From Gammaproteobacteria bacterium (GTDB taxonomy: Bacteria > Pseudomonadota > Gammaproteobacteria > SZUA-229): a DNA stretch of 64,000 nt. The notes below the pieces were generated by a model. That model ran no database searches, was not told the origin of the DNA, and was given only the letters and a program-made list of their open reading frames with translations. The DNA is taken from contig JAOUKV010000018.1 of assembly GCA_029882355.1 (NCBI GenBank), forward strand, positions 1 through 64,000, in the 5' to 3' direction. Below are positions 1 to 64,000 of the stretch, one piece after another. Each line of letters opens with the position of its first letter. The first letter of the stretch is position 1. The position numbers were made by a program, and so were the translations under genes.

Positions 1-1
1 T

Positions 2-802
2 ACCAAATTAAGTGAAGGCGTGAGCCAAACTGTTTACAACACTATTTCTATGTTTATTGGTCTGGCATTAATAGTGCTATTTGTTGCTATCTGGTTATTC
101 CAGTTGTTTCTTTTTACGCCAATGAATAAGATGTTAAATCAAATCAGGCATGTTACTGATGGTGGTGATGTCTCTCGTGATTTAAAGGTCAATGGTGTAT
201 CCGAAATTGCCATTTTGGCTGAAGAATTTAACAAGATGGTAAATAAGATTCGCTCTAGAGAAGAAGCGCTAACACGTCTCTCCGTTATTGATGAAATGAC
301 CAGATTAGCTAATCGACGTAAATTTGATGAAGTTTTAAAGAATGAGTATTTACTTGGTTGTCGATCAGGACAGTCATTGTCTATATTGATGATCGACATT
401 GATTATTTCAAACAGTTTAATGATACCTATGGTCATCTTGCGGGAGATGATTGTATTAAGAAAGTGGCTGATGCGTTAATAAGATCTGTCTATCGCCCTA
501 ATGATTTGGTGGCGCGTTATGGCGGGGAAGAGTTCACAATTATTTTACCAGATACAACTGAGAGTGGTGAGCGTGTGATAGCAGAGAAAATTATGAGTGA
601 AATAGCTAGATTGAATATCCCGCATTCTAGTTCATTGGTCGATGACAAAATTACTGTAAGTATCGGTGGGTATGCATTGGTACCATCGATACACGACGAT
701 CCCATGTTCATCGTCGCAGAAGCAGATAAATCGCTGTATCAGGCAAAGGATGCTGGTAGGAAGCGGTTTATATTGCGCAATGAATCAAAGGATGGAGTCT
801 GA
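2..802 (+). CDS. HAMP-GGDEF diguanylate cyclase, 3' part
   Basis: This is the C-terminal part of a membrane diguanylate cyclase, which makes c-di-GMP from two GTP. The reading frame is open to the window edge, so the GTG at 20 is probably internal and the N-terminal sensor region lies outside. Counting from that GTG, a membrane segment covers about residues 8-32, a HAMP linker about 33-85, and the GGDEF domain about 86-255. The active site reads GGEEF, an accepted active variant. RPND lies five residues before it and fits the RxxD inhibitory site, so product feedback inhibition is likely. The conserved DxDxFKxxND stretch is present as DIDYFKQFNDTYGH. The input signal cannot be inferred. Confidence 0.93.
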   Translation, partial: TKLSEGVSQTVYNTISMFIGLALIVLFVAIWLFQLFLFTPMNKMLNQIRHVTDGGDVSRDLKVNGVSEIAILAEEFNKMVNKIRSREEALTRLSVIDEMTRLANRRKFDEVLKNEYLLGCRSGQSLSILMIDIDYFKQFNDTYGHLAGDDCIKKVADALIRSVYRPNDLVARYGGEEFTIILPDTTESGERVIAEKIMSEIARLNIPHSSSLVDDKITVSIGGYALVPSIHDDPMFIVAEADKSLYQAKDAGRKRFILRNESKDGV

Positions 803-813
803 TTCCGTCCTTT
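787..813 (+). terminator. Hairpin over the end of the GGDEF gene, weak terminator candidate
   Basis: AAAGGATGGA (787-796) pairs with TTCCGTCCTTT bases 804-813 with one G-T wobble, giving a 10-bp stem and a 7-base loop that spans the stop codon. No T-run follows, so it is not a classical intrinsic terminator. It may stabilise the 3' end or act with Rho. Confidence 0.35.
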
Positions 814-852
814 GTGAAAAATAGAGCAAGACAATATCCCTGATTATATGGG

Positions 853-882
853 TTAGCGATGAACCATCGAATCCGTTAATAT
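853..882 (+). promoter_or_regulatory. Possible promoter of cysS
   Basis: TTAGCG (853-858), an 18-base spacer, then TAATAT (877-882), about 30 bases before the cysS ATG. The -10 is good and the -35 is poor, so support is weak. Confidence 0.3.
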
Positions 883-914
883 ACGCTGCCTAATTTCGAC
901 AATGTTGAGTCACC

Positions 915-2294
915 ATGCTGCATATATATAATACTCTTACACGTAAGAAAGAGCTTTTTACTCCCATCGAACCGGGTAAGGTGAAGATGTATGTCTGTGG
1001 CATGACGGTATACGACTTGTGTCATTTGGGGCATGCACGGGTCCTGGTGGTGTTTGATACGGTAACACGTTATATGCGCCACAGTGGTTATGATGTGAAC
1101 TACATTCGTAATATTACCGATATTGATGACAAAATTATCGCCCGTGCCAACGAAAATGGCGAAGATTTTAATGTGCTGACGAGCCGCTTTATTCAGGCTA
1201 TGCACGAGGATGCTGCTGAGTTAGGCGTCCTGCCTCCTAATAATGAACCGAAAGCAACAGCATCTATGGCTGACATTATCAGCATGGTGGAAACGCTGAT
1301 TCAGAAAGGTAATGCTTATGCCGCTGATAATGGTGATGTCTATTACGACGTTAGCTCATTTGAAAATTATGGGCAGTTGTCAGGAAAACAGATTGAAGAT
1401 TTGCGCGCCGGTGAGCGTGTCGCCGTTGATCCCAATAAAGATGATCCATTAGATTTTGTTTTGTGGAAAGCCGCCAAACCTGATGAGCCTTCATGGGATT
1501 CTCCCTGGGGTAAAGGTCGTCCCGGCTGGCACATTGAATGTTCGGCCATGTCGACATGCTGCCTGGGTAATCATTTTGATATCCACGGTGGTGGGCAGGA
1601 TCTACAGTTTCCTCATCATGAAAATGAAATTGCACAATCCGAAGCTGCCACAGGTGAGAAGTTTGTCAATTTGTGGATGCACAATGGTTTTGTACGCATC
1701 AATGATGAAAAAATGTCCAAGTCATTGGGTAACTTTTTTACCGTCCGTGAAATTTTAAAACTTTATCAGGGTGAAGAAGTTAGATATTTTGTTTTAGCTA
1801 GTCATTATCGCAGTCCGTTGAATTATTCCGACCAGCTGCTCGATACCGCACGTTCATCATTAACCCGGTTGTATAATGCTTTGCGTGGACTGGATGTGCC
1901 ATCGGTTTCAATAATGGAAGATGAAGCAGAAATCAGATTTAACAAAGCCATGGATGATGATTTTAATACTCCAGAGGCGCTCGCTGTGTTGTTTGATTTA
2001 GCCGGGCAGGTTAATCGCTTACATGAAGAAGATGCAGCAATGGCTTTGCAAAAGGCGGGTCTGCTGAAAAAGTTAGCGAATGTATTAGGCTTGCTTGAAT
2101 CCGATCCCGAAACTTATTTGCAGGGCGGTGCAGGTAAGGGTGATGTTGAGCAGATTGAGTCTTTAATTCAGCAGCGACTGGATGCGCGCGCTAACAAGGA
2201 TTGGGCTGAAGCCGATCGAATTCGGGATGAACTGGCTTCAATGAGTATTGAGCTTGAAGATAAAGATGGTCAAACGATTTGGCGTCGGGGCTAA
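915..2294 (+). CDS. cysS: Cysteinyl-tRNA synthetase
   Basis: Cytoplasmic class I aminoacyl-tRNA synthetase that charges tRNA-Cys. At 459 residues it has the usual bacterial length. The HIGH-type motif is seen in CHLGHARV near residue 36 and the KMSKS loop is exact (KMSKSLGNF) near residue 264. The zinc ligands are plausible in [10 protein letters not shown], in WHIECSAMS and in the [14 protein letters not shown] segment. The C-terminal DALR-like helical domain is complete. The gene is monocistronic as far as can be seen and converges on a minus-strand gene ten bases further on, with no clear terminator between them. Confidence 0.99.
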
Positions 2295-2303
2295 TTATCC
2301 ATA

Positions 2304-3161
2304 TTAATTGTTTTTTAGTGATGGGTTTCGTAACTCATCCCAGCTTTTCTTTTTTGGGCTCAGAGAGACTACTTCATTTTCAGTCTCTAGCTGCTCATAC
2401 AGATGGGTGATGTCATTCATCAATGTTAATAATTTATCAGCTGACATTTTTATCATTAAAGGAATGAATTCGCCGTTCTTATGATGAGAACTACGCTCAA
2501 ACATGCCAAATTCTCTTCTCGCCTTATTTAGCTTCTCGTTGATTTCTTTAGTGCTTAATGTGGATGAGCTTAGCTCAGTGAGGGCGCCTTTGAATTCGTT
2601 CAGTGCTCTTGAATAATCATTGGTGTATTCTGAGCTGGTAAATCCCCAGCTTTGCAACATGTACAAATTAGAGAGTCGTTGTGAAAGCATACGTTGGCGG
2701 CCAGAGATATTAACCAGTTCCCCTTTTTTTGTACCTGATTCATCCTGTAGCATAATGACAACACGATGAGAGGCCTTCAGTGCATCCTCTGCCAGTATTC
2801 TCAGTTCTTCGGCTTTAGATTTCTGTACAGGTTCTCTGGCTATTTTTTGTATGGGATCCCATGATTTTGTGACGCGCTGGAGTTGTTCGTTGATTTTTCC
2901 AGATTGACGATATTCTTTTAGTTCACTCAATTGCTGTTCAAATAAATCAATGGCACCCCTTAGTTGGCGCTGACTTTTCTGAGTGGTTATTTCCTGGCCA
3001 ATCTGGCTATAGGTGGCGACAATGCGTTGAGTTAACATGCGTTGGCGACCCGCTTTGTTGATTGCCGATGATATTGAATCAATTCCCGCAAAGCCATAAG
3101 TGGGTATTACTGATAGGGAAAAAAGCATTGCTATCGAAAAAAAGTGTCTAGCCATGGTCAT
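2304..3161 (-). CDS. Secreted protein with two PilJ-N-type sensor modules
   Basis: Protein of 285 residues with an N-terminal signal peptide (about residues 1-25, ending near TYGFAG) and no later membrane segment, so it should be periplasmic. Two copies of the type IV pili methyl-accepting-transducer N-terminal module (PilJ/NarX-like, PF13675 type) are visible: INKAGRQRMLTQRI near residue 34 and VNISGRQRMLSQRLSNLY near residue 150. Each is followed by long amphipathic helices. In known proteins these modules sit at the front of MCPs or histidine kinases. Here there is no kinase, HAMP or MCP domain. The ligand is unknown; in NarX the related P-box region binds nitrate. Start at 3161 or at the Met two codons later is equally possible. 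Confidence 0.8.
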   Translation of the reverse strand: MTMARHFFSIAMLFSLSVIPTYGFAGIDSISSAINKAGRQRMLTQRIVATYSQIGQEITTQKSQRQLRGAIDLFEQQLSELKEYRQSGKINEQLQRVTKSWDPIQKIAREPVQKSKAEELRILAEDALKASHRVVIMLQDESGTKKGELVNISGRQRMLSQRLSNLYMLQSWGFTSSEYTNDYSRALNEFKGALTELSSSTLSTKEINEKLNKARREFGMFERSSHHKNGEFIPLMIKMSADKLLTLMNDITHLYEQLETENEVVSLSPKKKSWDELRNPSLKNN

Positions 3162-3391
3162 GATAAAGTTCTGCAGGTTTAAAGGTCTGTAATTATAATC
3201 GTCCAGCTTTTTACGGTCATTATAAATAGCGTAAAAAGATTGTGGTCATTTTACCTTCTTCGTCCATAAGTGGACGTTGATATAGGTCAATGAGAGTAAG
3301 GTTGTCGAGTTATGTCTTCTGATGTGGATGTTAATGTTTCATCCTGTTCTTCTATTGAGTCTATTAAGAAGTAGGTATCGTAATCAATCAC

Positions 3392-3420
3392 TTGCATCTA
3401 ACGCTGGCCGGCATTAGAAT
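3392..3420 (+). promoter_or_regulatory. Sigma-70 promoter of the rpsF operon
   Basis: TTGCAT (3392-3397), 17-base spacer, TAGAAT (3415-3420), then a GC-rich discriminator (ACGCGCCC). This is the pattern of a growth-rate-controlled ribosomal protein promoter. Transcription should begin near 3427, leaving a leader of about 64 bases. Confidence 0.7.
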
Positions 3421-3447
3421 ACGCGCCCTAACACAAGACCATCCCTT

Positions 3448-3470
3448 GCTCCACCATCTTTTTGGGGGGC
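3448..3470 (+). promoter_or_regulatory. Leader hairpin before rpsF, possible autoregulatory site
   Basis: GCTCC-A-CC pairs with GGGGGGC: seven base pairs including one G-U, with a bulged A and the loop ATCTTTTT. It ends about 20 bases before the rpsF start. S6:S18 complexes are known to bind structured leaders of rpsF mRNAs in many bacteria. This hairpin has the right place, but I did not match it to the published consensus. Confidence 0.4.
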
Positions 3471-3490
3471 TATAAACCAAGAGGAATATT

Positions 3491-3940
3491 ATGCGACACT
3501 ACGAAATAGTGTTTCTGGTTCATCCTGACCAGAGCGAACAAGTTACTGCCATGATCGATCGTTATAAAGTGATGATCGAAACTAATGGCGGCAATATCCA
3601 CCGTATTGAGGATTGGGGCCGTCGTCAACTGGCTTACCCAATCAACAAAATCTACAAAGCACATTACGCTCTGATGAATATCGAGTGTGATGAAGCAACG
3701 CGTCAGGAGCTTGAGACAGCTTTCCGTTTCAATGATGCTGTTATTCGTAGCATGATCATGAAATGTGATGAAGCGTTCACAGAAATGTCTCTGTTGGCTA
3801 AAGCCAAAGCTGAAGAAGATGCTGCGCCTAAGCGTGCGCCACGTCCTGCGCCTACTGAGACACCTGCTGCTGAAGCAGCTGCCCCTGAAACACCTGCTGA
3901 ACCTGCTGCTGAAAAAAGCGCAGAAGAAGCTGCAGAGTAA
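3491..3940 (+). CDS. rpsF: 30S ribosomal protein S6
   Basis: Small-subunit protein that binds with S18 to the central domain of 16S rRNA. The first 100 residues are the conserved fold ([27 protein letters not shown]). The last 40 residues or so are a low-complexity tail rich in Ala, Pro and Glu, which makes the protein 149 residues long; E. coli S6 is 131-135. The start is fixed by a good Shine-Dalgarno (AGAGGAAT). It is the first gene of the rpsF-rpsR-DUF2232-rplI operon. Confidence 0.99.
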
Positions 3941-3955
3941 ACGAGGAGAATTATC

Positions 3956-4183
3956 ATGTCATCATATTTTAGACGTAAGCGTTATTGTCGTTTTACTGCA
4001 GAAGGTATTACTCATGCAGATTACAAAGATCTTGAATTGCTGAAAGGTTATGTTTCAGAGAGTGGAAAGATCGTACCAGCTCGTATTACCGGTACAAAAG
4101 CAAAATATCAGCGTCAACTGACTCGTGCTATTAAACAGGCGCGTTACCTGGCTTTGTTACCTTACTCAGACAGCCACGGTTAA
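3956..4183 (+). CDS. rpsR: 30S ribosomal protein S18
   Basis: Small-subunit protein of 75 residues that dimerises with S6 on 16S rRNA. The conserved RRKRYCRF start and the [19 protein letters not shown] core are present. It begins 15 bases after rpsF behind an ACGAGGAG Shine-Dalgarno, so the two are co-translated from one mRNA. Confidence 0.99.
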
Positions 4184-4200
4184 TCTGAGTTTGTTATTGA

Positions 4201-4225
4201 TGCAATCCTCGTCAAGAGGATTGCA
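4201..4225 (+). promoter_or_regulatory. Perfect hairpin covering the Shine-Dalgarno region of the DUF2232 gene
   Basis: TGCAATCCTC (4201-4210) and GAGGATTGCA (4216-4225) are perfect 10-base inverse complements with the loop GTCAA. The 3' arm holds the only GAGG before the ATG at 4234, so the structure would hide that site. No T-run follows, so it is not a standard terminator. It could lower expression of the membrane protein relative to S6, S18 and L9. Confidence 0.6.
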
Positions 4226-4233
4226 ATGGATAG

Positions 4234-5127
4234 ATGGTATTTCTGGCTAAACTAATCCTTAAAGGCCCGAGTCAGGCAGCATTAGTAGCTGCGACACTGG
4301 CCATGTTGGGGGTTCTTTTAGTTCCAGCTATCTGGTTAAGCGCTTCAGCGATTGCTTTAGTGGCTCTGGTAAAAGATGGACGGCAAGCACTGCAGGTAGT
4401 GGCAGTGACGACGGTTGGCACGATGATATTTGCCAGCCTGATCTTTGCTTCTCCATCCATGGTTATTTACTTCCTGTTGGTGGCCTGGCTACCGGCATGG
4501 ATTGCGGCATCGGTATTACGTACTGTTTCGCTAGCAGCGAGTTTGCAGGTTATTGCGGGACTTTGCGTTGTAGCGATCATTGGTGTTTATACCTTTTTCC
4601 CTGAAATGGGAGAGACATGGCGCGAGCCGCTAGATGTGCTGGTTCAGCAATTACTGGAGCAGTCGCAAGGCCAGCTCAGTTTGCAGGACTTGCAAGGGGT
4701 GCAGGAGATGGTGATCAGAATGATCCCCGGATTTTTGGCCTTTAGTGTTTTGTTTGGCACCATAATGAGCTTGTTATTGGCTCGCTGGTGGCAGTCGGTA
4801 ATACTGAATCCGGGTGGTTTCGCTCAGGAATTTCAGGCACTGAACCTGGGCAGAACCACAGCAATGGCTGCAATTGTTGTAATTGTTGCTGTAGCGTTAG
4901 CAGGCTCAGAATTATGGTATGCCATGTTATTGGTTGTTTTGGCATTGTATACAACGCAGGGTATGTCGATATTACATGCCGTGTTTAAGGCGCGTCAGCT
5001 GAACAAAGCCTGGCTGTACCTGATTTATCTGGTGATGTTTTTTTCACCAGAAGTGGCGGCAATGCTGATTCTTGTTGGAATCGCAGATGCCTGGGTTGAT
5101 TTTAGAGGGCGATTGATTACAGCGTAA
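4234..5127 (+). CDS. DUF2232 (YybS-like) membrane protein
   Basis: Integral membrane protein of 297 residues with roughly eight hydrophobic segments and short loops, matching the DUF2232/YybS family. Members often sit between rpsR and rplI in gammaproteobacteria and near the same genes in Firmicutes. No biochemical function is established. The overall pattern resembles small S-component-like membrane proteins, but that is only analogy. The longest soluble stretch (about residues 125-160) is amphipathic. It is the third gene of the ribosomal operon and its start sits behind a hairpin that may reduce translation. Confidence 0.82.
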   Translation: MVFLAKLILKGPSQAALVAATLAMLGVLLVPAIWLSASAIALVALVKDGRQALQVVAVTTVGTMIFASLIFASPSMVIYFLLVAWLPAWIAASVLRTVSLAASLQVIAGLCVVAIIGVYTFFPEMGETWREPLDVLVQQLLEQSQGQLSLQDLQGVQEMVIRMIPGFLAFSVLFGTIMSLLLARWWQSVILNPGGFAQEFQALNLGRTTAMAAIVVIVAVALAGSELWYAMLLVVLALYTTQGMSILHAVFKARQLNKAWLYLIYLVMFFSPEVAAMLILVGIADAWVDFRGRLITA

Positions 5128-5160
5128 TCGTCGCTCGATTTACTATAGAGGTTTTGAACG

Positions 5161-5613
5161 ATGGAAGTCATTCTGGTTGAAAAAATTGATCGTCTGGGTG
5201 GATTAGGCGATTTGGTTAATGTGAAATCTGGTTTTGCTCGTAACTACCTTTTGCCAACAGGCAAAGCCAAGGTAGCAACTGCAGCAAATATCGCTGAAAT
5301 TGAAGCAAGTCGTGCTGAGCTTGAAAAAGCCGCTGCTGCATCACTAAAAGCTGCTGAAGCTAAACGTGATCAATTGGCTGCACTTGAAGTGAGCATTACT
5401 TCCAAGTCTGGTACTGAAGGTAAATTGTTCGGTTCAGTTGGTAACGCTGATATCGCTGATGCGGTAACTGCAGCTGGTGTTGAAGTAGCTAAGCGTGATG
5501 TACGTCTTCCAGACGGTCCATTACGTCTTGCTGGTGAATACGAGATCACATTGCATTTACACGCAGATGTAGATGCCGTGGTTAAGGTAATCATTATTGG
5601 CGAAGAAGACTAA
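5161..5613 (+). CDS. rplI: 50S ribosomal protein L9
   Basis: Large-subunit protein that binds 23S rRNA near the L1 stalk. It has 150 residues, as usual. The N-terminal rRNA-binding domain ([32 protein letters not shown]), a long central helix rich in Ala and Glu (about residues 40-75) and the C-terminal domain with GKLFGSV are all present. Shine-Dalgarno AGAGG lies eight bases before the ATG. It is the last gene before the operon terminator. Confidence 0.99.
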
Positions 5614-5714
5614 AAAGTTCTCCTTTAAATAGAATTTTTTGCGAGTTTTTCAGTTGTCTGTATAGTTCGTGTGTAAAAGTCTTTATTTAGAAGTTACTTT
5701 GTCTTGTTTGTAAG

Positions 5715-5749
5715 AAAAGGCTCGCCAAATGGTGGGCCTTTTCTTTTTT
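5715..5749 (+). terminator. Intrinsic terminator of the rpsF-rplI operon
   Basis: AAAAGGCTCGCC pairs with GGTGGGCCTTTT (two G-U pairs, loop AAAT) and is followed by CTTTTTT. It separates rplI from dnaB. Confidence 0.9.
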
Positions 5750-5778
5750 AATCTTACAGAATATGGCACTATTAGCGC

Positions 5779-7170
5779 ATGTCCGATACCGTTTCATTTC
5801 CCACTTCCGTCCGTACCGATAATTTGAAGCTGCCACCTCATTCGATTGAGGCGGAACAGGCGGTTCTTGGTGGTTTATTGCTCGATAATCGTGCCTGGGA
5901 AAAAATTGCTGACCGCATCAATGAAAAGGATTTTTATCGTCACGATCATCGCCTGATTTTTAGAGCCATAGGTTCGCTGGAAAGTAAAACGCAGCCCTTT
6001 GATGTAGTTACGCTCTCAGAATCGTTGGCCTATAACAAAGAACTTGAAGAGGTCGGTGGTCTGGCTTATCTGGGGCGTTTAGCTAAAGATACGCCCAGTG
6101 CGGCGAATATTGTCGCCTATGCGGATATCGTGCGCGAGCGTTCAGTGTTGCGTCAGCTGATTGGTGTCGGTACCGATATTGCTGAAAGTGGCTATCGACC
6201 AGAGGGTCGGGGAACGACCGAATTACTCGAAACAGCGGAGAAGAATGTCTTTGCCATTGCCGAGCAGAAAGTACGTGGTCAAACTGGCGTTAGAGCCATC
6301 AGTCAGGTGCTGTCTAAAACCGTCGAGCAAATTGATCATTTATTTGAAACCAAGGGAGCCGTTTCGGGTGTTGCCACAGGTTTTACCGATCTGGATAAGA
6401 TGACCACGGGTTTTCAGCCTGGTGATCTGGTGATTGTGGCCGGTCGTCCTGCCATGGGAAAAACGACCTTTGCCATGAACGTGGCTGAAACCGCGGCTAT
6501 ATCTGGTGGCCTGCCGGTTGTGGTATTCAGTATGGAGATGCCCGGTGAGCAATTGGCGATGCGTCTGATTTCATCTCTGGGGCGTATCGATCAGCATCAT
6601 ATCCGCACCGGTGAACTGACCGATGAAGATTGGCCGCGTATTACCTCGTCAATTTCAATGCTCTCTGAAACCAAGTTATTTATTGATGACACACCGGCGA
6701 TGTCACCCAGTGAGGTGCGTGCCAGAGCTCGACGTATCAAACGTGAGCACGGTCTAGGCCTAATAGTGATTGATTATCTTCAGTTGATGCAGGTTGCCGG
6801 TGGTAGTGAAAACAGGGCAACAGAAATTTCTGAGATTTCACGTGGTTTGAAGGCTTTAGCTAAAGAGCTGGGTATTCCAGTCATTGCATTGTCTCAGCTC
6901 AATCGTGGCCTTGAGCAACGCACGGATAAACGCCCCATCATGTCAGACTTACGTGAATCGGGTGCGATCGAGCAGGATGCGGATATTATTCTGTTCGTCT
7001 ATCGAGATGAAGTTTACGATGAAAATAGTGAGTATAAAGGTACAGCAGAAATCATTATCGGCAAGCAACGTAATGGCCCTATCGGTAAGGTGCGCTTAAC
7101 CTTCCACGGCAAGTACACGCGTTTTGATAACTTCACGCCCGACATGTATAACAATGATGGTTTTGAATAG
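5779..7170 (+). CDS. dnaB: Replicative DNA helicase DnaB
   Basis: Hexameric 5'-3' helicase of the replication fork, 463 residues, full length. The N-terminal DnaG-binding domain (about 20-125, LPPHSIEAEQAVLGGLL) leads to the RecA-like domain with Walker A GRPAMGKTTFAMN near 228 and Walker B IVIDYLQLM near 334. The arginine-finger segment is in the C-terminal part (GKQRNGPIG). No intein interrupts it. It follows the rplI terminator and precedes alr by three bases, the common gammaproteobacterial order. Confidence 0.99.
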   Translation: MSDTVSFPTSVRTDNLKLPPHSIEAEQAVLGGLLLDNRAWEKIADRINEKDFYRHDHRLIFRAIGSLESKTQPFDVVTLSESLAYNKELEEVGGLAYLGRLAKDTPSAANIVAYADIVRERSVLRQLIGVGTDIAESGYRPEGRGTTELLETAEKNVFAIAEQKVRGQTGVRAISQVLSKTVEQIDHLFETKGAVSGVATGFTDLDKMTTGFQPGDLVIVAGRPAMGKTTFAMNVAETAAISGGLPVVVFSMEMPGEQLAMRLISSLGRIDQHHIRTGELTDEDWPRITSSISMLSETKLFIDDTPAMSPSEVRARARRIKREHGLGLIVIDYLQLMQVAGGSENRATEISEISRGLKALAKELGIPVIALSQLNRGLEQRTDKRPIMSDLRESGAIEQDADIILFVYRDEVYDENSEYKGTAEIIIGKQRNGPIGKVRLTFHGKYTRFDNFTPDMYNNDGFE

Positions 7171-7173
7171 GCA

Positions 7174-8262
7174 TTGATGCCGATCATGTCTGCGAAGATG
7201 ACGCATACAAGAATTGCACAAGTTAGTATCGATGCCGAAGCACTTCGGCATAATCTCCAACGTGTTAAAAGCTTTTCGCCTGATAGCAAAGTGATAGCGG
7301 TGATCAAGGCGAATGCTTATGGTCATGGCGTACAAACAGCCGCTGAGGCCTTATCTGAAGCCGATGCTTTCGCTCTAGCGACCCCCAATGAAGCAATCAG
7401 CTTACGCCAGTCTGGCGTTTCCAGGCCATTGATGGTGTTGCAAGGCTTTTCCAGTATTGAAGAACTGAAGGCTCTAGCTGATCTTGATATCCAGGTGGTG
7501 GTTCATCATTCTGGGCAGATCGATTTATTGGAACAATGTTCCGATGTGAAACTCGACATCTGGTTAAAGGTTGATACTGGTATGCATCGCCTAGGTTTGC
7601 CTATAGAAATGGCAGAATCTTCGTATCAGCGTTTGCAGGACTGTGAGTCAGTGGGGCAGATTCGAGTTATGAGTCACTTTGCCAACGCCGATGAAATCGG
7701 TCATCCGATGAATTCCGAGCAACTGTTAGCATTTAGCGGTGCTTTGGGTATGACTGGGCGGGCGGAAGCCAGTATGGCTAATTCAGCCGCTTTGATATCA
7801 ATGCCTGAGAGCCGCATGCAATGGGTGAGACCGGGGATTATGCTGTATGGCTCTTCACCACTGAAAGACAAATCTGCCAATGAACTGGATTTGCAGCCAG
7901 TAATGCAGTTTGAATCGAAGCTGTTAGCGGTGCAGCAACTCAAACAGGGTGATGTTATCGGTTATGGCAGTACCTGGCGGTGTCCTGAAGATATGAAGGT
8001 CGGCGTGGTTGCCGCTGGGTACGCTGACGGTTATCCGCGTCATGCCGGTTCAGGCACGCCTGTTTGGCTTAATGATGTATTATGTCCATTGTTAGGGCGT
8101 GTCTCGATGGACAGTATTTGCATTGATTTGCGAAAAGCAGAAGCAAATATTAATGATAGAGTGGTGCTTTGGGGTAAAGAACTATCGGTGGATGTGGTGG
8201 CGGAGTATGCAAATACAATTAGCTATGAACTCCTGTGTCGTGCAGGGGCATCTCTAAGCTAA
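7174..8262 (+). CDS. alr: Alanine racemase
   Basis: PLP enzyme that interconverts L- and D-alanine for peptidoglycan. It has 362 residues. The PLP lysine lies in VIKANAYGHG near residue 44, and the second catalytic Tyr region is present in GRVSMDSICIDL near residue 308. GYADGYPRH is also conserved. The ATG at 7174 or the one three codons later could be the start. It is almost certainly co-transcribed with dnaB. Confidence 0.98.
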   Translation: MMPIMSAKMTHTRIAQVSIDAEALRHNLQRVKSFSPDSKVIAVIKANAYGHGVQTAAEALSEADAFALATPNEAISLRQSGVSRPLMVLQGFSSIEELKALADLDIQVVVHHSGQIDLLEQCSDVKLDIWLKVDTGMHRLGLPIEMAESSYQRLQDCESVGQIRVMSHFANADEIGHPMNSEQLLAFSGALGMTGRAEASMANSAALISMPESRMQWVRPGIMLYGSSPLKDKSANELDLQPVMQFESKLLAVQQLKQGDVIGYGSTWRCPEDMKVGVVAAGYADGYPRHAGSGTPVWLNDVLCPLLGRVSMDSICIDLRKAEANINDRVVLWGKELSVDVVAEYANTISYELLCRAGASLS

Positions 8263-8274
8263 AAATTACCATAG

Positions 8275-8302
8275 TTGCAGTAGGCGTTATAGTTTGTATA
8301 AG
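8275..8302 (+). promoter_or_regulatory. Probable promoter of the BamB-like lipoprotein gene
   Basis: TTGCAG (8275-8280), 16-base spacer, TATAAG (8297-8302). It begins a dozen bases after alr and about 70 bases before the lipoprotein start. Confidence 0.5.
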
Positions 8303-8374
8303 ATGTGCCTATTCAAGTTAGATAAAATTATTTTTAAGTGATACGTCTTAGTGCGTATTTTTATGGAGCAGAAA

Positions 8375-9466
8375 ATGATTAAAAGAAGATTATTAGTTTC
8401 AGCATTGATGGCCATTTCAGTTTCACTGATGGGTTGTGGAGGCAGTACAGCCATGTTCCGCGGTGATATTAGTCATACGGGAAAGATGGCGAGTTCAGGG
8501 CCAACATCGTTAGATAATTTAGCCTGGAAATACACATTTCCTGACAAAGTTTATGCTTCACCTGTATCTGATGGCGATAATATTTACCTTGGATGTAAGG
8601 ATGGTCAGCTATATGCAATAGATCAGAATAGCGGCAAGGTTCAGTGGAGTTTTAGAACCGGTGGTAATGTTGAGTCATCAGTTGCGCTGGCAGATGGCTA
8701 TGTGTTTGTTGGTAGTTGGGATAAAAATCTTTACGCCATTGATGCGGAGACGCGTGCCGAACACTGGAAGTTTCCAGTTAAGGGCCCAATATCTTCTTCA
8801 CCTGTAGTTAACGACGGTACCGTATATGTTGGTGGTGAAGACGGAAATATGTACGCGGTTGATATAGAAACCGGAAGAGAAAAATGGAAGTTTAATGCCA
8901 AAGGTGGCATTTATACATCGCCAGCAATCAAGGGTGATCTGCTCTTTTTTGGAACACTCAGGGGTGTAATGTATGCAGTAAACCTGGAAACAGGGCAGGA
9001 ATTCTGGCGCTTCCCTACACGACATAAAATTCATTCTTCACCAGCAGTTGATGACAACAATGTTTATTTCGGTAGTGATGATAAACACCTGTATGCCGTC
9101 AATATACGAACTGGTCAGCAAACCTGGAAAAAGAAAACAGCGGGACAGGTATTATCATCACCTGCACTCAGTGGCGATTTAGTGATTGTCGGAAGCAAAG
9201 ATAGTTATGTTTATGGCTTTGATAAAGACAATGGTTTCCGCGAATGGGAATATCGTACTCAGGGTCCCGTTTTTTCATCACCAGTGATTGCCTCGGGTGC
9301 GGTGTATGTTGGTAGTACTGACCGAAATCTCTATGTGTTGAATGAGTCAGATGGAAGTTTATTGTGGAAATATGCGACTGAAGATAAAGTTTTTTCAGCC
9401 CCTGTTGTGAGTGACGGAAAGGTATTTTTTAATAGCGTTGATGGTTCATTGTACGCTGTTAGATAA
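8375..9466 (+). CDS. BamB-like PQQ-type beta-propeller lipoprotein
   Basis: The lipoprotein signal runs MIKRRLLVSALMAISVSLMG followed by Cys, with the lipobox LMGC, so it should be lipidated and sent to the outer membrane. The rest is a series of about seven blades with the PQQ-like repeat pattern SSPVVNDGTVYVGG..NMYAVD..TGREKWKF. The ATG at 8375 is chosen over the upstream GTG (8351) and ATG (8363) because GGAG sits six bases before it and the signal peptide then has its normal length. The fold matches BamB, but true bamB normally follows hisS and precedes der; here the neighbours are alr and a nuclease. It may therefore be a paralogue with a different job. Confidence 0.82.
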   Translation: MIKRRLLVSALMAISVSLMGCGGSTAMFRGDISHTGKMASSGPTSLDNLAWKYTFPDKVYASPVSDGDNIYLGCKDGQLYAIDQNSGKVQWSFRTGGNVESSVALADGYVFVGSWDKNLYAIDAETRAEHWKFPVKGPISSSPVVNDGTVYVGGEDGNMYAVDIETGREKWKFNAKGGIYTSPAIKGDLLFFGTLRGVMYAVNLETGQEFWRFPTRHKIHSSPAVDDNNVYFGSDDKHLYAVNIRTGQQTWKKKTAGQVLSSPALSGDLVIVGSKDSYVYGFDKDNGFREWEYRTQGPVFSSPVIASGAVYVGSTDRNLYVLNESDGSLLWKYATEDKVFSAPVVSDGKVFFNSVDGSLYAVR

Positions 9467-9479
9467 TCAGAAAAATATT

Positions 9480-9516
9480 AACCTACCGTATGAGATAATC
9501 ATTCGGTAGGTTTTTT
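9480..9516. terminator. Bidirectional terminator between convergent genes
   Basis: AACCTACCG (9480-9488) pairs with CGGTAGGTT (9504-9512), with ATGA/TCAT extending the stem inside. T-rich on the plus side and A-rich before it, so it can serve both the lipoprotein gene and the minus-strand nuclease gene. Confidence 0.85.
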
Positions 9517-9518
9517 AT

Positions 9519-12326
9519 TCATATTTGCCAGCTGCTTTTTCGACACAGTCCTTCAAAGCTGCAATAGTTACAAGTTATTGTATCACCCCATGCGGGCAAT
9601 TCTTTTTTCTGTTTGATCATGTCTAGCATTATTTTAAGTCGATATAAAACGTCCTGTTTTATTGAATCAAGTGCCTCGCCAGAAAGTGTTGCGCCTGGTT
9701 TTACTTTATTTTTTGAGTCATCAAGTATTAAATAAATAATATTACTGGCGGCCTCATCGAGTAGTGAATAAGTGGTGAGCTGAATATTTTCGCCGCAGTC
9801 CACATCATCCTGCTTAGCAGAACTTCCTGTCTTATAATCAATAATGCAATGTTCACCGTTGTTTTCAATGTGATTTTGGTCGACACGATCCAGTCGACCA
9901 AAAATAATCGTAGATGCTGCTGTTTGTTTTTCAATATTTTCTTCGGTACTGTAAACAGACCAGTTTTTCTGTTGCTGGATTTGCCAGTCGATATAGCTGG
10001 GAATATGCTTTAACCAACGGTGCAACCAGCTTCGGTGCAATATATTGTCTTCCAGATCATCTGCAAAAATGAGGCTGGAAGTTTTAGTTAAATGCTCAAT
10101 GGCTAATTCACGATTTTCTTTATTTATTGCTTCGCTGAAAGGCGCTGGTAGAGTATCAGTCTGTTGATGAAAAGCCTGAAGTGCTTTGTGAATACGCTCA
10201 CCGTAATCAGATTTTTTTAATTCCTCGCTGATTTCATCAGAAGGTTTTAATTTGAGCATGTCACCAGCAAAAAACTGGTATGGACAGTTGATCAGACGTT
10301 GATGTGAGCCCGCCGAAATGCGTTTTGGAAGTAAATCGCCGTGAGCTTTAGGTGCGGCTCGTAGTGCCCGCTCAGGTAATGTCTCGGTATCACAAATCAT
10401 AACGCTATTATGTATGGATAGTAGATTGGCTAATTCCTTATTGGCCAGTGATTGCTTGAAACTTAATTGATGGAAATTTTCCAAAGCTTCTACCCAGGGT
10501 GAGGCCGGAATTTCTTCGCCATTATTTTCTGCTTTATAAGTGATTAAGGTTTCTTTACTGTTGCTCAGCAACTGCTGGAAATATTGCAGTCGCTGCGCGC
10601 ACTTACTGTCCCAGGTGGTCAAGCCCAGTGATTTTTTTGCCTGTTGATTAAAGAAAGGTGAGCTGGGTGGCGAGCCGGGCATAAACTGACGGTCAGCGGC
10701 GGCAATTACCAATCTATCGAAACTTCTTAATTGCGCTTGTTCTAAAGTCATTAACTGAACTGGTGATGCTTCTGTTTGAGGGCTAAACATGTGCTCTTCC
10801 AATGACATACCTAACCATGTTCTAAAATCTTCCCAGTGCAGCTCCGGATCGCTGTAACTCAGGCTATGTTGCATATCGCCCAGCGTTTGCATAATACGCA
10901 TACCCGCAGGGTCTTTTGCGTAGTTCTTCTCCATGCCCAATTGTTTTACGTTATCGAGTAAGGCTTCAAGAAAAACACTAAGAGGATGGCTCTCTTTTGA
11001 GAGGTAAAGTGCCTTTAACGATGCTGCATTTGCCTCTAGCTGGTTGAGTAGCGCGATGACCTGGTCGTAGGAGTTTGCAGGCCAGTGTTCGAGTTTTTTT
11101 AGGCGGTATTGCAGATGTTTTTTATAACGCGTTAAACCTCTAGCAATACCTTCGTGCTGGATGATATCTTTTTCCAGGCGGTAAACATTATTGAGTAATT
11201 CTTCACGGCTGCTATCAAGGATAACGAAATGAGATTTAAGAAAATCCAGCATGGCGCTGTAATCAAAATCTTCTTCGACACATTCCAACCAGCGTTCCAG
11301 TACGGCTGCAGCGCTTGTAGTTGCTAATGACCAGCCGGAAATATCCTGTACCGGCACATCCGCTCTTTCCAGTAGTGCTCGTAATCGACGTGCGAGTTTT
11401 CTATCTTCTGAAATAATACCGATATTTTTTGTGCCAGCGAGTAACCACTGCCTAATTTGTAGATCAATGGCGCGGGCTTCGTTTTCTACTTCTTTACAGG
11501 CATGAAGTGAAAAAGGTAAAGCCTGATCGTGTTTGAGTGATTTGAATTTTTCAACACGGTTTTTTAATGGCGCTTCGTTATAGGCAAAGGCGTATTGTAA
11601 AAACTGTTGAGTATGACTGGGTATTGAATCGTTTTGTTCAATACTCTGGCATTGCTGAAAGTTTTTTAATAATTCGATAAATTGTTTTTCACAGGGAAAT
11701 AATTGTTCACTTGCTAAACTGTAACAATAGAAATTGCTGGGCAGTTGAGATGCTGCCTCATGTAAACGAATGACGTAGGCGCTGGAGCTGTCCAGTAGCG
11801 CATGTGCCTGTAACTGCTGATGCCATGCATGCCATAAAGTATGCACTAAATGTGCTTCTTGTTGTAACTGTGGATGAGCCTGTTCAATGTTATAGGCCTG
11901 TCGTACAGTTTCCAGCCATTCTTCAGCCGATTGACACACTGTGGCGTGATGTAAGTTCAGTTCATCGAACAGTTTGAGTAGTGATAATGAAACCTGCCAT
12001 TTATTTTCATCGTTGAATAGTGACGGGTGTTGTTTTAATGCTTCGATGAACATCAACCGGCGAGCTTGTTCAGAAATGACGGTGTAGCTTGCATCCGGCA
12101 GGATGATATTGCTGTTGATCCATTCTTTCAGTGTACCGATCCAGGGCGGAATAACAGCATTGAGTCCTGATGTTTTTATTTGTTGTAATAATTCTGCACG
12201 AAAATCCTGCGCGGCACTGCTATTGGGTAGAAAAACGGTGACTGCATCCAGTTGTGGTAGAGAAGATTTAAATTGTTCAAGTAGCTGTGTTACTGCCAGT
12301 GCTATCATCGTTTGTTGATTGCTCAT
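9519..12326 (-). CDS. AddB/RecB-like PD-(D/E)XK nuclease, probable DNA repair protein
   Basis: Large protein of 935 residues. The C-terminal quarter is a RecB-type nuclease domain: the core reads GRLDRVD.....CIIDYKTGSS near residues 810-835, with the catalytic Asp and the D-x-K pair. An Fe-S cluster of AddB type is supported by a Cys in LINCPYQFFAGDML (near 690) and the closing CNYCSFEGLCR (near 920). The N-terminal two thirds look like an inactive helicase fold with no clear Walker A, as in the TIGR03623 'probable DNA repair protein' family. An AddA/UvrD-type helicase partner is expected for such proteins, but none is nearby. It lies nine bases after fdxA on the same strand, so both are probably on one transcript. 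Confidence 0.85.
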   Translation of the reverse strand: MSNQQTMIALAVTQLLEQFKSSLPQLDAVTVFLPNSSAAQDFRAELLQQIKTSGLNAVIPPWIGTLKEWINSNIILPDASYTVISEQARRLMFIEALKQHPSLFNDENKWQVSLSLLKLFDELNLHHATVCQSAEEWLETVRQAYNIEQAHPQLQQEAHLVHTLWHAWHQQLQAHALLDSSSAYVIRLHEAASQLPSNFYCYSLASEQLFPCEKQFIELLKNFQQCQSIEQNDSIPSHTQQFLQYAFAYNEAPLKNRVEKFKSLKHDQALPFSLHACKEVENEARAIDLQIRQWLLAGTKNIGIISEDRKLARRLRALLERADVPVQDISGWSLATTSAAAVLERWLECVEEDFDYSAMLDFLKSHFVILDSSREELLNNVYRLEKDIIQHEGIARGLTRYKKHLQYRLKKLEHWPANSYDQVIALLNQLEANAASLKALYLSKESHPLSVFLEALLDNVKQLGMEKNYAKDPAGMRIMQTLGDMQHSLSYSDPELHWEDFRTWLGMSLEEHMFSPQTEASPVQLMTLEQAQLRSFDRLVIAAADRQFMPGSPPSSPFFNQQAKKSLGLTTWDSKCAQRLQYFQQLLSNSKETLITYKAENNGEEIPASPWVEALENFHQLSFKQSLANKELANLLSIHNSVMICDTETLPERALRAAPKAHGDLLPKRISAGSHQRLINCPYQFFAGDMLKLKPSDEISEELKKSDYGERIHKALQAFHQQTDTLPAPFSEAINKENRELAIEHLTKTSSLIFADDLEDNILHRSWLHRWLKHIPSYIDWQIQQQKNWSVYSTEENIEKQTAASTIIFGRLDRVDQNHIENNGEHCIIDYKTGSSAKQDDVDCGENIQLTTYSLLDEAASNIIYLILDDSKNKVKPGATLSGEALDSIKQDVLYRLKIMLDMIKQKKELPAWGDTITCNYCSFEGLCRKSSWQI

Positions 12327-12335
12327 TGCAGCGGT

Positions 12336-12659
12336 TTATCTCTCCAGATACTGTAGCTTGCCTTCTACACCATCCCAGTCGTCAGCATCATCCGGTGCAT
12401 CTTTGCTTTCGTTGATTACCGGCCATTCACGACTGAGTTCCTCGTTCAAGGCCAGAAAGGCGGCTTGGTCAGCAGGCAGTTCATCATCGGCAAAAATAGC
12501 ATTGGCTGGGCATTCAGGTTCACACAAAGTGCAATCAATACATTCTTCGGGGTCGATAACGAGAAAATTGGGACCTTCATGAAAACAGTCGACAGGGCAG
12601 ACATCGACACAATCGGTGTATTTGCACTTGATGCAATTTTCGCCTACTACATAGGTCAT
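12336..12659 (-). CDS. fdxA: Seven-iron ferredoxin FdxA
   Basis: Small electron carrier of 107 residues of the Azotobacter FdI type, with a [3Fe-4S] and a [4Fe-4S] cluster. The first Cys set is in [20 protein letters not shown] and the second in [12 protein letters not shown]. The family's C-terminal extension is present and acidic. It is transcribed away from galU and probably together with the nuclease gene; the link may only be positional. Confidence 0.97.
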
Positions 12660-12679
12660 ATTTTGGTTCTCAAAGGAAG

Positions 12680-12693
12680 TTGAAAAATATCAG
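12680..12693. promoter_or_regulatory. Possible FNR/Anr-type site between fdxA and galU
   Basis: TTGAAAAATATCAG matches TTGAT-N4-ATCAA at eight of ten defined positions. It lies about 20 bases upstream of the fdxA start. Single matches of this quality arise by chance in AT-rich DNA, so confidence is low. Confidence 0.25.
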
Positions 12694-12779
12694 GTAAAAT
12701 ATTATCACAGTGAAAGCTGCACGGGTGTTTGTAGATAGTTTAAAATCAATGCACACAAGAATAATGACAAGAGATAATA

Positions 12780-13646
12780 ATGACAACAATCAAAAAAGCC
12801 GTTTTCCCTGTTGCCGGTCTGGGTACTCGATTTTTACCCGCCACCAAAGCAGTTGCCAAAGAGATGCTTGCTATCGTTGACAAGCCTTTGATTCAATACG
12901 CGGCAGAAGAGGCTGAGAAAGCCGGAATTGATACCTTGATTTTTGTTGTTGGTCGTACGAAAAATTCCATCATTGATCATTTTGATAAGGCTTATGAACT
13001 GGAAAATGAGCTGGCACTTCGTAATAAAGATGCTCTATTGCAGATAGTAAAAGACACTGTGCCTGAAGGCGTAAGTTGTGTGTTTATTCGTCAATCAGAG
13101 GCGCTAGGGCTAGGCCATGCCGTATTATGCGCGGAGGCGGCTGTTGGTAATGAGCCCTTCGCTGTGATCCTGCCAGATGATTTGATCCACAATGAAGGTG
13201 ATAATTGTATGCAGCAGATGGTGGCTGTGTATAACAAATATCAGGCGTCGGTGATCGGTACTCAAACCGTGAATATGTCAGAAAGTGATAAATACGGCAT
13301 GGTGGCTGGTCCTAAAGTCGAAGATCGTCTGGCCATGGTGGATGAGATTATTGAAAAACCAGCTCCAGAAGAGGCTCCATCGGATCAAGCCGTGGTGGGG
13401 CGTTATATTCTTACCCCTGCCATTTTCGATATATTGAAAAGAACCGAGCGTGGTGCTGGTGGCGAGATCCAGCTAACTGATGGTATTGCTGCGCTACGCA
13501 AGTGCGAAGAAGTCTATGCTTATAGCTTTGAAGGCACTCGTTACGATTGTGGAAGCAAAATGGGTTATTTGCAGGCTACAGTCGAATTCGCGCTCAGGCA
13601 TGAAGAATTGTCAGAAAAGTTCAGTGAATATCTGAAAAATCTATAG
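12780..13646 (+). CDS. galU: UTP-glucose-1-phosphate uridylyltransferase
   Basis: Makes UDP-glucose from UTP and glucose-1-phosphate for lipopolysaccharide, exopolysaccharide and osmoprotectant synthesis. At 288 residues it is complete. The nucleotide-binding start VFPVAGLGTRFLPATKA, the ILPDD metal-site segment near residue 135 and EKPAPEEAPSD are typical of bacterial GalU. It stands alone, divergent from fdxA, with 443 bases of non-coding DNA after it. Confidence 0.98.
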   Translation: MTTIKKAVFPVAGLGTRFLPATKAVAKEMLAIVDKPLIQYAAEEAEKAGIDTLIFVVGRTKNSIIDHFDKAYELENELALRNKDALLQIVKDTVPEGVSCVFIRQSEALGLGHAVLCAEAAVGNEPFAVILPDDLIHNEGDNCMQQMVAVYNKYQASVIGTQTVNMSESDKYGMVAGPKVEDRLAMVDEIIEKPAPEEAPSDQAVVGRYILTPAIFDILKRTERGAGGEIQLTDGIAALRKCEEVYAYSFEGTRYDCGSKMGYLQATVEFALRHEELSEKFSEYLKNL

Positions 13647-14089
13647 TTATAACTACCCCTTCTAAATAATGGTTATATCTTTCATATATAGCCTTTTTAT
13701 TGATGCATGACCTTTTGTCGTGATAATCATGCCGAAAAGCACTAATCTTAAGTCTAATTGAGAATCGTTCTTGACAAAGCGGCGTTTTGATCCACACTCT
13801 GTTACGATTATTTTTTTTTAAAATATTAAATAAAGTGAGTGTTAGTACGATTTTTTATGTGATAGCAAAGGCCATAATATTAAAGTGGTTTGTTTATTGT
13901 GCATAATAACGCTTTGATTTTTATTATTGTTTTTTTCTTGACTTGATAAAAAAATAGGTCACAATTAGTTTGTCCAAATTTGTGCGCGAGTAGAAACGTA
14001 TTTAATAAATACACAATACTGGCTCACTAGATAAGAATAAAACTTGTTAAGTATTGAAAGAAGCTAGCCTGACAAATCAAAGGTAAGAG
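13647..14089. other. Long AT-rich region before the chemosensory locus
   Basis: No supported gene in 443 bases. The DNA is clearly more AT-rich than the flanking genes, with several T and A runs, as is common for a major promoter region. The best promoter match is TTGACT (13938-13943), 16-base spacer, CACAAT (13960-13965), about 125 bases before the first gene. No clear galU terminator is visible. Confidence 0.5.
13938..13965 (+). promoter_or_regulatory. Candidate promoter of the chemosensory locus
   Basis: TTGACT - 16 bases - CACAAT. The -35 matches five of six and the -10 four of six. It would leave a leader of about 120 bases. I saw no convincing sigma-28 or sigma-54 element in the region. 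Confidence 0.35.
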
Positions 14090-14827
14090 ATGGTCTATAA
14101 CGAACAAGACATATTGACGTTTGATCAGATAAGAAGTGAATTGCTCACCTTATCTAAAGAGCGTAAGACGGGTGATTTCTGCCTTTTCACCGAGGAGAAG
14201 CATGCGGCAGTCATCAGCTTCAATAAAGGTGAAATTGTTGGTTTACGTTACAGAATATCGAGGGGCAATGATGCTTTAAGGCTTATCAGGAAGATAAATA
14301 GTGCCAAAATCAGATTTCAACCAAATGATGAGTCCGTAAACCGAGCTACCGCAAAAGATATTCTATCGACTGCTGAGATTCTCAAAATATTGGGAGTAGA
14401 GCAGGATGGTTGTACATTTCAGGGCATGGGCAAGAAAATACTGGTTGTGGAAGACAGCGCAACGCAACGCAAAATTATCTGCAAGATGTTAGTGCAGAGT
14501 GGCTACCGCATTTTGGAAGCAAAAGATGGTTACGAAGCTTTATCCATTGCAGAGCTCGAAGAACCGGATCTAATACTGCTCGATATTATTATGCCGGGTA
14601 TTGATGGTTATAAAGTGATGGCAATGATGAAAGAAATTCCGGGTATGGAAAAAGTGCCCATCATCATGCTTACATCTAGAGACAAATTGATCGATAAAAT
14701 GCGCGGCAAAGTTTCAGGCACTAATGAATACCTGACAAAACCATTTAAAAGTAAAGAGCTGATTGGAAAAATAGAAAAATACACGAGTGATGACAGCTCG
14801 TTTCAAAAATCAAAGAGTGGATTATAA
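14090..14827 (+). CDS. DUF4388-like domain fused to a response-regulator receiver
   Basis: Protein of 245 residues. Residues 1-105 resemble the DUF4388/PatA-type N-terminal domain (RKTGDFCLF, then ISFNKGEIVGLRY and NDALRLIRKI), seen in gliding and pilus regulators. Residues 115-235 form a receiver close to PilG/PilH: acidic pair in VVEDSATQRK, phospho-Asp in LLDIIMPGIDGY, Thr in IIMLTSRD and Lys in EYLTKPF, all intact. It should be phosphorylated by the CheA encoded downstream and is a likely output protein of the locus. Shine-Dalgarno AAGGTAAGAG precedes the ATG. Confidence 0.85.
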   Translation: MVYNEQDILTFDQIRSELLTLSKERKTGDFCLFTEEKHAAVISFNKGEIVGLRYRISRGNDALRLIRKINSAKIRFQPNDESVNRATAKDILSTAEILKILGVEQDGCTFQGMGKKILVVEDSATQRKIICKMLVQSGYRILEAKDGYEALSIAELEEPDLILLDIIMPGIDGYKVMAMMKEIPGMEKVPIIMLTSRDKLIDKMRGKVSGTNEYLTKPFKSKELIGKIEKYTSDDSSFQKSKSGL

Positions 14828-14842
14828 AAATGCGACTAATAA

Positions 14843-14859
14843 ATAGGGAAGCTCCCTAT
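14843..14859 (+). other. Small intercistronic hairpin
   Basis: ATAGGGA-AGC-TCCCTAT, a perfect 7-bp stem shortly after the receiver gene, followed by a short T-rich stretch. It could be a weak attenuator or mRNA-stability element. Confidence 0.4.
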
Positions 14860-14915
14860 ATAGTTGTTTTCCACAAGATAATATTATCCAGCCTGGATGT
14901 TAATAGTGATACTAG

Positions 14916-15962
14916 ATGAGCGATAAAAAGAAAATTCTAATTGTTGATGATTCAAAGCTAATTCGTAAGGGTTTGGCTGGAATATTTGAGGCGTCAGACT
15001 CATTCGAGGTTATCGGTGAAGCGGCTGATGGTAAAGAAGCATTGGCAGCGATTAAGAAATTACAGCCGGATGTGGTAACACTTGATGTTGTTATGCCGGG
15101 TATGGACGGACTGACTACGCTGAAGCATATTATGATTGAGTGTCCCAGGCCAACAGTGATGTTGAGTAGCTTGACACAGGATGGAACCGAAACAACCTTT
15201 GATGCGCTTCGTTATGGTGCTGTTGATTTTATAAGCAAACCATCAAGGCTTGAAGATCAGAGTATGGATGATCTGGCAGAAGATATACTCAAAAAACTGG
15301 ATATTGCAGAGGGCATCGATGTTGGTGTTACTTCCTATATTCGAACACGCGCAGGAAATTCGAGCACAAATGAGCCTTTGGAAGGTAAGTGTAAAAGATT
15401 GGTCGCAATGGGTGCGGCTGAAGGTGGTTACCGGGCTCTAATGAAAATTATTCCCAATTTAGTGCCGGGTGATGCGGCCTATTTGGTGGTTCTGTATGCA
15501 GAAGAGAGTCATGTTGATGCATTTGCCTCTTATCTTGATGAGCACAGCAAGGTTGCAGTGAAGCGCGGACAAAATGAAGAAGTTTTACAGGCTGGTAGTT
15601 GTTATATCAGTGCTGGTTCAGATTATATGACCGTGCATGAGAAGGGAGATGATTTGGTCTTGCACGTCAGTCCAGCACCTTTTGCTTCACGCAAAGGATC
15701 TATTGATAGATTGCTATTTTCAGTTGCAGAAATTATGGCTGAAAATTCCGTTGGTGTTGTGCTTTCTGGAGTGGGTATAGATGGTTCTGAAGGAATGGAA
15801 GAAGTTGAGCGTGTGCAAGGCGTGACCATTGTTCAAGAACCAAAAAGCTGTCTGGCTCAGGAAATGTCAAAGTCAGCGCTTACATTGTGCTCACCAAATT
15901 ATATTGTTTCGGATGTTGATATTCCAACGACAATTAATGAAGTGATGGATGTTAGTTTTTAA
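14916..15962 (+). CDS. CheB-like receiver-methylesterase protein with dead catalytic site (1)
   Basis: Protein of 348 residues with CheB architecture. The receiver domain (1-125) is intact: VDDSKLIRKG, LDVVMPGMDG with the phospho-Asp, MLSS and FISKPS. The C-terminal domain (about 160-345) follows the CheB methylesterase fold, but the GASTGG serine motif reads GAAEGG, so the nucleophile is Ala168. The catalytic His of the QHM motif aligns with Tyr194 (LYAEESH). The third triad residue, Asp289 in GVGIDGSEG, is kept. Known CheB enzymes need Ser, His and Asp, so esterase and deamidase activity are very unlikely. A phosphorylation-controlled binding or scaffold role is inferred. It is not truncated or frameshifted. 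Confidence 0.88.
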   Translation: MSDKKKILIVDDSKLIRKGLAGIFEASDSFEVIGEAADGKEALAAIKKLQPDVVTLDVVMPGMDGLTTLKHIMIECPRPTVMLSSLTQDGTETTFDALRYGAVDFISKPSRLEDQSMDDLAEDILKKLDIAEGIDVGVTSYIRTRAGNSSTNEPLEGKCKRLVAMGAAEGGYRALMKIIPNLVPGDAAYLVVLYAEESHVDAFASYLDEHSKVAVKRGQNEEVLQAGSCYISAGSDYMTVHEKGDDLVLHVSPAPFASRKGSIDRLLFSVAEIMAENSVGVVLSGVGIDGSEGMEEVERVQGVTIVQEPKSCLAQEMSKSALTLCSPNYIVSDVDIPTTINEVMDVSF

Positions 15963-16028
15963 GTGATTTTATTTATGAGCATGAAATGTGGCTTTTAAAT
16001 TAAATGATAATAAATTGGTGGTGTTACA

Positions 16029-16044
16029 TCTCTTATAAAAGAGA
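16029..16044 (+). other. Small hairpin between the CheB-like and MCP genes
   Basis: TCTCTT-ATAA-AAGAGA, a 6-bp perfect stem in the 155-base gap before the MCP gene. The gap is AT-rich and may hold an internal promoter, but no strong -35/-10 pair is visible. Confidence 0.3.
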
Positions 16045-16126
16045 GCATCATAGATTTGGATATAAGTGTTATACAGTTTTTAATTAATGATAATTTCTTA
16101 CCTGATTGGGAAGGGGGATGACTAAA

Positions 16127-18586
16127 GTGGCTACTAATGTAAAAGGCAATTTTTTTGCCGATATGAAATTACCGGTGAAAATCGGTTTGGGTTTCGGAAC
16201 GATGGTTTTGCTACTTGTAGCAGCTATTGCGATCACAATTTATGAGGTTGATCAGATACAGGATCTGACTGATCAGGTGGTTGAAACTCGTGTACCAACG
16301 GCGCAGGCCAGTTCGGGTATGCTTATCGGCGTTCAGCAGTCGCTCGCGGCACTTCGTGGTTGGATGCTTCTGGATAATGCTAAATTTAAGGAAAATCGAG
16401 CCGCAGCCTGGAATGACTGGATTGATCCATCATTGAAGGAGATGGCTGAATTATCCAAAGAGTGGGACGATCAGGAGGATATTAAAAGTCTCGAAACCGC
16501 AAGAGCAAGTATAGAAAAATTCAGACAATATCAAAACGAAATTGAGGCAATTGCTAATACCCCGGATGAGCAGCCAGCGGTTAAAATTCTGCTAGAAGAA
16601 GCTGCGCCACGTGCGGCAATTCTCGTTGCCAACATTACCAAAATGATTGACCTTGAGGCGAGACAGGGTGCTGATGCCACGCGTAAATCGATTCTCTATA
16701 TGATGGCTGACGTTCGTGGTACTACCGGTCTGGGTCTGGCGGCGATTCGTGCGTATTTGCTTTCAGGTGATAAAAAGTTTGTTGCCGAATTTGACAAGTT
16801 GTGGGCAAAAAACACCAAACGATTTAAAGACCTTTCAGCTAATTACTCGAATCTGAGTTCAGCGCAGAAAGAGGCCTTTAATGAATTCAAGAAAACACGT
16901 GCAGAATTCGCACCGTTACCACCAAAGATGTTTGAAATCAGGGCGAGTAAAGAGTGGAACGTAGCCAACTACTGGCTGGGTACTAAAGCGGCGCCAGAGG
17001 CTGCAAAAATTGTTGCCGTCTTTGATGAAATAGCGAAGCATGAAGCAAAAGTAATGCTCGAAGATGGCCAAAAAGTAAGAGCTCTGGTGACTCAGTTGGA
17101 TAATCTGGAAATCAGTTTATTGGTTATCGGTATTGTTATTTCATTGGTATTGATTGTGATCTTTACGCGTGTTGTTGCAGGCCCAATTCTTGCAGTGTCG
17201 GCCGCGATTAGAGAGATTTCAGCTAACAAAGATTTGACTATTTCTGTACCAGTTGCGGGTAAAGATGAAATTGGTGAAATGTCATTGGCCTTTAATCAGA
17301 TGATTCAAGATATTCGAGAGGCATTCACCCTGGTGGTAAATATCGCGAATGATGTATCGGTAAACTCGGTAGACATGAATAAACGAGCCTCTGCTAATAA
17401 AGAGCGTTCACAAGGCGAGCTGAAACGTGCGCAGATGTCTGAGAAGGTAATCACCGAGATGGGTGGTACAGCGGCTGAAGTATCAACTGCCTCTGCTGAG
17501 CAGCAGGTGTCTGCAAAAGAAGCCGGTAGAACTATGGCGCAAATGCAGGCGCAAATGAATGAAGTGGCGGCTTCTGCGGATGAGCAGAGTAAAGAGGTTG
17601 TCACAACCATGCAACGTATTTCTGAGATGGGTGAAACCGGTGCGAAGGTGGTAGCGACCTCTCAGGAACAGGGCAAGATGGTTGGTAGGGTAACAGCCTC
17701 TGTGGATGAAATGACAGCGGCGGTTGCGGATATGCATAAGGCGGTAAGCAAAGCAACGGACTTTGGCGAGGCCTCACTCAGCGCGGCAAAAGAAGGTAGT
17801 TTATCGGTAGAAGCGACAGTGGAAGGTATGAAGGCGATTTCTGAATCATCCGAACAGATTTCTGAAATCATCGGCGTAATTACCGAAATTGCGGAACAAA
17901 CCAACTTGCTGGCTTTGAATGCGGCTATTGAGGCTGCTCGAGCTGGTACACATGGTAAGGGTTTCGCGGTGGTTGCGGATGAGGTTGGTAAGCTTGCGCA
18001 ACGTTCATCAGAAGCGGCAAAAGAAATTACTCAGTTGATTAAAGATTCGGCGCAACGAGTAGAAGAAGGAAGTCGATTGACAGAGCAGTCGCAGGCATCG
18101 TTGGCCAAGATTGATGAAGGTGGTAACGCTAATATGGAAGCGATCCAGCAGATTGGTCAAACCGCTGGAACACTGACCGAAAGTAGTCGCGTTGTTCAAA
18201 GTATGATGTCTGAACTGAATACTCTAGCTCAACAGATTGGTGATATGGCGGGTGAGCAGGGTGAACGTCGTAAAGGTGCTGAGGATGCATTGACTAAACT
18301 GCAAAGAATGTCCAACGAAATTAACACTTTGGTAAATCAGGCGGACAAAGGTGGTAACGTGGTTGGCGAGCAGATGATGGGTATTGTAAAACGTACCAAC
18401 GTCATGACTGAAATGACAGAGACACAGAAAGCTCGTTCTCAGGCAATCATGAAAATTGCGCAAGAATCTGCGGGCTCAGCGATGCAAACTGCTGAGGGTG
18501 CTGCAGCGGTTGTGAAAATTACTGAAGATCTTCAGGATAAAGCGGAACAACTTACTAAAGAAGCGCAACAGTTCAAACTCACTTAA
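16127..18586 (+). CDS. Methyl-accepting chemotaxis protein with long helical sensor domain
   Basis: Transmembrane receptor of about 819 residues. In order: TM1 at about 20-40, an all-helical periplasmic sensor of about 290 residues resembling the HBM class, TM2 near 333-352, HAMP to about 405, and a long coiled signalling domain. The kinase-control tip [18 protein letters not shown] near 610 is well conserved, but the usual Glu after AG is Thr (AGTHGKGF). A methylation-site-like [10 protein letters not shown] is near 455, while no CheR lies in the locus and the C-terminus (QQFKLT) lacks a CheR-binding pentapeptide. The GTG at 16127 is chosen because AAGGGGG lies nine bases before it. That Shine-Dalgarno directly abuts the ATG at 16118 and poorly supports the TTG at 16106. 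Confidence 0.93.
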
Positions 18587-18600
18587 TCGAATATTAATGT

Positions 18601-18621
18601 CCGGTACACGTAATGTGCCGG
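18601..18621 (+). other. Hairpin after the MCP gene
   Basis: CCGG pairs with CCGG and CAC with GTG around a small bulge and the loop GTAAT, just after the stop codon and not followed by a T-run. It may protect the MCP message end or partly reduce read-through. Confidence 0.35.
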
Positions 18622-18666
18622 ATGTTGATTGATTTTGAATTGTCTGGTTAATTTGGGGGATATGAC

Positions 18667-19185
18667 ATGGTTGATGTATTTACATCAGAAGAACAAGAAG
18701 ATCTTGAAAACGAAGGCATCATGCAGCTGGTCGGTTTTGAGGTGGGTAAAGAAATATTTGGTGTAGATATTTTGATGGTTCGTGAAATCATTAGATCTGC
18801 ACCTATAACACCGGTACCCAATTCACCGGAGTTTGTCGAAGGCGTGATTAATCTACGCGGTGATATCATTCCGGTCATTGATTTACGCAAAAGACTTAAT
18901 CTCTTTACCGAAGAGATGCAGAAAAAAAACTGGATACTTATCCTTGATATTGAAGGCAGTGTTACAGGTTTTGTTGTAGATATGGTTGATGAAGTGTTAA
19001 AAATTGATGAGAAGACTATCGAGCCAGCGCCAGAGATTGTACTTGCTGGTCTTGAAAGTCAATACATACGTGGTGTGGTCGAAGTGGCCGGTAAGCGTTT
19101 AATGATTCTGCTTAATTTTGACAGTATTTTACTGGCAAATGAAATTAAACAGTTAAAAGAAAGCAAGACGGCAAAAGCATCATAA
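18667..19185 (+). CDS. cheW: CheW-type coupling protein
   Basis: Adaptor that joins receptor tips to CheA, 172 residues, soluble. The SH3-like beta fold is recognisable from LVGFEVGKEIFGVDILMVREI near residue 20, then VEGVINLRGDIIPVIDLRKR and the closing RLMILLNFDSIL. The residue layout is ordinary, so it is probably functional. A clear GGGGGA Shine-Dalgarno precedes the ATG. Its place between MCP and CheY-like genes shows that it serves this array. Confidence 0.96.
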   Translation: MVDVFTSEEQEDLENEGIMQLVGFEVGKEIFGVDILMVREIIRSAPITPVPNSPEFVEGVINLRGDIIPVIDLRKRLNLFTEEMQKKNWILILDIEGSVTGFVVDMVDEVLKIDEKTIEPAPEIVLAGLESQYIRGVVEVAGKRLMILLNFDSILLANEIKQLKESKTAKAS

Positions 19186-19204
19186 TTACCATAGAGCATG
19201 GTAA
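19186..19204 (+). other. Hairpin immediately after cheW
   Basis: TTACCAT-AGAGC-ATGGTAA, a perfect 7-bp stem starting at the base after the cheW stop and followed by AAAAATT. Possible processing or attenuation element between cheW and the CheY-like gene. Confidence 0.4.
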
Positions 19205-19233
19205 AAAATTAAAGTGGAAAGGTGATCTGAGTT

Positions 19234-19593
19234 ATGCATAAACAGGTATTGATTGTTGATGATTCATCAATGATGCGAAAACTGATAACACGAACTCTGA
19301 CTTCAATAGAGTGTGATATTGTCGGCGAAGCCAGCAATGGTGTAGAGGCATTGGAGTTGTATAAGGAGTTAAAGCCTGACCTTGTTACCATGGATATAAC
19401 TATGCGTGGTATGGATGGTTTTACTGCGGCTCAGGGAATTTTGGAGTTTGATGATAAGGCAAAGATATTATTTTTGTCTAATCTTGATGATGATAAATAT
19501 CGAGAAATGGTCGTTGAAGTTGGTGGTGTTGGTATGGCCAAAAAACATCATTCCGATGAAATTGCAATGCTAATTAAAGCAATAGACGAATGA
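19234..19593 (+). CDS. CheY-like single-domain response regulator with altered switch residues
   Basis: Receiver domain only, 119 residues. The acidic pocket (VDDSSMMRK) and phospho-Asp (TMDITMRGMDG) are present, and Ser occupies the Thr/Ser switch position (LFLSNLDDD). Near the end, the usual aromatic-x-x-Lys-Pro stretch reads GVGMAKKHH, so the conserved Lys is kept but Pro is Lys and the aromatic switch residue appears to be Gly. It should still accept phosphate from CheA. Its output surface probably differs from flagellar CheY; it could be a phosphate sink or bind a non-flagellar target. Confidence 0.93.
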   Translation: MHKQVLIVDDSSMMRKLITRTLTSIECDIVGEASNGVEALELYKELKPDLVTMDITMRGMDGFTAAQGILEFDDKAKILFLSNLDDDKYREMVVEVGGVGMAKKHHSDEIAMLIKAIDE

Positions 19594-19674
19594 AAAGAAT
19601 GTTGTCTGTCATAATTGCATGTAAGGCGATGGGCGAATGTTTCGTAGCGGGTATGAACAAGGTAGGAATGAACG

Positions 19675-22600
19675 ATGAGTGACGTAGATATAAGTTTGCT
19701 TCCTGATTATTTGGTAGAGGCAGCCGAGCATCTTGAAGAGATGGAGTCACTGCTTCTTCAGTTGGCAGATGAACCCGAGAACGTCGAAGTATTGGATGAA
19801 ATATTTCGTCCAATACATAGCATAAAAGGCGCTGCACAGTTTATAGGTTTAGTGCACTCTTCACGCTTGGCGCATCGCTTAGAAGATTTGCTTGATTTAT
19901 TACGTAATGGCGAACGCCCATCTAGTCCAGCTGTTGTTGAGTTGTTAATTGCTGCTCGTGATTTAATTGTTACCCTGGCTGATGAGCTTGAAAATAATCA
20001 GGCCGAGATAAGCTCAGTCGATGACATGGTTGATCAGATCACGGCAGAAATTGAAGGTGAAGCAGTAACTGATAGTTCCAATGAATATGAAGAAATACCT
20101 GTTCAATCAGATTTACCTGTTAGTGCCGGTGGGTATGATGAAGAAAATGACCAGGAGTTATTTGGTATATTTTTAGAAAACCTTCGTGAGAAAATTGACG
20201 TAGTTCGTATTCAGCTAGCGGAACTTGAAGGTTCATCAGAAAAACCTGCGTTGCTTGAACGTTGTGCTGAAACTATTCAAGGTCTTCATTCAGCCGCTAA
20301 TTACATGGGTTATGAAGAACTCACCAACATATATAGTAACTGCCTGGAAGATATTGCCGCAGTACAGGAAGCATTAGCTACTGGTGAGGAAGTACCTTAT
20401 GACTTTATGGATGGTTATCTAAGAGAATTAACTGAGCTTTTCCCTCAGCTGGGGCAGGTAGATTCTGCTGCAATAAACGCAGGTAGCAGCCAGTCTGCAG
20501 AGATTGAAAGTGAAACCCAGGAAGAAGATAGTGATCTAGATGTCACTATGCTACCAGATTATTTGGTAGAGGCTGCGGATCATCTTGAAGAGATGGAAAC
20601 GTTGCTACTTAAATTGGCTGATGAGCCAGAGAATATTGAAGTGCTGGATGAAATATTTCGTCCAATACATAGTATAAAAGGTGCGGCACAGTTCATTGGT
20701 CTTAATCGATCTTCACGGCTGGCACACCGACTAGAAGATTTACTTGATTTACTGCGTAAAGGTGAGCGACCCTCTAGCCCGGCAGTAGTCGAGCTACTTA
20801 TTGCGGCACGTGATTTAATAGTTACACTCGCAGATGAATTAGAAAATTCCCAGAAAGAAATGTCATCAGTCGATGATATGGTTGCTCAAATAACAGCCGA
20901 GATTGAAGGTGGTGTTACTGCTGCTAGCGCTGCTGCGCCCAAAGATATAACGGTTGAAACTGATGTATCTAATAGTGCTGGTTACAATGAAGAAAATGAT
21001 CAGGAATTGTTTTCTATATTTATTGAGAACCTGCGTGAGAAAATTGATTTAGTTCGCATTCAGGTAGCAGAGCTTGAAAATTCTCCTGATAAAATAGCGT
21101 TACTTGAACGCTGCGCTGAGACTATTCAATCGCTTTATTCAGCGGCAAATTATATGGGCTACGAAGAGCTTACCCGTATATATAGTAACTGTCTTGAAGA
21201 TATTAGCGTTGTTCAAGATGCCCTGGCCAAAAATGAAGAAATACCATATGACTTTATGGATGGTTACCTGTTAGAAATAGCAGGGCTTTTCCCTCAGTTA
21301 GCACAAACCTTATCTGGAACTGAAACCGTTAAGGCTAGTGAAGAAAAAACACCAGAAGAAGCGCTTGCTGAAAAGCTAAGTAATGCGCTTGATAATGCTG
21401 CATCCGATTCAGAAGAAGTCGAGTATGAGTTGTTACATGGTGTATTTGAGGAAATGATTTCTGATAGGACAGAGGAGCCAGTTGAGGATGAGATCGCTAA
21501 GATATCAACTAGTAAGCAAAAACCGAGTACTAAAGCAGAAGTTGAATCAACAGTAAATAAACCTGATGATGCTAAAGTTAAACCTGCTCAGAAAAAATCA
21601 AAAATCACTAAAAAAGCACCGCCTTCAAAAACTGATGAAGAAGATAATCTGCTTAAAAGTCCAAATGATAGACGTGCAGCTGATCGCAGAAATAGCGAGA
21701 CTTCTGTTATTAAGAAAAGCGTCCGTGTTGAAGCAGAAAAAATTGATTCGCTTATCAACCAGGTGGGCGAGCTTGTGGTAGACAGGGCGTACTTCTTTCA
21801 GTTGTTTGATGATATGCGCGGTTTACAGCAGCATTTAAAAGATGATATCGGTTTAGATCAGAAAGAAATGAAGCAGATAAGAGCTTTTACTTATCGAATG
21901 AGTGAGGCAATTGCATCATTGAGTCGTACTTCAAATGAGCTTCAGGAAGGTGTGATGAAGGTGCGTATGTTGCCCATCTCGCAGCTGTTTAATCGATATC
22001 CAAGATTAGTCCATGATTTGACTCGCAACAATAACAAAAAAGTTAATTTGAAGGTTGAGGGTGAAGACACTGAGCTAGACAAGATGGTGGTGGAGAAATT
22101 GTCTGATCCACTTATTCATGTAATTAGAAATGCGGTAGATCATGGTATTGAAGGTGGTAGTGATCGCGCTGATTCTGGTAAAGCTGAAACCGCAACGCTT
22201 TTCTTAAAGGCTTATCACGAAAGTAATCAGGTTGTTGTAGAGGTTACCGATGATGGTCGTGGTATTGACCCTGCCACGATCAAAGCCAAGGCCGTAGAAA
22301 AAGGTATCGTTTCTAAACATGAAGCTAACCGAATGACGTCTCAGGAAGTTGTTCGATTAATCACTGCGCCCGGTTTTTCTACAGCAGAAAAGATAACAGA
22401 TACCTCTGGCCGTGGTGTTGGTATGGATGTGGTTAGAAAAAATATCGAAAAACTTAATGGTACTCTAGATATTGATTCTGTCCCTGGTAAAGGTACAACT
22501 ATACGCTTGAAGATCCCTTTGACCCTGGCCATCATACCTGCTCATCTGGTTCGTGTTAGCGGAAATATGTATACCATCCCATTAGCCAATATTGAAGAAA

Positions 22601-23007
22601 CGCTAAGAATAGATCCAAAAGATTCAACCATTATTGAAGGCACTGAAGTTATCTATTTAAGAGGGAAAACACTGCCTATTATTCATCTTTCAACTTTATT
22701 TGCCACGCGCAAAATTACTTCAGTGAAAGAAAACTTCTTTGTCGTTGTTGTTAATACCGGTACTCAGAAATTAGGTCTGGTTGTTGATGAATTATTAGGG
22801 CAGGAAGAGGTGGTAATTAAACCACTGGTGGATTATCTTCGAGATAAGAGTGGTTTTTCTGGTGCGACGATTATTGGTGACGGCAGTATCTCACTTATTC
22901 TTGATATTTATGAGATTGCACAGATGACATCAAGCCAGCAAATTAAGCGCCAGCACGCACTGGTTAATGCCAGGAAGGCAGCTAGTGCAGAACGGGTCAA
23001 TAATTAA
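19675..23007 (+). CDS. cheA: CheA-type histidine kinase with duplicated Hpt region
   Basis: Cytoplasmic chemosensory kinase of 1110 residues, much longer than E. coli CheA (654). Order: Hpt1 with phospho-His48 (PIHSIKGAAQFIG), an Hpt-like domain with Gln202 at the His position, Hpt2 with His332, a second Hpt-like domain with Gln485, a charged linker (about 545-680), the dimerisation helices from about 683, and the ATPase domain. The ATPase domain carries the N-box HVIRNAVDHGIE at 815, DDGRGID near 859 and GRGVGMD near 912. A CheW-like domain runs from 955 to the end. Residues 3-260 and 287-545 are repeats of each other. There is no C-terminal receiver. All kinase motifs are intact. It should phosphorylate the four receiver proteins of the locus. 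Confidence 0.96.
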   Translation: MSDVDISLLPDYLVEAAEHLEEMESLLLQLADEPENVEVLDEIFRPIHSIKGAAQFIGLVHSSRLAHRLEDLLDLLRNGERPSSPAVVELLIAARDLIVTLADELENNQAEISSVDDMVDQITAEIEGEAVTDSSNEYEEIPVQSDLPVSAGGYDEENDQELFGIFLENLREKIDVVRIQLAELEGSSEKPALLERCAETIQGLHSAANYMGYEELTNIYSNCLEDIAAVQEALATGEEVPYDFMDGYLRELTELFPQLGQVDSAAINAGSSQSAEIESETQEEDSDLDVTMLPDYLVEAADHLEEMETLLLKLADEPENIEVLDEIFRPIHSIKGAAQFIGLNRSSRLAHRLEDLLDLLRKGERPSSPAVVELLIAARDLIVTLADELENSQKEMSSVDDMVAQITAEIEGGVTAASAAAPKDITVETDVSNSAGYNEENDQELFSIFIENLREKIDLVRIQVAELENSPDKIALLERCAETIQSLYSAANYMGYEELTRIYSNCLEDISVVQDALAKNEEIPYDFMDGYLLEIAGLFPQLAQTLSGTETVKASEEKTPEEALAEKLSNALDNAASDSEEVEYELLHGVFEEMISDRTEEPVEDEIAKISTSKQKPSTKAEVESTVNKPDDAKVKPAQKKSKITKKAPPSKTDEEDNLLKSPNDRRAADRRNSETSVIKKSVRVEAEKIDSLINQVGELVVDRAYFFQLFDDMRGLQQHLKDDIGLDQKEMKQIRAFTYRMSEAIASLSRTSNELQEGVMKVRMLPISQLFNRYPRLVHDLTRNNNKKVNLKVEGEDTELDKMVVEKLSDPLIHVIRNAVDHGIEGGSDRADSGKAETATLFLKAYHESNQVVVEVTDDGRGIDPATIKAKAVEKGIVSKHEANRMTSQEVVRLITAPGFSTAEKITDTSGRGVGMDVVRKNIEKLNGTLDIDSVPGKGTTIRLKIPLTLAIIPAHLVRVSGNMYTIPLANIEETLRIDPKDSTIIEGTEVIYLRGKTLPIIHLSTLFATRKITSVKENFFVVVVNTGTQKLGLVVDELLGQEEVVIKPLVDYLRDKSGFSGATIIGDGSISLILDIYEIAQMTSSQQIKRQHALVNARKAASAERVNN
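19681..21306 (+). repeat. Internal duplication in cheA (two copies of about 775 bases)
   Basis: Copy 1 runs from about 19681 to 20455 and copy 2 from about 20533 to 21306. Each encodes one true Hpt and one Hpt-like domain. The proteins agree over long stretches (for example LLIAARDLIVTLADELEN in both), while codons differ often, so the duplication is old and under selection. Confidence 0.85.
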
Positions 23008-23083
23008 CCATGTTGGCCTGTGTCCAGAAATTAACTTATGACAGTGGTAATAAATCATCAGTTTTAGCTAATGAGGAATAATT

Positions 23084-24127
23084 GTGGGAGATAAGATAAA
23101 AGTTCTGATTGTTGATGATGCCACTTTTATGGTTAAGGCCATACGTGAAATATTAGAATCAGATGCTGAGATAGAAGTTGTTGGAAGTGCCAAGAATGGT
23201 CTTGAAGCGCTTAAGCTGATAAAAGAACTTAGACCGGATGTGATTACCTTAGACGTTGATATGCCTGTCATGGATGGACTTAAGACGGTTCGTCATATCA
23301 TGATCGAATCACCCGTTCCTGTAGTGATGTTGAGCTCACTGTCTGAGCATGGTGATATTACTTTTGAAGCAATACGTTTGGGTGTGGTTGATTTTTTACC
23401 CAAACCATCGGGTGCCATATCGCAAGATATTCATGATGTTAGGCAACAGATAATTGATCGAGTAAAAATTGCTGCCTCGGTGACTATGAAAAATATTCAT
23501 CGAGTAAAATTAAATGGTTCGAGTGAACAAAGCGAGCTTACTGAGCGTTATGGTTACCAGGAAATGGACTATATTGTCACTATTGGTACAACCTTAGGTG
23601 GTCCCAATACGGTTATTAACTTAATGACTATGCTGCCATCAGTGCTGCCAGTTACTATAGTTGTAATTCAAGAAATCGCACCAAAAATATTGCCTTCATT
23701 TGCCAAGCAATTTGCAGAGCAAACGTCCTGGCGTGTAGAAGCAGGTGAGGCTGGTAAGGAACTAGAGCAGGGTGTTTGTTATATTTGCTCTAACGAAACA
23801 CCGCTACATGTTGAACGAGATGCTCAAAACAAAATTACCTTGCTAACCCAGGCTGGTGATGAGCAGCCTTTGAATGCTCTTTTTACATCTGCATCTGACA
23901 TCTTTGGTGCTAATACAATAGGTGTTTTATTGACCGGTATTGGTAATGATGGTACAGATGGTTTTGCAGCAATAAGAAGCAATGCTGGTGTAACTATCGC
24001 TCAGAGTACGGATACTTGTGTTTACCCTAATTTGACACAATGTGCGATTGAGCATGGAAATGTCGATTATATTGTTGATGCAGATGAGCTGGCAAAAAAA
24101 ATAATGTCAGTGGTCGAAGTTGATTAA
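23084..24127 (+). CDS. CheB-like receiver-methylesterase protein with dead catalytic site (2)
   Basis: Second CheB-like protein, 347 residues. The receiver is intact (VDDATFMVKA, LDVDMPVMDG, MLSS, FLPKPSG). In the esterase-like domain the GASTGG motif reads GTTLGG, putting Thr170 in place of the nucleophilic Ser. The QHM histidine aligns with Glu197 (IQEIAPK). Asp289 in GIGNDGTDG is kept. Thr cannot be excluded as a nucleophile, but loss of the His makes normal esterase activity unlikely. It is clearly diverged from the first copy, so this is not a recent duplicate. GTG start with GAGGAA eight bases upstream. It follows cheA by 76 bases. Confidence 0.88.
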   Translation: MGDKIKVLIVDDATFMVKAIREILESDAEIEVVGSAKNGLEALKLIKELRPDVITLDVDMPVMDGLKTVRHIMIESPVPVVMLSSLSEHGDITFEAIRLGVVDFLPKPSGAISQDIHDVRQQIIDRVKIAASVTMKNIHRVKLNGSSEQSELTERYGYQEMDYIVTIGTTLGGPNTVINLMTMLPSVLPVTIVVIQEIAPKILPSFAKQFAEQTSWRVEAGEAGKELEQGVCYICSNETPLHVERDAQNKITLLTQAGDEQPLNALFTSASDIFGANTIGVLLTGIGNDGTDGFAAIRSNAGVTIAQSTDTCVYPNLTQCAIEHGNVDYIVDADELAKKIMSVVEVD

Positions 24128-24192
24128 TGGTTGTCATAGAGCTAGACCTGATCACTGTGGCCTATGATTCAAATATGATTGAGATATAATTG

Positions 24193-25134
24193 ATGTTTAT
24201 CAGTTGTGACAAATGTAATACAAAATACAAAGTCGATGAAAGTGTCTTCAAAAAACCTAGCTTACGAGTAAAGTGCTCTAAGTGTCAGCATGTTTTTACT
24301 GCTTACAAAACACCGCCACCGCTCGATGATACTCCATTTGTACTAGAGGATTCTGGTGCAGTTATAAAAACACAGGCGCCAGCACCTGAATGTAAAATTA
24401 TCTGCGTATGTAATCAGAAAGGCGGTGTTGCTAAGACCTCTACCTGTTTAAACTTGGCGAGCGCTTTGTCTGCCAAAGGTAAACGAGTGCTGTTAATAGA
24501 TTTTGATGTGCAGGCTAACCTTTCTTTATTATTACGTTGTAAAAATAAAAAGTCATTTTTTGAAGTCATGGACACTGATGATGGTGATTTAACCAAAGCT
24601 ATTGTCAAAACTAAACATGGCATATGGCTGTTACCCTCTAACAGTAGAATGGCATTAGCTTCTAAAAAATACCTCAATCAGGAAAATTTTGAATATTTAC
24701 TAAGGGAAAAGTTGGCAAGAATAAAAAAGGTCTTTGATTACATCATTATTGATACACCTCCCTCTGGCGACTTTTATACTCTTAATGCGTTGTTAGCTTC
24801 TGATCTAGCTATTATTCCGACGCAGTGTGATTATCTGTCTATGAATGGTGTTGCGCATATAGTTAATATGATCAATGTAATTAAAAACAAAACAAATCAT
24901 AAACTTGATTACAGAGGGCTGGCAACACTATATACTCCAACAAATACTGTGGAAAATGTGATTTACAAGAAGTTAAAAACACAGCTTGCTGGGAAAATGT
25001 TTGATACCGTGATTAACAGGGACAGTAGTCTTCAGGAGTCACACATTGCGAGATTACCCGTGATCGAATATGACGAGAATAGTCAGGCGGGCAAGCAGTA
25101 TCTGGAGTTGTCAGACGAGTTACTAGGGATTTAA
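24193..25134 (+). CDS. ParA/MinD-type ATPase with N-terminal MJ0042 zinc ribbon
   Basis: Protein of 313 residues. Residues 1-37 form a zinc ribbon of the MJ0042 type (CDKCNTKYKV....KCSKCQHVF). From about 70 a ParA ATPase follows: deviant Walker A NQKGGVAKTST, switch I IDFDVQANLS, and Walker B IIIDTPPSGD. ParA homologues such as ParC of Vibrio and PpfA of Rhodobacter place chemosensory arrays in the cell. The location right after the chemosensory genes suggests the same job here, but a link to the transporter that follows by six bases is also possible. No ParB partner is encoded nearby. Confidence 0.9.
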   Translation: MFISCDKCNTKYKVDESVFKKPSLRVKCSKCQHVFTAYKTPPPLDDTPFVLEDSGAVIKTQAPAPECKIICVCNQKGGVAKTSTCLNLASALSAKGKRVLLIDFDVQANLSLLLRCKNKKSFFEVMDTDDGDLTKAIVKTKHGIWLLPSNSRMALASKKYLNQENFEYLLREKLARIKKVFDYIIIDTPPSGDFYTLNALLASDLAIIPTQCDYLSMNGVAHIVNMINVIKNKTNHKLDYRGLATLYTPTNTVENVIYKKLKTQLAGKMFDTVINRDSSLQESHIARLPVIEYDENSQAGKQYLELSDELLGI

Positions 25135-25140
25135 TTAAAT

Positions 25141-25926
25141 ATGCGTTTACATGAAAACACATCGCCACTAGAAAATAATACATGGCTTCTAGGTGTCATT
25201 GCATTTATTTCAATGTGTATATTATGGTGGGGTTTGGTTGAGTTTTACGATATCAACGAAAAAGTGTTTCCCGGCCCTGTTGCAGTGTTTGAAAGCTTTT
25301 GGCTACTACTTTTAGATGGTAGTTTACTGAAGCATACAGTGGCAAGCCTGTACCGAGTCACAGTAGGTTTTTATTTAGCCGCAGCACTTGGAATTCCGCT
25401 TGGTATATTTATTGGTCGTGTTACGCTGGCACGAAATTTACTCAACCCCATTATTCAATTTTTAAGACCAATTTCACCCCTGGCATGGATACCATTGGCT
25501 ATGTTGTGGTTCGGTATTGGTGATAATCCCGCTATATTTCTGATATTTCTTGCCTGTTTTTTTCCACTGGTAGTTTCAACTACTATAGCGGTTGTCTCCA
25601 TTAATAAAGTCTATTTTCAGGTAGCCTCAAATTTTAATTTTAATCATACCGAACACTTGTTTAAAATTATAATCCCAGCGATTATTCCTGATTTGGTAAC
25701 GGCGTTAAGATTAACCGTTTCGATTGCCTGGTTAGTTGTTGTCGCGGCAGAAATGATTGCCGTGCAGTCAGGTCTAGGTTTTTTAATTCTCGATTCACGT
25801 AATGCCTTGCGTATGGATTATGTGATGGTAGGCATGATTGTAATTGGCATGATTGGATTGTTACTCGATTTTGTTGTGAAACAATTGGGTAATGGTAAGT
25901 CCTCTGTCTGGAAGGAAGTAACATAG
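25141..25926 (+). CDS. NitT/TauT-type ABC transporter permease
   Basis: Inner-membrane permease of 261 residues with about six membrane segments. It belongs to the nitrate/sulfonate/taurine/bicarbonate family (SsuC/TauC/NrtB-like). The EAA-like loop is near residues 175-200 (NFNHTEHLFKIIIPAIIPDL), and the typical N-terminal KVFPGPVAVFESF is present. It starts six bases after the ParA stop behind AGGGA, so the two are translationally linked. The substrate cannot be read from the sequence. Confidence 0.95.
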   Translation: MRLHENTSPLENNTWLLGVIAFISMCILWWGLVEFYDINEKVFPGPVAVFESFWLLLLDGSLLKHTVASLYRVTVGFYLAAALGIPLGIFIGRVTLARNLLNPIIQFLRPISPLAWIPLAMLWFGIGDNPAIFLIFLACFFPLVVSTTIAVVSINKVYFQVASNFNFNHTEHLFKIIIPAIIPDLVTALRLTVSIAWLVVVAAEMIAVQSGLGFLILDSRNALRMDYVMVGMIVIGMIGLLLDFVVKQLGNGKSSVWKEVT

Positions 25927-25941
25927 CGGATGATATATTAA

Positions 25942-26736
25942 ATGGCTTACATTGAATTAATTAATCTAAGAAAAGAGTATATCGAAAGAAGGACTCATCG
26001 ACGCAGTAAAGCAGATAATGAGCATCAGGGCGATAAACTGATTGCACTAGATGGTATCGATCTTGAGTTTCAAGAAGGTGAATTAGTCTGTATTTTAGGA
26101 CCTTCTGGTTGTGGTAAATCGACCATGTTACGTTTGATTGCTGGTTTTGAAAAACCTACAGCGGGTAAAGTATTGATTCAGGGATCTGAAATCAGAAATC
26201 CATGCCCTGAAAGTGTTTTTGTCTTTCAGCAAGATGGATTATTACCGTGGATGACTGTATGGGAAAATATGGAGTTGGGCTTGAATCATATGGACAATGA
26301 GGATGAAAAGAATGACAGAATTAATGAATATATTGAGTTGGTAGAGTTGGTTGGATTTGAGAATAATTACCCCTATCAATTATCAGGAGGCATGAAACGT
26401 AGGGCGGAATTGGCACGTGCTTTGGTGGTAAACCCTGAAATGTTAATGATGGATGAGCCATTTACCGGTCTGGACTTTCTTACTCATATGAAAATGCGTG
26501 AGGAAGTCGTCAATATGCATGAATTTATTGGTAAAACCATGATTATGATCACTCATTTTATTGATGATGCTTTGACCATGGCTGATCGTGTGATTGTTCT
26601 GAGTGAACGACCTACAAAAGTTAAAATGATACGCGAGCTAAATGTTCAGCGTCCTCGAAATATAGAAAAAGACCCCGTACTGCGTGAATTGCGTGATGAA
26701 ATATATTTAATGCTGGGTGTCAGTTATGTCGTTTAA
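25942..26736 (+). CDS. NitT/TauT-type ABC transporter ATPase
   Basis: Cytoplasmic ATP-binding subunit, 264 residues. Walker A GPSGCGKST near 54, Q-loop FQQDGLLPW, signature LSGGMKRRAELARAL (the usual Gln of LSGGMxQR is Arg), Walker B MLMMDEPFTGLD and the switch His in MITHFIDDA are present. A basic, charged insert of about 15 residues after the first strand (RRTHRRSKADNE) is unusual for the family. It overlaps the start of the solute-binding protein gene. Confidence 0.96.
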   Translation: MAYIELINLRKEYIERRTHRRSKADNEHQGDKLIALDGIDLEFQEGELVCILGPSGCGKSTMLRLIAGFEKPTAGKVLIQGSEIRNPCPESVFVFQQDGLLPWMTVWENMELGLNHMDNEDEKNDRINEYIELVELVGFENNYPYQLSGGMKRRAELARALVVNPEMLMMDEPFTGLDFLTHMKMREEVVNMHEFIGKTMIMITHFIDDALTMADRVIVLSERPTKVKMIRELNVQRPRNIEKDPVLRELRDEIYLMLGVSYVV

Positions 26737-27784
26737 GGGAATATTCAGTATAAAGTCTTTGTGGCAGCATCTTAAATATAACTCAACAGTTCATGTCGGT
26801 GTAATTATAATGCTCTGGCTTGTTGTTATCGTCGCTGCACATAACGAACTTAATGTAGAAAAACAACATCGTAAACAAATTACGATGGGCTATATGCCTG
26901 TGGTTACTAACTTAGCTTCCCCTTTACTTGATTATGTTAGTCGTGAGGGTGATGGTCTTCGCTTTAAAGCACTTAAATTTTCCTCTTTTGCAGAGATGGC
27001 TGAGTCTCTCCGTAATGGTCAGATTGATGCAGCTTTCATTATTGCCCCGTTGGCTATTGAGTTAAGGCAGCAGGGTGAAGATGTCAAAGTAGTCTACATT
27101 GGTAACCGTCATGAAAGTACGCTGGTGGCCAGGAAAGATCTTAATGTTAAAAGTCTGCATGACCTGATCGGAAAGACGGTCGCTGTACCAATGCGATACT
27201 CTGGGCACAATCTAAGTATTTTGCAGCTAATTAAAGAAAATGGACTTGAAGGCCAAATCAATGTCGTGGAAATGAATCCACCTGATATGGCTTCGGCACT
27301 GTCTACTGGCTCACTTGACGCATATTATGTCGGTGAACCTTTTGCTGCCAGCACGCTGCAAAGCGGTGAATCTGAACTGGTGTTCTATGTTGAAGATGTC
27401 TGGAACGATTTTATATGTAATTTGGTCCTGGTTAGGCAGGAATGGATTGATAAAGATCCGGAAGGAGTTAAAGCACTGGTTGATGGCGCTGTTCGATCAG
27501 GTCTTTGGGCACGAAAGAATTCGGCACAAGCGGCAGAAATTGCTTCAATTTACTGGAATCAACCTGTTGATCTGATCGAGTATGCTTTGAATACACCTAA
27601 GGATCGAATTTTGTTTGATAAATATGTGCCAAAAGAAGATGAGATGCAGTACATGGCGGATATGATGAAAAAGTATGGTCTTATTGACAATAATGACATT
27701 ACAGGTTTGATCGACGATAAGTTTGCACTTGAGGTGGATCTTGAGAATATAAAAGGTCCTGAGTCAATTATGATTGTTAAGTAA
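26726..27784 (+). CDS. Solute-binding protein of NitT/TauT ABC transporter, probably membrane-tethered
   Basis: Periplasmic binding protein of the NMT1/THI5-SsuA-NrtA class, 352 residues. The binding core starts at MGYMPVVTNLASPLLDYV and contains FAEMAESLRNGQIDAAFI, IGKTVAVPMRYSGHN and LDAYYVGEPFAAS. The N-terminal hydrophobic segment (VHVGVIIMLWLVVIVAAHN) lacks a clear cleavage site, so the protein may stay anchored. ATG at 26726 gives an 11-base overlap with the ATPase gene; the GTG at 26717 is less likely. As the last gene before a strong terminator, it closes the cistron. Relatives bind nitrate, sulfonates, bicarbonate, pyrimidine precursors or phosphite-like ligands. Confidence 0.93.
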   Translation: MSFKGIFSIKSLWQHLKYNSTVHVGVIIMLWLVVIVAAHNELNVEKQHRKQITMGYMPVVTNLASPLLDYVSREGDGLRFKALKFSSFAEMAESLRNGQIDAAFIIAPLAIELRQQGEDVKVVYIGNRHESTLVARKDLNVKSLHDLIGKTVAVPMRYSGHNLSILQLIKENGLEGQINVVEMNPPDMASALSTGSLDAYYVGEPFAASTLQSGESELVFYVEDVWNDFICNLVLVRQEWIDKDPEGVKALVDGAVRSGLWARKNSAQAAEIASIYWNQPVDLIEYALNTPKDRILFDKYVPKEDEMQYMADMMKKYGLIDNNDITGLIDDKFALEVDLENIKGPESIMIVK

Positions 27785-27814
27785 TTGCTTTCTTGTTGAC
27801 TATTTACAGCTGAA

Positions 27815-27851
27815 AAAAAGCCCGCCAATGAATTTCATTGACGGGCTTTTT
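27815..27851. terminator. Strong bidirectional terminator ending the chemosensory-transporter locus
   Basis: AAAAAGCCCG..CAATGAA pairs with TTCATTG..CGGGCTTTTT with one mismatch near the middle. It separates the plus-strand locus from the minus-strand hemerythrin gene and can serve both. Confidence 0.93.
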
Positions 27852-27876
27852 AGTTATTGCTTAAGCAGAAAAAATA

Positions 27877-28287
27877 CTATCTAAATCCACCAGCATTGGC
27901 TTCATCTGAATACTTTGTATCCATAGATATAATATGCTCTTTTAACCAGTCAATACCCAATCGCGATACTTTTGGTACAGCAAAAATAGCCATGCCACCA
28001 TCAGCTTCATTTTTATATTCCGTAATTTTGTCTACAAACGCAACATGGGCTCTTTTCTGACTATCAATACCAGAATAGTGGACTTGTTCAAGCATTCGTT
28101 CTTCTTCGCCAAAATGATATTTTGTGTAGTCAACTAGCTCGGTAATGAATTTAGCAAGTACATCTTCATCTGTACCCGATTTCATTGCGTCGTGCATTTG
28201 ATTCATGATATCAAACAGTTTTTTGTGATGGTTGTCCATAGCGAGAACGCTTACGCTATATTCATCACTCCAGTTAAATAAGGCCAT
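27877..28287 (-). CDS. Bacteriohemerythrin
   Basis: Small soluble di-iron O2-binding protein, 136 residues. The iron ligands are visible: His in DNHHKKLFD, HFGEEE, HYSGIDSQKRAHVAFV and HIISMD. The ATG at 28287 is preferred over the TTG five codons earlier because GGAG lies nine bases upstream and the protein then starts at the conserved MALFNWSDEYSV. Single-domain hemerythrins store or carry O2 or report on it. It is convergent with the transporter genes, so it is not part of their transcript. Confidence 0.95.
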   Translation of the reverse strand: MALFNWSDEYSVSVLAMDNHHKKLFDIMNQMHDAMKSGTDEDVLAKFITELVDYTKYHFGEEERMLEQVHYSGIDSQKRAHVAFVDKITEYKNEADGGMAIFAVPKVSRLGIDWLKEHIISMDTKYSDEANAGGFR

Positions 28288-28456
28288 TGTGTATAACTCC
28301 AAAAAAAGTGTAGTTTATATTAGTCGGATTTTGTCAGCATTTGATAGAGGCATAAATCGACTTATGCTTAGGTACAAGTTTAGATTAAATATATGAAAAA
28401 GACTCATTCTCAAAAAAAATAATAACAGAATCAGCTAAAAGAATCATTTTCTATCC

Positions 28457-28487
28457 ATCATTGATATAAGTAAGCTATATTAATGAT
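28457..28487. promoter_or_regulatory. Imperfect 12-base inverted repeat, possible operator
   Basis: ATCATTGATATA and TATATTAATGAT are inverse complements at 11 of 12 positions, separated by AGTAAGC. It sits just upstream of the promoter proposed for the trigger-factor-like gene, where a regulator site would be expected. It is AT-rich, so chance is possible. Confidence 0.4.
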
Positions 28488-28509
28488 GTTTAATTTATCT
28501 ATTGATAAG

Positions 28510-28537
28510 TTGCATTATTACATTAGCCAGTTAAATA
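28510..28537 (+). promoter_or_regulatory. Candidate promoter of the trigger-factor-like gene
   Basis: TTGCAT (28510-28515), 16-base spacer, TAAATA (28532-28537), about 28 bases before the start codon. Confidence 0.4.
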
Positions 28538-28564
28538 TTTACGTACTTTAAATAGGGTAAAAAT

Positions 28565-29545
28565 ATGAAAATTGATATTGAAGTACGTCAAGTAGTACTT
28601 CCTAAATTGGAAAAATACAACTTTACTAGGTTGGTGGCACAAGTATCAGAAGCTGATGTGGATCATACCCTTTCAGTATTGCGACGCCAGCAGGCTAAAT
28701 GGCGTTCTGTTGATCAACCAGCGAAAGCAGGTGATAGCGTGATTATCAATTGCTACGCCAAAGTAGGCGAGCGTGTCTTTGATGGTAAGGCAATGCGAGT
28801 TGAGCTAACAGAAGATGTAGTGACCGGTTTTGAGAAAAGTCTTATTGGTGTTGCCGTAGGTGAGAAATTGCCTATAGAAATCAATTTTTCAGTGGATCAT
28901 TATCAAACTGATGTTGCGGGTAAAGCCGTTGTTTTTGATGTTGAGGTTTTAGAAATTGAAGCCTTGGTCTTACCCGAACTTGATACTGCTTTCATCAGAA
29001 GTAGTGGCATAGAGAGTGGTAAAGTTGCGGATATGCGCTCTGTGATTCGACGAAATATGGATACGCATCTGCAGAAAACCATTCGTCTAAAAAATACACT
29101 AAATGTATTTTCTTATATTCTTAACGATAACCATATAGATGCCCCACAGTCATTGCTTGAAGCAGAGTTAAAGCGACTAACCTGTGACCCCTGTGAGGAG
29201 GTTGAGGGTGTTGAAAGCTTTAAACACGACATTGACCCCGCCATGTTCACCGATCTTGCTTATACACGCGTTACCAGAAGTTTGCTTGTGGATGAGCTAG
29301 CTAAGGTTATGGATGTGGTCCTGGATGAACAGGAGGTAAGGGCACGAGTTGACGATTTGGTTTCAGAATACCCGCAAAAAGAAAAAATTATTGACTGGTT
29401 TTATGGTGATGAAGTCCGTTTAGCGGGCATAAAATCTGATGTTCTCGGCGAGCAAGTTGCTGATCTGATTTTAAAAGAAGCGAAACCTGAAATAATTGAA
29501 ACCAGTTACGCTGCGATGATGGATTTTGGTGGTAACGAGAAATAG
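28565..29545 (+). CDS. Trigger-factor-like PPIase/chaperone lacking the ribosome-binding domain
   Basis: Protein of 326 residues. Residues 1-25 match the linker before the FKBP domain, 30-135 the FKBP-type peptidyl-prolyl isomerase domain (DSVIINCYAKVGERVFDG, VVTGFEKSLIGVAVGE, VFDVEVLEIEAL), and 140-326 the C-terminal chaperone arms (LPELDTAFIRSSGIESG, VIRRNMDTHLQKTIRLKN). Full trigger factor is about 430-450 residues. The missing part is the N-terminal ribosome-docking domain with the GFRxGKxP loop. The gene has its own Shine-Dalgarno (AGGGTAA) and start, so it is not a simple 5' deletion. The canonical tig, normally beside clpP, is not in this window. A ribosome-independent chaperone role is inferred. 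Confidence 0.87.
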   Translation: MKIDIEVRQVVLPKLEKYNFTRLVAQVSEADVDHTLSVLRRQQAKWRSVDQPAKAGDSVIINCYAKVGERVFDGKAMRVELTEDVVTGFEKSLIGVAVGEKLPIEINFSVDHYQTDVAGKAVVFDVEVLEIEALVLPELDTAFIRSSGIESGKVADMRSVIRRNMDTHLQKTIRLKNTLNVFSYILNDNHIDAPQSLLEAELKRLTCDPCEEVEGVESFKHDIDPAMFTDLAYTRVTRSLLVDELAKVMDVVLDEQEVRARVDDLVSEYPQKEKIIDWFYGDEVRLAGIKSDVLGEQVADLILKEAKPEIIETSYAAMMDFGGNEK

Positions 29546-29585
29546 AAGGTTTATTCGAAAGCGTGTTTTATATGTAGTGATCAAA

Positions 29586-30350
29586 TTAAATAGATTGGAA
29601 AATTAGATGGATGCCAATTAACGTCATAAGAAAAATAAAAGTTTCTTTGAGTATTTTGTCATCAATATATCGCGCTACACGGGGGCCGATTTGACCTCCG
29701 ATTAGTGTTCCCAGTCCACCCCATAATAAGTAATTTACTTCAACAACCTCTTCCATTAAAGACCAGTGTAAACCAGCAGCGACGATGGCTAGTAAAAACA
29801 TCATTGGAATGACGGTTGCAACACAACGTCTCATACTGAGTTTTAACTTGCTGCGCATAGCGGGTATTAACCACTCACCAATACCTAGCGATAAAAACCC
29901 CATAATGAATCCAAAAAATCCTGGTATAGGTAGTAGATGGTTAACTTTTTCCTGGTTAAATTTATAATTATCTCGTTCTTCATCTGTTTGATCCTGACTG
30001 GCAACAAATAACAGAGCGAGTGTCATGGCCATAATGCCTAATGCCATTTGCACGGGTTGCTGGGGTAAATTTACGGTAGTATAACTGCCAATAATAACGC
30101 CGGGTAAAGCAGCTGCAAAAAAGATCAGAGCTAATTTTTTATCGACAAGGTTTGTTCGTAAAAAGGCAAAAGTTCCACTGCCCATACCAATTACCTGTAT
30201 CAATAACGATGTTGCTACCGCTGCCTGTGGTGATAGTCCATAGGCAAGGATCAACAGAGGAGTCCATAAAATACCTCCACCAATACCAATCGTCATTGCC
30301 GCAGTGGAGAAGAGCAGTCCTGCTAAAACTAGTCCTAGTTCTTCAATCAT
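29586..30350 (-). CDS. TauE/SafE-family (TSUP) membrane transporter
   Basis: Inner-membrane protein of 254 residues with about eight membrane segments. The family motif appears twice, as expected: IGIGGGILWTPLLIL with PQAAVATSLL in the first half and MGFLSLGIGEWLIPAM in the second. Family members export sulfite or organosulfonates or move other small carboxylates; the substrate here is unknown. Its ATG overlaps the stop of the HAMP gene (ATGA), so translation is coupled to that gene and the PilZ gene upstream. Confidence 0.93.
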   Translation of the reverse strand: MIEELGLVLAGLLFSTAAMTIGIGGGILWTPLLILAYGLSPQAAVATSLLIQVIGMGSGTFAFLRTNLVDKKLALIFFAAALPGVIIGSYTTVNLPQQPVQMALGIMAMTLALLFVASQDQTDEERDNYKFNQEKVNHLLPIPGFFGFIMGFLSLGIGEWLIPAMRSKLKLSMRRCVATVIPMMFLLAIVAAGLHWSLMEEVVEVNYLLWGGLGTLIGGQIGPRVARYIDDKILKETFIFLMTLIGIHLIFQSI

Positions 30351-30946
30351 TCTTTTATATCCGTTTCTAGAAGATTGAATGAATCAATAAACATGCGTAA
30401 TGAGTCGAGCTCATGTCTGATCAGGGATATCTGTTTGGTACTATCTGAAGCGTTATCGTCCAGAGTTTTTGATAGATCATCGATTCTAGATTCTATGGCA
30501 TTTATCATGCCGGAGGTTGAAGAAGCAATCTCCTGGAAATTACTGGTTAATTCATTAATGACTACACCCAATTGGCCAACTTCATCGTGTGTTTCTATTT
30601 TTATTACCTGGCTTAGATCGCCATCATTGATCAGCTCCGCTGTATCTAAAGTTCTTTGTAAAGGTCGTGTGATGTTTTTAACGAACATCATCATGACAAT
30701 GGCCATAACTATCGTCAGCACACCGAACATGACAACAATCTTGTTTCGTAAGCTAGAAAGAGCAGGGGATTCATATAATGTGGAGTTGATACTGTCTGTA
30801 ATAGCAGTTGTGTTTACGCAAATGTCCTGTTGAAGTCCCGGCCTACCCATCTCAAAATAGAACTCGACACCTATCATCATTGCTGCGATTGCTATTAGTA
30901 AAAAATAGTTAAGCAGGATGGTTTCCAGTTTTTGAGTTTGTTTCAT
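30347..30946 (-). CDS. Two-TM protein with HAMP domain and no output domain
   Basis: Protein of 199 residues. TM1 is at about 12-30, a very short periplasmic loop of about 35 residues follows, TM2 lies near 68-90, then HAMP (ITRPLQRTLDTAELINDGDL....DEVGQLG) to about 142 and a C-terminal coiled-coil to the end. No kinase, cyclase or MCP tip follows, so signal output must be through protein contacts. It lies between a PilZ gene and a TSUP transporter gene in one operon. I do not recognise a named family. Confidence 0.8.
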   Translation of the reverse strand: MKQTQKLETILLNYFLLIAIAAMMIGVEFYFEMGRPGLQQDICVNTTAITDSINSTLYESPALSSLRNKIVVMFGVLTIVMAIVMMMFVKNITRPLQRTLDTAELINDGDLSQVIKIETHDEVGQLGVVINELTSNFQEIASSTSGMINAIESRIDDLSKTLDDNASDSTKQISLIRHELDSLRMFIDSFNLLETDIKE

Positions 30947-30954
30947 GAGTGACT

Positions 30955-31374
30955 TTAGTTGTCAGCTAGAATTTCGGAAAAATATTTTTTCAGGGCAATC
31001 ATATCATCTTCGTAAATGTTGATAAATTTAACTCCTATGTCATAACCTTGATGGTCTACAGACTTCTTTGACCATATTACTTCTGAAATAACAGTTAATG
31101 TATCTGCTTCTGATAGTTCATTGCTCAGGATAGTTTTAAGGCCTTTACGGTGACGATGCCAACCATTAATTTTCATATCAAGGCTTAGCATCTTCCCCTG
31201 TTTATAATCTGTAGAGGTGGTGAAACATATACCATGCTCTGCAATATCTAGAGTTATTCCTTCTTCTGTGGAATTATTCGAGAGAGGGTATTCAATTGTT
31301 TTTATTTCAATCTGAACCTCTTTTGGTACACGAGTACATTCTCTTGTAATATTATTTTTATTGTTTTTAGGCAT
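30955..31374 (-). CDS. PilZ domain protein
   Basis: Single-domain protein of 139 residues. The c-di-GMP-binding RxxxR motif appears as RECTR at residues 11-15, and the second motif DxSxxG as DIAEHG, with Ala in place of Ser. The rest fits the PilZ beta-barrel (HRHRKGLKTIL, YDIGVKFINI). Binding of c-di-GMP is likely but may be weakened by the Ser change. It is the first gene of a minus-strand operon with the HAMP protein nine bases downstream and the TauE-like transporter. Confidence 0.87.
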   Translation of the reverse strand: MPKNNKNNITRECTRVPKEVQIEIKTIEYPLSNNSTEEGITLDIAEHGICFTTSTDYKQGKMLSLDMKINGWHRHRKGLKTILSNELSEADTLTVISEVIWSKKSVDHQGYDIGVKFINIYEDDMIALKKYFSEILADN

Positions 31375-31674
31375 ATCAATATTTCGGGGAAATCCGCTCC
31401 TTGTAAACCATATTTATGGTGAGGTTGTTGTTTCACTTTATTTCTATTTGGTATGCATTTAGTTTAAATAATATGATATTACAGGTGATTATAAGTGATA
31501 AACAGTTGAATTTCAGGGTAAGTTTGTGTTGATCGGCTATAATTCAGAGACTTATATATTGTATAAATACACCTAATTACAGGGGTAGTTAGTATTGATA
31601 ATATGTTCGTATATAAGTTTTAAACTGATTTCATGTGCCATTATTATGGCGAGATAGAGTCCAGGATAGTATGT
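31375..31674. other. Divergent intergenic region
   Basis: This gap of 300 bases holds the start regions of the PilZ operon (minus) and the SPOR-domain gene (plus). It is AT-rich. An exact TATAAT lies at 31538-31543 on the plus strand, without a good -35 at normal spacing. No coding sequence is supported; a short in-frame extension of the SPOR gene to an ATG at 31633 is not favoured. Confidence 0.5.
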
Positions 31675-34203
31675 ATGAAAAATTCTGAAGATCATGTTTT
31701 GGATGATGAGGTTGCTGGTCTTGAGCTAGTTAAGACTTCTGATTTATCCGGTGTGGATACATCTCTTGATGAGTTATATGCACTTCTGGCTGAATCATCT
31801 TCGTTAGATAACGATGTTGAAGTCTCTATGGAAGATGAAACCTCGTTATCAGAAGATTCTATTTTAGAGGAACTACAGGCCATGTATAGTGGTTCTGAGG
31901 CTTCGGTATTAGATGGCGTAACTGAGCCAGCGGCTAAAAGTGTTTCTATTATGGATGAACTGGAAGCTATGTACGGTAGTTCAGATGGAATGATCATCAA
32001 TGATGAAAAGGCATCTGGCAATGAAGATGTGACGGTGAATAAAAGTGTCTCTGTTATGGAAGAGCTGGAAGCAATGTATGGTAGTGCCATTGCATCAACT
32101 ACGCTTGAAGATTTGCCCGTAGAAAAAAACACTTCCTCTCTGGAAGAGCTGGAAGCCCTGCTGGGCGACACATTTAAAACTGTGACGGAAGAAGTTGGAG
32201 AAGATGTTGATAATCTGGTCGCCCTCAATGACTTGACAAACTCTCTGGTGGAAATGAACTCACATGAAGAAACTGAACCCAGCGACGTGTACTCTAGTTC
32301 TAATTATGAACAGTTATTTGAAAATCGAAAATCAGTTTTAGAAGAATTACAGAACCTTCTTCAATCAAGTGTTGAAGAACTGAAAACAAAAGAGAATAGT
32401 AATACAGAGACATCAATCTTGGCACTGGATAAGGAATATCCAACACGCAATGAATTAATCACTCTTCTTGAAGATAAGCTCAGTCAGTTGAGGATGATTT
32501 CAGATGCTTCAGGCAGTTTTTCTTTAGATGGTAATTCGTCAGTTCTGGATGAATTGAATGCTCTTGTGGTTGGGGCAGGGTCTGCTATAAGTTCTTCAAA
32601 TTCATATCTACCAACAACTCCAGTTGAAGCATTACCTGATGGTCGTGATATCAGCATGTCGGATAATGTTGATGAATATGTATCTTACATAAACGATAAA
32701 TATAAAAATGCTTCCAGTGATGCAGTTACTGAAAGCGCTAGTTTTGAGAATTTAATCTCAGATACAAATAACGCCATCGAATCTGTGCAGGCACAAGATG
32801 CTTTATCTGTTTCCGAAAATATTGAAATAGCTGATACCGATTCTGGATTAAAAGAATTGCAAGCATATTTAGCCGCGATGTCAGAAACTTCGACCGTTGA
32901 TAATGATAGTCTGGTTGATGTTGATGTTGATGCTGATAGACAAGTAAGTGTAAGCCATCCCGGCGACTCATCAACCGAGTCTGCTGATAGTGGATTAAGT
33001 GCTCTAGAACAGTTTGAAGAGTTAATGGGTGAAACTGCACCTTCAGACACTGACGTTGATAGTTCCATTGATGAGGAGATAGAAGATTTAGGCAAACAAG
33101 CTGGAATTGCTGATATATCTATGAAGTCAGATAGTGAGTTGAGTGCACTAGAACAGCTTGAAAGGTTGGTGGGAGAAACAACCTCATCAGAAAATAAAGA
33201 ATCGAGCGAAGATATATCAGTCACAAATAATGATTTTGAAATTCTGCAGGAATCATCTTATTTATCCGATAAAGTCGAAGAAGTTGAAGTTGAAACTGAA
33301 CAGGACTCTGTAGAAATGGATTCATCAGGTCAAAAGGAAAATATACAACCTGTTGATGCTCATAGAAATAGATTAAAGCAGCGATCTATTCCAAACGATG
33401 TTTATCCATCGGAGGCAATAGAAACTAAGAAGCACCTGCCGATAGGTAGTATCTTATTAGTAGCAATCATCGTTGGCGTAATTATTTTATGGGCTCAATT
33501 TAATAGCGGAGAAGTTCCTCGTGATCGTGTGCAACCTGATCCGGTCGCATCGAAAGAGAAAGCGGTTTTAGTTGAGTCTGTGCCTAAAACTGAACCTGAA
33601 AATAATTCAACATTGGAACTATTACCTGAGCCCCAGAAAGAGGCATTACTTGTACCTGAAACTGAATATTTATACGAGGATGATTCTACTTCTGATATGC
33701 CAGCGGTAGTAGAAAATATTAGTGATTCTCAATCGGCTATTGACACATCTATCTACGAGGAGGAATCATTAAATGAATTAAATGCAACTCCTGTTGACTC
33801 TTATGTTGATGAAACATTTATTAATAATGAAATTAATATAGATGATGAAGCTTCCGCTTCACAGCTAGAGTTACCGGTTCAATTAATGACACCTGTAGAG
33901 CCTGAAATAGTTACTGGTGAAGCTTCTAATATGTCGACCGATGTAACTGCTGACATGAATAATGTCTGGTCTGTGCATTTATTTTCTTATTACAATGAAC
34001 CACCGATTGCTAGTGAGGTTGAGTTCCTAAAAGTGCTGGGTGTTCCTTATAAGATAAAAAGGGCCATAGTTCATGGCAAGCTTTGGTATCGTGTGCAGGT
34101 TGATAAACGTTCAGAGTTTCATGTTGCAAAAGAATATGCGGTGATGCTGGGTAAAAAGTACGGTATAAAGGGGATATGGATTAGCAAGAATAAGGATCAG
34201 TAA
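31675..34203 (+). CDS. Acidic repeat protein with one TM segment and C-terminal SPOR domain
   Basis: Large acidic protein of 842 residues. There is no signal peptide. The first 585 residues, predicted cytoplasmic, hold about ten spaced copies of a short helical motif of form S-h-h-E-E-L-E-A-h (for example SIMDELEAMYGS, SVMEELEAMYGS, SSLEELEALLGD, SGLSALEQFEEL), joined by Ser/Asp/Glu-rich linkers. One membrane segment (IGSILLVAIIVGVIILWAQF) lies near 590-610. After an acidic periplasmic linker, residues 763-842 form a SPOR-like domain (NVWSVHLFSYYNEPP to GIKGIWISKN). SPOR domains bind denuded septal peptidoglycan. ATG at 31675 is chosen because AGGA lies eight bases upstream. It recalls FimV/TonB-like linkers, but no LysM is present. 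Function unknown. Confidence 0.8.
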   Translation: MKNSEDHVLDDEVAGLELVKTSDLSGVDTSLDELYALLAESSSLDNDVEVSMEDETSLSEDSILEELQAMYSGSEASVLDGVTEPAAKSVSIMDELEAMYGSSDGMIINDEKASGNEDVTVNKSVSVMEELEAMYGSAIASTTLEDLPVEKNTSSLEELEALLGDTFKTVTEEVGEDVDNLVALNDLTNSLVEMNSHEETEPSDVYSSSNYEQLFENRKSVLEELQNLLQSSVEELKTKENSNTETSILALDKEYPTRNELITLLEDKLSQLRMISDASGSFSLDGNSSVLDELNALVVGAGSAISSSNSYLPTTPVEALPDGRDISMSDNVDEYVSYINDKYKNASSDAVTESASFENLISDTNNAIESVQAQDALSVSENIEIADTDSGLKELQAYLAAMSETSTVDNDSLVDVDVDADRQVSVSHPGDSSTESADSGLSALEQFEELMGETAPSDTDVDSSIDEEIEDLGKQAGIADISMKSDSELSALEQLERLVGETTSSENKESSEDISVTNNDFEILQESSYLSDKVEEVEVETEQDSVEMDSSGQKENIQPVDAHRNRLKQRSIPNDVYPSEAIETKKHLPIGSILLVAIIVGVIILWAQFNSGEVPRDRVQPDPVASKEKAVLVESVPKTEPENNSTLELLPEPQKEALLVPETEYLYEDDSTSDMPAVVENISDSQSAIDTSIYEEESLNELNATPVDSYVDETFINNEINIDDEASASQLELPVQLMTPVEPEIVTGEASNMSTDVTADMNNVWSVHLFSYYNEPPIASEVEFLKVLGVPYKIKRAIVHGKLWYRVQVDKRSEFHVAKEYAVMLGKKYGIKGIWISKNKDQ

Positions 34204-34223
34204 TAATATTTTGGTTATACAAT

Positions 34224-34258
34224 AAAAAGGCCAGCATCGTGCTGGCCTTTTTATTTTT
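34224..34258 (+). terminator. Intrinsic terminator of the SPOR gene
   Basis: AAAAAGGCCAGCA and TGCTGGCCTTTTT form a perfect 13-bp stem with the loop TCG and a following T-run. It may also act on the minus strand for the Kelch-repeat gene. Confidence 0.95.
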
Positions 34259-34313
34259 ATGGATGTTGAATATAGCTATAGCTTTGAGTCAGATTCCAAA
34301 TTAATTAAGAAAA

Positions 34314-36941
34314 TTAATTAAAACGGATAAAAGAATGAGTGCCATAACGCCAGTCAACACCATTGCTGGATGACCATACGTCATTTTTAAGAGAAACATC
34401 ATCACCACCAATCAGCCAGAGTTTATTACCACTACCATCATTGAAGTTGACTACTTGATGGGAAAGTCGTGCTGAAAAAGCGGTACTGGCAGATTGTTGT
34501 AGCCAGTTAATACCGTTACTAGATGACCATACATCGTTTTTATACGTGCCATCTGAGCCGCCGATAAGCCAGAGCTTATCGCCACCACCATCGTTGAAGC
34601 TGACGACTTGGTGATTTTTACGTGCAGAAAATTCTGCGCTACTTGTCAATTGTATCCAGTTAATGCCATCACTGGATGACCATACATCGTTTTTAAAGGC
34701 ATCATCAAAACCACCGATGAGCCAGAGTTTATCGCCACTGCCATCATTGAAGTTGACTACCTGATAATCTTTACGTGCAGAAAATGCCGCACTGGCTGTT
34801 TTTTGTGTCCAGTTTATGCCATCACTGGATGACCATACGTCGTTTGTTTTTGATCCATCATTGCCACCAACGAGCCATAGCTTGTCGCCGCTGCCATCGT
34901 TGAAAATGACCACTTGATGGTCTTCACGCGCAGAAAATTCTGCGCTACTTGTTAATTGTATCCAGTTTATGCCATCTCCAGATGACCATACGTCATTCCT
35001 TTTTTCTCCATCATCACCGCCGATGAGCCAGAGTTTATTGCCGCTACCATTGTTGAAACTAACGACTTGATGATTTTTACGCTCGGAAAATGCTGCGTTG
35101 GCGGTCTCTTTTGTCCAGTCGATACCATCACTGGATGACCACACATCATTTGTTTTTGTGCCATCATCACCGCCGATGAGCCAAAGTTTATTACCGCTAC
35201 CATCATTGAAATTGACCGCTTGATGAAATCTACGAGCCGAGAATTCAGCATTGGTGGTTTGTTGTGCCCAGTTAATACCATTACTGGATGACCATACGTC
35301 GTTTGTTTTAGTGCCCTCAGAGCCACCGATGAGCCAGAGCTTGTTACCGTTACCGTCATTGAAACTGACAACTTGATGTGCATAGCGAGCCGAAAATGCA
35401 GCGCTGTCTATTTGTTGTGTCCAGTTAATACCATCATTGGATGACCATACGTCATTTTTAAGCTCGCCATCATCGCCACCGATGAGCCAGAGTTTGTTGC
35501 CGTTGTTATTGTTGAAGCTGACGACTTGATGAGCTGAGCGATTGGAGAACGCAGCGTTGTTTATCTGTTGTACCCAGTTAATGCCATTACTGGATGACCA
35601 TACATCGTTTTTAAAGTCGCCATCATCACCACCGATGAGCCAGAGCTTATCACCACTACCATCGTTGAAGCTGACTACCTGATGATTTTTACGCGCAGAA
35701 AATTCTGCACTGACAGTCTCTTGTGTCCAGTTAATACCGTCACTGGAAGACCACACGTCATTCGTATTGCTATCATTAGTAGTGGATGACCAAATGTTGT
35801 TTATTTTCCTGTCATCAGCACCACCGATGAGCCAGAGCTTATCTCTACTGCCATCATTAAAACGGACTACCTGATGTGCAGAACGTGCAGAAAATGCTGC
35901 ACTGGCTGTTTTTTGTGTCCAGTTAATACCATCACTGGATGACCATACATCATTTTTAAGTGAGCCATCATTGCCACCAATGAGCCATAGCTTGTCGCCG
36001 CTGCCATCATTGAAGCTAACCACCTGATGACCTTTACGCGCTGAAAATGCTGCATTCGTTGTTTTTTGAGTCCAGTTGATACCATCACTGGATGACCATA
36101 CGTCATTTTTAAGTGAACCACCATCACCACCAATAAGCCAGAGCTTGTCACCAGTACCATCGTTGAAATTGACGGCCTGATGAATATAGCGATTTGAGAA
36201 CTGTTTTGAAGAAATTGTAGCTCCATAACTTTGTACATCACCATGTTTTAACCAGTAAGTGCTGGTTTGATAATGGTGCGTGCTTGTATCGACAATATTA
36301 GAACCATCAAGAAGGTCAAGAGCCGAGTTTTGGCAAGCACGGTAATTATCCAGATTACATTTTGCATTGGTGGAATGATTCAGTACTAGACCATTAGCCT
36401 CTGCTGGAAAATCTAAGAGGGCATCCTTTGAGCCAATTTTTGCTGTAAATGGAATATTTTTGGGTACTGCGTTGATGTAGTAAAAATCATTTGCAGCACT
36501 GTAAGTCGAATCTTCAGCCTTATGAACTCGGATCAGGGTTGCACCACTGGATAAAATTTTAACTTTGCCTGTGGTGGTATTAATGCTGGCAATGTCAGGA
36601 TTATCACTACTATATGTAATTGCACCTGTGCCAAGACCTCCGACGGCAGTATTTGTTAGTTGATCACCAACAAAGGCATATTTACTGTTATTTTCAATAA
36701 AGCGAATAGTTTGAGATTGCTTGCCATCGATGCCATTAGCACCATTAATGCCATTAGTTACCTTAACTTCTTTAACTTGAATCTCTTTAACTTCAATATC
36801 TTTAACCTTTTTAACTGCATCTACTTCAGTTGTATTTTTACTGCGATTTTTACTATTAATGTCTTTTGTGTCGCCACCACCACAAGATGATAAACAAAAG
36901 GATAAGCAGGCTGCTAAGACTAATGGGGTAATTTTATTCAT
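34314..36941 (-). CDS. Kelch-like 51-residue-repeat lipoprotein
   Basis: Secreted lipoprotein of 875 residues. The ATG at 36941 is chosen because it gives a proper signal (MNKITPLVLAACLSFCLSS then Cys, lipobox LSSC); a longer open frame upstream has no signal at its start. After the Cys come GGGDTKD, a short Lys/Val-rich repeat (KDIEVKEIQVKEVKV), a collagen-like NGINGANGIDGK, and a BIg2-like domain (about residues 75-155). Twelve tandem repeats of 51 residues then run to the end, each with HQVVSFNDGSGDKLWLIGG and NDVWSSSDGINWTQ. This is a Kelch/galactose-oxidase type beta-propeller pattern. Repeat 3 holds a 13-residue insertion that copies NDVWSS. Asp-rich turns may bind calcium. Role unknown; surface adhesion is plausible. 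Confidence 0.85.
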   Translation of the reverse strand: MNKITPLVLAACLSFCLSSCGGGDTKDINSKNRSKNTTEVDAVKKVKDIEVKEIQVKEVKVTNGINGANGIDGKQSQTIRFIENNSKYAFVGDQLTNTAVGGLGTGAITYSSDNPDIASINTTTGKVKILSSGATLIRVHKAEDSTYSAANDFYYINAVPKNIPFTAKIGSKDALLDFPAEANGLVLNHSTNAKCNLDNYRACQNSALDLLDGSNIVDTSTHHYQTSTYWLKHGDVQSYGATISSKQFSNRYIHQAVNFNDGTGDKLWLIGGDGGSLKNDVWSSSDGINWTQKTTNAAFSARKGHQVVSFNDGSGDKLWLIGGNDGSLKNDVWSSSDGINWTQKTASAAFSARSAHQVVRFNDGSRDKLWLIGGADDRKINNIWSSTTNDSNTNDVWSSSDGINWTQETVSAEFSARKNHQVVSFNDGSGDKLWLIGGDDGDFKNDVWSSSNGINWVQQINNAAFSNRSAHQVVSFNNNNGNKLWLIGGDDGELKNDVWSSNDGINWTQQIDSAAFSARYAHQVVSFNDGNGNKLWLIGGSEGTKTNDVWSSSNGINWAQQTTNAEFSARRFHQAVNFNDGSGNKLWLIGGDDGTKTNDVWSSSDGIDWTKETANAAFSERKNHQVVSFNNGSGNKLWLIGGDDGEKRNDVWSSGDGINWIQLTSSAEFSAREDHQVVIFNDGSGDKLWLVGGNDGSKTNDVWSSSDGINWTQKTASAAFSARKDYQVVNFNDGSGDKLWLIGGFDDAFKNDVWSSSDGINWIQLTSSAEFSARKNHQVVSFNDGGGDKLWLIGGSDGTYKNDVWSSSNGINWLQQSASTAFSARLSHQVVNFNDGSGNKLWLIGGDDVSLKNDVWSSSNGVDWRYGTHSFIRFN
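34326..36200 (-). repeat. Twelve tandem 153-base repeats
   Basis: Direct coding repeats of 153 bases, all in frame, with one 39-base insertion in the third. Neighbouring copies differ at many sites, but some non-neighbours (for example repeats 8 and 10 in their IQLTSSAE ends) share identical variants, a sign of past recombination between copies. Confidence 0.92.
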
Positions 36942-37284
36942 TTTTTTCCCGTATATAGGCACTGTGATTATAAATCTGAAGCAATAAAGACTAAGAGTGC
37001 TTTTATCGCTGCGATGCATATTATGATTTGATTTCGGATTACTCTTTAACAGAGCGTTTTTTTATTTTTTGTGAAGATAATTCCAACAGTAAAAGCATCA
37101 TAATTAGAAACCATGGAAATATCAATGATGAATAATCGATCATAAGTACTTGATGTTATTCTAATATTTTGTGTTGTAATTAATATAGAGGAGAAATTCG
37201 GGGGAGAGGGTAGTTTGAAAAACTGGGGATTATAAAATAGGCAAAAAAAAGGGTTATGATTTTTAGTCATAACCCTTTGGTGTT
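36942..37284. other. Non-coding stretch between Kelch gene and tRNA-Asn
   Basis: AT-rich DNA of about 340 bases. It holds the upstream region of the Kelch gene, with no convincing promoter, and the tRNA-Asn terminator. I see no gene. Confidence 0.5.
37243..37278 (-). terminator. Terminator of tRNA-Asn
   Basis: AAAGGGTTATGA (37248-37259) and TCATAACCCTTT (37267-37278) form a perfect 12-bp stem. Read on the minus strand it ends in a run of T (A run at 37243-37250). Confidence 0.92.
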
Positions 37285-37360
37285 TGGCTCCTCGACCTGG
37301 GCTCGAACCAGGGACAAACGGATTAACAGTCCGTTGCTCTACCAACTGAGCTATCGAGGA
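37285..37360 (-). tRNA. tRNA-Asn (anticodon GTT), CCA encoded
   Basis: Read on the minus strand, TCCTCGA pairs with TCGAGGA in the acceptor stem, with G as discriminator and an encoded CCA. The anticodon loop is CTGTTAA inside the stem CGGA/TCCG. The T-loop GGTTCGAGCC and D-loop AGCTCAGTTGGTAGAGC are standard. Length is 76 bases. Confidence 0.98.
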
Positions 37361-37399
37361 ATAGTGCTCTTTTCAAGGCAGACCTTGATTGGAGGCGGT

Positions 37400-37428
37400 A
37401 TGCTACCGATTTGGCCTCTATCGGTCAA
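37400..37428 (-). promoter_or_regulatory. Promoter of tRNA-Asn
   Basis: On the minus strand: TTGACC (37428-37423), 17-base spacer, TAGCAT (37405-37400), then the GC-rich discriminator ACCGCC. This is the standard form of a stringently controlled stable-RNA promoter. Confidence 0.75.
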
Positions 37429-37457
37429 TAGCTATTACATGATTACGGTGGTATTTA

Positions 37458-38639
37458 TTAAATGGCGGCTGCTATCCGGGTTAATGCTTTTTCCAGGCTG
37501 CCCATATCAGTGGCATATGATAGACGGAGATGGCCTTCTGAACCAAAAGCTGAGCCGGGGACGACGGCGACTTCCGCTTTTTCTAATAAATATTCAGCCA
37601 GTTGTACGTCGTTTTCAATATCATCCATACGTTCGATCACTGCATGGAATGAGGGGAAGCTATAGAATGTGCCATCACTGGCCAGACAATCAACATCATC
37701 CATACTATTCAATCGATGAAGAACGTAATCATGACGCTCTTTGAAAGTGTCGCACATTGTCTTCAGGAAGCTCTGGTCACCTTCCAGTGCTGCCTGTGCT
37801 GCAGCTTGAGCAATAGAGCAGGGGTTAGAAGTGCTTTGTGATTGTACCTTCTTCATCGCCTTGATTAGATCGGCAGGGCCTGCACCGTAACCAATGCGCC
37901 AGCCGGTCATAGAATAGGCTTTGGAAACACCATTTAGCATGACGGTGCGATCCTGTAATTCAGGGCAGACATTGAGGATGTTGTTAAAGCCTTCAGCCGT
38001 CCAGATGATGTGTTCATAAATATCATCAGTGAGAATAACAATCTGTGGGTGCTTGAGTAATACATCAGACAGTGCTTTTAATTCATCGCGAGTGTAAGCC
38101 TTACCCGATGGGTTGGACGGGCTGTTGAGTATGAATAGTTTTGTTTTTTTAGTAATCGCCGCTTCTAATTGCTCAGCGGTGATCTTGAAAGCTTGCTTGA
38201 TGTCACCATTAACAATAATGGGTTCAGCATCCGCCAGTTTGACCATATCCGGATAAGATACCCAGTAGGGTGCAGGAATAATGACTTCATCGCCGGCATT
38301 GAGCAAGGCTTGAAACATATTGTAGATAACTTGTTTGCCACCTGTTGAAACCAGAATCTGATCGGGGTTGTATGCCAGGCCGTTATCTCTTTCAAATTTG
38401 TTTATAATGGCTTGTTTGAGCCCCGCAGTACCATCGACCGCAGTATATTTGGTGAAGCCATCCTGAATGGCTTTAATCGCGGCAGCTTTAATGTGGTCAG
38501 GGGTGCCAAAGTCGGGTTCGCCAGCGGCCAGGCCGATAACATCGCGGCCTTGTGCTCGTAACTGGTTAGCCAGTGCGGTTACGGCAAGGGTAGGTGAGGG
38601 TTTAACTCGTTGGACGCGATCAGAGGTTTTAATGTTCAA
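37458..38639 (-). CDS. Aspartate aminotransferase, class Ib type
   Basis: PLP-dependent aminotransferase of 393 residues, fold type I. The PLP lysine is in NGVSKAYSMTGWRIGY near residue 236. NSPSNPSGKAYTRDEL carries the conserved Asn, and LRLSYAT near residue 373 carries the substrate-carboxylate Arg. Sequences of this kind are aspartate aminotransferases, often also acting on prephenate. E. coli AspC is class Ia, so the aspC symbol is not assigned. It is divergent from uvrB with only 55 bases between the starts. Confidence 0.93.
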   Translation of the reverse strand: MNIKTSDRVQRVKPSPTLAVTALANQLRAQGRDVIGLAAGEPDFGTPDHIKAAAIKAIQDGFTKYTAVDGTAGLKQAIINKFERDNGLAYNPDQILVSTGGKQVIYNMFQALLNAGDEVIIPAPYWVSYPDMVKLADAEPIIVNGDIKQAFKITAEQLEAAITKKTKLFILNSPSNPSGKAYTRDELKALSDVLLKHPQIVILTDDIYEHIIWTAEGFNNILNVCPELQDRTVMLNGVSKAYSMTGWRIGYGAGPADLIKAMKKVQSQSTSNPCSIAQAAAQAALEGDQSFLKTMCDTFKERHDYVLHRLNSMDDVDCLASDGTFYSFPSFHAVIERMDDIENDVQLAEYLLEKAEVAVVPGSAFGSEGHLRLSYATDMGSLEKALTRIAAAI

Positions 38640-38694
38640 CAGTGTGATTCCGTAGGCTGCAAAGGTTAATTTAAAATATACTGTATTGTGACAA

Positions 38695-40710
38695 ATGTCT
38701 AAACAATTTGAAATAGTTACTGACTATAAACCTGCGGGAGATCAACCCACAGCTATAGCGACCTTGATGGATGGCCTTGAATCTGGACTAGCGAGGCAAA
38801 CTTTGCTGGGCGTTACTGGTTCGGGCAAGACCTTTACCATCGCTAACATCGTTCAGAAAACGCAGCGTCCCACCATAGTGCTGGTGCCTAACAAAACGCT
38901 GGCGGCTCAGTTTTATGGTGAGATGAAAGAATTCTTTCCGAATAATGCCGTCGAATACTTCGTTTCTTATTACGATTATTACCAGCCAGAAGCCTATGTG
39001 CCCGCCAGCGACACCTTTATCGAAAAGGATGCCTCGGTTAACGAACACATCGAACAGATGCGGCTGTCGGCCACCAAGGCGCTGATGGAGCGTAAAGACA
39101 CCATTATTGTCGCCACTGTCTCGGCGATTTATGGTTTGGGTGATCCTGATTCTTATTTCGCCATGGTCTTGCACCTGGTGCGCGGTGATATTGTCGACCA
39201 GCGCCAGATCCTGCGTCGCCTCGCCGAACTGCAATATACACGTAATGATATGGAGCTTCGCCGGGGTTGTTATCGAGTACGCGGTGATGTTATTGATATT
39301 CATCCCGCCGATTCCGAAAAAGAAGCGGTTCGTATTGAATTGTTCGATGAAGAAATCGAAGGCCTGAGTTATTTTGATCCACTCACCGGTGAAGTATTGC
39401 GCAAGGTGGCACGTTTAACTATTTATCCTAAAACTCATTACGCGACACCACGAGATATGATCGTCAAAGCGATTGTGCAGATTCGTGAGGAATTAAAAGA
39501 GCGATTAGCAGAACTCAAAGACATGGATAAGCTGGTTGAGGCGCAACGGCTTGAACAGCGCACCCGCTTTGATCTGGAAATGATGCAGGAGCTGGGTTAT
39601 TGCAATGGTGTGGAAAATTATTCACGCTATTTATCAAACCGAAATCCGGGTGATCCACCGCCGTGTTTATTTGATTACTTGCCGGATAATGCCTTGCTGG
39701 TGGTAGATGAAAGTCACGTGTTGATTCCTCAGTTGGGGGCGATGTATAAAGGCGATCGTTCGCGCAAAGAAAATCTGGTCAACTTTGGTTTTAGATTGCC
39801 ATCAGCGCTGGACAATCGACCACTGCGTTTTGATGAATTTGAAAAAATGACACCGCAGACCATCTTTGTTTCAGCTACGCCCGGGCCATATGAGCATGAG
39901 AAGTCTGAATCGATAGCAGAGCAGGTGGTTCGACCTACTGGGTTACTCGATCCTGAAATCGAAGTGCGGCCAGTGGCCACACAGGTCGATGATGTCATGT
40001 CCGAAATTAATCAGCGTGTTGAATTAAACGAACGTGTACTGGTTCTGACATTAACCAAACGCATGGCCGAAGATTTAACCGATTACCTGACCGAACACGG
40101 TATTCGTGTGCGTTATTTGCATTCTGATATCGACACCGTCGAACGTGTAGAAATTATTCGAGATTTACGATTAGGTGTATTTGATGTGTTGGTAGGCATT
40201 AATCTGCTACGAGAAGGCCTGGATTTGCCCGAAGTTTCACTGGTCGCCATTTTAGATGCCGACAAAGAAGGTTTTTTACGTTCCGATCGATCTCTTATTC
40301 AAAGTATTGGGCGTGCAGCACGTAATGTTCGCGGTAGAGCCATTTTATATGCAGACAGAATTACTGGATCTATGGAACGATCAATTGCAATTACAGATCA
40401 GCGTCGAGAAAAACAGCGTGCACACAATTTGAAAATGGGTATTTCGCCGCAGGGGATTATCAAAAAAGTCACTGATGTACTGGAGTCAGGTTACGATAAT
40501 AAACATTTAACACGGCAGGACAAGGCTGGTTTGAAGGTGGCAGAAGAGCGCGCATCATATGCAGTGATGACACCCAGGCAATTATCAACTGCAATAGATA
40601 AAATGGAAAAAGAAATGTACGGCCACGCCAAAAATCTTGAGTTTGAAGAAGCTGCTGCAGTTCGAGATAAACTGGAGGAAATGAAACGTCTAGCGTTAGG
40701 GCCTGTTTAG
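38695..40710 (+). CDS. uvrB: Excinuclease ABC subunit B
   Basis: Damage-verification helicase of nucleotide excision repair, working with UvrA and UvrC. 671 residues, complete. Walker [11 protein letters not shown] near 39, the beta-hairpin [12 protein letters not shown] near 94, DESH box, SATPGPYE, motif [11 protein letters not shown] and the C-terminal UVR domain ([17 protein letters not shown]) that contacts UvrC are all present. Directly before the start there is TATACTGTAT, a -10-like element overlapping half of a LexA-type site. Confidence 0.99.
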
Positions 40711-40727
40711 AATTTGAGTCTATTTGC

Positions 40728-42551
40728 TTAAGCGCTAGATTTCATAGCAATAACATTATCGGGTAACCATAATCTTGGTTTATCGATGACATAGCCTTGC
40801 GCATAGTCGATGTTGATCTCTCTAAGTAAGTTCAGAATATCTTTGTTTGCTACATATTCAGCGACTGTTTTTAAACCCATTTCGTGACCGATACTGTTAA
40901 TAGCAGAAACAATTGCCTTATCCATGGAATCGGTGACAATATTATGGATAAATTCACCATCTATTTTTATGTAGTCAACCGGAATGTTTTTTAAATAAGA
41001 GAATGAACTTAAGCCACTGCCAAAATCATCTAAGGCAAACATACATCCCATATTTTTTATTTTATTAACGAGTTCGATAGCAATACCAAGATTAGAAATA
41101 ATGGCGGTTTCTGTGATTTCAAAACAAATAATATTCGGTGGTATGTCAAAATAATCAAATTGTTCCCGAATATATTTAACGATGCTATTATCTCGAAGAG
41201 TCTGTCCTGATAAATTTATGTTATAAACTCGTTTAGTATTATGGTCTCGTTCATGGCTGATGTTTTTAAAGGCAGTGGTAATAACCCAGCGATCAATGAC
41301 AGGCATCATGTCATAACGTTCAGCAGCAGGTAAGAAAGCTAGTGGTGGTATGATTTCTCCATTTTTACCTTGCATGCGTATCAATACCTCAAAATGAGGA
41401 AGGTCATCGTTTTTTATAGCTACAACTTTTTGTACGGCTAATATGAAACGATCATTTTTTAAAGCATCTTGAATACGTGTCATCCATTGCATTTCACCAC
41501 TGCGTTTTGTGATATCAGTATCGTTCTCAGCGTAAATATGAATTCGATTTCGACCAAGATCCTTGGCGATGTAGCAGGAAGCGTCAGCACGTTTCATCAT
41601 GTCTTGCAAAGAGCCGTTGTCTTTTTTAATCGGCACAAGCCCAATGCTCACGCCAATATCAAATATCTTTTTGTCCCATGTAAATGTAAAGCCCTTGATA
41701 GCTGTGCGTAGTGAATCGGCAATATCTTTTGCGTCGTCGATTGAGCAGTTGAATATAATAACACCAAATTCATCACCGCCTAAACGTGCAAGGCAATCGC
41801 TAGAGCGAATGCTGTGTGGCATGAGTTTTGCCAGTTCGCGTAATAATCTATCGCCGGCAATATGGCCGCAGGTATCGTTAACTATTTTGAATTGATCAAG
41901 ATCCATGTAGCAGAGAGCATGTTGTAAATCATGTTCACGTGAACTGCGAATGGCTTTTGCTAACTGGCGCTCAAATTCCCTGCGATTAAGTAGTTCGGTT
42001 AAAGAATCATGCGCAGCCTGGTATTCCATTTCGCGTGAAAGATTTCGAATGTGCGTGGTATTTATGAAAACAAGTACTGCACCAATAATTTCACCATTAT
42101 GGTTTTTAAGTGGTGAGGCAGAAGTTTCTATTGAATACTCTTCATCATGAGCGCCGATTAATATCATTGGTTCGCTGTATTCGATTAGACATTTTTGATT
42201 TAAACACTCAAATACAGAGCTGTTGATTTCTGAGCGATTTGCTTCGCTAACAATGATGACAACTTGTTCAAGTGGTAGCCCCATTGCATCATCGCTGCTC
42301 CAGCCAGTGAGATGACATGCAATAGGATTCATATAAGTGATGTTATGCTCAATGTCTGTGGTGATGACAGCTTCGCCGATGCAGTCGAGGGTGACTTCGG
42401 CTAGTTCTTTTTGTTGATGTATTCTAGCTTCAGCGTCTTGCTGATGATGTTTTATTTTTAATATTAGGCGAATACAAACAAATAGCATAACTGCCACTGC
42501 TGTAAATATAACTGCGGGTAATAGCAGCCAGTCCATGTTTGCGTTAATCAT
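40728..42551 (-). CDS. Membrane PAS-GGDEF-EAL c-di-GMP protein
   Basis: Protein of 607 residues. It has one N-terminal membrane segment (about 8-30) with almost nothing outside, a PAS domain (about 48-165, AVITTDIEHNITYMNPIAC), GGDEF (about 175-340) and EAL (about 350-600). The cyclase site GGDEF is intact, with RSSD five residues before it as inhibitory site. The EAL motif reads EVL, a functional variant; metal and catalytic residues in NLSG, FEITETA, LDDFGSG and KIDGEF are kept. Both activities are therefore possible. The cytoplasmic PAS is likely the sensor. It converges on uvrB. Confidence 0.94.
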   Translation of the reverse strand: MINANMDWLLLPAVIFTAVAVMLFVCIRLILKIKHHQQDAEARIHQQKELAEVTLDCIGEAVITTDIEHNITYMNPIACHLTGWSSDDAMGLPLEQVVIIVSEANRSEINSSVFECLNQKCLIEYSEPMILIGAHDEEYSIETSASPLKNHNGEIIGAVLVFINTTHIRNLSREMEYQAAHDSLTELLNRREFERQLAKAIRSSREHDLQHALCYMDLDQFKIVNDTCGHIAGDRLLRELAKLMPHSIRSSDCLARLGGDEFGVIIFNCSIDDAKDIADSLRTAIKGFTFTWDKKIFDIGVSIGLVPIKKDNGSLQDMMKRADASCYIAKDLGRNRIHIYAENDTDITKRSGEMQWMTRIQDALKNDRFILAVQKVVAIKNDDLPHFEVLIRMQGKNGEIIPPLAFLPAAERYDMMPVIDRWVITTAFKNISHERDHNTKRVYNINLSGQTLRDNSIVKYIREQFDYFDIPPNIICFEITETAIISNLGIAIELVNKIKNMGCMFALDDFGSGLSSFSYLKNIPVDYIKIDGEFIHNIVTDSMDKAIVSAINSIGHEMGLKTVAEYVANKDILNLLREINIDYAQGYVIDKPRLWLPDNVIAMKSSA

Positions 42552-42741
42552 GATTGATGTTTTTTGCTAATAGGGGATAGTTTGTTACGCAGGGATAAAT
42601 ACCAGATATAAAATAGCAGAAATCCTGTAGGTATAACGTAGATATTTGTATAAGCATATTTCCTTAGATGCTAGTGAAAACTGTTTAAAAGATATGCTTA
42701 TTTTTCTTAATATAACAGCAGTAAAAATTGTGGTTATTGAA

Positions 42742-43929
42742 TTAGAAATACCATGCCAGATCGGCCTGTACGAAATTATCCTGCCGGAAATTATGCAAAG
42801 GTCGTGACGATATCGTGTTGTTAAAAGCACGGGCTTCCAGTGTTAGTTTAAGGCTGTCGCCCAGGCGGCGGCTGGCTTCGATAAAACTGGCTATCACAGA
42901 ATCATCAAGGTCGGTGGTCAGGCCAAGTAATATTTCGGTGCTTTGTGTGTCGTTCAGTGCGAGGCGCAGAGCAGTGGTGATGTCGTTCTGGAACGGTGAT
43001 GAAGCCAGTTCGTTACGGTCATCGTACAGATATTCAATCACGATGCCGAGATCACTGTCACCGCCGAAAATTCCGTATAGAGTGTACTCAAAACCTGCCG
43101 TGGTGGCGATGTAATTGTCAGCGCTACTTTTTCTAGAAACAGCTTCCAGTTTCCATGTCCAGTCTTCGATGATGGCCTGTACATCTATACCTATTTGTTT
43201 GATTAGTAGGTAGTGAGGCGACAGGGTGGTGCCATTTAAAACCATGGTCGGCTCACGACTGGTGCCAGTGAAATAGGAAAGCCCCAGTTCAATTTCATCG
43301 AAAATACCCAGCCAGCGAGTAGCGTAGTCGATGTGTTTTTCTTCTTTGTCTGATTCATAAGTTGCAGTGTCGGCATTAAAATTTAGGCCGGGTGCGATTT
43401 CAAATCGAGGGCGACCTTCAATGCCAGTGAAGGTGCGTTCACGAAAGCCGGGCAGGATGAACATGTCTAGAACGCCCCAGTTCTGTTCAGTGCTGAAACG
43501 AATCATTGGCTGGCCTAATTTATCTTCACCATCGATGCCTTCAACCTGGTCGGTTTGATTGATAATGTCGACCAAATGTTGTGTTTCGGTTACGCCCCAG
43601 AAAACTTTGCTGATGCCGGCGGTAATTTCAAAGCCATCGTAAACGCCTGTCCATGAAAGTTCACGAATGTCGCTATGGCTACGTTCTTCATCGTTGTGGT
43701 CATGCCGATGGAAAGCGATGAAAGTCATGCTTTGTCGACTGTTATCTGATTTCTGATAAAGTTCAGGTTGGACTGCAAAACTACTGTATTGATTATGCTG
43801 GTTCGGGTCTAACGGATCATTAAAAAAAGCTTGTGATTGCAGGCTTATATTTCCAGATAGTTCAACGGCGTTAACCGTTGAGCTAAATAGTGTTAATAAA
43901 ATTAATGATGGGTATATAACCTGTTTCAT
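42742..43929 (-). CDS. Outer-membrane beta-barrel protein of the RND operon
   Basis: Protein of about 395 residues with a signal peptide (MKQVIYPSLILLTLFSSTV then NAVELSG) and alternating polar/hydrophobic strands to a C-terminal aromatic (DLAWYF), typical of outer-membrane barrels inserted by BamA. It resembles the DUF1302-like hypothetical barrels found next to COG1033 RND proteins. ATG at 43929 lies ten bases after the stop of the LolA-like gene. A GTG seven codons earlier would overlap that gene. It is the last gene of a four-gene operon and the possible outer-membrane end of a transport route. Confidence 0.78.
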   Translation of the reverse strand: MKQVIYPSLILLTLFSSTVNAVELSGNISLQSQAFFNDPLDPNQHNQYSSFAVQPELYQKSDNSRQSMTFIAFHRHDHNDEERSHSDIRELSWTGVYDGFEITAGISKVFWGVTETQHLVDIINQTDQVEGIDGEDKLGQPMIRFSTEQNWGVLDMFILPGFRERTFTGIEGRPRFEIAPGLNFNADTATYESDKEEKHIDYATRWLGIFDEIELGLSYFTGTSREPTMVLNGTTLSPHYLLIKQIGIDVQAIIEDWTWKLEAVSRKSSADNYIATTAGFEYTLYGIFGGDSDLGIVIEYLYDDRNELASSPFQNDITTALRLALNDTQSTEILLGLTTDLDDSVIASFIEASRRLGDSLKLTLEARAFNNTISSRPLHNFRQDNFVQADLAWYF

Positions 43930-43939
43930 GACTGAGTAA

Positions 43940-44734
43940 TTATTTTGCACGTTTAAGACTGTTACGACTGAAGTCTGTATCGGTCAGTCCGGTTTTGAAC
44001 TTGTAATCGCTCCATTTTAAAGTAGTGCTTTTTTCTGTTTGGTGATTCACCATTGATAATTGGTCTGCACGCCAGTATTGACCCAGATATTTTTGATAAC
44101 CATTGTAGCTAAGTGTTTTTAATAAAGAGTTTTTGCGATCGTAAAATACAATTTGTTCTGGACGATATTCAGCCTTGTTTATCCAGCCGATCTGCCGGGT
44201 GTAACCTGAATGTTCATAGGCAGGGATTCTTTCGATAACAAAGCAATCGATACCGTTGAGGGTTTCATCACGCAGATATTTGTAGGTGTATTTTTCAACT
44301 TCCTGTGATGCAATATCTTCGTAAGCAAATTCACTGCCCATGAATGGGCCTGATTTGTTTTTTGAGTTGATGCGTTTTACACGTTTAATGGATGGTAAAT
44401 ACAACCATTGCTCATCGGCTTGTTGTGCGTGTGAAAAAGTTAAAAAGGCGGTGCCTTTTACATCAGCAGGCTGGTCAAAGATCGACATGGATTTATCGCC
44501 ATCGCCTTCAACTTCCAGTGATTTAATACGAATGTGACGCACACTGGTATCACCCTGTTTATTACGTAACTCCATGGTCATCTTGGCCGTCGAGTCAGTA
44601 AAACCAGTCTCGCGTTTATCTGATTCAACTGCAATAGCTAGTCCTTTTTCTTCGGCTGTTTCTGCTAGTGCGTTGAATGCATTTAATTGTAATGTGATGA
44701 GCAATAAGCTTGCTAAGCTAATTTTTATATTCAT
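43940..44734 (-). CDS. LolA-like outer-membrane lipoprotein-sorting family protein
   Basis: Periplasmic protein of 264 residues with a signal peptide (about 1-24, ending near NALA). It belongs to the COG2834-like family with the LolA/LolB half-barrel fold, seen from VRHIRIKSLEVEGDGDKSM, FLTFSHAQQADEQWLYLPSIKRVKRI and YTRQIGWINK. Such proteins bind hydrophobic ligands. True LolA is about 200 residues and sits elsewhere, so this is a paralogue dedicated to the RND partner. Its ATG overlaps the RND stop (ATGA). Confidence 0.88.
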   Translation of the reverse strand: MNIKISLASLLLITLQLNAFNALAETAEEKGLAIAVESDKRETGFTDSTAKMTMELRNKQGDTSVRHIRIKSLEVEGDGDKSMSIFDQPADVKGTAFLTFSHAQQADEQWLYLPSIKRVKRINSKNKSGPFMGSEFAYEDIASQEVEKYTYKYLRDETLNGIDCFVIERIPAYEHSGYTRQIGWINKAEYRPEQIVFYDRKNSLLKTLSYNGYQKYLGQYWRADQLSMVNHQTEKSTTLKWSDYKFKTGLTDTDFSRNSLKRAK

Positions 44735-47010
44735 TTTTTATCCTTATCAAATTTCATTAATATTGCTGGTAATAAAGTGAAGTCAAGGGCAAGCGCCAGC
44801 GCAATAACAATACTGGTAAGTAAGCCCATTTCTGAGTTAAGTACAAAATGTGATTGTGCAAGTATCAGAAAGCCTGCAATCAATACTATGGAAGTGACTA
44901 ATAGTGCGATACCGACACTGTTAAAAGCATAACGAACAGCTTCCTCGGCATTAAAATACTTCTCACGGCGTGCCCGAATATATTTGCTGAGAAAGTGGAC
45001 GGTGTCATCGACCACAATACCCAGTGTCATGCCGGTCACTACAGAGAGTGCAAGTCCCACCTGACCTGAATACAATGCCCAGATTCCAAAGGCTGATGCA
45101 GCAGGTAGCAAGTTGGGTATCAAGCTGATGAGGCCATATTTGAATGACTTCAGGAAAATAACTAACACTAACGAAATCAGCAGTAGAGCTATGGTGGTAC
45201 CTATGAGCATACTGTGAATATTTCGTTTGCCGATATGCGCAAACATTAGCGTCGGGCCAGATGCAATAGCGTCGATATCAGGAATATTTTCTTTAAGCCA
45301 CTGCTTGGTATCTTTTTCAAACTGAAGGATTTCATTGGATGAAAGCGTATCCAGTGTTACCGCTATTTTAGTCGAGCTTTTACTGATATCGATCTGATTA
45401 TTTAGATCAAGGCCGTAAGGTAATGACATTTCATACAGTAACAGGTACTGCGCTGCCATTTCACGTTGATCGGGTAGTTTGTACCATGCTGGATCGTCAC
45501 CGTGCATGTTTTTGTTCAGGCGTTTAAATGTATCAGTGATGGTGTTAACGTGTATGACGCCAGATTGGGAACGAAGGTACTGAGAAAAGCGTTCAGTTTT
45601 TTCCAGAAAGTCAGGATTGCTGATACCGCCTTGTTCTGATGAATTTAAAGCAATATCCATGTAATAAACACCAGTGAGGTGTTCGGCTGCATAATCTGAG
45701 TCACGTCTGAATTCAACGGTTTCATCAAAGTATTCAACAAAAATATCGTTGAGTTCATTTTTTGGAATCAGTGATACCAGGGCGATGCTAATCACGGCAG
45801 CCCCTATCAGTAATCGATTATGATTTTTAATAACAAACTCACCAAAATCACCTAGTGCTTTCTTACCAACCACTTCTTTGCGTGAATGCGCTGGCAGAAT
45901 AGCGACCATAGCGGGTAAAAAAGTAACCGAAAGTATGAAGCCGGCAGCGACACCAATAGCGGCAATGTTACCGAGATCGTGAAATGGAGGCGCATCACTA
46001 AAATTAAGACTTAAAAAACCAAGTATGGTGGTTAGTGATGTAACAAATACGGGCTGAAAATTGATACGCATACTTTCAATCATGCCAGTGATTTTATCTC
46101 TACCCAAAGCCATTTCGTGTCGCATGGAAACAAGTAGATGTACACCGTTGGCTATGGCCATGGTTAAAATCATAATCGGTGCAGACAGAACTGGCGGCGA
46201 TAACATTGTGCCCATCCAGCCACTGATTCCCATGGCAGTGATGATAGACATGATGATCATGAGGAAGCAGATGACTGCACCACTGAAAGCCCGAAGTAAA
46301 AGGAACAACGTGACAATGATAAATAACAGCGCCAGCGGGTAGAGTGTTTTTACATCAGCCTGACTGCCTTCAGGGAAGGCGTTGTTCATTACTGCCAGGC
46401 CGACCAGACGTATTTCAATGTTAGGAAATTTTGCCAGCATGTCTGTTTTGATTTCGCGCGCATGTGCAACTGCTTCCGGTACCTCACTCAGACTTTTCCC
46501 GGGTAATTGCACGGTTACATTTATACCGGTGTATTTGCTGTCGGGTGAAATCAGTCGATGAAGCATCATCGGCTCATTAACTGCAATAGTTTGAATGCGC
46601 TCAAGATCGGCAGTGCTCAGTGCTTCCGGGTTGACAACTAAATCATCAACGACCAGATCATCTTCTTCTGCATAGGTGTGCTGATAGTTTGTCAGAGAAT
46701 CTACGCGTGTGGAAAAGGGGATCTGCCAGGATGCTTTGGTAATCGCCTGAACTGCATTGAGCGTTTCGACACTGAATACTTTGCCATCCTTCGGCGTGAC
46801 CACAAACATGATGTTATCGTTTTTGTTGAAGGTGTTTTGCATCTGCTCGAATTCGAGTAACTGCGGATTGTCCTCACCAAAAAACATACGATAGTCGTTG
46901 CTTATGCTGAGTCTGGGAGCGCCTGCACCTGCAGCGAACACAGCGCCAATGACTGCTAATATAACCAGATACCGCCAGCGAATTATCCAATGTGCATAAT
47001 TTTCAATCAT
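44731..47010 (-). CDS. RND-superfamily (MMPL, COG1033) exporter
   Basis: Inner-membrane protein of 759 residues with about 12 membrane segments in two similar halves: TM1 near 12-30, five TMs near 215-370, TM7 near 395, and five near 610-755. Two large periplasmic loops lie at about 35-210 and 420-605. The second half holds GIVVDDTVHFLSKY, the proton-relay type Asp pair of the family. Unlike AcrB it is half-length for an RND and has no MFP partner here. Coupling with a LolA-like carrier and a barrel suggests lipid or hydrophobic-compound trafficking to the outer membrane. Confidence 0.93.
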   Translation of the reverse strand: MIENYAHWIIRWRYLVILAVIGAVFAAGAGAPRLSISNDYRMFFGEDNPQLLEFEQMQNTFNKNDNIMFVVTPKDGKVFSVETLNAVQAITKASWQIPFSTRVDSLTNYQHTYAEEDDLVVDDLVVNPEALSTADLERIQTIAVNEPMMLHRLISPDSKYTGINVTVQLPGKSLSEVPEAVAHAREIKTDMLAKFPNIEIRLVGLAVMNNAFPEGSQADVKTLYPLALLFIIVTLFLLLRAFSGAVICFLMIIMSIITAMGISGWMGTMLSPPVLSAPIMILTMAIANGVHLLVSMRHEMALGRDKITGMIESMRINFQPVFVTSLTTILGFLSLNFSDAPPFHDLGNIAAIGVAAGFILSVTFLPAMVAILPAHSRKEVVGKKALGDFGEFVIKNHNRLLIGAAVISIALVSLIPKNELNDIFVEYFDETVEFRRDSDYAAEHLTGVYYMDIALNSSEQGGISNPDFLEKTERFSQYLRSQSGVIHVNTITDTFKRLNKNMHGDDPAWYKLPDQREMAAQYLLLYEMSLPYGLDLNNQIDISKSSTKIAVTLDTLSSNEILQFEKDTKQWLKENIPDIDAIASGPTLMFAHIGKRNIHSMLIGTTIALLLISLVLVIFLKSFKYGLISLIPNLLPAASAFGIWALYSGQVGLALSVVTGMTLGIVVDDTVHFLSKYIRARREKYFNAEEAVRYAFNSVGIALLVTSIVLIAGFLILAQSHFVLNSEMGLLTSIVIALALALDFTLLPAILMKFDKDKK

Positions 47011-47783
47011 GATTGTTTTTTCCTTTTATTTATTATTTCAATTTCATTTGCATATAAATCGGATGAGATTTTATTGAACATGGCTTCGTTATCAGTATCT
47101 GAACTGAGAGGGAGCCAGTTATAACCGTCCAGAAATTTTTGTGTGTTTAGCCAGAGTAGTTGTACCGTCGGGCTGAAGCCAAGGTCCTGTAAAGGGATAT
47201 CAGAATGTTCGAGTATTAGGGCACCGAAATACATCGACCAGACACCAAAAACAATGCCATTTGCTATAGGACTAGTTTCCTTTGGCAGGTCGCCACAACT
47301 GATTGCTTCCTTGACCACGTCGAGTGCTATTTCAATAATTCTCTGTTCCAGAGATTCCATTTCAGCAAGTTTAGCGTCACTTATTTTTTCACGTACCGCA
47401 TTTATCTTGATGATTTGAACATTCTGTGCGGTCATAGGATGTGCTTGATGGTATAGCGAATAGCCGATTCCGATGGCAGAGAATCGTTCACGCGATGTCC
47501 CTTTATATTCAGCAGCACGTGTGAACATATTGATCAGATTATTGATACTGCGGCAGCAAAGCGAGCAAACCATGTCTTCTTTGCTTGAGAAATGATTGTA
47601 GATGGTTCCTTTTGAATATTCGACGGCCTCTGCAACACGATCCATAGTGAGATAGGAGTACCCCTGTTCATGCAGAATATTTTGTGCGCTATCCAGAATC
47701 AATTCTTCGCGCTGTGCTAGCTCACGTTGCTTGCGCGAAACGGGGGCTATTGCCTTGATCAATTTTGAGACTGGACATTCCAT
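47007..47783 (-). CDS. TetR-family regulator of the RND operon
   Basis: DNA-binding repressor of 258 residues. The helix-turn-helix is at about 20-65 (ILDSAQNILHEQGYSYLTM, VEYSKGTIYNHFSSKEDM), followed by a ligand domain of about 190 residues. ATG at 47783 is chosen: a start 12 codons upstream (47819) would lie inside the promoter and operator. With the predicted promoter, transcription starts at or next to this ATG, so the mRNA may be leaderless. The gene overlaps the RND gene (ATGA) and so leads the operon it probably controls. Confidence 0.88.
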   Translation of the reverse strand: MECPVSKLIKAIAPVSRKQRELAQREELILDSAQNILHEQGYSYLTMDRVAEAVEYSKGTIYNHFSSKEDMVCSLCCRSINNLINMFTRAAEYKGTSRERFSAIGIGYSLYHQAHPMTAQNVQIIKINAVREKISDAKLAEMESLEQRIIEIALDVVKEAISCGDLPKETSPIANGIVFGVWSMYFGALILEHSDIPLQDLGFSPTVQLLWLNTQKFLDGYNWLPLSSDTDNEAMFNKISSDLYANEIEIINKRKKQS

Positions 47784-47789
47784 TGAGCG

Positions 47790-47818
47790 ATAATATGACG
47801 AAGCGTCAAAAAATGTCA
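47790..47818 (-). promoter_or_regulatory. tetR-RND promoter with operator between -35 and -10
   Basis: On the minus strand: TTGACA, an 18-base spacer, then TATTAT. Inside the spacer is TGACG-CTT-CGTCA (47808-47796), a perfect inverted repeat typical of a TetR operator. Binding there would block RNA polymerase, giving autorepression. A separate palindrome GAGTCGACTC lies at 47885-47894. Confidence 0.72.
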
Positions 47819-47938
47819 ATATGTTTATTAGTTAGTTGATTGTCTTATTATTTATAGGGTTTGATAATAGTGGTATGAGGGGCAGAGTCGACTCAAATCG
47901 GCGTAAAATGATAGCGATTCTTTTATAGTGAAATTTTA

Positions 47939-49048
47939 ATGAGTGAAATAAATTCAGTGAATAAACAAGTTGATATTTATCATGGAGTTAGCTTTGATCA
48001 ATTTGCACACGCTTATAGATCTTTAGGTATTTCAGCCAGGCTCAAAGTAACCCCAGAAGATTTCATCGTCGATGAGAAACTCCCTTTTGAACTGAGCGGT
48101 GAAGGAGAGCATGCCTGGCTTCATGTTCAAAAACGGGACTGTAATACTGACTGGGTAGCAAAAGCGCTGGCAAAGATAGCTGGTGTCAGGTTGCGCTGTG
48201 TGGGTTACGCCGGTTTAAAGGACCGTCACGGCCTGACTTCGCAGTGGTTCAGTGTGCATATGCCGGGAATGCCTGATCCTGACTGGAAGCAGGTTGAATC
48301 AGTGGAAGGTGAAGAGGGTAATATTAAGTTGCTGGAGGCGACGAGGCATGGTCGCAAGCTCCGCCGTGGTGCACTCAAGGAGAACCGCTTTAGCATTCGA
48401 TTGCGTGATTTGAAGGAGAGTGCAGATCTAGCCACTTTGATAAATGAGCGTTGCCAGTTGATTGCTGAACGAGGTGTGCCCAATTATTTCGGTGAACAGC
48501 GATTTGGTCATGGTATGGCTAATTTATCTGCAGCTGCTTATATGTTTAGTCATGATGATTTACGTCTACCCAGGCATAAAAAAAGCATTTATCTCTCAGC
48601 ATCACGCTCATGGATTTTTAATCGTGTGCTATCGCAACGTGTAGAGCAGGATGTCTGGGATACAAAAATTCCTGGCGATGTCTTTATGCTGGCAGGTAAA
48701 ACTGCCTGTTTCTGGGATGATGGTTCAACTGATCTGGGTGAACGAATCAAAAATAAAGAAATTCATCCTACGGCTTTGCTTTGGGGTGATGGAGAGCTGA
48801 GGTCTCAGGCAGACGCGGCTGAGCTGGAAAATCGTATCGTTGATGAAAACCCTGTATTTAAGCAAGGCCTGTGTAAATTCAAGGTTCAACAAATGCGCCG
48901 CTCGCTGCGGCTAGTACCGACTAATATGACGTGGCAGCTACAGAATGATGACTTATTGCTCAGTTTTGATTTGCCCTCAGGTTGTTACGCCACCATGGTG
49001 CTGCGTGAGCTGCTCAATGTGGAAGAGCAGGCAATCTCACTAGCATAA
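47939..49048 (+). CDS. truD: tRNA pseudouridine(13) synthase TruD
   Basis: Makes pseudouridine at position 13 of tRNA-Glu; a member of the TruD family. 369 residues. The catalytic Asp is in GYAGLKDRHGLTSQW near residue 94, and GVPNYFGEQRFG near residue 180 is the other family signature. The C-terminal TRUD insertion domain is complete. It is divergent from tetR. A weak start context (TTTTAATG) without a strong Shine-Dalgarno is seen. Confidence 0.98.
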   Translation: MSEINSVNKQVDIYHGVSFDQFAHAYRSLGISARLKVTPEDFIVDEKLPFELSGEGEHAWLHVQKRDCNTDWVAKALAKIAGVRLRCVGYAGLKDRHGLTSQWFSVHMPGMPDPDWKQVESVEGEEGNIKLLEATRHGRKLRRGALKENRFSIRLRDLKESADLATLINERCQLIAERGVPNYFGEQRFGHGMANLSAAAYMFSHDDLRLPRHKKSIYLSASRSWIFNRVLSQRVEQDVWDTKIPGDVFMLAGKTACFWDDGSTDLGERIKNKEIHPTALLWGDGELRSQADAAELENRIVDENPVFKQGLCKFKVQQMRRSLRLVPTNMTWQLQNDDLLLSFDLPSGCYATMVLRELLNVEEQAISLA

Positions 49049-49142
49049 AAAATAAAGACGCTGATAAGTGTGCTGAATTTTCTGTGCATGCTAAAATCTG
49101 CGCTATTGCTTACTTTTAATAAACGAAGATATCCCTGAGACC

Positions 49143-50111
49143 ATGAATCCAAATTATCTAGATTTTGAACAACCTATCGCTGAACTTGTCGCCAAAATTG
49201 AAGAGCTGCGTTATGTCGGTGATGACGCTGAGATCAATATTGGTGAAGAAATTACTAAGCTAGAGGAGAAATCCCGCAGCCTGACCAAAAATATTTTCGC
49301 TAAGCTGGATGCCTGGCAAACCTCTAAATTGTCACGTCATCCCATGCGTCCTTATACGCTGGATTATGTTGATCGTATTTTTACCGATTTTCAGGAATTG
49401 CACGGTGATCGTACTTTTTCCGATGATGCTGCCCTGGTTGGCGGTCTAGCACGTCTGGATGGCATGCCAGTGATGGTGATTGGCCATCAGAAAGGCCGTG
49501 ATACCAAAGAAAATATTCGTCGTAACTTCGGCATGCCCAGGCCTGAAGGTTACCGCAAGGCTCTGCGTTTAATGAAAATGGCAGAGCAATTCAGAATTCC
49601 AATTTTGACTTTCATCGATACACCAGGTGCTTATCCAGGGATTGGTGCGGAAGAACGCAATCAGTCAGAGGCTATTGCACGTAATTTGTTCGTCATGGCT
49701 GATCTAAAAACACCGATTATCTGCACCGTAATTGGTGAAGGTGGTTCCGGTGGTGCATTGGCGATTGGTGTTGGTGATCGTGTCATGATGCTGGAATACA
49801 GTACTTATTCAGTCATTTCTCCCGAAGGTTGTGCCTCCATTTTGTGGAAGAGTGCTGATAAGGCTGAAGATGCCGCAGAAGCCATGGGTATAACCGCCAA
49901 GATTCTAAAAGATCGTGGTCTAATTGATCAGGTGATTAGAGAACCTCTGGGTAGTGCTCATCGGGATATCGATGAGACCGCTAGAAATATTAAACAGGCG
50001 CTGGTCGATGCACTTGAAAGCTTCGAGAAAATTGGTCTTGAAAAATTGCTGGAAAATCGTTACCAGCGTTTAACTTCATTTGGCGAGTTCCTTGAACAGG
50101 AAGCCAGTTAA
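49143..50111 (+). CDS. accA: Acetyl-CoA carboxylase carboxyltransferase subunit alpha
   Basis: Transfers carboxyl from carboxybiotin to acetyl-CoA with AccD, the first step of fatty acid synthesis. 322 residues, full length. The N-terminal coiled coil ([17 protein letters not shown]) and the crotonase-type core with [34 protein letters not shown] and [15 protein letters not shown] are typical. It is followed by tilS after 21 bases, the E. coli-like order. Confidence 0.99.
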
Positions 50112-50132
50112 GTTTCTTTAAGGCCTTCACCA

Positions 50133-51416
50133 GTGGATTTATCAAAGCGATTCTCAGATATTCTGGAATCGCTTTTTTTTAAACCGAATCCCTCTTCAGA
50201 AGCACCACTGCGATGCCTTGTCGCTTACAGTGGCGGCCTGGATTCTCACGTTTTACTGCATCTTTGTGCCAAATTCTCAAAGTTGCCGGTACGGGCTGTT
50301 TATATTCACCATGGTTTGCAGGATGAAGCTGATCAATGGTCAGAGCATTGCACTGAAATTTGTAAAACACTTCACGTTCCATTTAAAACTATTCACGTTG
50401 ATGCCAGTAAACGCTCCGGTGAAAGTCCGGAGGAGACCGCACGCAAAGCGCGCTATGCCGCATTGAAATCCGAGCTGGAGCCGGGTGATTGTATGTTAAC
50501 CGCACATCATCAGGACGATCAGTCTGAAACTGTTTTATTGCAGTTATTTCGTGGCGCAGGCGTGGCAGGATTGTCGGCTATGCCCGTTATTCGTGAAACA
50601 AATAAAACATTTCATGCAAGACCGTTACTGAGTTTTAGTCGTGATGAAATACACGATTATGCGAATGAAAATAATCTGAAATGGGTTGAAGACCCCAGCA
50701 ATACCGACACCGACTTTGATCGTAACTTACTGCGCCATGACATCATTCCCGTGATCAAAAATCGTTGGTCACAGTTAGGTGATTCATTAACAAAAATGGC
50801 ATGCCAACAGCAAGATGCAATGGAGATCATTGAAACCATGGCAGGTATTGATTTAGCTTCTATTGTTACGCAGCAAGCTTGTGTCATCGATATTGCGGGA
50901 CTATCAAAACTCACCAAAGCTCGACAATTAAATGTATTACGATCATGGATACATCAATGTGCTGAGGATGCACCTACAGCTAATATTTTGCATCAGATAT
51001 TAAAAACAGTATTACCAGCAGCAGATGATGCCAGCCCGGAGTTGTGTTGGGGGAAGTCCGAGATTCGTCGATATCAGGGGCAGTTGTACTGTTTAAAACG
51101 AGTAGAACATGATGCATCAGAAGCTTTTGACTGGAATCCAAAAGAACAACGGGTGCTAGATAATCTAGACATTGAATTACTGGCAGAGCAGGGCTTAAAG
51201 CCAGAGCTACTGAATAAAAAACTGACGGTAAAATTTCGACAGGGCGGAGAAAAAATTCGACCTGTGGGAAGAAAGGGTACACATAGCCTGAAGAAGCTAA
51301 TGCAGGAAGCAGGCATTCCACCGTGGCAGCGCTCAAGAATACCGTTAATCTATTTTGATGAAGAACTGATTTGTGTTTACGGTTATTGGATTGCCGAAGG
51401 AAAAACTAAAGAATAA
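50133..51416 (+). CDS. tilS: tRNA(Ile)-lysidine synthase TilS
   Basis: ATP-dependent enzyme that converts C34 of tRNA-Ile(CAU) to lysidine, so the tRNA reads AUA. 427 residues. The PP-loop YSGGLDSHVLLH is at about 32, and ETARKARYAAL and TAHHQDDQSET follow. The middle (TilS) and C-terminal (TilS_C, VKFRQGGEKIRPVGRKGTHS) domains are complete. It uses a GTG start; no better ATG lies before the PP-loop. A strong terminator follows. Confidence 0.98.
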   Translation: MDLSKRFSDILESLFFKPNPSSEAPLRCLVAYSGGLDSHVLLHLCAKFSKLPVRAVYIHHGLQDEADQWSEHCTEICKTLHVPFKTIHVDASKRSGESPEETARKARYAALKSELEPGDCMLTAHHQDDQSETVLLQLFRGAGVAGLSAMPVIRETNKTFHARPLLSFSRDEIHDYANENNLKWVEDPSNTDTDFDRNLLRHDIIPVIKNRWSQLGDSLTKMACQQQDAMEIIETMAGIDLASIVTQQACVIDIAGLSKLTKARQLNVLRSWIHQCAEDAPTANILHQILKTVLPAADDASPELCWGKSEIRRYQGQLYCLKRVEHDASEAFDWNPKEQRVLDNLDIELLAEQGLKPELLNKKLTVKFRQGGEKIRPVGRKGTHSLKKLMQEAGIPPWQRSRIPLIYFDEELICVYGYWIAEGKTKE

Positions 51417-51445
51417 AAAAGCCCCGCATTGCGGGGCTTTTTTAT
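51415..51445. terminator. Bidirectional terminator after tilS
   Basis: AAAAAAGCCCCGC pairs with GCGGGGCTTTTTT around the loop ATT, with T on one side and A on the other, between tilS (plus) and the BI-1 gene (minus). Confidence 0.95.
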
Positions 51446-51467
51446 TTGGCTGATTAAAGTGAATTAA

Positions 51468-52130
51468 TCAATCACGGCCACTAAGAGCACTAAGGATATT
51501 AAGCAGATGGATGAATATATTGAATATGCTCAAGTACATGCCAACGGTAGCTAGTATGTAGTTGGTCTGCTCACCGCGAATAATCGCACTGGTGTCATGC
51601 AGAATGAAACCGCTCATGATCAGAATTACTGCTGATGAAATAGCCAGTGACAGTGCAGGCATATCTAAAAAGATATTAGCAATCATCGCGACAACGGCGA
51701 TGCCCATACCTACAACAAGGAAGCCAGCCATAAAGCTGAAATCTTTTTTACTGGTTAGCGCGTAACCAGACAAGCCGAGGAAAATTACACCGGTACCACC
51801 AAAAGCAGTCGCAATAATTTGACCACCGTTAGCCATTTGCAAATAGGCATTCAACATTGGGCCAATGCTAAGGCCGAGTAAGCCGGTGATGCCAAAAACA
51901 ACCCACAAGCCTTTGCTTGAGTTGGCTGTACGCGGTAGTGCAAACCAGATAAGACCCATTGCACCGAACATGCCAATCAGGCTAACACCGTGTGGTAGCT
52001 CGATTGCCATAGAAAGGCCAGCCATTAAGGCGCTGAAAAACAGCGTTGCAGACAACAGGGCGTAGGTGTTCTTTAAGACCTTGTTGGTCGAAAGGATTTG
52101 TGATTCTGAACGTGTTGCTGAAATTTGCAT
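51468..52130 (-). CDS. Bax inhibitor-1/YccA family membrane protein
   Basis: Integral membrane protein of 220 residues with seven hydrophobic segments, of the BI-1/YccA type. E. coli YccA modulates FtsH; YetJ of Bacillus is a pH-sensitive calcium leak channel. The Asp pair near the C-terminus that matters in YetJ is represented by FILHDTSAII near residue 173 and the final LSGRD. Start ATG with AGGAATA upstream. Confidence 0.93.
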   Translation of the reverse strand: MQISATRSESQILSTNKVLKNTYALLSATLFFSALMAGLSMAIELPHGVSLIGMFGAMGLIWFALPRTANSSKGLWVVFGITGLLGLSIGPMLNAYLQMANGGQIIATAFGGTGVIFLGLSGYALTSKKDFSFMAGFLVVGMGIAVVAMIANIFLDMPALSLAISSAVILIMSGFILHDTSAIIRGEQTNYILATVGMYLSIFNIFIHLLNILSALSGRD

Positions 52131-52331
52131 ATTTATTCCTGTAAGTGTTTCAAGTTATTCGTAAGAGTACCATTATTAGCTAGACAGGGTAAATGATAAT
52201 AAGTTTCACCTATCATCATTACGCTACGGTCTCTGAGACGTATATTAGGGGGCGGATGAAGGATTTCAAGTCTATTTTAGGTTTTGAATAAGGTTTTACT
52301 AATAATAAAGACAAAAAGGGTCATGTATTCA

Positions 52332-52366
52332 TTGAAACAAGTTAAAAATCCAGTAAGATACGCCCT
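52332..52366 (+). promoter_or_regulatory. Promoter of tRNA-Ser
   Basis: TTGAAA (52332-52337), 16-base spacer, TAAGAT (52354-52359), GC-rich discriminator CGCCCTC. Transcription would start near 52366, 41 bases before the tRNA. Confidence 0.7.
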
Positions 52367-52406
52367 CCCGAGCGCTGTATCTTGGGAAAGAGATTAAATA
52401 TTATCC

Positions 52407-52494
52407 GGAGAGTTGGCTGAGTGGTCGAAAGCGGCGGTCTTGAAAACCGTTGAACCGTAAGGTTCCGAGGGTTCGAATCCCTCATTCTCCGCCA
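52407..52494 (+). tRNA. tRNA-Ser (anticodon TGA), CCA encoded
   Basis: Class II tRNA of 88 bases. GGAGAGT pairs with ATTCTCC in the acceptor stem, with G discriminator and encoded CCA. The anticodon loop is CTTGAAA, the long variable arm is GTTGAACCGTAAGGTTCC, and the T-loop is GGTTCGAATCC. Confidence 0.98.
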
Positions 52495-52575
52495 CATATA
52501 AAAGAGGTCATTTATGACCTCTTTTTTTGTTTCTACATGTCTATAATGTATGCAATATTAACAAAGAGCTCATCT

Positions 52576-55500
52576 ATGCCCGAGCGCATTCGCGAAATAC
52601 CATATAACTACACCTCGTTTTCAGACCGTGAAATCGTTACCCGTTTTCTGGGTGCGCCGATTTGGCAATTGATCGAAGGCCTTCGTGGTGAGCGCAATAC
52701 CGGTATTTCAGCACGCATGCTGCTGGAAGTGCTGGGTGATATGTGGGTGGTGACTCGCAATCCGTACCTGCAAGAAGACTTACTGGAAGATGCTGGTCGC
52801 CGTAAGGCTTTAATCGAAGCCATGCATCATCGTCTTGGACAGATTGAAGCGCGAGCGGGCGGTAATACCAAAGCTTTAGAATTACACCGTGCTGCCAGCG
52901 AAGCAGTGAATCGTTTTTCTGACCAATTCGATATCGATAAAAAGCTAAGAGAAAAAGTACGCAAACGCTTTAAACGCATCACACGTAAAGATAATGTCGA
53001 TTTTGGTGGGCTGGCCAGAGTCTCTCATGCCACCGATGCCACTGACTGGCGCGTTGAATCCCCATTTGTAGTTATCTCGCCGGATACTGAAGAAGAAGTC
53101 ATCGATATCGTACAGGCCTGTATTGATCTTGAACTGACTATCATCCCGCGCGGCGGCGGTACCGGTTATACCGGTGGTGCTGTGCCACTTGATGCGCATT
53201 CGGTGGTAATCAACACTGAAAAGCTGGAATCGCTGAGCGGTGTAGAAAAACAAGCATTAATCGGTGTTGATGAAGCCGTGCCAACGGTGAGATGTGGTGC
53301 CGGTGTGGTGACACGTCGTGTCTCTGATTTGGCCGGCGCGAATGGGCTCGCCTTCGCTGTAGACCCAACCTCGCAGGATGCTTCCTGCATCGGTGGCAAC
53401 GTCGCTATGAACGCGGGTGGTAAGAAAGCGGTGCTATGGGGTACGACACTGGATAATCTGGTGTCATGGCGCATGGTGACACCCGATGCGCAGTGGATAG
53501 AAGTTGAGCGTTGTAATCATAATCTCGGTAAAGTGCATGAACAGGAAGAAGTTGTTTTCCGTATCAGTCGTTTTCAGCACGACGCTAAAACATTAATAGG
53601 TGAACCTGAACTACTGCGTATAGCAGGCTCAATTTTCCGTAAGGCCGGTTTAGGTAAAGATGTTACTGACAAGTTTCTCTCCGGTTTACCCGGTATTCAA
53701 AAAGAAGGTTGTGATGGCATTATCACTTCGGCGCGTTTCATTCTGCACCGCATGCCAAAATCTATTCGCACGGTTTGTCTTGAATTTTTTGGTTCGGATT
53801 TGTCACGCTCTATCTCCGCCATTTCTGAACTGGTCGATCATGTTAAGGAGACAGAAGGCGTTGTACTTGCTGGTTTAGAACATCTTGATGAACGTTATGT
53901 AAAGGCCGTGCGTTACACCACCAAGAGTCCGGGTCGTGAACGCCCACGTATGGTGTTGATTGCTGATATCGCTGGAGACGAAGAAGAGAATGTCGCTAGA
54001 GTCGTCTCAACTATTATTGAACTGGCCAGACAACGCGATGGTGAAGGTTTTGTTGCGGTAAGTCCTGAAGCGCGTCGCCATTTCTGGTTAGATCGCGCAC
54101 GCACAGCGGCGATTTCGGCGCACACCAATGCCTTCAAGGTAAACGAAGACGTTGTTATTCCATTGGACAGGCTCAATGAATACAACACCGGTATCGAACG
54201 CATTAACATCGAGCAGTCGATTGTTAATAAGTTAGAAAGTGTTGAATCATTTGTGGAATATTTGTCGGGCGATTTATCGGGATTAAAACTCGATAAAGAG
54301 TTTGATGAAAGCGAAGAAGTACACGCTATTTTTCAGGCCAAGCTGGATATGGCGCTTAAACATCTTGAAGCTGTTCGTCAGCGTTGGACGAAACTGGCTG
54401 AGAGCATGGATGATGCGGCCAGCGACCATTTGAGCCTATGGACTGAAGCCGAGAAAGCCGCTATCCGAGAAAATGACACGGTATTAGATTTATTACTGCG
54501 CCGTGATGTACTGGTTTCTTATCGGCAGGAAATCAAACAGCGCATGCGCGAGATTTTCCGCGGTCAGGAAATGGAAGCCTTACGCGATACTTTGCGCAAA
54601 AGACATCTGGCGATTAAAAATAATCGTTTATTTATTGCTTTGCACATGCATGCAGGTGATGGCAACGTTCACACAAATATCCCGGTACACTCTGATAACT
54701 ATCGGATGTTGCATGAAGCGGATCGTCTGGTTGATTTGGTAATGGCATTAGCCCAAAAGCTGGGCGGTGTTATTTCTGGTGAGCATGGTATTGGTTTGAC
54801 TAAAATTCAATATCTTGAGCCAGAGAAGTTGTCCGAGTTTGTAAAGTATAAAAATAAAGTGGATCCGCAAGGCCATTTCAATAAAGGCAAACTAATGCCA
54901 GGTTCTGGTCTTGAAAATGCCTACACGCCATCACTAGCACTGGTGCAACAGGAAGCTTTAATCCTTGAACAAAGCGAATTAGGGTTGCTCAATGACGACA
55001 TTAAACATTGTCTGCGTTGCGGTAAATGTAAACCGGTTTGTATGACCCATATTCCGCGCGCTAATCTTTTATATTCACCGCGTAATAAAATCCTGGCATC
55101 GGGATTGATTACCGAAGCTTTTTTGTATGAAGAGCAAACGCGTCGTGGTATTTCAATTCGTCACTTTGATGATTTGAATGATGTCGCTGATCATTGCACG
55201 GTCTGTCATAAATGTTATAACCCTTGTCCGGTAAATATTGATTTCGGTGATGTTTCTATTCGCATGAGAAAAATATTAAAAGACCGGGGTCAGAAGCATT
55301 TCAATCTGGGTAGCTGGGCTGCAATGCAGTTTTTAAATGTAAAAGATCCAATGGCTATTAAAGTTTTGCGTTCTGCTATGGCTCAGCTTGGGTTTATTGC
55401 TATTAATCTTGCGCATTCTCTAGCGAAGAGATTAGGCTTGTTGGGGCGTAAAAAACGTCTGCCGCCATCAACAACCGGTCATACAAAAGTAAATGAGCAA

Positions 55501-56421
55501 ATTGTCAATTTAGTGCGTAAACCAATGCGCTCAAAAATACCGGCCAAGCCTTTAAGGACTTTACTGAACGCAGAAGATGCTTCACAGGTAGTGATTATTC
55601 GTGATGCAGAAAAAACCACGGATGATTCTGATGCGGTGTTTTATTTTCCAGGTTGTGGTTCAGAGCGTTTATTCAGTCAAATAGGTTTGGCTACCCTGGG
55701 CATGTTGTATCAGACGGGAGCAAAAACCGTATTGCCGCCCGGTTACATTTGTTGCGGTTATCCACAAACAGCAGGTGGTGATGCAGAAAAAGGACAGGCG
55801 ATCAGTACTGAGAATCGCGTGCTGTTTCATCGTATTGCTAATACGCTGAATTATCTTGATATCAAAACTGTGATTGTTAGTTGTGGTACCTGTATGGATC
55901 AGTTGTTGAAATATGAATTCGAGAAAATTTTTCCCGGTTGTCGTTTGCTGGATATACACGAGTACCTGATGGAGAAGGGTGTGACGATGACTGCTGATAA
56001 TGATACTGAGTATTTGTTTCACGATCCCTGTCATACACCAATGAAATCGTACAATCCAATTAAAGTTGCTTCCAGCTTAATGAGTAAAAAGGTCACACTG
56101 TCAGATCGTTGCTGTGGTGAATCGGGTACTTTGGGAACCGCACGTCCTGATATTGCGGATCAATTGCGTTATAGAAAACAGGAAGAATTAGAGAAGTCAG
56201 TGCTTGAACTGACTGGCAGCAAAAAAAATAAAAATGGAAAAGTGAAAATGCTGACTTCTTGTCCCGCCTGCCAACAAGGTTTGTCTCGCTATCAGGATGA
56301 TACCGGTCTTGAAACTGACTACATTGTTGTCGAGATGTGCAAAAACAATCTCGGAGAAGATTGGCAGAAAACAGTACTGGCGAATATTAAGGCTGATGGC
56401 ATTGAAAGAGTCTTATTATAG
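52576..56421 (+). CDS. DUF3683-FAD-linked oxidase-Fe-S-CCG fusion oxidoreductase
   Basis: Large cytoplasmic oxidoreductase of 1281 residues. Order: DUF3683 N-terminal domain (about 1-130), FAD_binding_4 (about 145-330, [15 protein letters not shown]), FAD-oxidase C-terminal region (to about 795, [15 protein letters not shown] and [11 protein letters not shown]), two 4Fe-4S sites ([11 protein letters not shown] near 815; [12 protein letters not shown] near 875), then two CCG domains ([46 protein letters not shown]). It joins GlcD-like and GlcF-like parts in one chain and probably oxidises a D-2-hydroxyacid into the respiratory chain. Substrate unknown. ATG at 52576 is chosen because the open frame upstream runs into the tRNA-Ser gene. 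Confidence 0.93.
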
Positions 56422-56472
56422 GCGTATAACTTTAGTCATTGAATGATAATTGTCTAGAGGTTGGGGATAGTA

Positions 56473-57207
56473 ATGATTGAAGATTTTAAGGGTGATGAAT
56501 CTTGGCGAATGTTCCGGATTATCAGTGAGTTCACAGAAGGTTTTGATAAGCTGGCAGATATAGGTTTCGCTATTTCTATATTTGGATCTGCGCGTACTCA
56601 ACCGGATAATCATTATTATCAGAAAGCCGTTGATATTAGTGGCCGTCTTGCCAAAGAAAATTTTTCCATTATTTCTGGTGGTGGTGGCGGTATCATGGAA
56701 GCTGCCAATAAAGGCGCTGCCGAGAATGATGCGATTTCTGTCGGTTTAAATATTGATCTACCACACGAGCAAAAGCCCAATAAGTTCCAAAATTTATCTT
56801 TAGGCTTTCGTTACTTTTTCGCACGTAAGGTTATCTTTGTAAAATACTCCATGGGTTATGTTTGTATGCCTGGTGGTTTCGGCACGCTGGATGAATTTTT
56901 TGAATCACTAACACTTATTCAAACAGAAAAGATATATAGAATGCCAATAGTCTTATTTGGTACAGAATACTGGTCGGGACTCATTGACTGGATGAAAGCG
57001 ACACTGATCAAGCATGGAACTGTCTCAGAAGAAGATTTTGATTTAATTGTAATAACTGATGATGTTGATGAAGTTGTCGAAATCATGAATTGCCACCGTG
57101 AAAAAAAGCTTAAGCACATAGAAGAAGCGCATCAGGAATGGTTGAAAAATCCGATGTCAAAAAATGTGGAAGACGTGATAAGGAATTTGGTGAGGAATAA
57201 TAATTAA
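56473..57207 (+). CDS. LOG-family (TIGR00730) Rossmann-fold nucleotide hydrolase
   Basis: Protein of 244 residues related to cytokinin-activating LOG enzymes and PpnN-like nucleosidases, which cleave ribosyl bonds of nucleotides. The signature PGGFGTLDEFFE is near residue 135, and SGGGGGIMEAANKGA near 70. Both catalytic Arg/Glu positions are present. ATG at 56473 is chosen over the TTG at 56461 because GGGGA lies a few bases before it. Confidence 0.93.
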   Translation: MIEDFKGDESWRMFRIISEFTEGFDKLADIGFAISIFGSARTQPDNHYYQKAVDISGRLAKENFSIISGGGGGIMEAANKGAAENDAISVGLNIDLPHEQKPNKFQNLSLGFRYFFARKVIFVKYSMGYVCMPGGFGTLDEFFESLTLIQTEKIYRMPIVLFGTEYWSGLIDWMKATLIKHGTVSEEDFDLIVITDDVDEVVEIMNCHREKKLKHIEEAHQEWLKNPMSKNVEDVIRNLVRNNN

Positions 57208-57226
57208 AAAATCGCCAACTGCCGAC

Positions 57227-57796
57227 TTAGGGCTTCAATGTTTCGTAGGCCTGACGAATGCGGATAAAAGTGGCTGAATCTCCGCCTTTGTCTGGATGGT
57301 GAAGAGCAGCCAGTTCCCGGTAACGTTGATTTATTGCTTCACTTCTGGGTTTGCCTTCCAGGCCTAAAATAGCCAGCGCTTCCAGTTCTCTGTCTGCGCT
57401 GATATACAGCTTCCAGAAGCTGGATAACAATTTTTCTACATCCTGTTTGTCTGTATTTTTAAAATTGGCCCAGTCTAGATAGTATTCACTGAGTTTTACA
57501 TTTACTGATTCAGTGAGTTCTTTGTTATTTGACTGAATCTTAGCAGTGATGAGTTGAATTTTAAGTGGTGAAATATCAAGAAAAACCTGTTCTTCTGCCA
57601 TTAATTTTTTTTGTAACTGGTGTAACGCATTCATTACCAGGAAGTGCTTTTGAAAAATAGCGAGCTGGTAGTCATCATCTATATCTTCAAAACCAGTATG
57701 TTCTTCCAGAGATTTAATAATCAGATATTCAGTAATGCCTTCAGTATGCTGCTGCAATAAAGACAGAATGTCAGGAATTAAAGGGTTCTTCAGCAT
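57227..57796 (-). CDS. DnaJ-related protein with C-terminal J domain
   Basis: Protein of 189 residues. The N-terminal two thirds match the DNAJ_related family (LQQHTEGITEYLIIKSL) and the last 55 residues are a J domain (EALAILGLEGKPRSEAIN, HHPDKGGDSATFIRIRQAYE) with the HPD motif at about 165. In standard DnaJ the J domain is at the front, so this C-terminal placement is a family trait. It likely stimulates a DnaK ATPase. It lies nine bases after the Maf gene on the same strand. Confidence 0.93.
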   Translation of the reverse strand: MLKNPLIPDILSLLQQHTEGITEYLIIKSLEEHTGFEDIDDDYQLAIFQKHFLVMNALHQLQKKLMAEEQVFLDISPLKIQLITAKIQSNNKELTESVNVKLSEYYLDWANFKNTDKQDVEKLLSSFWKLYISADRELEALAILGLEGKPRSEAINQRYRELAALHHPDKGGDSATFIRIRQAYETLKP

Positions 57797-57805
57797 TGGC
57801 TTTAG

Positions 57806-58393
57806 CTATGAGGAGGGGATCTCTAAACCCACATTCTCCAGCATACCGACTAGCTTAATCAGAGGTAGTCCAATGAGCGAGTTAGGGTCTTCGCCTTCAA
57901 ATTTTTCAAACAGGGCAATGCCGAGACCTTCGGACTTGAAGCTGCCGGCACAGTTGTACGGTTCTTCTTTCTTTAAATAGTTTTCAATCTTTTGAGCGGA
58001 GAGCTTCTTGAATATCACTGTATAAGGCTCGCAGATCGTCTGTTTCTTGCCTGTTCGGGTGTTGAGTAGGCATAGGCCGGTCTGGAAGACGATGCGCTGA
58101 CCTGATGCTTCGGTAAGCTGTTTGACGGCATTGTTGAAGTTGCCAGGCTTGGTTAATGGTTTGCCGTTGAGTACAGCGCTTTGATCAGATCCAATAATCA
58201 GAGCATCCTGTCCCTTGATTTGTTCGGCAACCGCCTCTGCTTTGAGCTCCGACAGACGCATAACCATCGCCTCAATACTTTCACCTTCAATCGGTGTTTC
58301 ATCAACATCGGGTGAGGCGCAGCTGAATTCGATTTGCAGTCGTTCCAGCAACTCTTTGCGGAAGGGGGAGGTTGAGCCGAGAATGAGCTTCAT
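57806..58393 (-). CDS. Maf/YceF-type nucleoside triphosphate pyrophosphatase
   Basis: House-cleaning enzyme of 195 residues that hydrolyses modified NTPs; the YceF group acts on 7-methyl-GTP. LGSTSPFRKELLERL near the start carries the Ser/Arg substrate site, DVDETPIEGES follows, and IIGSDQSAV near 66 holds the catalytic Asp. It stands upstream of and divergent from yceD-rpmF-plsX-fabH, the E. coli-like order for yceF. Confidence 0.95.
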   Translation of the reverse strand: MKLILGSTSPFRKELLERLQIEFSCASPDVDETPIEGESIEAMVMRLSELKAEAVAEQIKGQDALIIGSDQSAVLNGKPLTKPGNFNNAVKQLTEASGQRIVFQTGLCLLNTRTGKKQTICEPYTVIFKKLSAQKIENYLKKEEPYNCAGSFKSEGLGIALFEKFEGEDPNSLIGLPLIKLVGMLENVGLEIPSS

Positions 58394-58590
58394 AGATGTT
58401 TATTTGTTGAATAAAAAGGGGATTTTAAACGATTAGATTAACCGGTGGGATGAATTTGTCGTAACAATTGTAGCTATGTGTTTGATATTTTAGGAAATGC
58501 TAATGTTTCTATCGCCTGTGGAACAGAACTTATTGAATTGTATAGGATATTATATACAGAAATGATATTTTGCTTTAAAATGGGTCGATT

Positions 58591-59097
58591 ATGTCAAAGC
58601 AATTGCCTGAAACGACGAATTTTTTAAAGCAGGCCGAGCGCAATGTGACTCTGGAAGGGGTAATGCCGCTGGTCAAGCTTGAGCGTTTATCAGAGGTTTT
58701 GAGTGATAATTCAGGTGAGTTATTCGCTAAATTACAATTCACCTCCGGTACGGGTTATTTAGGATTGCACGGTGAGGTTGAAGCATCTCTGGAACTGATT
58801 TGCCAGCGCTGTATGCAGCCGATGAAACACGCTGTGTCAGGGCAGTTTAAGTTTGGTCTGATGACTGATGAAAAATATATCGACAAGGTACCATTTGATG
58901 CGGATCCTTATTTATTAGAAGGTGATGAGCAGTCAGTAGTAGAAATTCTTGAAGATGAGCTGCTGTTGTCGATACCTATTTCAGCGACACATCAAAAAGC
59001 GTGTTCTGAGTTTCTTCATAAACAGGATGAAGAAAGGCGAGTGGAGAAAGAAAAATCGAACCCATTCGCTGTATTGAAAGATTTGAAAATAGATTAG
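58591..59097 (+). CDS. yceD: YceD/DUF177 family protein
   Basis: Small soluble protein of 168 residues. The DUF177 family contains the conserved CxxC (LICQRCMQPMKH near 70) and an acidic C-terminus. Homologues are linked to 23S rRNA maturation, and the conserved pairing with rpmF supports a ribosome role. It starts the yceD-rpmF-plsX-fabH group. Confidence 0.95.
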   Translation: MSKQLPETTNFLKQAERNVTLEGVMPLVKLERLSEVLSDNSGELFAKLQFTSGTGYLGLHGEVEASLELICQRCMQPMKHAVSGQFKFGLMTDEKYIDKVPFDADPYLLEGDEQSVVEILEDELLLSIPISATHQKACSEFLHKQDEERRVEKEKSNPFAVLKDLKID

Positions 59098-59164
59098 GTT
59101 AAATTCTAATCTATTGAATTTTAAAATAATTTTATATTTATAGGTTTTTAACAGGAGATATTCC

Positions 59165-59353
59165 GTGGCCGTTCAAAAGAGTAGAAAAACACGTTCAAAA
59201 CGCGGTATGCGCCGTTCACATGATGCCCTTACAGGCAAAACTTTATCTGTTGATCCAACATCCGGGGAAACTCATTTGCGTCATCATGTAACACCAGACG
59301 GCTATTACAAAGGCCGTAAGGTGATAGACACAGAAAGCGCTGTCGAAGTTTAG
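59165..59353 (+). CDS. rpmF: 50S ribosomal protein L32
   Basis: Ribosomal protein of 62 residues; the conserved [20 protein letters not shown] is at the N-terminus. A GTG start (59165) behind CAGGAGATA is used. No zinc-binding Cys are present, so it is the C-minus form. Confidence 0.98.
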
Positions 59354-59365
59354 GTTGTTTACCCT

Positions 59366-59396
59366 GCCGCTCAACCGCTAACGGTGGTTGAGCGGC
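59366..59396 (+). terminator. Strong hairpin between rpmF and plsX
   Basis: GCCGCTCAACC (59366-59376) and GGTTGAGCGGC (59386-59396) form an 11-bp stem with a 9-base loop. No good T-run follows. It is best seen as an attenuator or mRNA-processing hairpin that lowers plsX and fabH relative to rpmF. Confidence 0.55.
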
Positions 59397-59409
59397 ATTG
59401 AATTTATTG

Positions 59410-60444
59410 ATGCCAGATCCGGCGATAATTGCACTTGATGCCATGGGTGGCGACTTCGGACCAGAAGTCGTGCTGCCTGCTGCTGTCCAGGTAATTAAGA
59501 AGCATAAGAATGTCGGCATCATTCTGGTGGGCGATGAGGCTATTTTAAGAGCCCGTGCTGAGCAGATTGGAATGGATCTGACTGGTGCTTTAGCTGGCCG
59601 GATTGAAATTCAGCACGCATCACAGGTTGTCGAAATGTGCGATGAGCCAGCCCTGGCGATTCGAAAGAAAAAAGATTCTTCTATGCGTGTGGCGATAGAC
59701 CTTGTTAAAGAGGGCCGCGCTCAGGCCGCCGTCAGTGCCGGAAATACCGGTGCGCTGATGGGTACGGCCAAATTTGTACTCAAAACCGTACCCGGTATTG
59801 ATCGTCCTGCCATTTGCACCACCATCCCATCGGTTACCGGCCATACTCATATGCTTGATTTGGGTGCCAATGTTGATTGCAGTGGTGAAAACCTGTGTCA
59901 GTTTGCGATCATGGGATCGGTGCTGGCCGAGGCCGTCGATAATGTAGAACGGCCACGTGTGGGCTTGCTGAATATCGGTTCTGAAGCAATGAAAGGCAAT
60001 GCACTGGTTAAGGAAGCTGATGCGCTGCTGGTCAATGCCCCAATCAACTATATTGGTTTTGTTGAAGGTGATGATATCTACAATGGCAGCGTTGATGTGG
60101 TGGTCTGTGATGGTTTTGTCGGCAATGTTTCATTGAAGACCTCTGAAGGCGTTGCCAAGATGATCAGTCACTTCATGAAAGAAGAATTTAGCAAAGGCTT
60201 GTACAACAAAATTGCGGCCATGATTGCGATGCCCGTGCTTAAAGCATTTAAAAAGCGCATTGACCCACGTGCTTACAATGGAGCCAGCATGCTGGGTTTG
60301 AATGGCATTGTCATCAAAAGCCACGGTGGTACCGATATCTTTGGTTTTGCTAATGCAATAGAGATAGCCGTGCTGGAAGTAGAAAAAACAGTCCCACAAC
60401 ATATTCGTTCCAGAATGGAACCATTGCTGGAGAAAGCAGTTTGA
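59410..60444 (+). CDS. plsX: Phosphate acyltransferase PlsX
   Basis: Makes acyl-phosphate from acyl-ACP for phospholipid synthesis; peripheral membrane enzyme. About 344 residues. [18 protein letters not shown] at the start, [15 protein letters not shown] near 77 and [13 protein letters not shown] near 235 are standard. ATG at 59410 is preferred; TTG at 59398 is a possible earlier start. Its stop overlaps the start of fabH. Confidence 0.97.
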
Positions 60445-61409
60445 GTTACTCAAGAATTGCAGGTACAGGTAGTTACCTACCCGAAAAAATCCTGACCAAT
60501 AAGGATATGGAAAAAATCGTCGATACCACTGCTGAGTGGATAGTCGAGCGCACTGGTATTGAAGAGCGACATATCGCGGCAGATGGTGAATTCACTGTGG
60601 ATTTGGCCGAAAAGGCGGCGCGAAATGCCATGGATGCCGCGGGCAAAACCAGCGCAGATATTGATCTTGTAATCGTAGCAACCACTACGCCGGATCGTGT
60701 ATTTCCGAGTACCGCCTGTTTGCTGCAGAAACGCCTGGATATTCATGGCTGTGCGGCTTTCGATGTGCAGGCCGTCTGCACAGGTTTTGTTTATGCGCTA
60801 GGTATTGCTGATAACTTTTTCAAAGCCGGCACAGCCCGGTGTGCCTTAATAGTCGGTGCTGAAACGCTTTCACGAATAGTTGACTGGACCGACCGTGGTA
60901 CTTGCGTGTTATTTGGTGATGGTGCCGGTGCTGTGGTACTTGAAGCCAGCGATGAGCCAGGTATTATTTCGACGCATTTACACGCCGATGGCCAATATGA
61001 GGATTTATTGACCGTACCTTATGGTGTCTCAACGGGTGCTAGTCAATTGCTCGATGGCGCAGGTGGTATCACCATGCGCGGTAACGAAGTCTTTAAGATG
61101 GCAGTGAACACGTTAGGGCGTATCGTTGATGAAACCCTGGCACATAATAATCTTGAAAAATCTGATATTGACTGGCTGGTGCCACATCAGGCCAATACAC
61201 GCATCATTAATGCTACCGCGAAAAAACTCAAAATGTCGACCGATCACGTTGTCATGACGGTGAATAAGCACGGTAATACTTCGGCAGCATCAGTGCCTCT
61301 GGCTTTGGATACGGCTGTTCGTGATGGCCGTATACAGCGTGGTGAAACGCTATTGCTGGAAGCCTTTGGCGGAGGATTTACCTGGGGTTCAGCGTTAATT
61401 AAATACTAA
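60441..61409 (+). CDS. fabH: 3-oxoacyl-ACP synthase III
   Basis: Condenses acetyl-CoA with malonyl-ACP to start fatty acid chains. 322 residues. The catalytic triad is Cys in [11 protein letters not shown] near 112, His in PHQANTRI near 248 and Asn in [11 protein letters not shown] near 278. The start is TTG at 60441, inside TTGA shared with the plsX stop; no other start gives a full N-terminus ([14 protein letters not shown]). Four-base overlap means translational coupling with plsX. Confidence 0.98.
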
Positions 61410-61495
61410 CTGATTAAATATTTCTTGTGGCTGAATGCTTAATGCAGGCAATATATATTTTTTAATAACAGCGTTAGAATTAGACAGGGTTTAAG

Positions 61496-61530
61496 AAAAG
61501 CGTGCTCAAAAGTGAGCGCGCTTTTTTTTG
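61496..61530 (+). terminator. Intrinsic terminator after fabH
   Basis: AGCGTGCTC pairs with GAGCGCGCT (one G-U), loop AAAAGT, then a run of eight T. It ends the yceD-rpmF-plsX-fabH group. Confidence 0.9.
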
Positions 61531-61598
61531 TCTCAAAATAACGAAATAGCGTTACTAATCACTAATATTCTTATTTAAAAGTGGCATGAAATATAACA

Positions 61599-61626
61599 TT
61601 GTGTTTTTGATAAATGCTGATATAGA
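61599..61626 (+). promoter_or_regulatory. Candidate promoter of the cold-shock gene
   Basis: TTGTGT (61599-61604), 16-base spacer, TATAGA (61621-61626). The leader would be about 30 bases, far shorter than the long cold-sensing leader of E. coli cspA. Confidence 0.45.
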
Positions 61627-61661
61627 ATGGACATTCCAGTAAATTAAAAAATGGTGTTGCA

Positions 61662-61871
61662 ATGGCGGAACGTGAAACCGGAACGGTTAAATGGTTTAAC
61701 AATTCAAAAGGATTTGGTTTTATCGAAAGACAAGATGGCGAAGATGTATTTGTACACTTCAACCAAATTCGCGGAGATGGTTACAAATCTCTTGATGATG
61801 GTCAACAGGTTGAGTTCAGTGTCACCAAAGGTGATAAAGGATTTCAGGCTGAGGATGTAGCACCACTTTAA
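61662..61871 (+). CDS. Cold-shock domain protein
   Basis: Single CSD protein of 69 residues that binds single-stranded RNA/DNA. RNP1 appears as KGFGFIER and RNP2 as VFVHFN, both intact. The closing residues [18 protein letters not shown] are typical of CspA/CapB-like proteins. A strong terminator follows directly, so it is monocistronic. Confidence 0.97.
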
Positions 61872-61873
61872 TT

Positions 61874-61904
61874 AAGAAATCTCCCTGGAGATTTCTTTTT
61901 TTTT
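61874..61904. terminator. Terminator after the cold-shock gene
   Basis: AAGAAATCTCC and GGAGATTTCTT form a nearly loop-less 10-11 bp stem followed by a run of T. It lies 30 bases from the end of minus-strand recN. Confidence 0.92.
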
Positions 61905-61933
61905 GCGTGAAGAGTAGTGTGACCTTAGTCTGG

Positions 61934-63610
61934 TTAAACTTCTTCAGCGCGGGTGATCATTTCTTCTGCATGCGCTAGTGATTGTTGAGTAATATCGACA
62001 CCGCTCAGCATACGTGCAATTTCTTCTATACGTTGCTGGCGGTCTAGAGTAGCTACGCTTGTGCTCGTTTTCTTTTTATCTGACAGTTTGTGAACGCGCA
62101 TGTGATTGTGTGCCTGTGATGCAACCTGTGGTAAGTGGGTAATGCAAACAACCTGGTTACTGCTACCTAAAATTCGTAAGTGTTGACCAACAATTTCTGC
62201 AATACCCCCGCCAACACCGCTATCAACTTCATCAAAAATTAATGTTGGAATACGCGTTTGTGCCGCGGTAATCATTTGAATGGCGAGACTAATTCGCGCC
62301 AACTCACCACCAGAAGCAACGCGCGATAATGCTTTACAGGCCTGACCTGAATTAGCAGTCACCGTGAAATTGATTTTATCGACACCATGTGCGGTACGTT
62401 TGTCGTTGTCATTTTGTGTTATTTCAATAACGAACTGGCCGCCGCTCATACCTAATGTTTGCATTGCAGAACTGATAGCGCTGTTTAATTTTGTTGCTGC
62501 TTTATTTCGGCTGCTACTGAGTGATTTAGCCGCGTTCTGATAAGTTTGTTCTAACGTTTTATACTCAGCTCGTAGCTCTTCCAGTCTTTCGTCAGCATGA
62601 CCAATATCATCTAATTCATTTGAAAGTTGCAAGTGCAATTCGACTAGCGCTTTTGGTTCAACGTGATGTTTACGTGCCAGGTCAAGAATTATCTGAAGTC
62701 GTTGCTCTACGCTTTCAAGTTCAGCGGGGTTGAGTTCGAGTGAATCACCGTATGAATTTAATTGTGAAATGCTTTCATCAATTTGTACTATTGCTTCCTG
62801 TAATAAATCAACAATCGGGTTCAGTTTTTCATCAAATTCTGCGATGCTCTGAAGTGAAGTGATTACCCGTGATAAATCAGATTGAATATTTGAATCTTCA
62901 TTGCTATGAAGTAGTTCGATAGATTGCTGTACCGTGCTGGTTAGTTTTTCAGCGTGGGCGAGGCGAGAGTGTTGCTCATTAAGTGCAGAGTATTCGTTTG
63001 CTTCTAGCGCCAGTGCATCAAGTTCCTGCGTTTGAAAACGTAATAAATCGAGTCGATTATTTCTATCGTTACTGGCCTGTTCAAGATGTTGCAGTTGTTC
63101 GTCTACTAGTTTGAGTTGCACGAATGCATTACTCACGGCTTCAATTAAATTACCATGGTTGGCGTAGTCGTCGAGTAATTGTCGTTGTACTACGGGTTTC
63201 ATCAAAGATTGATGTTCATGCTGACCATGAATATCGATCAGCATTTCAGCCAGTTCACGAATAATGTTCAGATTAACCGGTGTCCCGTTGATGTAAGCGC
63301 GTGATCGGCCATCTCTAGAAACACGACGACGTAACAGGCATTCATCGTCAGTGTTTAACGCCTGCTCGACCAGCCATGACCGAACCGCTTCATTATTTTG
63401 TATATCAAATTCGGCAACAATTTCGGCATGATCAGCGTCTTGTTTTATGCTGTCATTGTCAGCGCGATCACCCAGTACTAAACCCAGTGCGCCTAATAAT
63501 ATAGATTTACCTGCACCGGTTTCACCAGTGAGTGCAGTCAAGCCTGCATCAAATTCAAGTTCAAGTGCATCGATGATGGCGAAGTTGCGTATGGTTAAAT
63601 GTAAAAGCAT
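61934..63610 (-). CDS. recN: DNA repair protein RecN
   Basis: SMC-like ATPase for double-strand break repair, 558 residues. Walker A LTGETGAGKSILLGALGL near 29, long coiled coils at about 150-370, ABC signature VASGGELARISLA near 437, Walker B TLIFDEVDSGVGGG. Full length. It follows nadK by 15 bases on the same strand. A LexA box is often found before recN, but none is seen in this short gap, so SOS control would need to lie elsewhere. Confidence 0.98.
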   Translation of the reverse strand: MLLHLTIRNFAIIDALELEFDAGLTALTGETGAGKSILLGALGLVLGDRADNDSIKQDADHAEIVAEFDIQNNEAVRSWLVEQALNTDDECLLRRRVSRDGRSRAYINGTPVNLNIIRELAEMLIDIHGQHEHQSLMKPVVQRQLLDDYANHGNLIEAVSNAFVQLKLVDEQLQHLEQASNDRNNRLDLLRFQTQELDALALEANEYSALNEQHSRLAHAEKLTSTVQQSIELLHSNEDSNIQSDLSRVITSLQSIAEFDEKLNPIVDLLQEAIVQIDESISQLNSYGDSLELNPAELESVEQRLQIILDLARKHHVEPKALVELHLQLSNELDDIGHADERLEELRAEYKTLEQTYQNAAKSLSSSRNKAATKLNSAISSAMQTLGMSGGQFVIEITQNDNDKRTAHGVDKINFTVTANSGQACKALSRVASGGELARISLAIQMITAAQTRIPTLIFDEVDSGVGGGIAEIVGQHLRILGSSNQVVCITHLPQVASQAHNHMRVHKLSDKKKTSTSVATLDRQQRIEEIARMLSGVDITQQSLAHAEEMITRAEEV

Positions 63611-63625
63611 GATTAAAAACTAAAC

Positions 63626-64000
63626 CTATTCGCTCCAGTGAAGTTTTGCGCGAAGAATGTCGAAATTATTAAGGCCTTGCGGATGTAACAGGGTAATCGT
63701 GTGCTGCTTGCGTTTAATACTAATACGATCACCATTCTCAACATCAAACGAAGTCTGACCATCACAGGTAACTTGTGCGATAGCCTGATTTGTTTCGCTG
63801 ATGACTAATTCAACTTCAGCGTTGGAATTAATCACCAGTGGCCGACTACTTAGTGTGTGCGGACAAATCGGTACCAGTGCAATAGCATCCAGATTCGATT
63901 GTAAAATCGGGCCACCACTGGATAGCGCGTAAGCGGTCGAACCCGTCGGTGTTGAAATGATTAAACCATCAGCGCGTTGATGATTAACAAACTGATCATT
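63626..64000 (-). CDS. nadK: NAD kinase, 3' part
   Basis: C-terminal part of NAD kinase, which makes NADP from NAD and ATP. The frame is open to the window edge, so the 5' part is outside. Translating inward gives DGLIISTPTGSTAYALSSGG, the conserved NAD-binding stretch, and PICPHTLSSRPLVI. A shorter reading starting at 63835 (GTG, Val in the middle of the domain) is not the real gene start. nadK-recN order is common in gammaproteobacteria. Confidence 0.96.
   Translation of the reverse strand, partial: NDQFVNHQRADGLIISTPTGSTAYALSSGGPILQSNLDAIALVPICPHTLSSRPLVINSNAEVELVISETNQAIAQVTCDGQTSFDVENGDRISIKRKQHTITLLHPQGLNNFDILRAKLHWSE

Follow-up and report, generated by a model that had tools for sequence, protein, structure and literature searches.

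A conserved gene unit linking a chemosensory array with triad-deficient CheBs to a NitT/TauT-type importer

The known outputs of chemosensory arrays are flagella, pili and a few regulatory ones. Systems of the ACF and F classes are encoded by clustered genes for MCP, CheW, CheA, CheY and CheB-like proteins. ParC/ParP and PpfA are ATPases that position arrays and are likewise encoded inside chemosensory clusters. Cache domains, which serve as sensors, commonly bind ligands directly. The binding-protein partners of the chemoreceptor Tar (e.g. the maltose-binding protein of an ABC importer) diffuse freely, and models for a transporter that itself acts as the input are provided by Pst-PhoR and Bce-type sensing. 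Among ABC importers, the closest described systems are SsuABC, TauABC, NrtABCD and CmpABCD. Chemosensory classes are defined by class-specific HMMs, and most reports of multiple Hpt domains concern ACF and Tfp CheAs (PMC6943060 and PMC10782961, respectively).

In the window analysed here (a stretch of 64,000 nucleotides), eleven open reading frames between 14090 and 27784 all lie on the plus strand and belong to the families given in the original prediction (Table 1). Their order, as read from the list of open reading frames and Pfam, is RR1, CheB1, MCP, CheW, CheY, CheA, CheB2, ParA, permease, ATPase and solute-binding protein (SBP). The tight packing proposed downstream of ParA also holds, with gaps of 6, 15 and -11 bases given an SBP start at the ATG at 26726, which is backed by alignment of relatives. 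Gaps between the genes upstream of ParA measure 48-155 bases. The start of the MCP gene was placed at the ATG at 16118 because GGGGG precedes it. Near 27815, where a terminator had been proposed, there is a strong bidirectional hairpin (-20.8 kcal/mol, z -6.7). Promoter-like matches show no excess over shuffled sequence (42 vs 42.0). One transcript for all eleven genes is plausible, although the long gaps upstream of ParA and the hairpin at 18593 weaken the case for it. The unit is wider than had been claimed since it is accompanied by a PilZ-HAMP-TauE module on the minus strand (29586-31374). Besides this module, the original prediction had overlooked the inactive CheBs, the lack of CheR and the zinc ribbon of ParA.

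Table 1. Features of the chemosensory-transport unit and its flank (positions in the window)
Feature	Position	Strand	Basis
RR1: response regulator, DUF4388-like N-terminus and REC	14090..14827	+	REC Pfam E 1.9e-26
CheB1: REC and CheB domain, catalytic Ser lacking	14916..15962	+	Pfam, triad alignment
MCP: 4HB-type periplasmic domain, HAMP, very long signalling hairpin	16118..18586	+	Pfam
Strong stem-loop in the MCP-CheW gap	18593..18629	+	-21.5 kcal/mol, z -4.6; T-run poor
CheW	18667..19185	+	Pfam
CheY-like single receiver	19234..19593	+	Pfam
CheA: two Hpt, dimerisation, ATPase and CheW domains	19675..23007	+	Pfam
CheB2: REC and CheB domain, Ser to Thr, His to Glu	23084..24127	+	Pfam, triad alignment
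ParA-type ATPase, N-terminal MJ0042 zinc ribbon	24193..25134	+	Pfam
ABC permease, NitT/TauT type	25141..25926	+	Pfam
ABC ATPase, NitT/TauT type, catalytic motifs intact	25942..26736	+	Family match, motif check
SBP: membrane-tethered, NMT1/SsuA-type, no lipobox	26726..27784	+	Pfam, fold comparison
Bidirectional terminator hairpin	27815..27851	.	Hairpin energy and z
TauE/SafE (TSUP) permease	29586..30350	-	Pfam E 2.5e-43, whole protein covered
Small membrane protein with HAMP	30347..30946	-	Domain match; 4-base overlap with TauE
PilZ protein	30955..31374	-	Domain match

The existence of a conserved chemosensory-transport unit, as the original prediction had suggested, is well supported by the conservation of gene order and by a reverse search. 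The scan of the SBP family rests on the 80 top-ranked of 127 confirmed loci; 65 of the 80 carry 5.5 kb or more of upstream DNA and were counted, whereas the 15 with less were set aside; in three of the latter the che core is visible (L065, L091) or lies on the other strand (L116). In 57 of the 65 counted loci (among the best 80 of 127), the SBP gene is preceded by che genes and the permease gene; 51 possess the complete set of CheA, CheB2, ParA, permease and ATPase, and in 51 ParA sits between the che and transporter parts. The transporter has no che genes nearby in 7 of these 65 loci, suggesting that it can work alone. The block from CheB1 to SBP is collinear with the window in genomes G031 and G036, that from MCP through SBP in G038, and in G032 collinearity extends across a contig break. 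Seven loci (L059, L060, L063, L069, L070, L087 and L089) are apparently contigs of G039, G008, G038, G032, G031, G036 and G292, and the locus counts are therefore not independent of this comparison. In the reverse search, an orthologue of CheB2 was found in 5 of 54 genomes of the order and 3 of 274 of the class (own genome included in both), and the transporter is present in all six other genomes with the orthologue (in G032 over a contig break). Since the ordered gene set recurs in distant genomes and in this reverse search, the objection that chemosensory and transport genes might rarely occur together fails. No CheB2 match was found in the SBP-bearing genomes G008, G017 and G039, which are 71-85% complete, reflecting either incompleteness or real absence. 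ParA is absent from three Competibacteraceae loci (L077, L080 and L092). Among 12 distant SBPs used as a weak control (22-30% identical), none has CheA or CheW nearby within flanks of just 1-1.5 kb or so, and two (L022 and L026) have an unspecific receiver-domain match. Pairwise protein distances correlate for SBP and CheB2 (0.67), ATPase and CheA (0.68) and SBP and ATPase (0.48), as is partly expected from the species history common to all genes.

The unit contains the hallmarks of a chemosensory system: an MCP, a CheW and a CheA with Hpt, dimerisation, ATPase and CheW domains, in which both Hpt histidines are present. With strict regular expressions, and many of the CheAs being cut, the N- and G-boxes were found in 37 of 56 CheAs, while 50 of 56 matched the Hpt motif; no conclusion rests on these counts. 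In 17 of 17 MCPs, 215 residues separate the HAMP DExG from the tip of the hairpin, which points to a long-heptad class, 58H by our arithmetic. Unlike ACF and F class systems, the unit has a built-in ABC importer, and it possesses neither CheR nor a CheB with an intact triad. As read by alignment to 1a2o, the Ser-His-Asp triad is intact in 0 of 100 unit CheBs (identical sequences removed; residue columns are less secure for 32 'other' CheBs, which are divergent or fused to DUF4388). RR1, whose DUF4388 match is below threshold (E 0.022), lies directly upstream of CheB1 in L147 as well, and DUF4388-REC-CheB fusions occur in relatives. The genome's single CheR match lies outside the unit in the C62 cluster, as does its other CheB, which has an intact triad. 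BLAST with the C62 CheR found no homologue in 89 unit loci; two weak matches, one in L148 and one elsewhere in the window, were discounted (26-42% identity over short stretches). With no CheR and no active CheB in the unit, a methylation memory is probably absent, as judged from sequence, though the C62 CheR could act in trans on the unit receptor. The uniform loss of the triad without CheR makes the unit a natural test of CheB-like receivers unable to demethylate.

Like ParC/ParP and PpfA, the ATPase of the unit combines the ParA fold and a deviant Walker A motif (62 of 62 homologues) with a location in a che cluster. It differs from them in its MJ0042 zinc ribbon (Cys motif within the first 60 residues in 58 of 62 homologues) and in being followed by a transporter gene. 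A separate ParA in the C62 cluster is 26% identical to it, matching only from residue 69 on.

The importer comprises a permease, an ATPase and an NMT1/SsuA-type SBP of the same families as those of SsuABC, TauABC, NrtABCD and CmpABCD. The ATPase motifs are intact in all 82 sequences; for Walker B, a first regular expression matched 54 of 82 and a looser version finds the aspartate-glutamate pair in 82 of 82. Unlike the binding proteins of those importers, the SBP is held by one N-terminal helix without a lipobox and is encoded behind a kinase array. Its closest fold is 3un6 (Z 35.9, rmsd 2.0, 283 aligned residues), followed by NrtA (33.2, 2.5, 294), the CmpC regulatory domain (32.8, 2.3, 288), TauA (28.6, 2.5, 274) and SsuA (28.2, 2.6, 277). 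The ligands of the fold neighbours span sulfonate, nitrate and bicarbonate, and the best reading of the substrate is a small oxyanion, perhaps a sulfonate. Stand-alone loci (L067, L072, L079, L094, L102, L109 and L133) were also considered as a guide to the ligand; they lie beside genes of varied kinds (for an epimerase, a TRAP T-component, a SpoIIE-Cache protein, a protease, and ankyrin, TonB and UPF0261 proteins), from which no common pathway emerged.

The TauE/SafE permease and the small HAMP protein, often with PilZ, form a second module of the unit. The permease matches Pfam TauE along its entire length as do other TSUP permeases. In contrast to known members, it is invariably paired with the small HAMP protein in unit loci: TauE is found in 28 of the best 80 of 127 SBP loci, with the HAMP protein alongside in 28 of 28. 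No description of the unit was found in the full-text papers searched. The triad loss without CheR, the exchange of receptor sensor domains described below and the TauE-HAMP(-PilZ) module are new.

The preferred reading, with a probability of roughly 0.45, is a methylation-independent chemosensory unit that controls the importer (and TauE) through binding by pseudo-CheBs and receivers. The receptor array would sense an external condition, one that varies from species to species, and CheA would phosphorylate the receiver domains of CheY, RR1 and the pseudo-CheBs. The phosphorylated regulators would then act by binding, and not by receptor demethylation, to set how active the importer (and TauE) is or where it is placed, while ParA may space or co-localise array and transporter. 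Without a methylation memory, such a circuit would be a graded transport switch and not one for climbing gradients. Control would run from the chemosensory part to the transporter, a direction that we infer; it is compatible with the earlier alternative that uptake is set by the kinase. Tentatively, the unit may exemplify a distinct, previously undescribed kind of chemosensory system in which an array free of methylation memory, together with a zinc-ribbon ParA and pseudo-CheB adaptors, both gates and positions a dedicated importer (and a TauE-type permease) directly, the kinase output being membrane transport and not motility or gene expression. Coupling to an importer would add transport to the known array outputs, or make it an input.

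The latter direction, in which turnover or occupancy of the transporter is reported to CheA via the SBP, the HAMP protein or ParA, is rather unlikely. A conserved SBP beside a variable receptor would suit a transporter that serves as constant input, small HAMP proteins recur next to TauE or between CheY and CheA, and among the fold neighbours of the SBP are AioX, a sensor SBP, and the regulatory domains of NrtC/CmpC, which resemble SBPs. However, a domain coupling the ABC subunits to CheA was not found, and the transporter-only loci count against this role.

It is unlikely that taxis and uptake merely serve one niche and are expressed together with no physical or regulatory coupling. Co-regulation can by itself produce operon linkage, and the genes are tightly packed just from ParA on. 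The neighbourhood nevertheless persists across phyla with swapped receptors and where the operon is broken, as in L100, where the che genes diverge, and in L116, whose ParA and CheB genes lie on the opposite strand, and the usual position of ParA between both parts also argues against expression alone.

Docking of the loaded SBP on the periplasmic domain of the receptor, in the manner of maltose-binding protein and Tar, with CheA driving taxis to the solute, is improbable. Receptor and SBP are encoded in one unit, as an importer's binding protein accompanies Tar in that system; the tether holds the SBP at the membrane, and the receptor in the window has a 4HB domain. In other loci, however, the sensor domain is replaced by the unrelated folds dCache or Cache3-2 while the signalling domain remains constant and the SBP is retained at 54-82% identity. 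The sensor domain is thus not conserved with the SBP, which counts against the proposal that the receptor reads the SBP there and rules out docking as the general case; in a single species it is possible. Moreover, Cache domains can bind ligands themselves, and a permanent tether differs from the free diffusion of the Tar partners.

Chance neighbourhood or local rearrangement, to which the patchy distribution of CheB2 orthologues might point, has a negligible probability and is contradicted by the collinear genomes, the ordered loci and the reverse search. Carriers of the unit include Gammaproteobacteria, Desulfobacterota and one acidobacterial MAG, with cable bacteria and methanotrophs also among them. 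The unit is testable in cultured carriers, namely Desulfobulbus rhabdoformis DSM 8777, Desulfosarcina widdelii PP31, Desulfosarcina alkanivorans PL12 and Desulfatitalea alkaliphila M08but.

The 11 genes that run from a response regulator (RR1) through CheB1, MCP, CheW, CheY, CheA, CheB2, ParA, ABC permease and ABC ATPase to a solute-binding protein (SBP) are very probably (about 0.9) a functional entity that is inherited together. The original prediction of a single-strand gene run, with the gaps listed here for its 3' part and no clear terminator before 27815, was borne out. The genes are closely packed from ParA onward (gaps of 6, 15 and -11 bases) and spaced more widely 5' of ParA (48-155 bases). 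The unit ends at a strong terminator. The MCP/CheW interval contains a second strong stem-loop, very stable and with a poor T-run, which may restrict or process the transcript 3' of MCP. Promoter-like matches in the window showed no excess over shuffled sequence.

Locations of the unit and of features in and around it (window positions unless a locus is named)
Feature	Location	Strand	Relation to unit
Chemosensory-transport unit	14090-27784	+	
Stem-loop	18593-18629		MCP/CheW interval
CheA	19675-23007	+	member
Terminator	27815-27851		end of unit
Hemerythrin-like gene	27877-28302		flanks unit
Hemerythrin-like gene	L049:19652-19999		
Trigger-factor-like protein	28565-29545		
PilZ, HAMP, TauE trio	29586-31374	-	opposite strand, two genes away
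Long acidic protein	31633-34203		
Large repeat protein	34314-37019		
DUF4388-REC-CheB fusion	L085:4513-6297		
DUF4388-REC-CheB fusion	L119:12904-14283		

Of the 54 genomes in the window's order, 8 (its own included) carry a close orthologue of the SBP, with an identity of 63% or more. The entire CheB1-to-SBP block is collinear with the window in G031 and G036; G038 is collinear from MCP onward, where its contig ends, the block of G032 is divided by a contig break, and in G017, G008 and G039 the contig stops inside or just ahead of the transporter genes. An SBP-alignment scan of public genomes confirmed 127 loci, the best 80 of which were kept; upstream content was counted in the 65 of these with at least 5.5 kb upstream. 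The che genes and permease lie upstream on the same strand in 57/65 loci and the set of CheA, CheB2, ParA, permease and ATPase in 51/65, with no che genes upstream in seven and divergent che genes in one (L100). Gene order in other genomes had been proposed as a check, and the association held both here and in a reverse search with CheB2. That search found an orthologue in 5/54 order genomes and 3/274 class genomes (the window's genome belongs to both sets), and the transporter adjoins it in 6/6 non-self genomes, in G032 across the contig break. Tree labels place the SBP rows in Pseudomonadota and Thermodesulfobacteriota, plus a single acidobacterial MAG (L130), which has MCP through SBP in order; further rows named 'Deltaproteobacteria' are filed under Myxococcota. 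Pairwise distances correlate between transporter and Che/ParA proteins (r 0.61-0.86) and inside each part (0.48-0.89), and shared species history would by itself give part of these correlations. Three Competibacteraceae loci (L077, L080, L092) have the unit complete except for ParA.

When aligned to a solved CheB, none of 100 CheB proteins of the unit has an intact catalytic triad of Ser, His and Asp. CheB2 orthologues keep His in 0/58 and Ser in 19/58; CheB1 orthologues keep Ser in 0/10 and His in 4/10. BLAST with the CheR from C62, a separate chemosensory cluster of the same genome, found no CheR in 89 unit loci. Since no CheB keeps the triad and the search of these loci gave no CheR, methylation-based adaptation borne by the unit itself is unlikely. 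The C62 cluster has a canonical CheB that retains all three residues and the genome's only CheR match; this CheR could act in trans on the unit. DUF4388-REC-CheB fusions, their triad not intact, are a third kind of CheB-like regulator.

The MCP signalling domain is common to the receptors, with a constant 215-residue spacing in 17/17. The sensor part is 4HB (window and L077; weak in L049 and L054), dCache (L051, L104 and L147; weak in L080, L092 and L099) or Cache3-2 (L100), and thus receptor input differs among species while SBP and transporter stay constant. The N-terminal block of CheA is duplicated in tandem: the protein has two Hpt domains whose 17-residue phosphorylation-site stretches match exactly and lie 284 residues from each other. 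CheA length among relatives ranges from about 880 to 1345 aa.

The ABC ATPase motifs are intact in 82/82 proteins, and the SBP has a membrane-spanning-like N-terminus without a lipobox in 81/81. Its structure model (mean pLDDT 92.7) has one helix at 23-46 followed by a binding-protein fold. As the nearest folds are 3un6, NrtA/CmpA, the CmpC/NrtC regulatory domains, TauA and SsuA, the ligand is most likely a small oxyanion of the nitrate, bicarbonate or sulfonate kind. Among the best 80 of 127 loci, a TauE/SafE permease occurs in 28, a small HAMP membrane protein in 39 (including 28/28 TauE loci) and a PilZ protein in 17. In Desulfobulbaceae and cable bacteria the operon runs on as SBP-PilZ-HAMP-TauE-(DUF4388-REC-CheB). 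With TauE near a TauA/SsuA-like importer, we lean toward a sulfur oxyanion or sulfonate.

Beside the observed parts, order, conservation, absent triads and exchanged sensors, a mechanism can be proposed in which CheA would pass a species-specific cue to the receivers CheY, RR1 and the pseudo-CheBs. These would bind the importer and TauE and act through binding, and ParA would space the assembly. This direction, from kinase to transport, is tentative, at slightly under even odds; its main rival is the reverse, in which the state of the transporter would be reported to CheA. The unit is filed as a variant of chemosensory systems, new relative to the literature searched: that full text, which covers subscription papers incompletely, gave no description of such a unit, a negative short of proof.

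By eye, a hemerythrin-like gene flanks the unit in the window and, on the opposite side, in G036. A short trigger-factor-like protein (FKBP and Trigger_C) lies between the unit and the PilZ-HAMP-TauE module. Divergent from PilZ is a long acidic protein without a match in a Pfam search; its C-terminus looks SPOR-like to us, and long proteins of similar look adjoin TauE in L049, L053 and L057. The large protein that follows has repeat units round an LWLIGG core and is kelch-like by eye.

Follow-up and report, generated by a model that had tools for sequence, protein, structure and literature searches.

Methylation by CheR and CheB is the textbook adaptation mechanism of chemosensory arrays, and methylation-free systems are poorly understood. 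The two CheB-like proteins described here, CheB1 and CheB2, resemble the CheB enzymes of Salmonella (1a2o), Pectobacterium (6ymz) and Thermotoga (3sft) in their architecture of receiver and esterase fold and in the Asp of the catalytic triad, with 25-31% identity to the solved CheBs and a close fold match. Unlike in ordinary CheB, the nucleophilic Ser and the catalytic His are replaced and the scores fall below the NCBI CheB cut-off; the setting differs as well, the cluster having no CheR and its receptor none of the usual methylation motifs.

CheV, for which sink and receptor-binding roles have been discussed (PMC12691637), is comparable only in the logic proposed below, namely the switching of an array-binding domain by a receiver that can be phosphorylated. 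Its effector is a CheW domain, whereas CheB1 and CheB2 carry a CheB domain, and the two effector domains are not homologous. A cytoplasmic cluster of Rhodobacter sphaeroides encodes the ParA homologue PpfA together with che genes (PMC2829493), and a ParA-family ATPase accompanies the che genes of the present locus too. Here, however, the receptor is of membrane type with a predicted 4HB sensor and HAMP, the ParA protein carries a zinc ribbon, and ordinary CheR and CheB are missing from the cluster. More than one Hpt domain and the lack of a P2 domain are shared between our locus and the multi-Hpt CheA systems of the type IV pili and alternative-function classes, ChpA among them, but the CheA described here has no receiver. 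Contig 21 of the same genome also holds a separate system of Pil-Chp-like type with a CheA-like ORF of 1917 aa.

Gene content and distribution of the locus

The locus was located in a window of 64,000 nucleotides, i.e. the whole stretch of DNA that was analysed, and comprises the following features together with their neighbours:

14090..14827, + strand: response regulator gene; unassigned N-terminal domain and C-terminal receiver (Pfam Response_reg 117-228)
14916..15962, + strand: CheB1; receiver and CheB esterase domain lacking the catalytic Ser and His (A168, Y194; D289 and receiver D57 retained)
15417..15419, + strand: Ala168 codon of CheB1, aligned with the nucleophile Ser164 of CheB
15495..15497, + strand: Tyr194 codon of CheB1, aligned with the catalytic His190 of CheB
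16106..18586, + strand: methyl-accepting-type receptor; two 4HB_MCP stretches, HAMP and MCP signalling domain, usual methylation motifs absent
18667..19185, + strand: CheW (Pfam CheW 1.6e-37)
19234..19593, + strand: stand-alone CheY-like receiver (domain search)
19675..23007, + strand: CheA kinase; two Hpt, dimerisation, ATPase and CheW domains
23084..24127, + strand: CheB2, GTG start; receiver and CheB esterase domain lacking the catalytic Ser and His (T170, E197; D289 and receiver D57 retained)
23591..23593, + strand: Thr170 codon of CheB2, aligned with Ser164 of CheB
23672..23674, + strand: Glu197 codon of CheB2, aligned with His190 of CheB
24190..25134, + strand: ATPase of the ParA family, MJ0042 zinc ribbon at the N-terminus, directly 3' of CheB2
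25141..25926, + strand: ABC permease of the nitrate/sulfonate/taurine type (homology)
25942..26736, + strand: ABC ATPase, partner of this permease (homology)
26717..27784, + strand: substrate-binding protein, NMT1/SsuA-like (homology)
27877..28302, - strand: bacteriohemerythrin, found in some locus copies
29586..30350, - strand: TauE/SafE-type permease, which sits within Desulfobacterota locus copies
30347..30946, - strand: small HAMP membrane protein, partner of the TauE-type permease, also within Desulfobacterota copies

Receptor, CheW, CheA and receiver are encoded together, which marks the genes as those of a chemosensory system. A domain search of the cluster CheA found neither a receiver nor a P2 domain. 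Orthologues of the response regulator (37-46% identity) occupy the same position, directly 5' of CheB1 in the gammaproteobacterial copies. A DUF4388/PATAN identity of its N-terminal domain is unsupported, as hhalign against DUF4388 gave no tie (prob 1.4).

Among 369 sampled gammaproteobacterial genomes, 5 contain the whole locus, in the order receiver protein, CheB1, receptor, CheW, CheY, CheA, CheB2, ParA and sulfonate/nitrate-type ABC transporter; the ParA gene keeps its position in other copies at 40-54% identity. Consequently, the view of the first-pass annotation that the CheB pair brackets the locus at both ends had to be given up: in the gammaproteobacterial copies the receiver protein comes before CheB1, ParA and the ABC transporter follow CheB2, and the Desulfobacterota copies encode three CheB-like proteins. 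The third of these, CheB3, was seen in the L068 and L072 proteins and consists of DUF4388 fused to a receiver and a CheB domain. Desulfosarcina widdelii PP31 is among the bacteria with a copy of the locus.

Replacement of the catalytic residues

Alignment to the solved CheBs 1a2o and 6ymz bore out the initial reading that Ala168/Tyr194 in CheB1 and Thr170/Glu197 in CheB2 stand at the Ser and His sites: A168 and T170 correspond to Ser164, Y194 and E197 to His190, and D289 of each protein to Asp286. Asp289 and intact receivers (D11/D12, D57, S84 and K108, K107 in CheB2) are retained in both proteins, as had been supposed, and the residues for receiver phosphorylation are invariant across the CheB1 and CheB2 orthologues. 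The two ORFs were confirmed at the positions noted initially. While both proteins match Pfam Response_reg and CheB_methylest well over the cut-offs, they score below the 293 bits that NCBI sets for the CheB subfamily (253.6 for CheB1 and 287.9 for CheB2), compared with 450.7 bits for the genome's own canonical CheB. Neither a CheW nor a DUF4388 domain was found in CheB1 or CheB2 by Pfam domain search.

In place of Ser-His-Asp, the two proteins thus carry A168/Y194/D289 and T170/E197/D289. The replacement exceeds chance, since Ser-His-Asp was present in every one of the 49 CheB domains that fall outside the pseudo-CheB clades; the same triad occurs in all 19 fetched non-cluster CheBs of the carrier genomes, a set that partly overlaps with the 49. 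The possibility that the catalytic His of CheB1 has moved to His199 of 'ESHVDAF' was rejected, this residue being five positions off and Tyr in the G101 orthologue. Furthermore, sequencing or assembly error was ruled out by the conservation of the replacements in independent genomes. As judged from the sequences, the loss of the triad is firm for both proteins, and we infer that both are catalytically inactive.

Comparison of the C-terminal domains with CheB structures, suggested in the first-pass annotation, matched the fold. The esterase domain of the CheB1 AlphaFold model has pLDDT mostly of 80-95, with CheB 6ymz as best Foldseek match (E 6.7e-31). That of the CheB2 model, which is poor elsewhere, gave TM 0.87/0.85 to 3sft/1chd.

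Variation, phylogeny and selection

Replaced residues were observed in all gammaproteobacterial copies, with A/H and Y in CheB1 and T/S and E in CheB2. Across CheB1 the forms SHD, SYD, AYD, HYD and RWD occur, mostly with Tyr at the His position. Conservation of the losses in homologous loci, a check originally suggested, holds for the same genus and for other families (50-55% domain identity), but more distant CheB1 proteins keep Ser and His. Some Desulfobacterota CheB1 proteins with Ser-His-Asp, whose cluster is likewise without a nearby CheR, may still be enzymes there.

The CheB2 clade has only Ser or Thr at the nucleophile position, always Glu at the His position and the Asp kept, and its sister group is Ser/Asp/Asp. 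This restriction could point to changed enzymes, in which CheB2 (Thr/Ser-Glu-Asp) would use an acidic residue in place of His and act as a hydrolase or deamidase with a different chemistry or substrate. Ser-Glu-Asp triads do occur in other hydrolases (sedolisins), which counts for such a reading. However, at neutral pH a carboxylate serves poorly as a general base in comparison with His, and CheB1 with Ala or His plus Tyr is not explainable in this way; we consider changed enzymes very improbable.

CheB1 and CheB2 form separate supported clades both in a careful tree and in a masked quick tree, from which the catalytic columns and long branches were left out. The CheB1, CheB2 and canonical clades are common to both trees, which differ in the branching order within CheB1. 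Recent duplication inside the locus is ruled out by the separate clades and the CheB1-CheB2 identity of 34-35%. The differing replacements noted initially in the two proteins (A168/Y194 versus T170/E197) were confirmed. Of the two histories proposed with them, independent or very early loss of activity, the former is favoured by the separate clades and the intact-triad members of CheB1, although one joint CheB1+CheB2 clade was not rejected in the AU test (p 0.12). Since some Desulfobacterota CheB1 proteins keep Ser-His-Asp, CheB1 probably lost its activity inside its own lineage.

Between two species, dN/dS of the CheB1 esterase domain is about 0.09, similar to canonical CheB (0.073), and that of the receiver, the most constrained part of the protein, is 0.024; these values stem from one species pair for CheB1 only and are rough because dS (about 1.2) is near saturation. 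The claim that the fold was kept is therefore sustained for CheB1, whose esterase domain is under purifying selection. According to a rival explanation the genes are remnants of an earlier CheB-dependent system nearing loss, and the varying Ser and His positions of CheB1 do look like stepwise erosion. Yet the ORFs are full-length in the complete copies, which come from several families and from more than one phylum, and dN/dS is low, so that plain decay is largely refuted and barely credible.

CheR and receptor methylation

No CheR was found in the window cluster or in the other cluster copies examined. The one ordinary CheB of the genome and its only CheR lie together on another contig, and most carriers likewise have CheR and an ordinary CheB elsewhere. 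In three carrier genomes, G296 (93% complete), G615 and G733, CheR had no match and no CheB domain turned up beyond those in the cluster; in G615 and G733 the cluster's own receptor is also the sole receptor found. These absences are provisional because most of the carrier genomes are drafts.

The window receptor was compared with the other receptors of its genome and with 13 orthologues. In the ordinary receptors of the genome the methylation motif [ASTG][ASTG]xx[EQ][EQ]xx[ASTG][ASTG] stands at -80, -73 and +109 from EAARAG, and the cluster receptors show none at these positions; methylation sites can, however, differ from the consensus. The single CheR of the genome could work in trans on the cluster receptor despite the lack of a consensus motif at the canonical positions. 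Esterase work might then be done in trans by ordinary CheR and CheB, with the cluster proteins modulating or competing on shared receptors, as the presence of both enzymes elsewhere in the window genome and most carriers would allow. With CheR unmatched in three carrier genomes and the cluster receptor without consensus sites at the usual positions, we regard such a division of labour as improbable.

Proposed mechanism

A broken set of two or three CheB relatives is conserved in distant bacteria beside receptors that lack the usual methylation motifs, and adaptation in the cluster therefore probably bypasses the standard methylation chemistry. With about equal weight for and against, we propose a methylation-free chemosensory system in which CheB1 and CheB2 are phospho-gated adaptors or brakes on the array. 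The system would have abandoned receptor methylation, and the cluster CheA would phosphorylate the receivers of CheB1 and CheB2. As in ordinary CheB, phosphorylation may uncover the groove of the esterase-fold domain, and this domain, unable to hydrolyse methyl esters, would bind a partner, most likely the receptor or the receptor-CheA-CheW array. Both proteins would thereby feed kinase activity back onto the array, in a logic comparable to CheV and with a presumed role in adaptation. The idea of regulated clamps on receptors, voiced in the first-pass annotation, is plausible and agrees with the lack of CheR and of the usual methylation motifs in the receptor. Taken together, we infer an adaptor function of CheB1 and CheB2.

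Alternatively, the receivers of CheB1 and CheB2 could be phosphate sinks that take phosphoryl groups off CheA and so cut the CheY signal short, with the esterase domains as structural ballast. More than 90% of multi-Hpt CheAs have a receiver, which is commonly considered a sink (PMC10782961), and the cluster CheA with its two Hpt domains has none of its own. Furthermore, no CheZ or CheC gene was recognised in the cluster, and the receiver is the portion of CheB1 under the strongest constraint. A free receiver would suffice for this purpose, however, and the esterase domain of CheB1 is itself conserved and under purifying selection, and particular residues have become fixed at the replaced sites, Glu in CheB2 and, in most CheB1 proteins, Tyr. 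Phosphate sinks are therefore unlikely, though they deserve serious attention.

Domain-based annotation would label CheB1 and CheB2 as methylesterases, and no report of such proteins was found in the literature searched, which covered few subscription journals. Tentatively, and with somewhat less confidence than a balanced judgement would carry, the locus may represent a distinct, patchily distributed chemosensory class that abandoned methylation and in which two or three phosphorylatable pseudo-CheBs give array feedback. The change from enzyme to adaptor would have occurred at least twice in one locus, with intermediates (Ser-His-Asp, Ser-Tyr-Asp, Ala-Tyr-Asp) surviving in living species, so that the CheB1 series would offer the intermediates of such a change. 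As the locus retains the CheB fold and phospho-switch without the catalytic residues, it makes a role of CheB without catalysis directly testable.

Catalytic residues and fold of the two CheB homologues

The two CheB homologues of the chemosensory cluster are as follows.
14916-15962, + strand: CheB1, receiver and CheB esterase domain
23084-24127, + strand: CheB2, receiver and CheB esterase domain

Alignment to solved CheB proteins places A168 and Y194 of CheB1 and T170 and E197 of CheB2 at the catalytic Ser164 and His190, with D289 at Asp286 in both, and unveiled no alternative serine or histidine at these positions. D11, D12, D57, S84 and K108/K107 are all kept in the receivers. The genome's one other CheB, on contig 62, contrasts with both in carrying GASTGG and QHIP. 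Together with the ORF positions, these results confirm the first-pass annotation, which had described two CheB homologues devoid of the catalytic Ser and His but retaining the Asp and intact receivers. Judged by sequence, both domains are homologous to CheB yet fail the tests for a CheB enzyme.

That the fold was kept, as had been proposed, was corroborated by structure comparison. The AlphaFold model of CheB1 (esterase domain pLDDT mostly 80-95) has CheB proteins as closest PDB matches (6ymz, E 6.7e-31) and fits the 3sft domain with TM 0.90 and rmsd 1.8 Å; the CheB2 model is weak beyond the esterase domain, which itself matches 3sft and 1chd with TM 0.87 and 0.85, respectively (rmsd about 2 Å). 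Low dN/dS values argue against decay of CheB1: in a comparison of the window with a genome of the same genus (84% protein identity) they were about 0.09 for the esterase domain and 0.024 for the receiver, compared with 0.073 and 0.012 for the canonical CheB, all rough values from one pair with dS >1. A near relative of CheB2 usable for dN/dS was sought and not found, and the selection figures cover CheB1 and the canonical CheB.

Conservation and origin of the losses

Locus carriers amount to 5 of the 369 sampled genomes of the class, spread over five families; within the window's genus, CheB1 was detected in one further genome among seven, some of these incomplete. In the phylum of Desulfosarcina widdelii 19/395 sampled genomes match the CheB1 profile strongly, some of them through other loci, and CheB1 carriers include D. 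widdelii PP31 by name and several MAGs. The locus has the same gene order elsewhere as in the window: receiver protein, CheB1, receptor, CheW, CheY, CheA, CheB2, ParA with zinc ribbon, ABC permease, ABC ATPase and substrate-binding protein; some copies also contain a hemerythrin gene. Two complete copies from the D. widdelii phylum (L141, L143) encode an extra CheB-like protein with the domain order receiver, DUF4388, receiver, CheB, and have a HAMP protein and TauE lying between ParA and the ABC transporter; in the window these two lie a few genes downstream on the opposite strand. In the third pseudo-CheB, CheB3 (DUF4388 with one or two receivers), Ser and His are gone and in most cases Asp as well. 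Its Desulfobacterota copies are:
L068:13402-15171
L072:15219-16676
L141:8933-10792
L143:8731-10545

Among 124 aligned CheB-domain matches, Ser-His-Asp was found in all 49 outside the pseudo-CheB clades and, in partial overlap with these, in 19/19 non-cluster CheBs from carrier genomes; the controls are best matches to CheB1 and hence no random CheB sample. A search of homologous loci, suggested earlier as a check on whether the losses are conserved, gave a divided answer. CheB2 orthologues have Thr or Ser, Glu and Asp in 12/12 tree rows, and gammaproteobacterial CheB1 has Ala or His at the Ser and Tyr at the His position, but CheB1 of five genomes (G593, G697, G423, G733, G652) still possesses Ser-His-Asp. 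The CheB1 pair is Ser plus Tyr in L068, L071, D. widdelii and G615, and two Desulfobacterales have Arg plus Trp. A different locus type (L149:7141-10001 in G390, L126, L127) has its own pseudo-CheBs, of which the Ala-Tyr-Asp form (GAALGGY, VQYMP) falls in a separate clade, apparently by convergence on the same replacements.

CheB1 (97/91), CheB2 (99/95) and canonical CheB (96/98) formed separate clades, also with the catalytic columns masked. Since the CheB1 clade holds intact-triad members, its triad loss most likely arose inside the CheB1 lineage, separately from CheB2. Independent loss, one of two options proposed earlier, is thus favored, although a joint CheB1+CheB2 clade was not rejected (AU test, p 0.12). 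Because the branching order within CheB1 differs between the unmasked and masked trees, the direction of change is argued from how improbable it is that both residues were regained.

Methylation genes and receptors

The genome has three chemosensory systems (contigs 10, 21 and 62): an ordinary one (contig 62), a Pil-Chp-like one with a 1917-aa CheA-like ORF (contig 21) and the window cluster. The contig 62 CheB adjoins CheD and the genome's only CheR; no CheR is among the cluster genes. Among 15 carrier or related genomes searched, CheR was absent from the results in G296, G615 and G733, where all detected CheB domains belong to the cluster, and a completeness figure is at hand for G296 (93%); in G615 and G733 the one receptor detected is the cluster's own. 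In the variant locus of G390, CheR lies beside Ala-Tyr-Asp and Ser-Asp-Asp pseudo-CheBs. In the three ordinary receptors of the window's genome the consensus methylation motif occupies between one and three set positions relative to the EAARAG tip (-80, -73, +109); 0/14 cluster receptors have it there, and their few matches all lie elsewhere.

Neighboring genes

Downstream of CheB2 the window encodes:
24190-25134: ParA-family ATPase with N-terminal MJ0042 zinc ribbon, adjoining CheB2 in complete copies
25141-27784: NMT1/SsuA-type ABC transporter
29586-30350: TauE/SafE permease

The ParA is reminiscent of PpfA, without which the cytoplasmic cluster of R. sphaeroides is not properly partitioned (PMC2829493). 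Transporter and permease accompany the chemosensory genes across phyla, and the stimulus may be the compound they transport. Judging by the sulfonate/nitrate type of the transporter and by TauE, the input may be an oxyanion of sulfur or nitrogen or an organosulfonate. In addition, 28565-29545 encodes a protein resembling trigger factor (relatives adjoin the L117 and L118 copies of the locus, 30-33% identity), 31633-34203 a protein of 856 aa in which acidic 'ELEALYG'-like segments recur, with a single hydrophobic stretch and a C-terminus SPOR-like in appearance, for whose end a search gave no relative in other locus copies, and 34314-37019 a 901-aa protein with many near-identical repeats (HQVVSFNDGSGDKLWLIGG..., Kelch-like).

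Possible function

The esterase groove of ordinary CheB is blocked by the receiver until phosphorylation exposes it (1a2o). As receiver and fold were kept while the catalytic residues were lost, the most likely role of CheB1 and CheB2 would be phospho-gated binding to the receptor array. Alternatively, both could serve as phosphate sinks, a reading that gains weight because the cluster's CheA, with its two Hpt domains, lacks a receiver, whereas >90% of multi-Hpt CheAs have one (PMC10782961). Array binding by CheB1 and CheB2, the preferred reading, would provide feedback without methylation. The finding is real and conserved, apparently without description in the papers searched, and the cluster is a new variant of chemosensory system, not a new kind of system.
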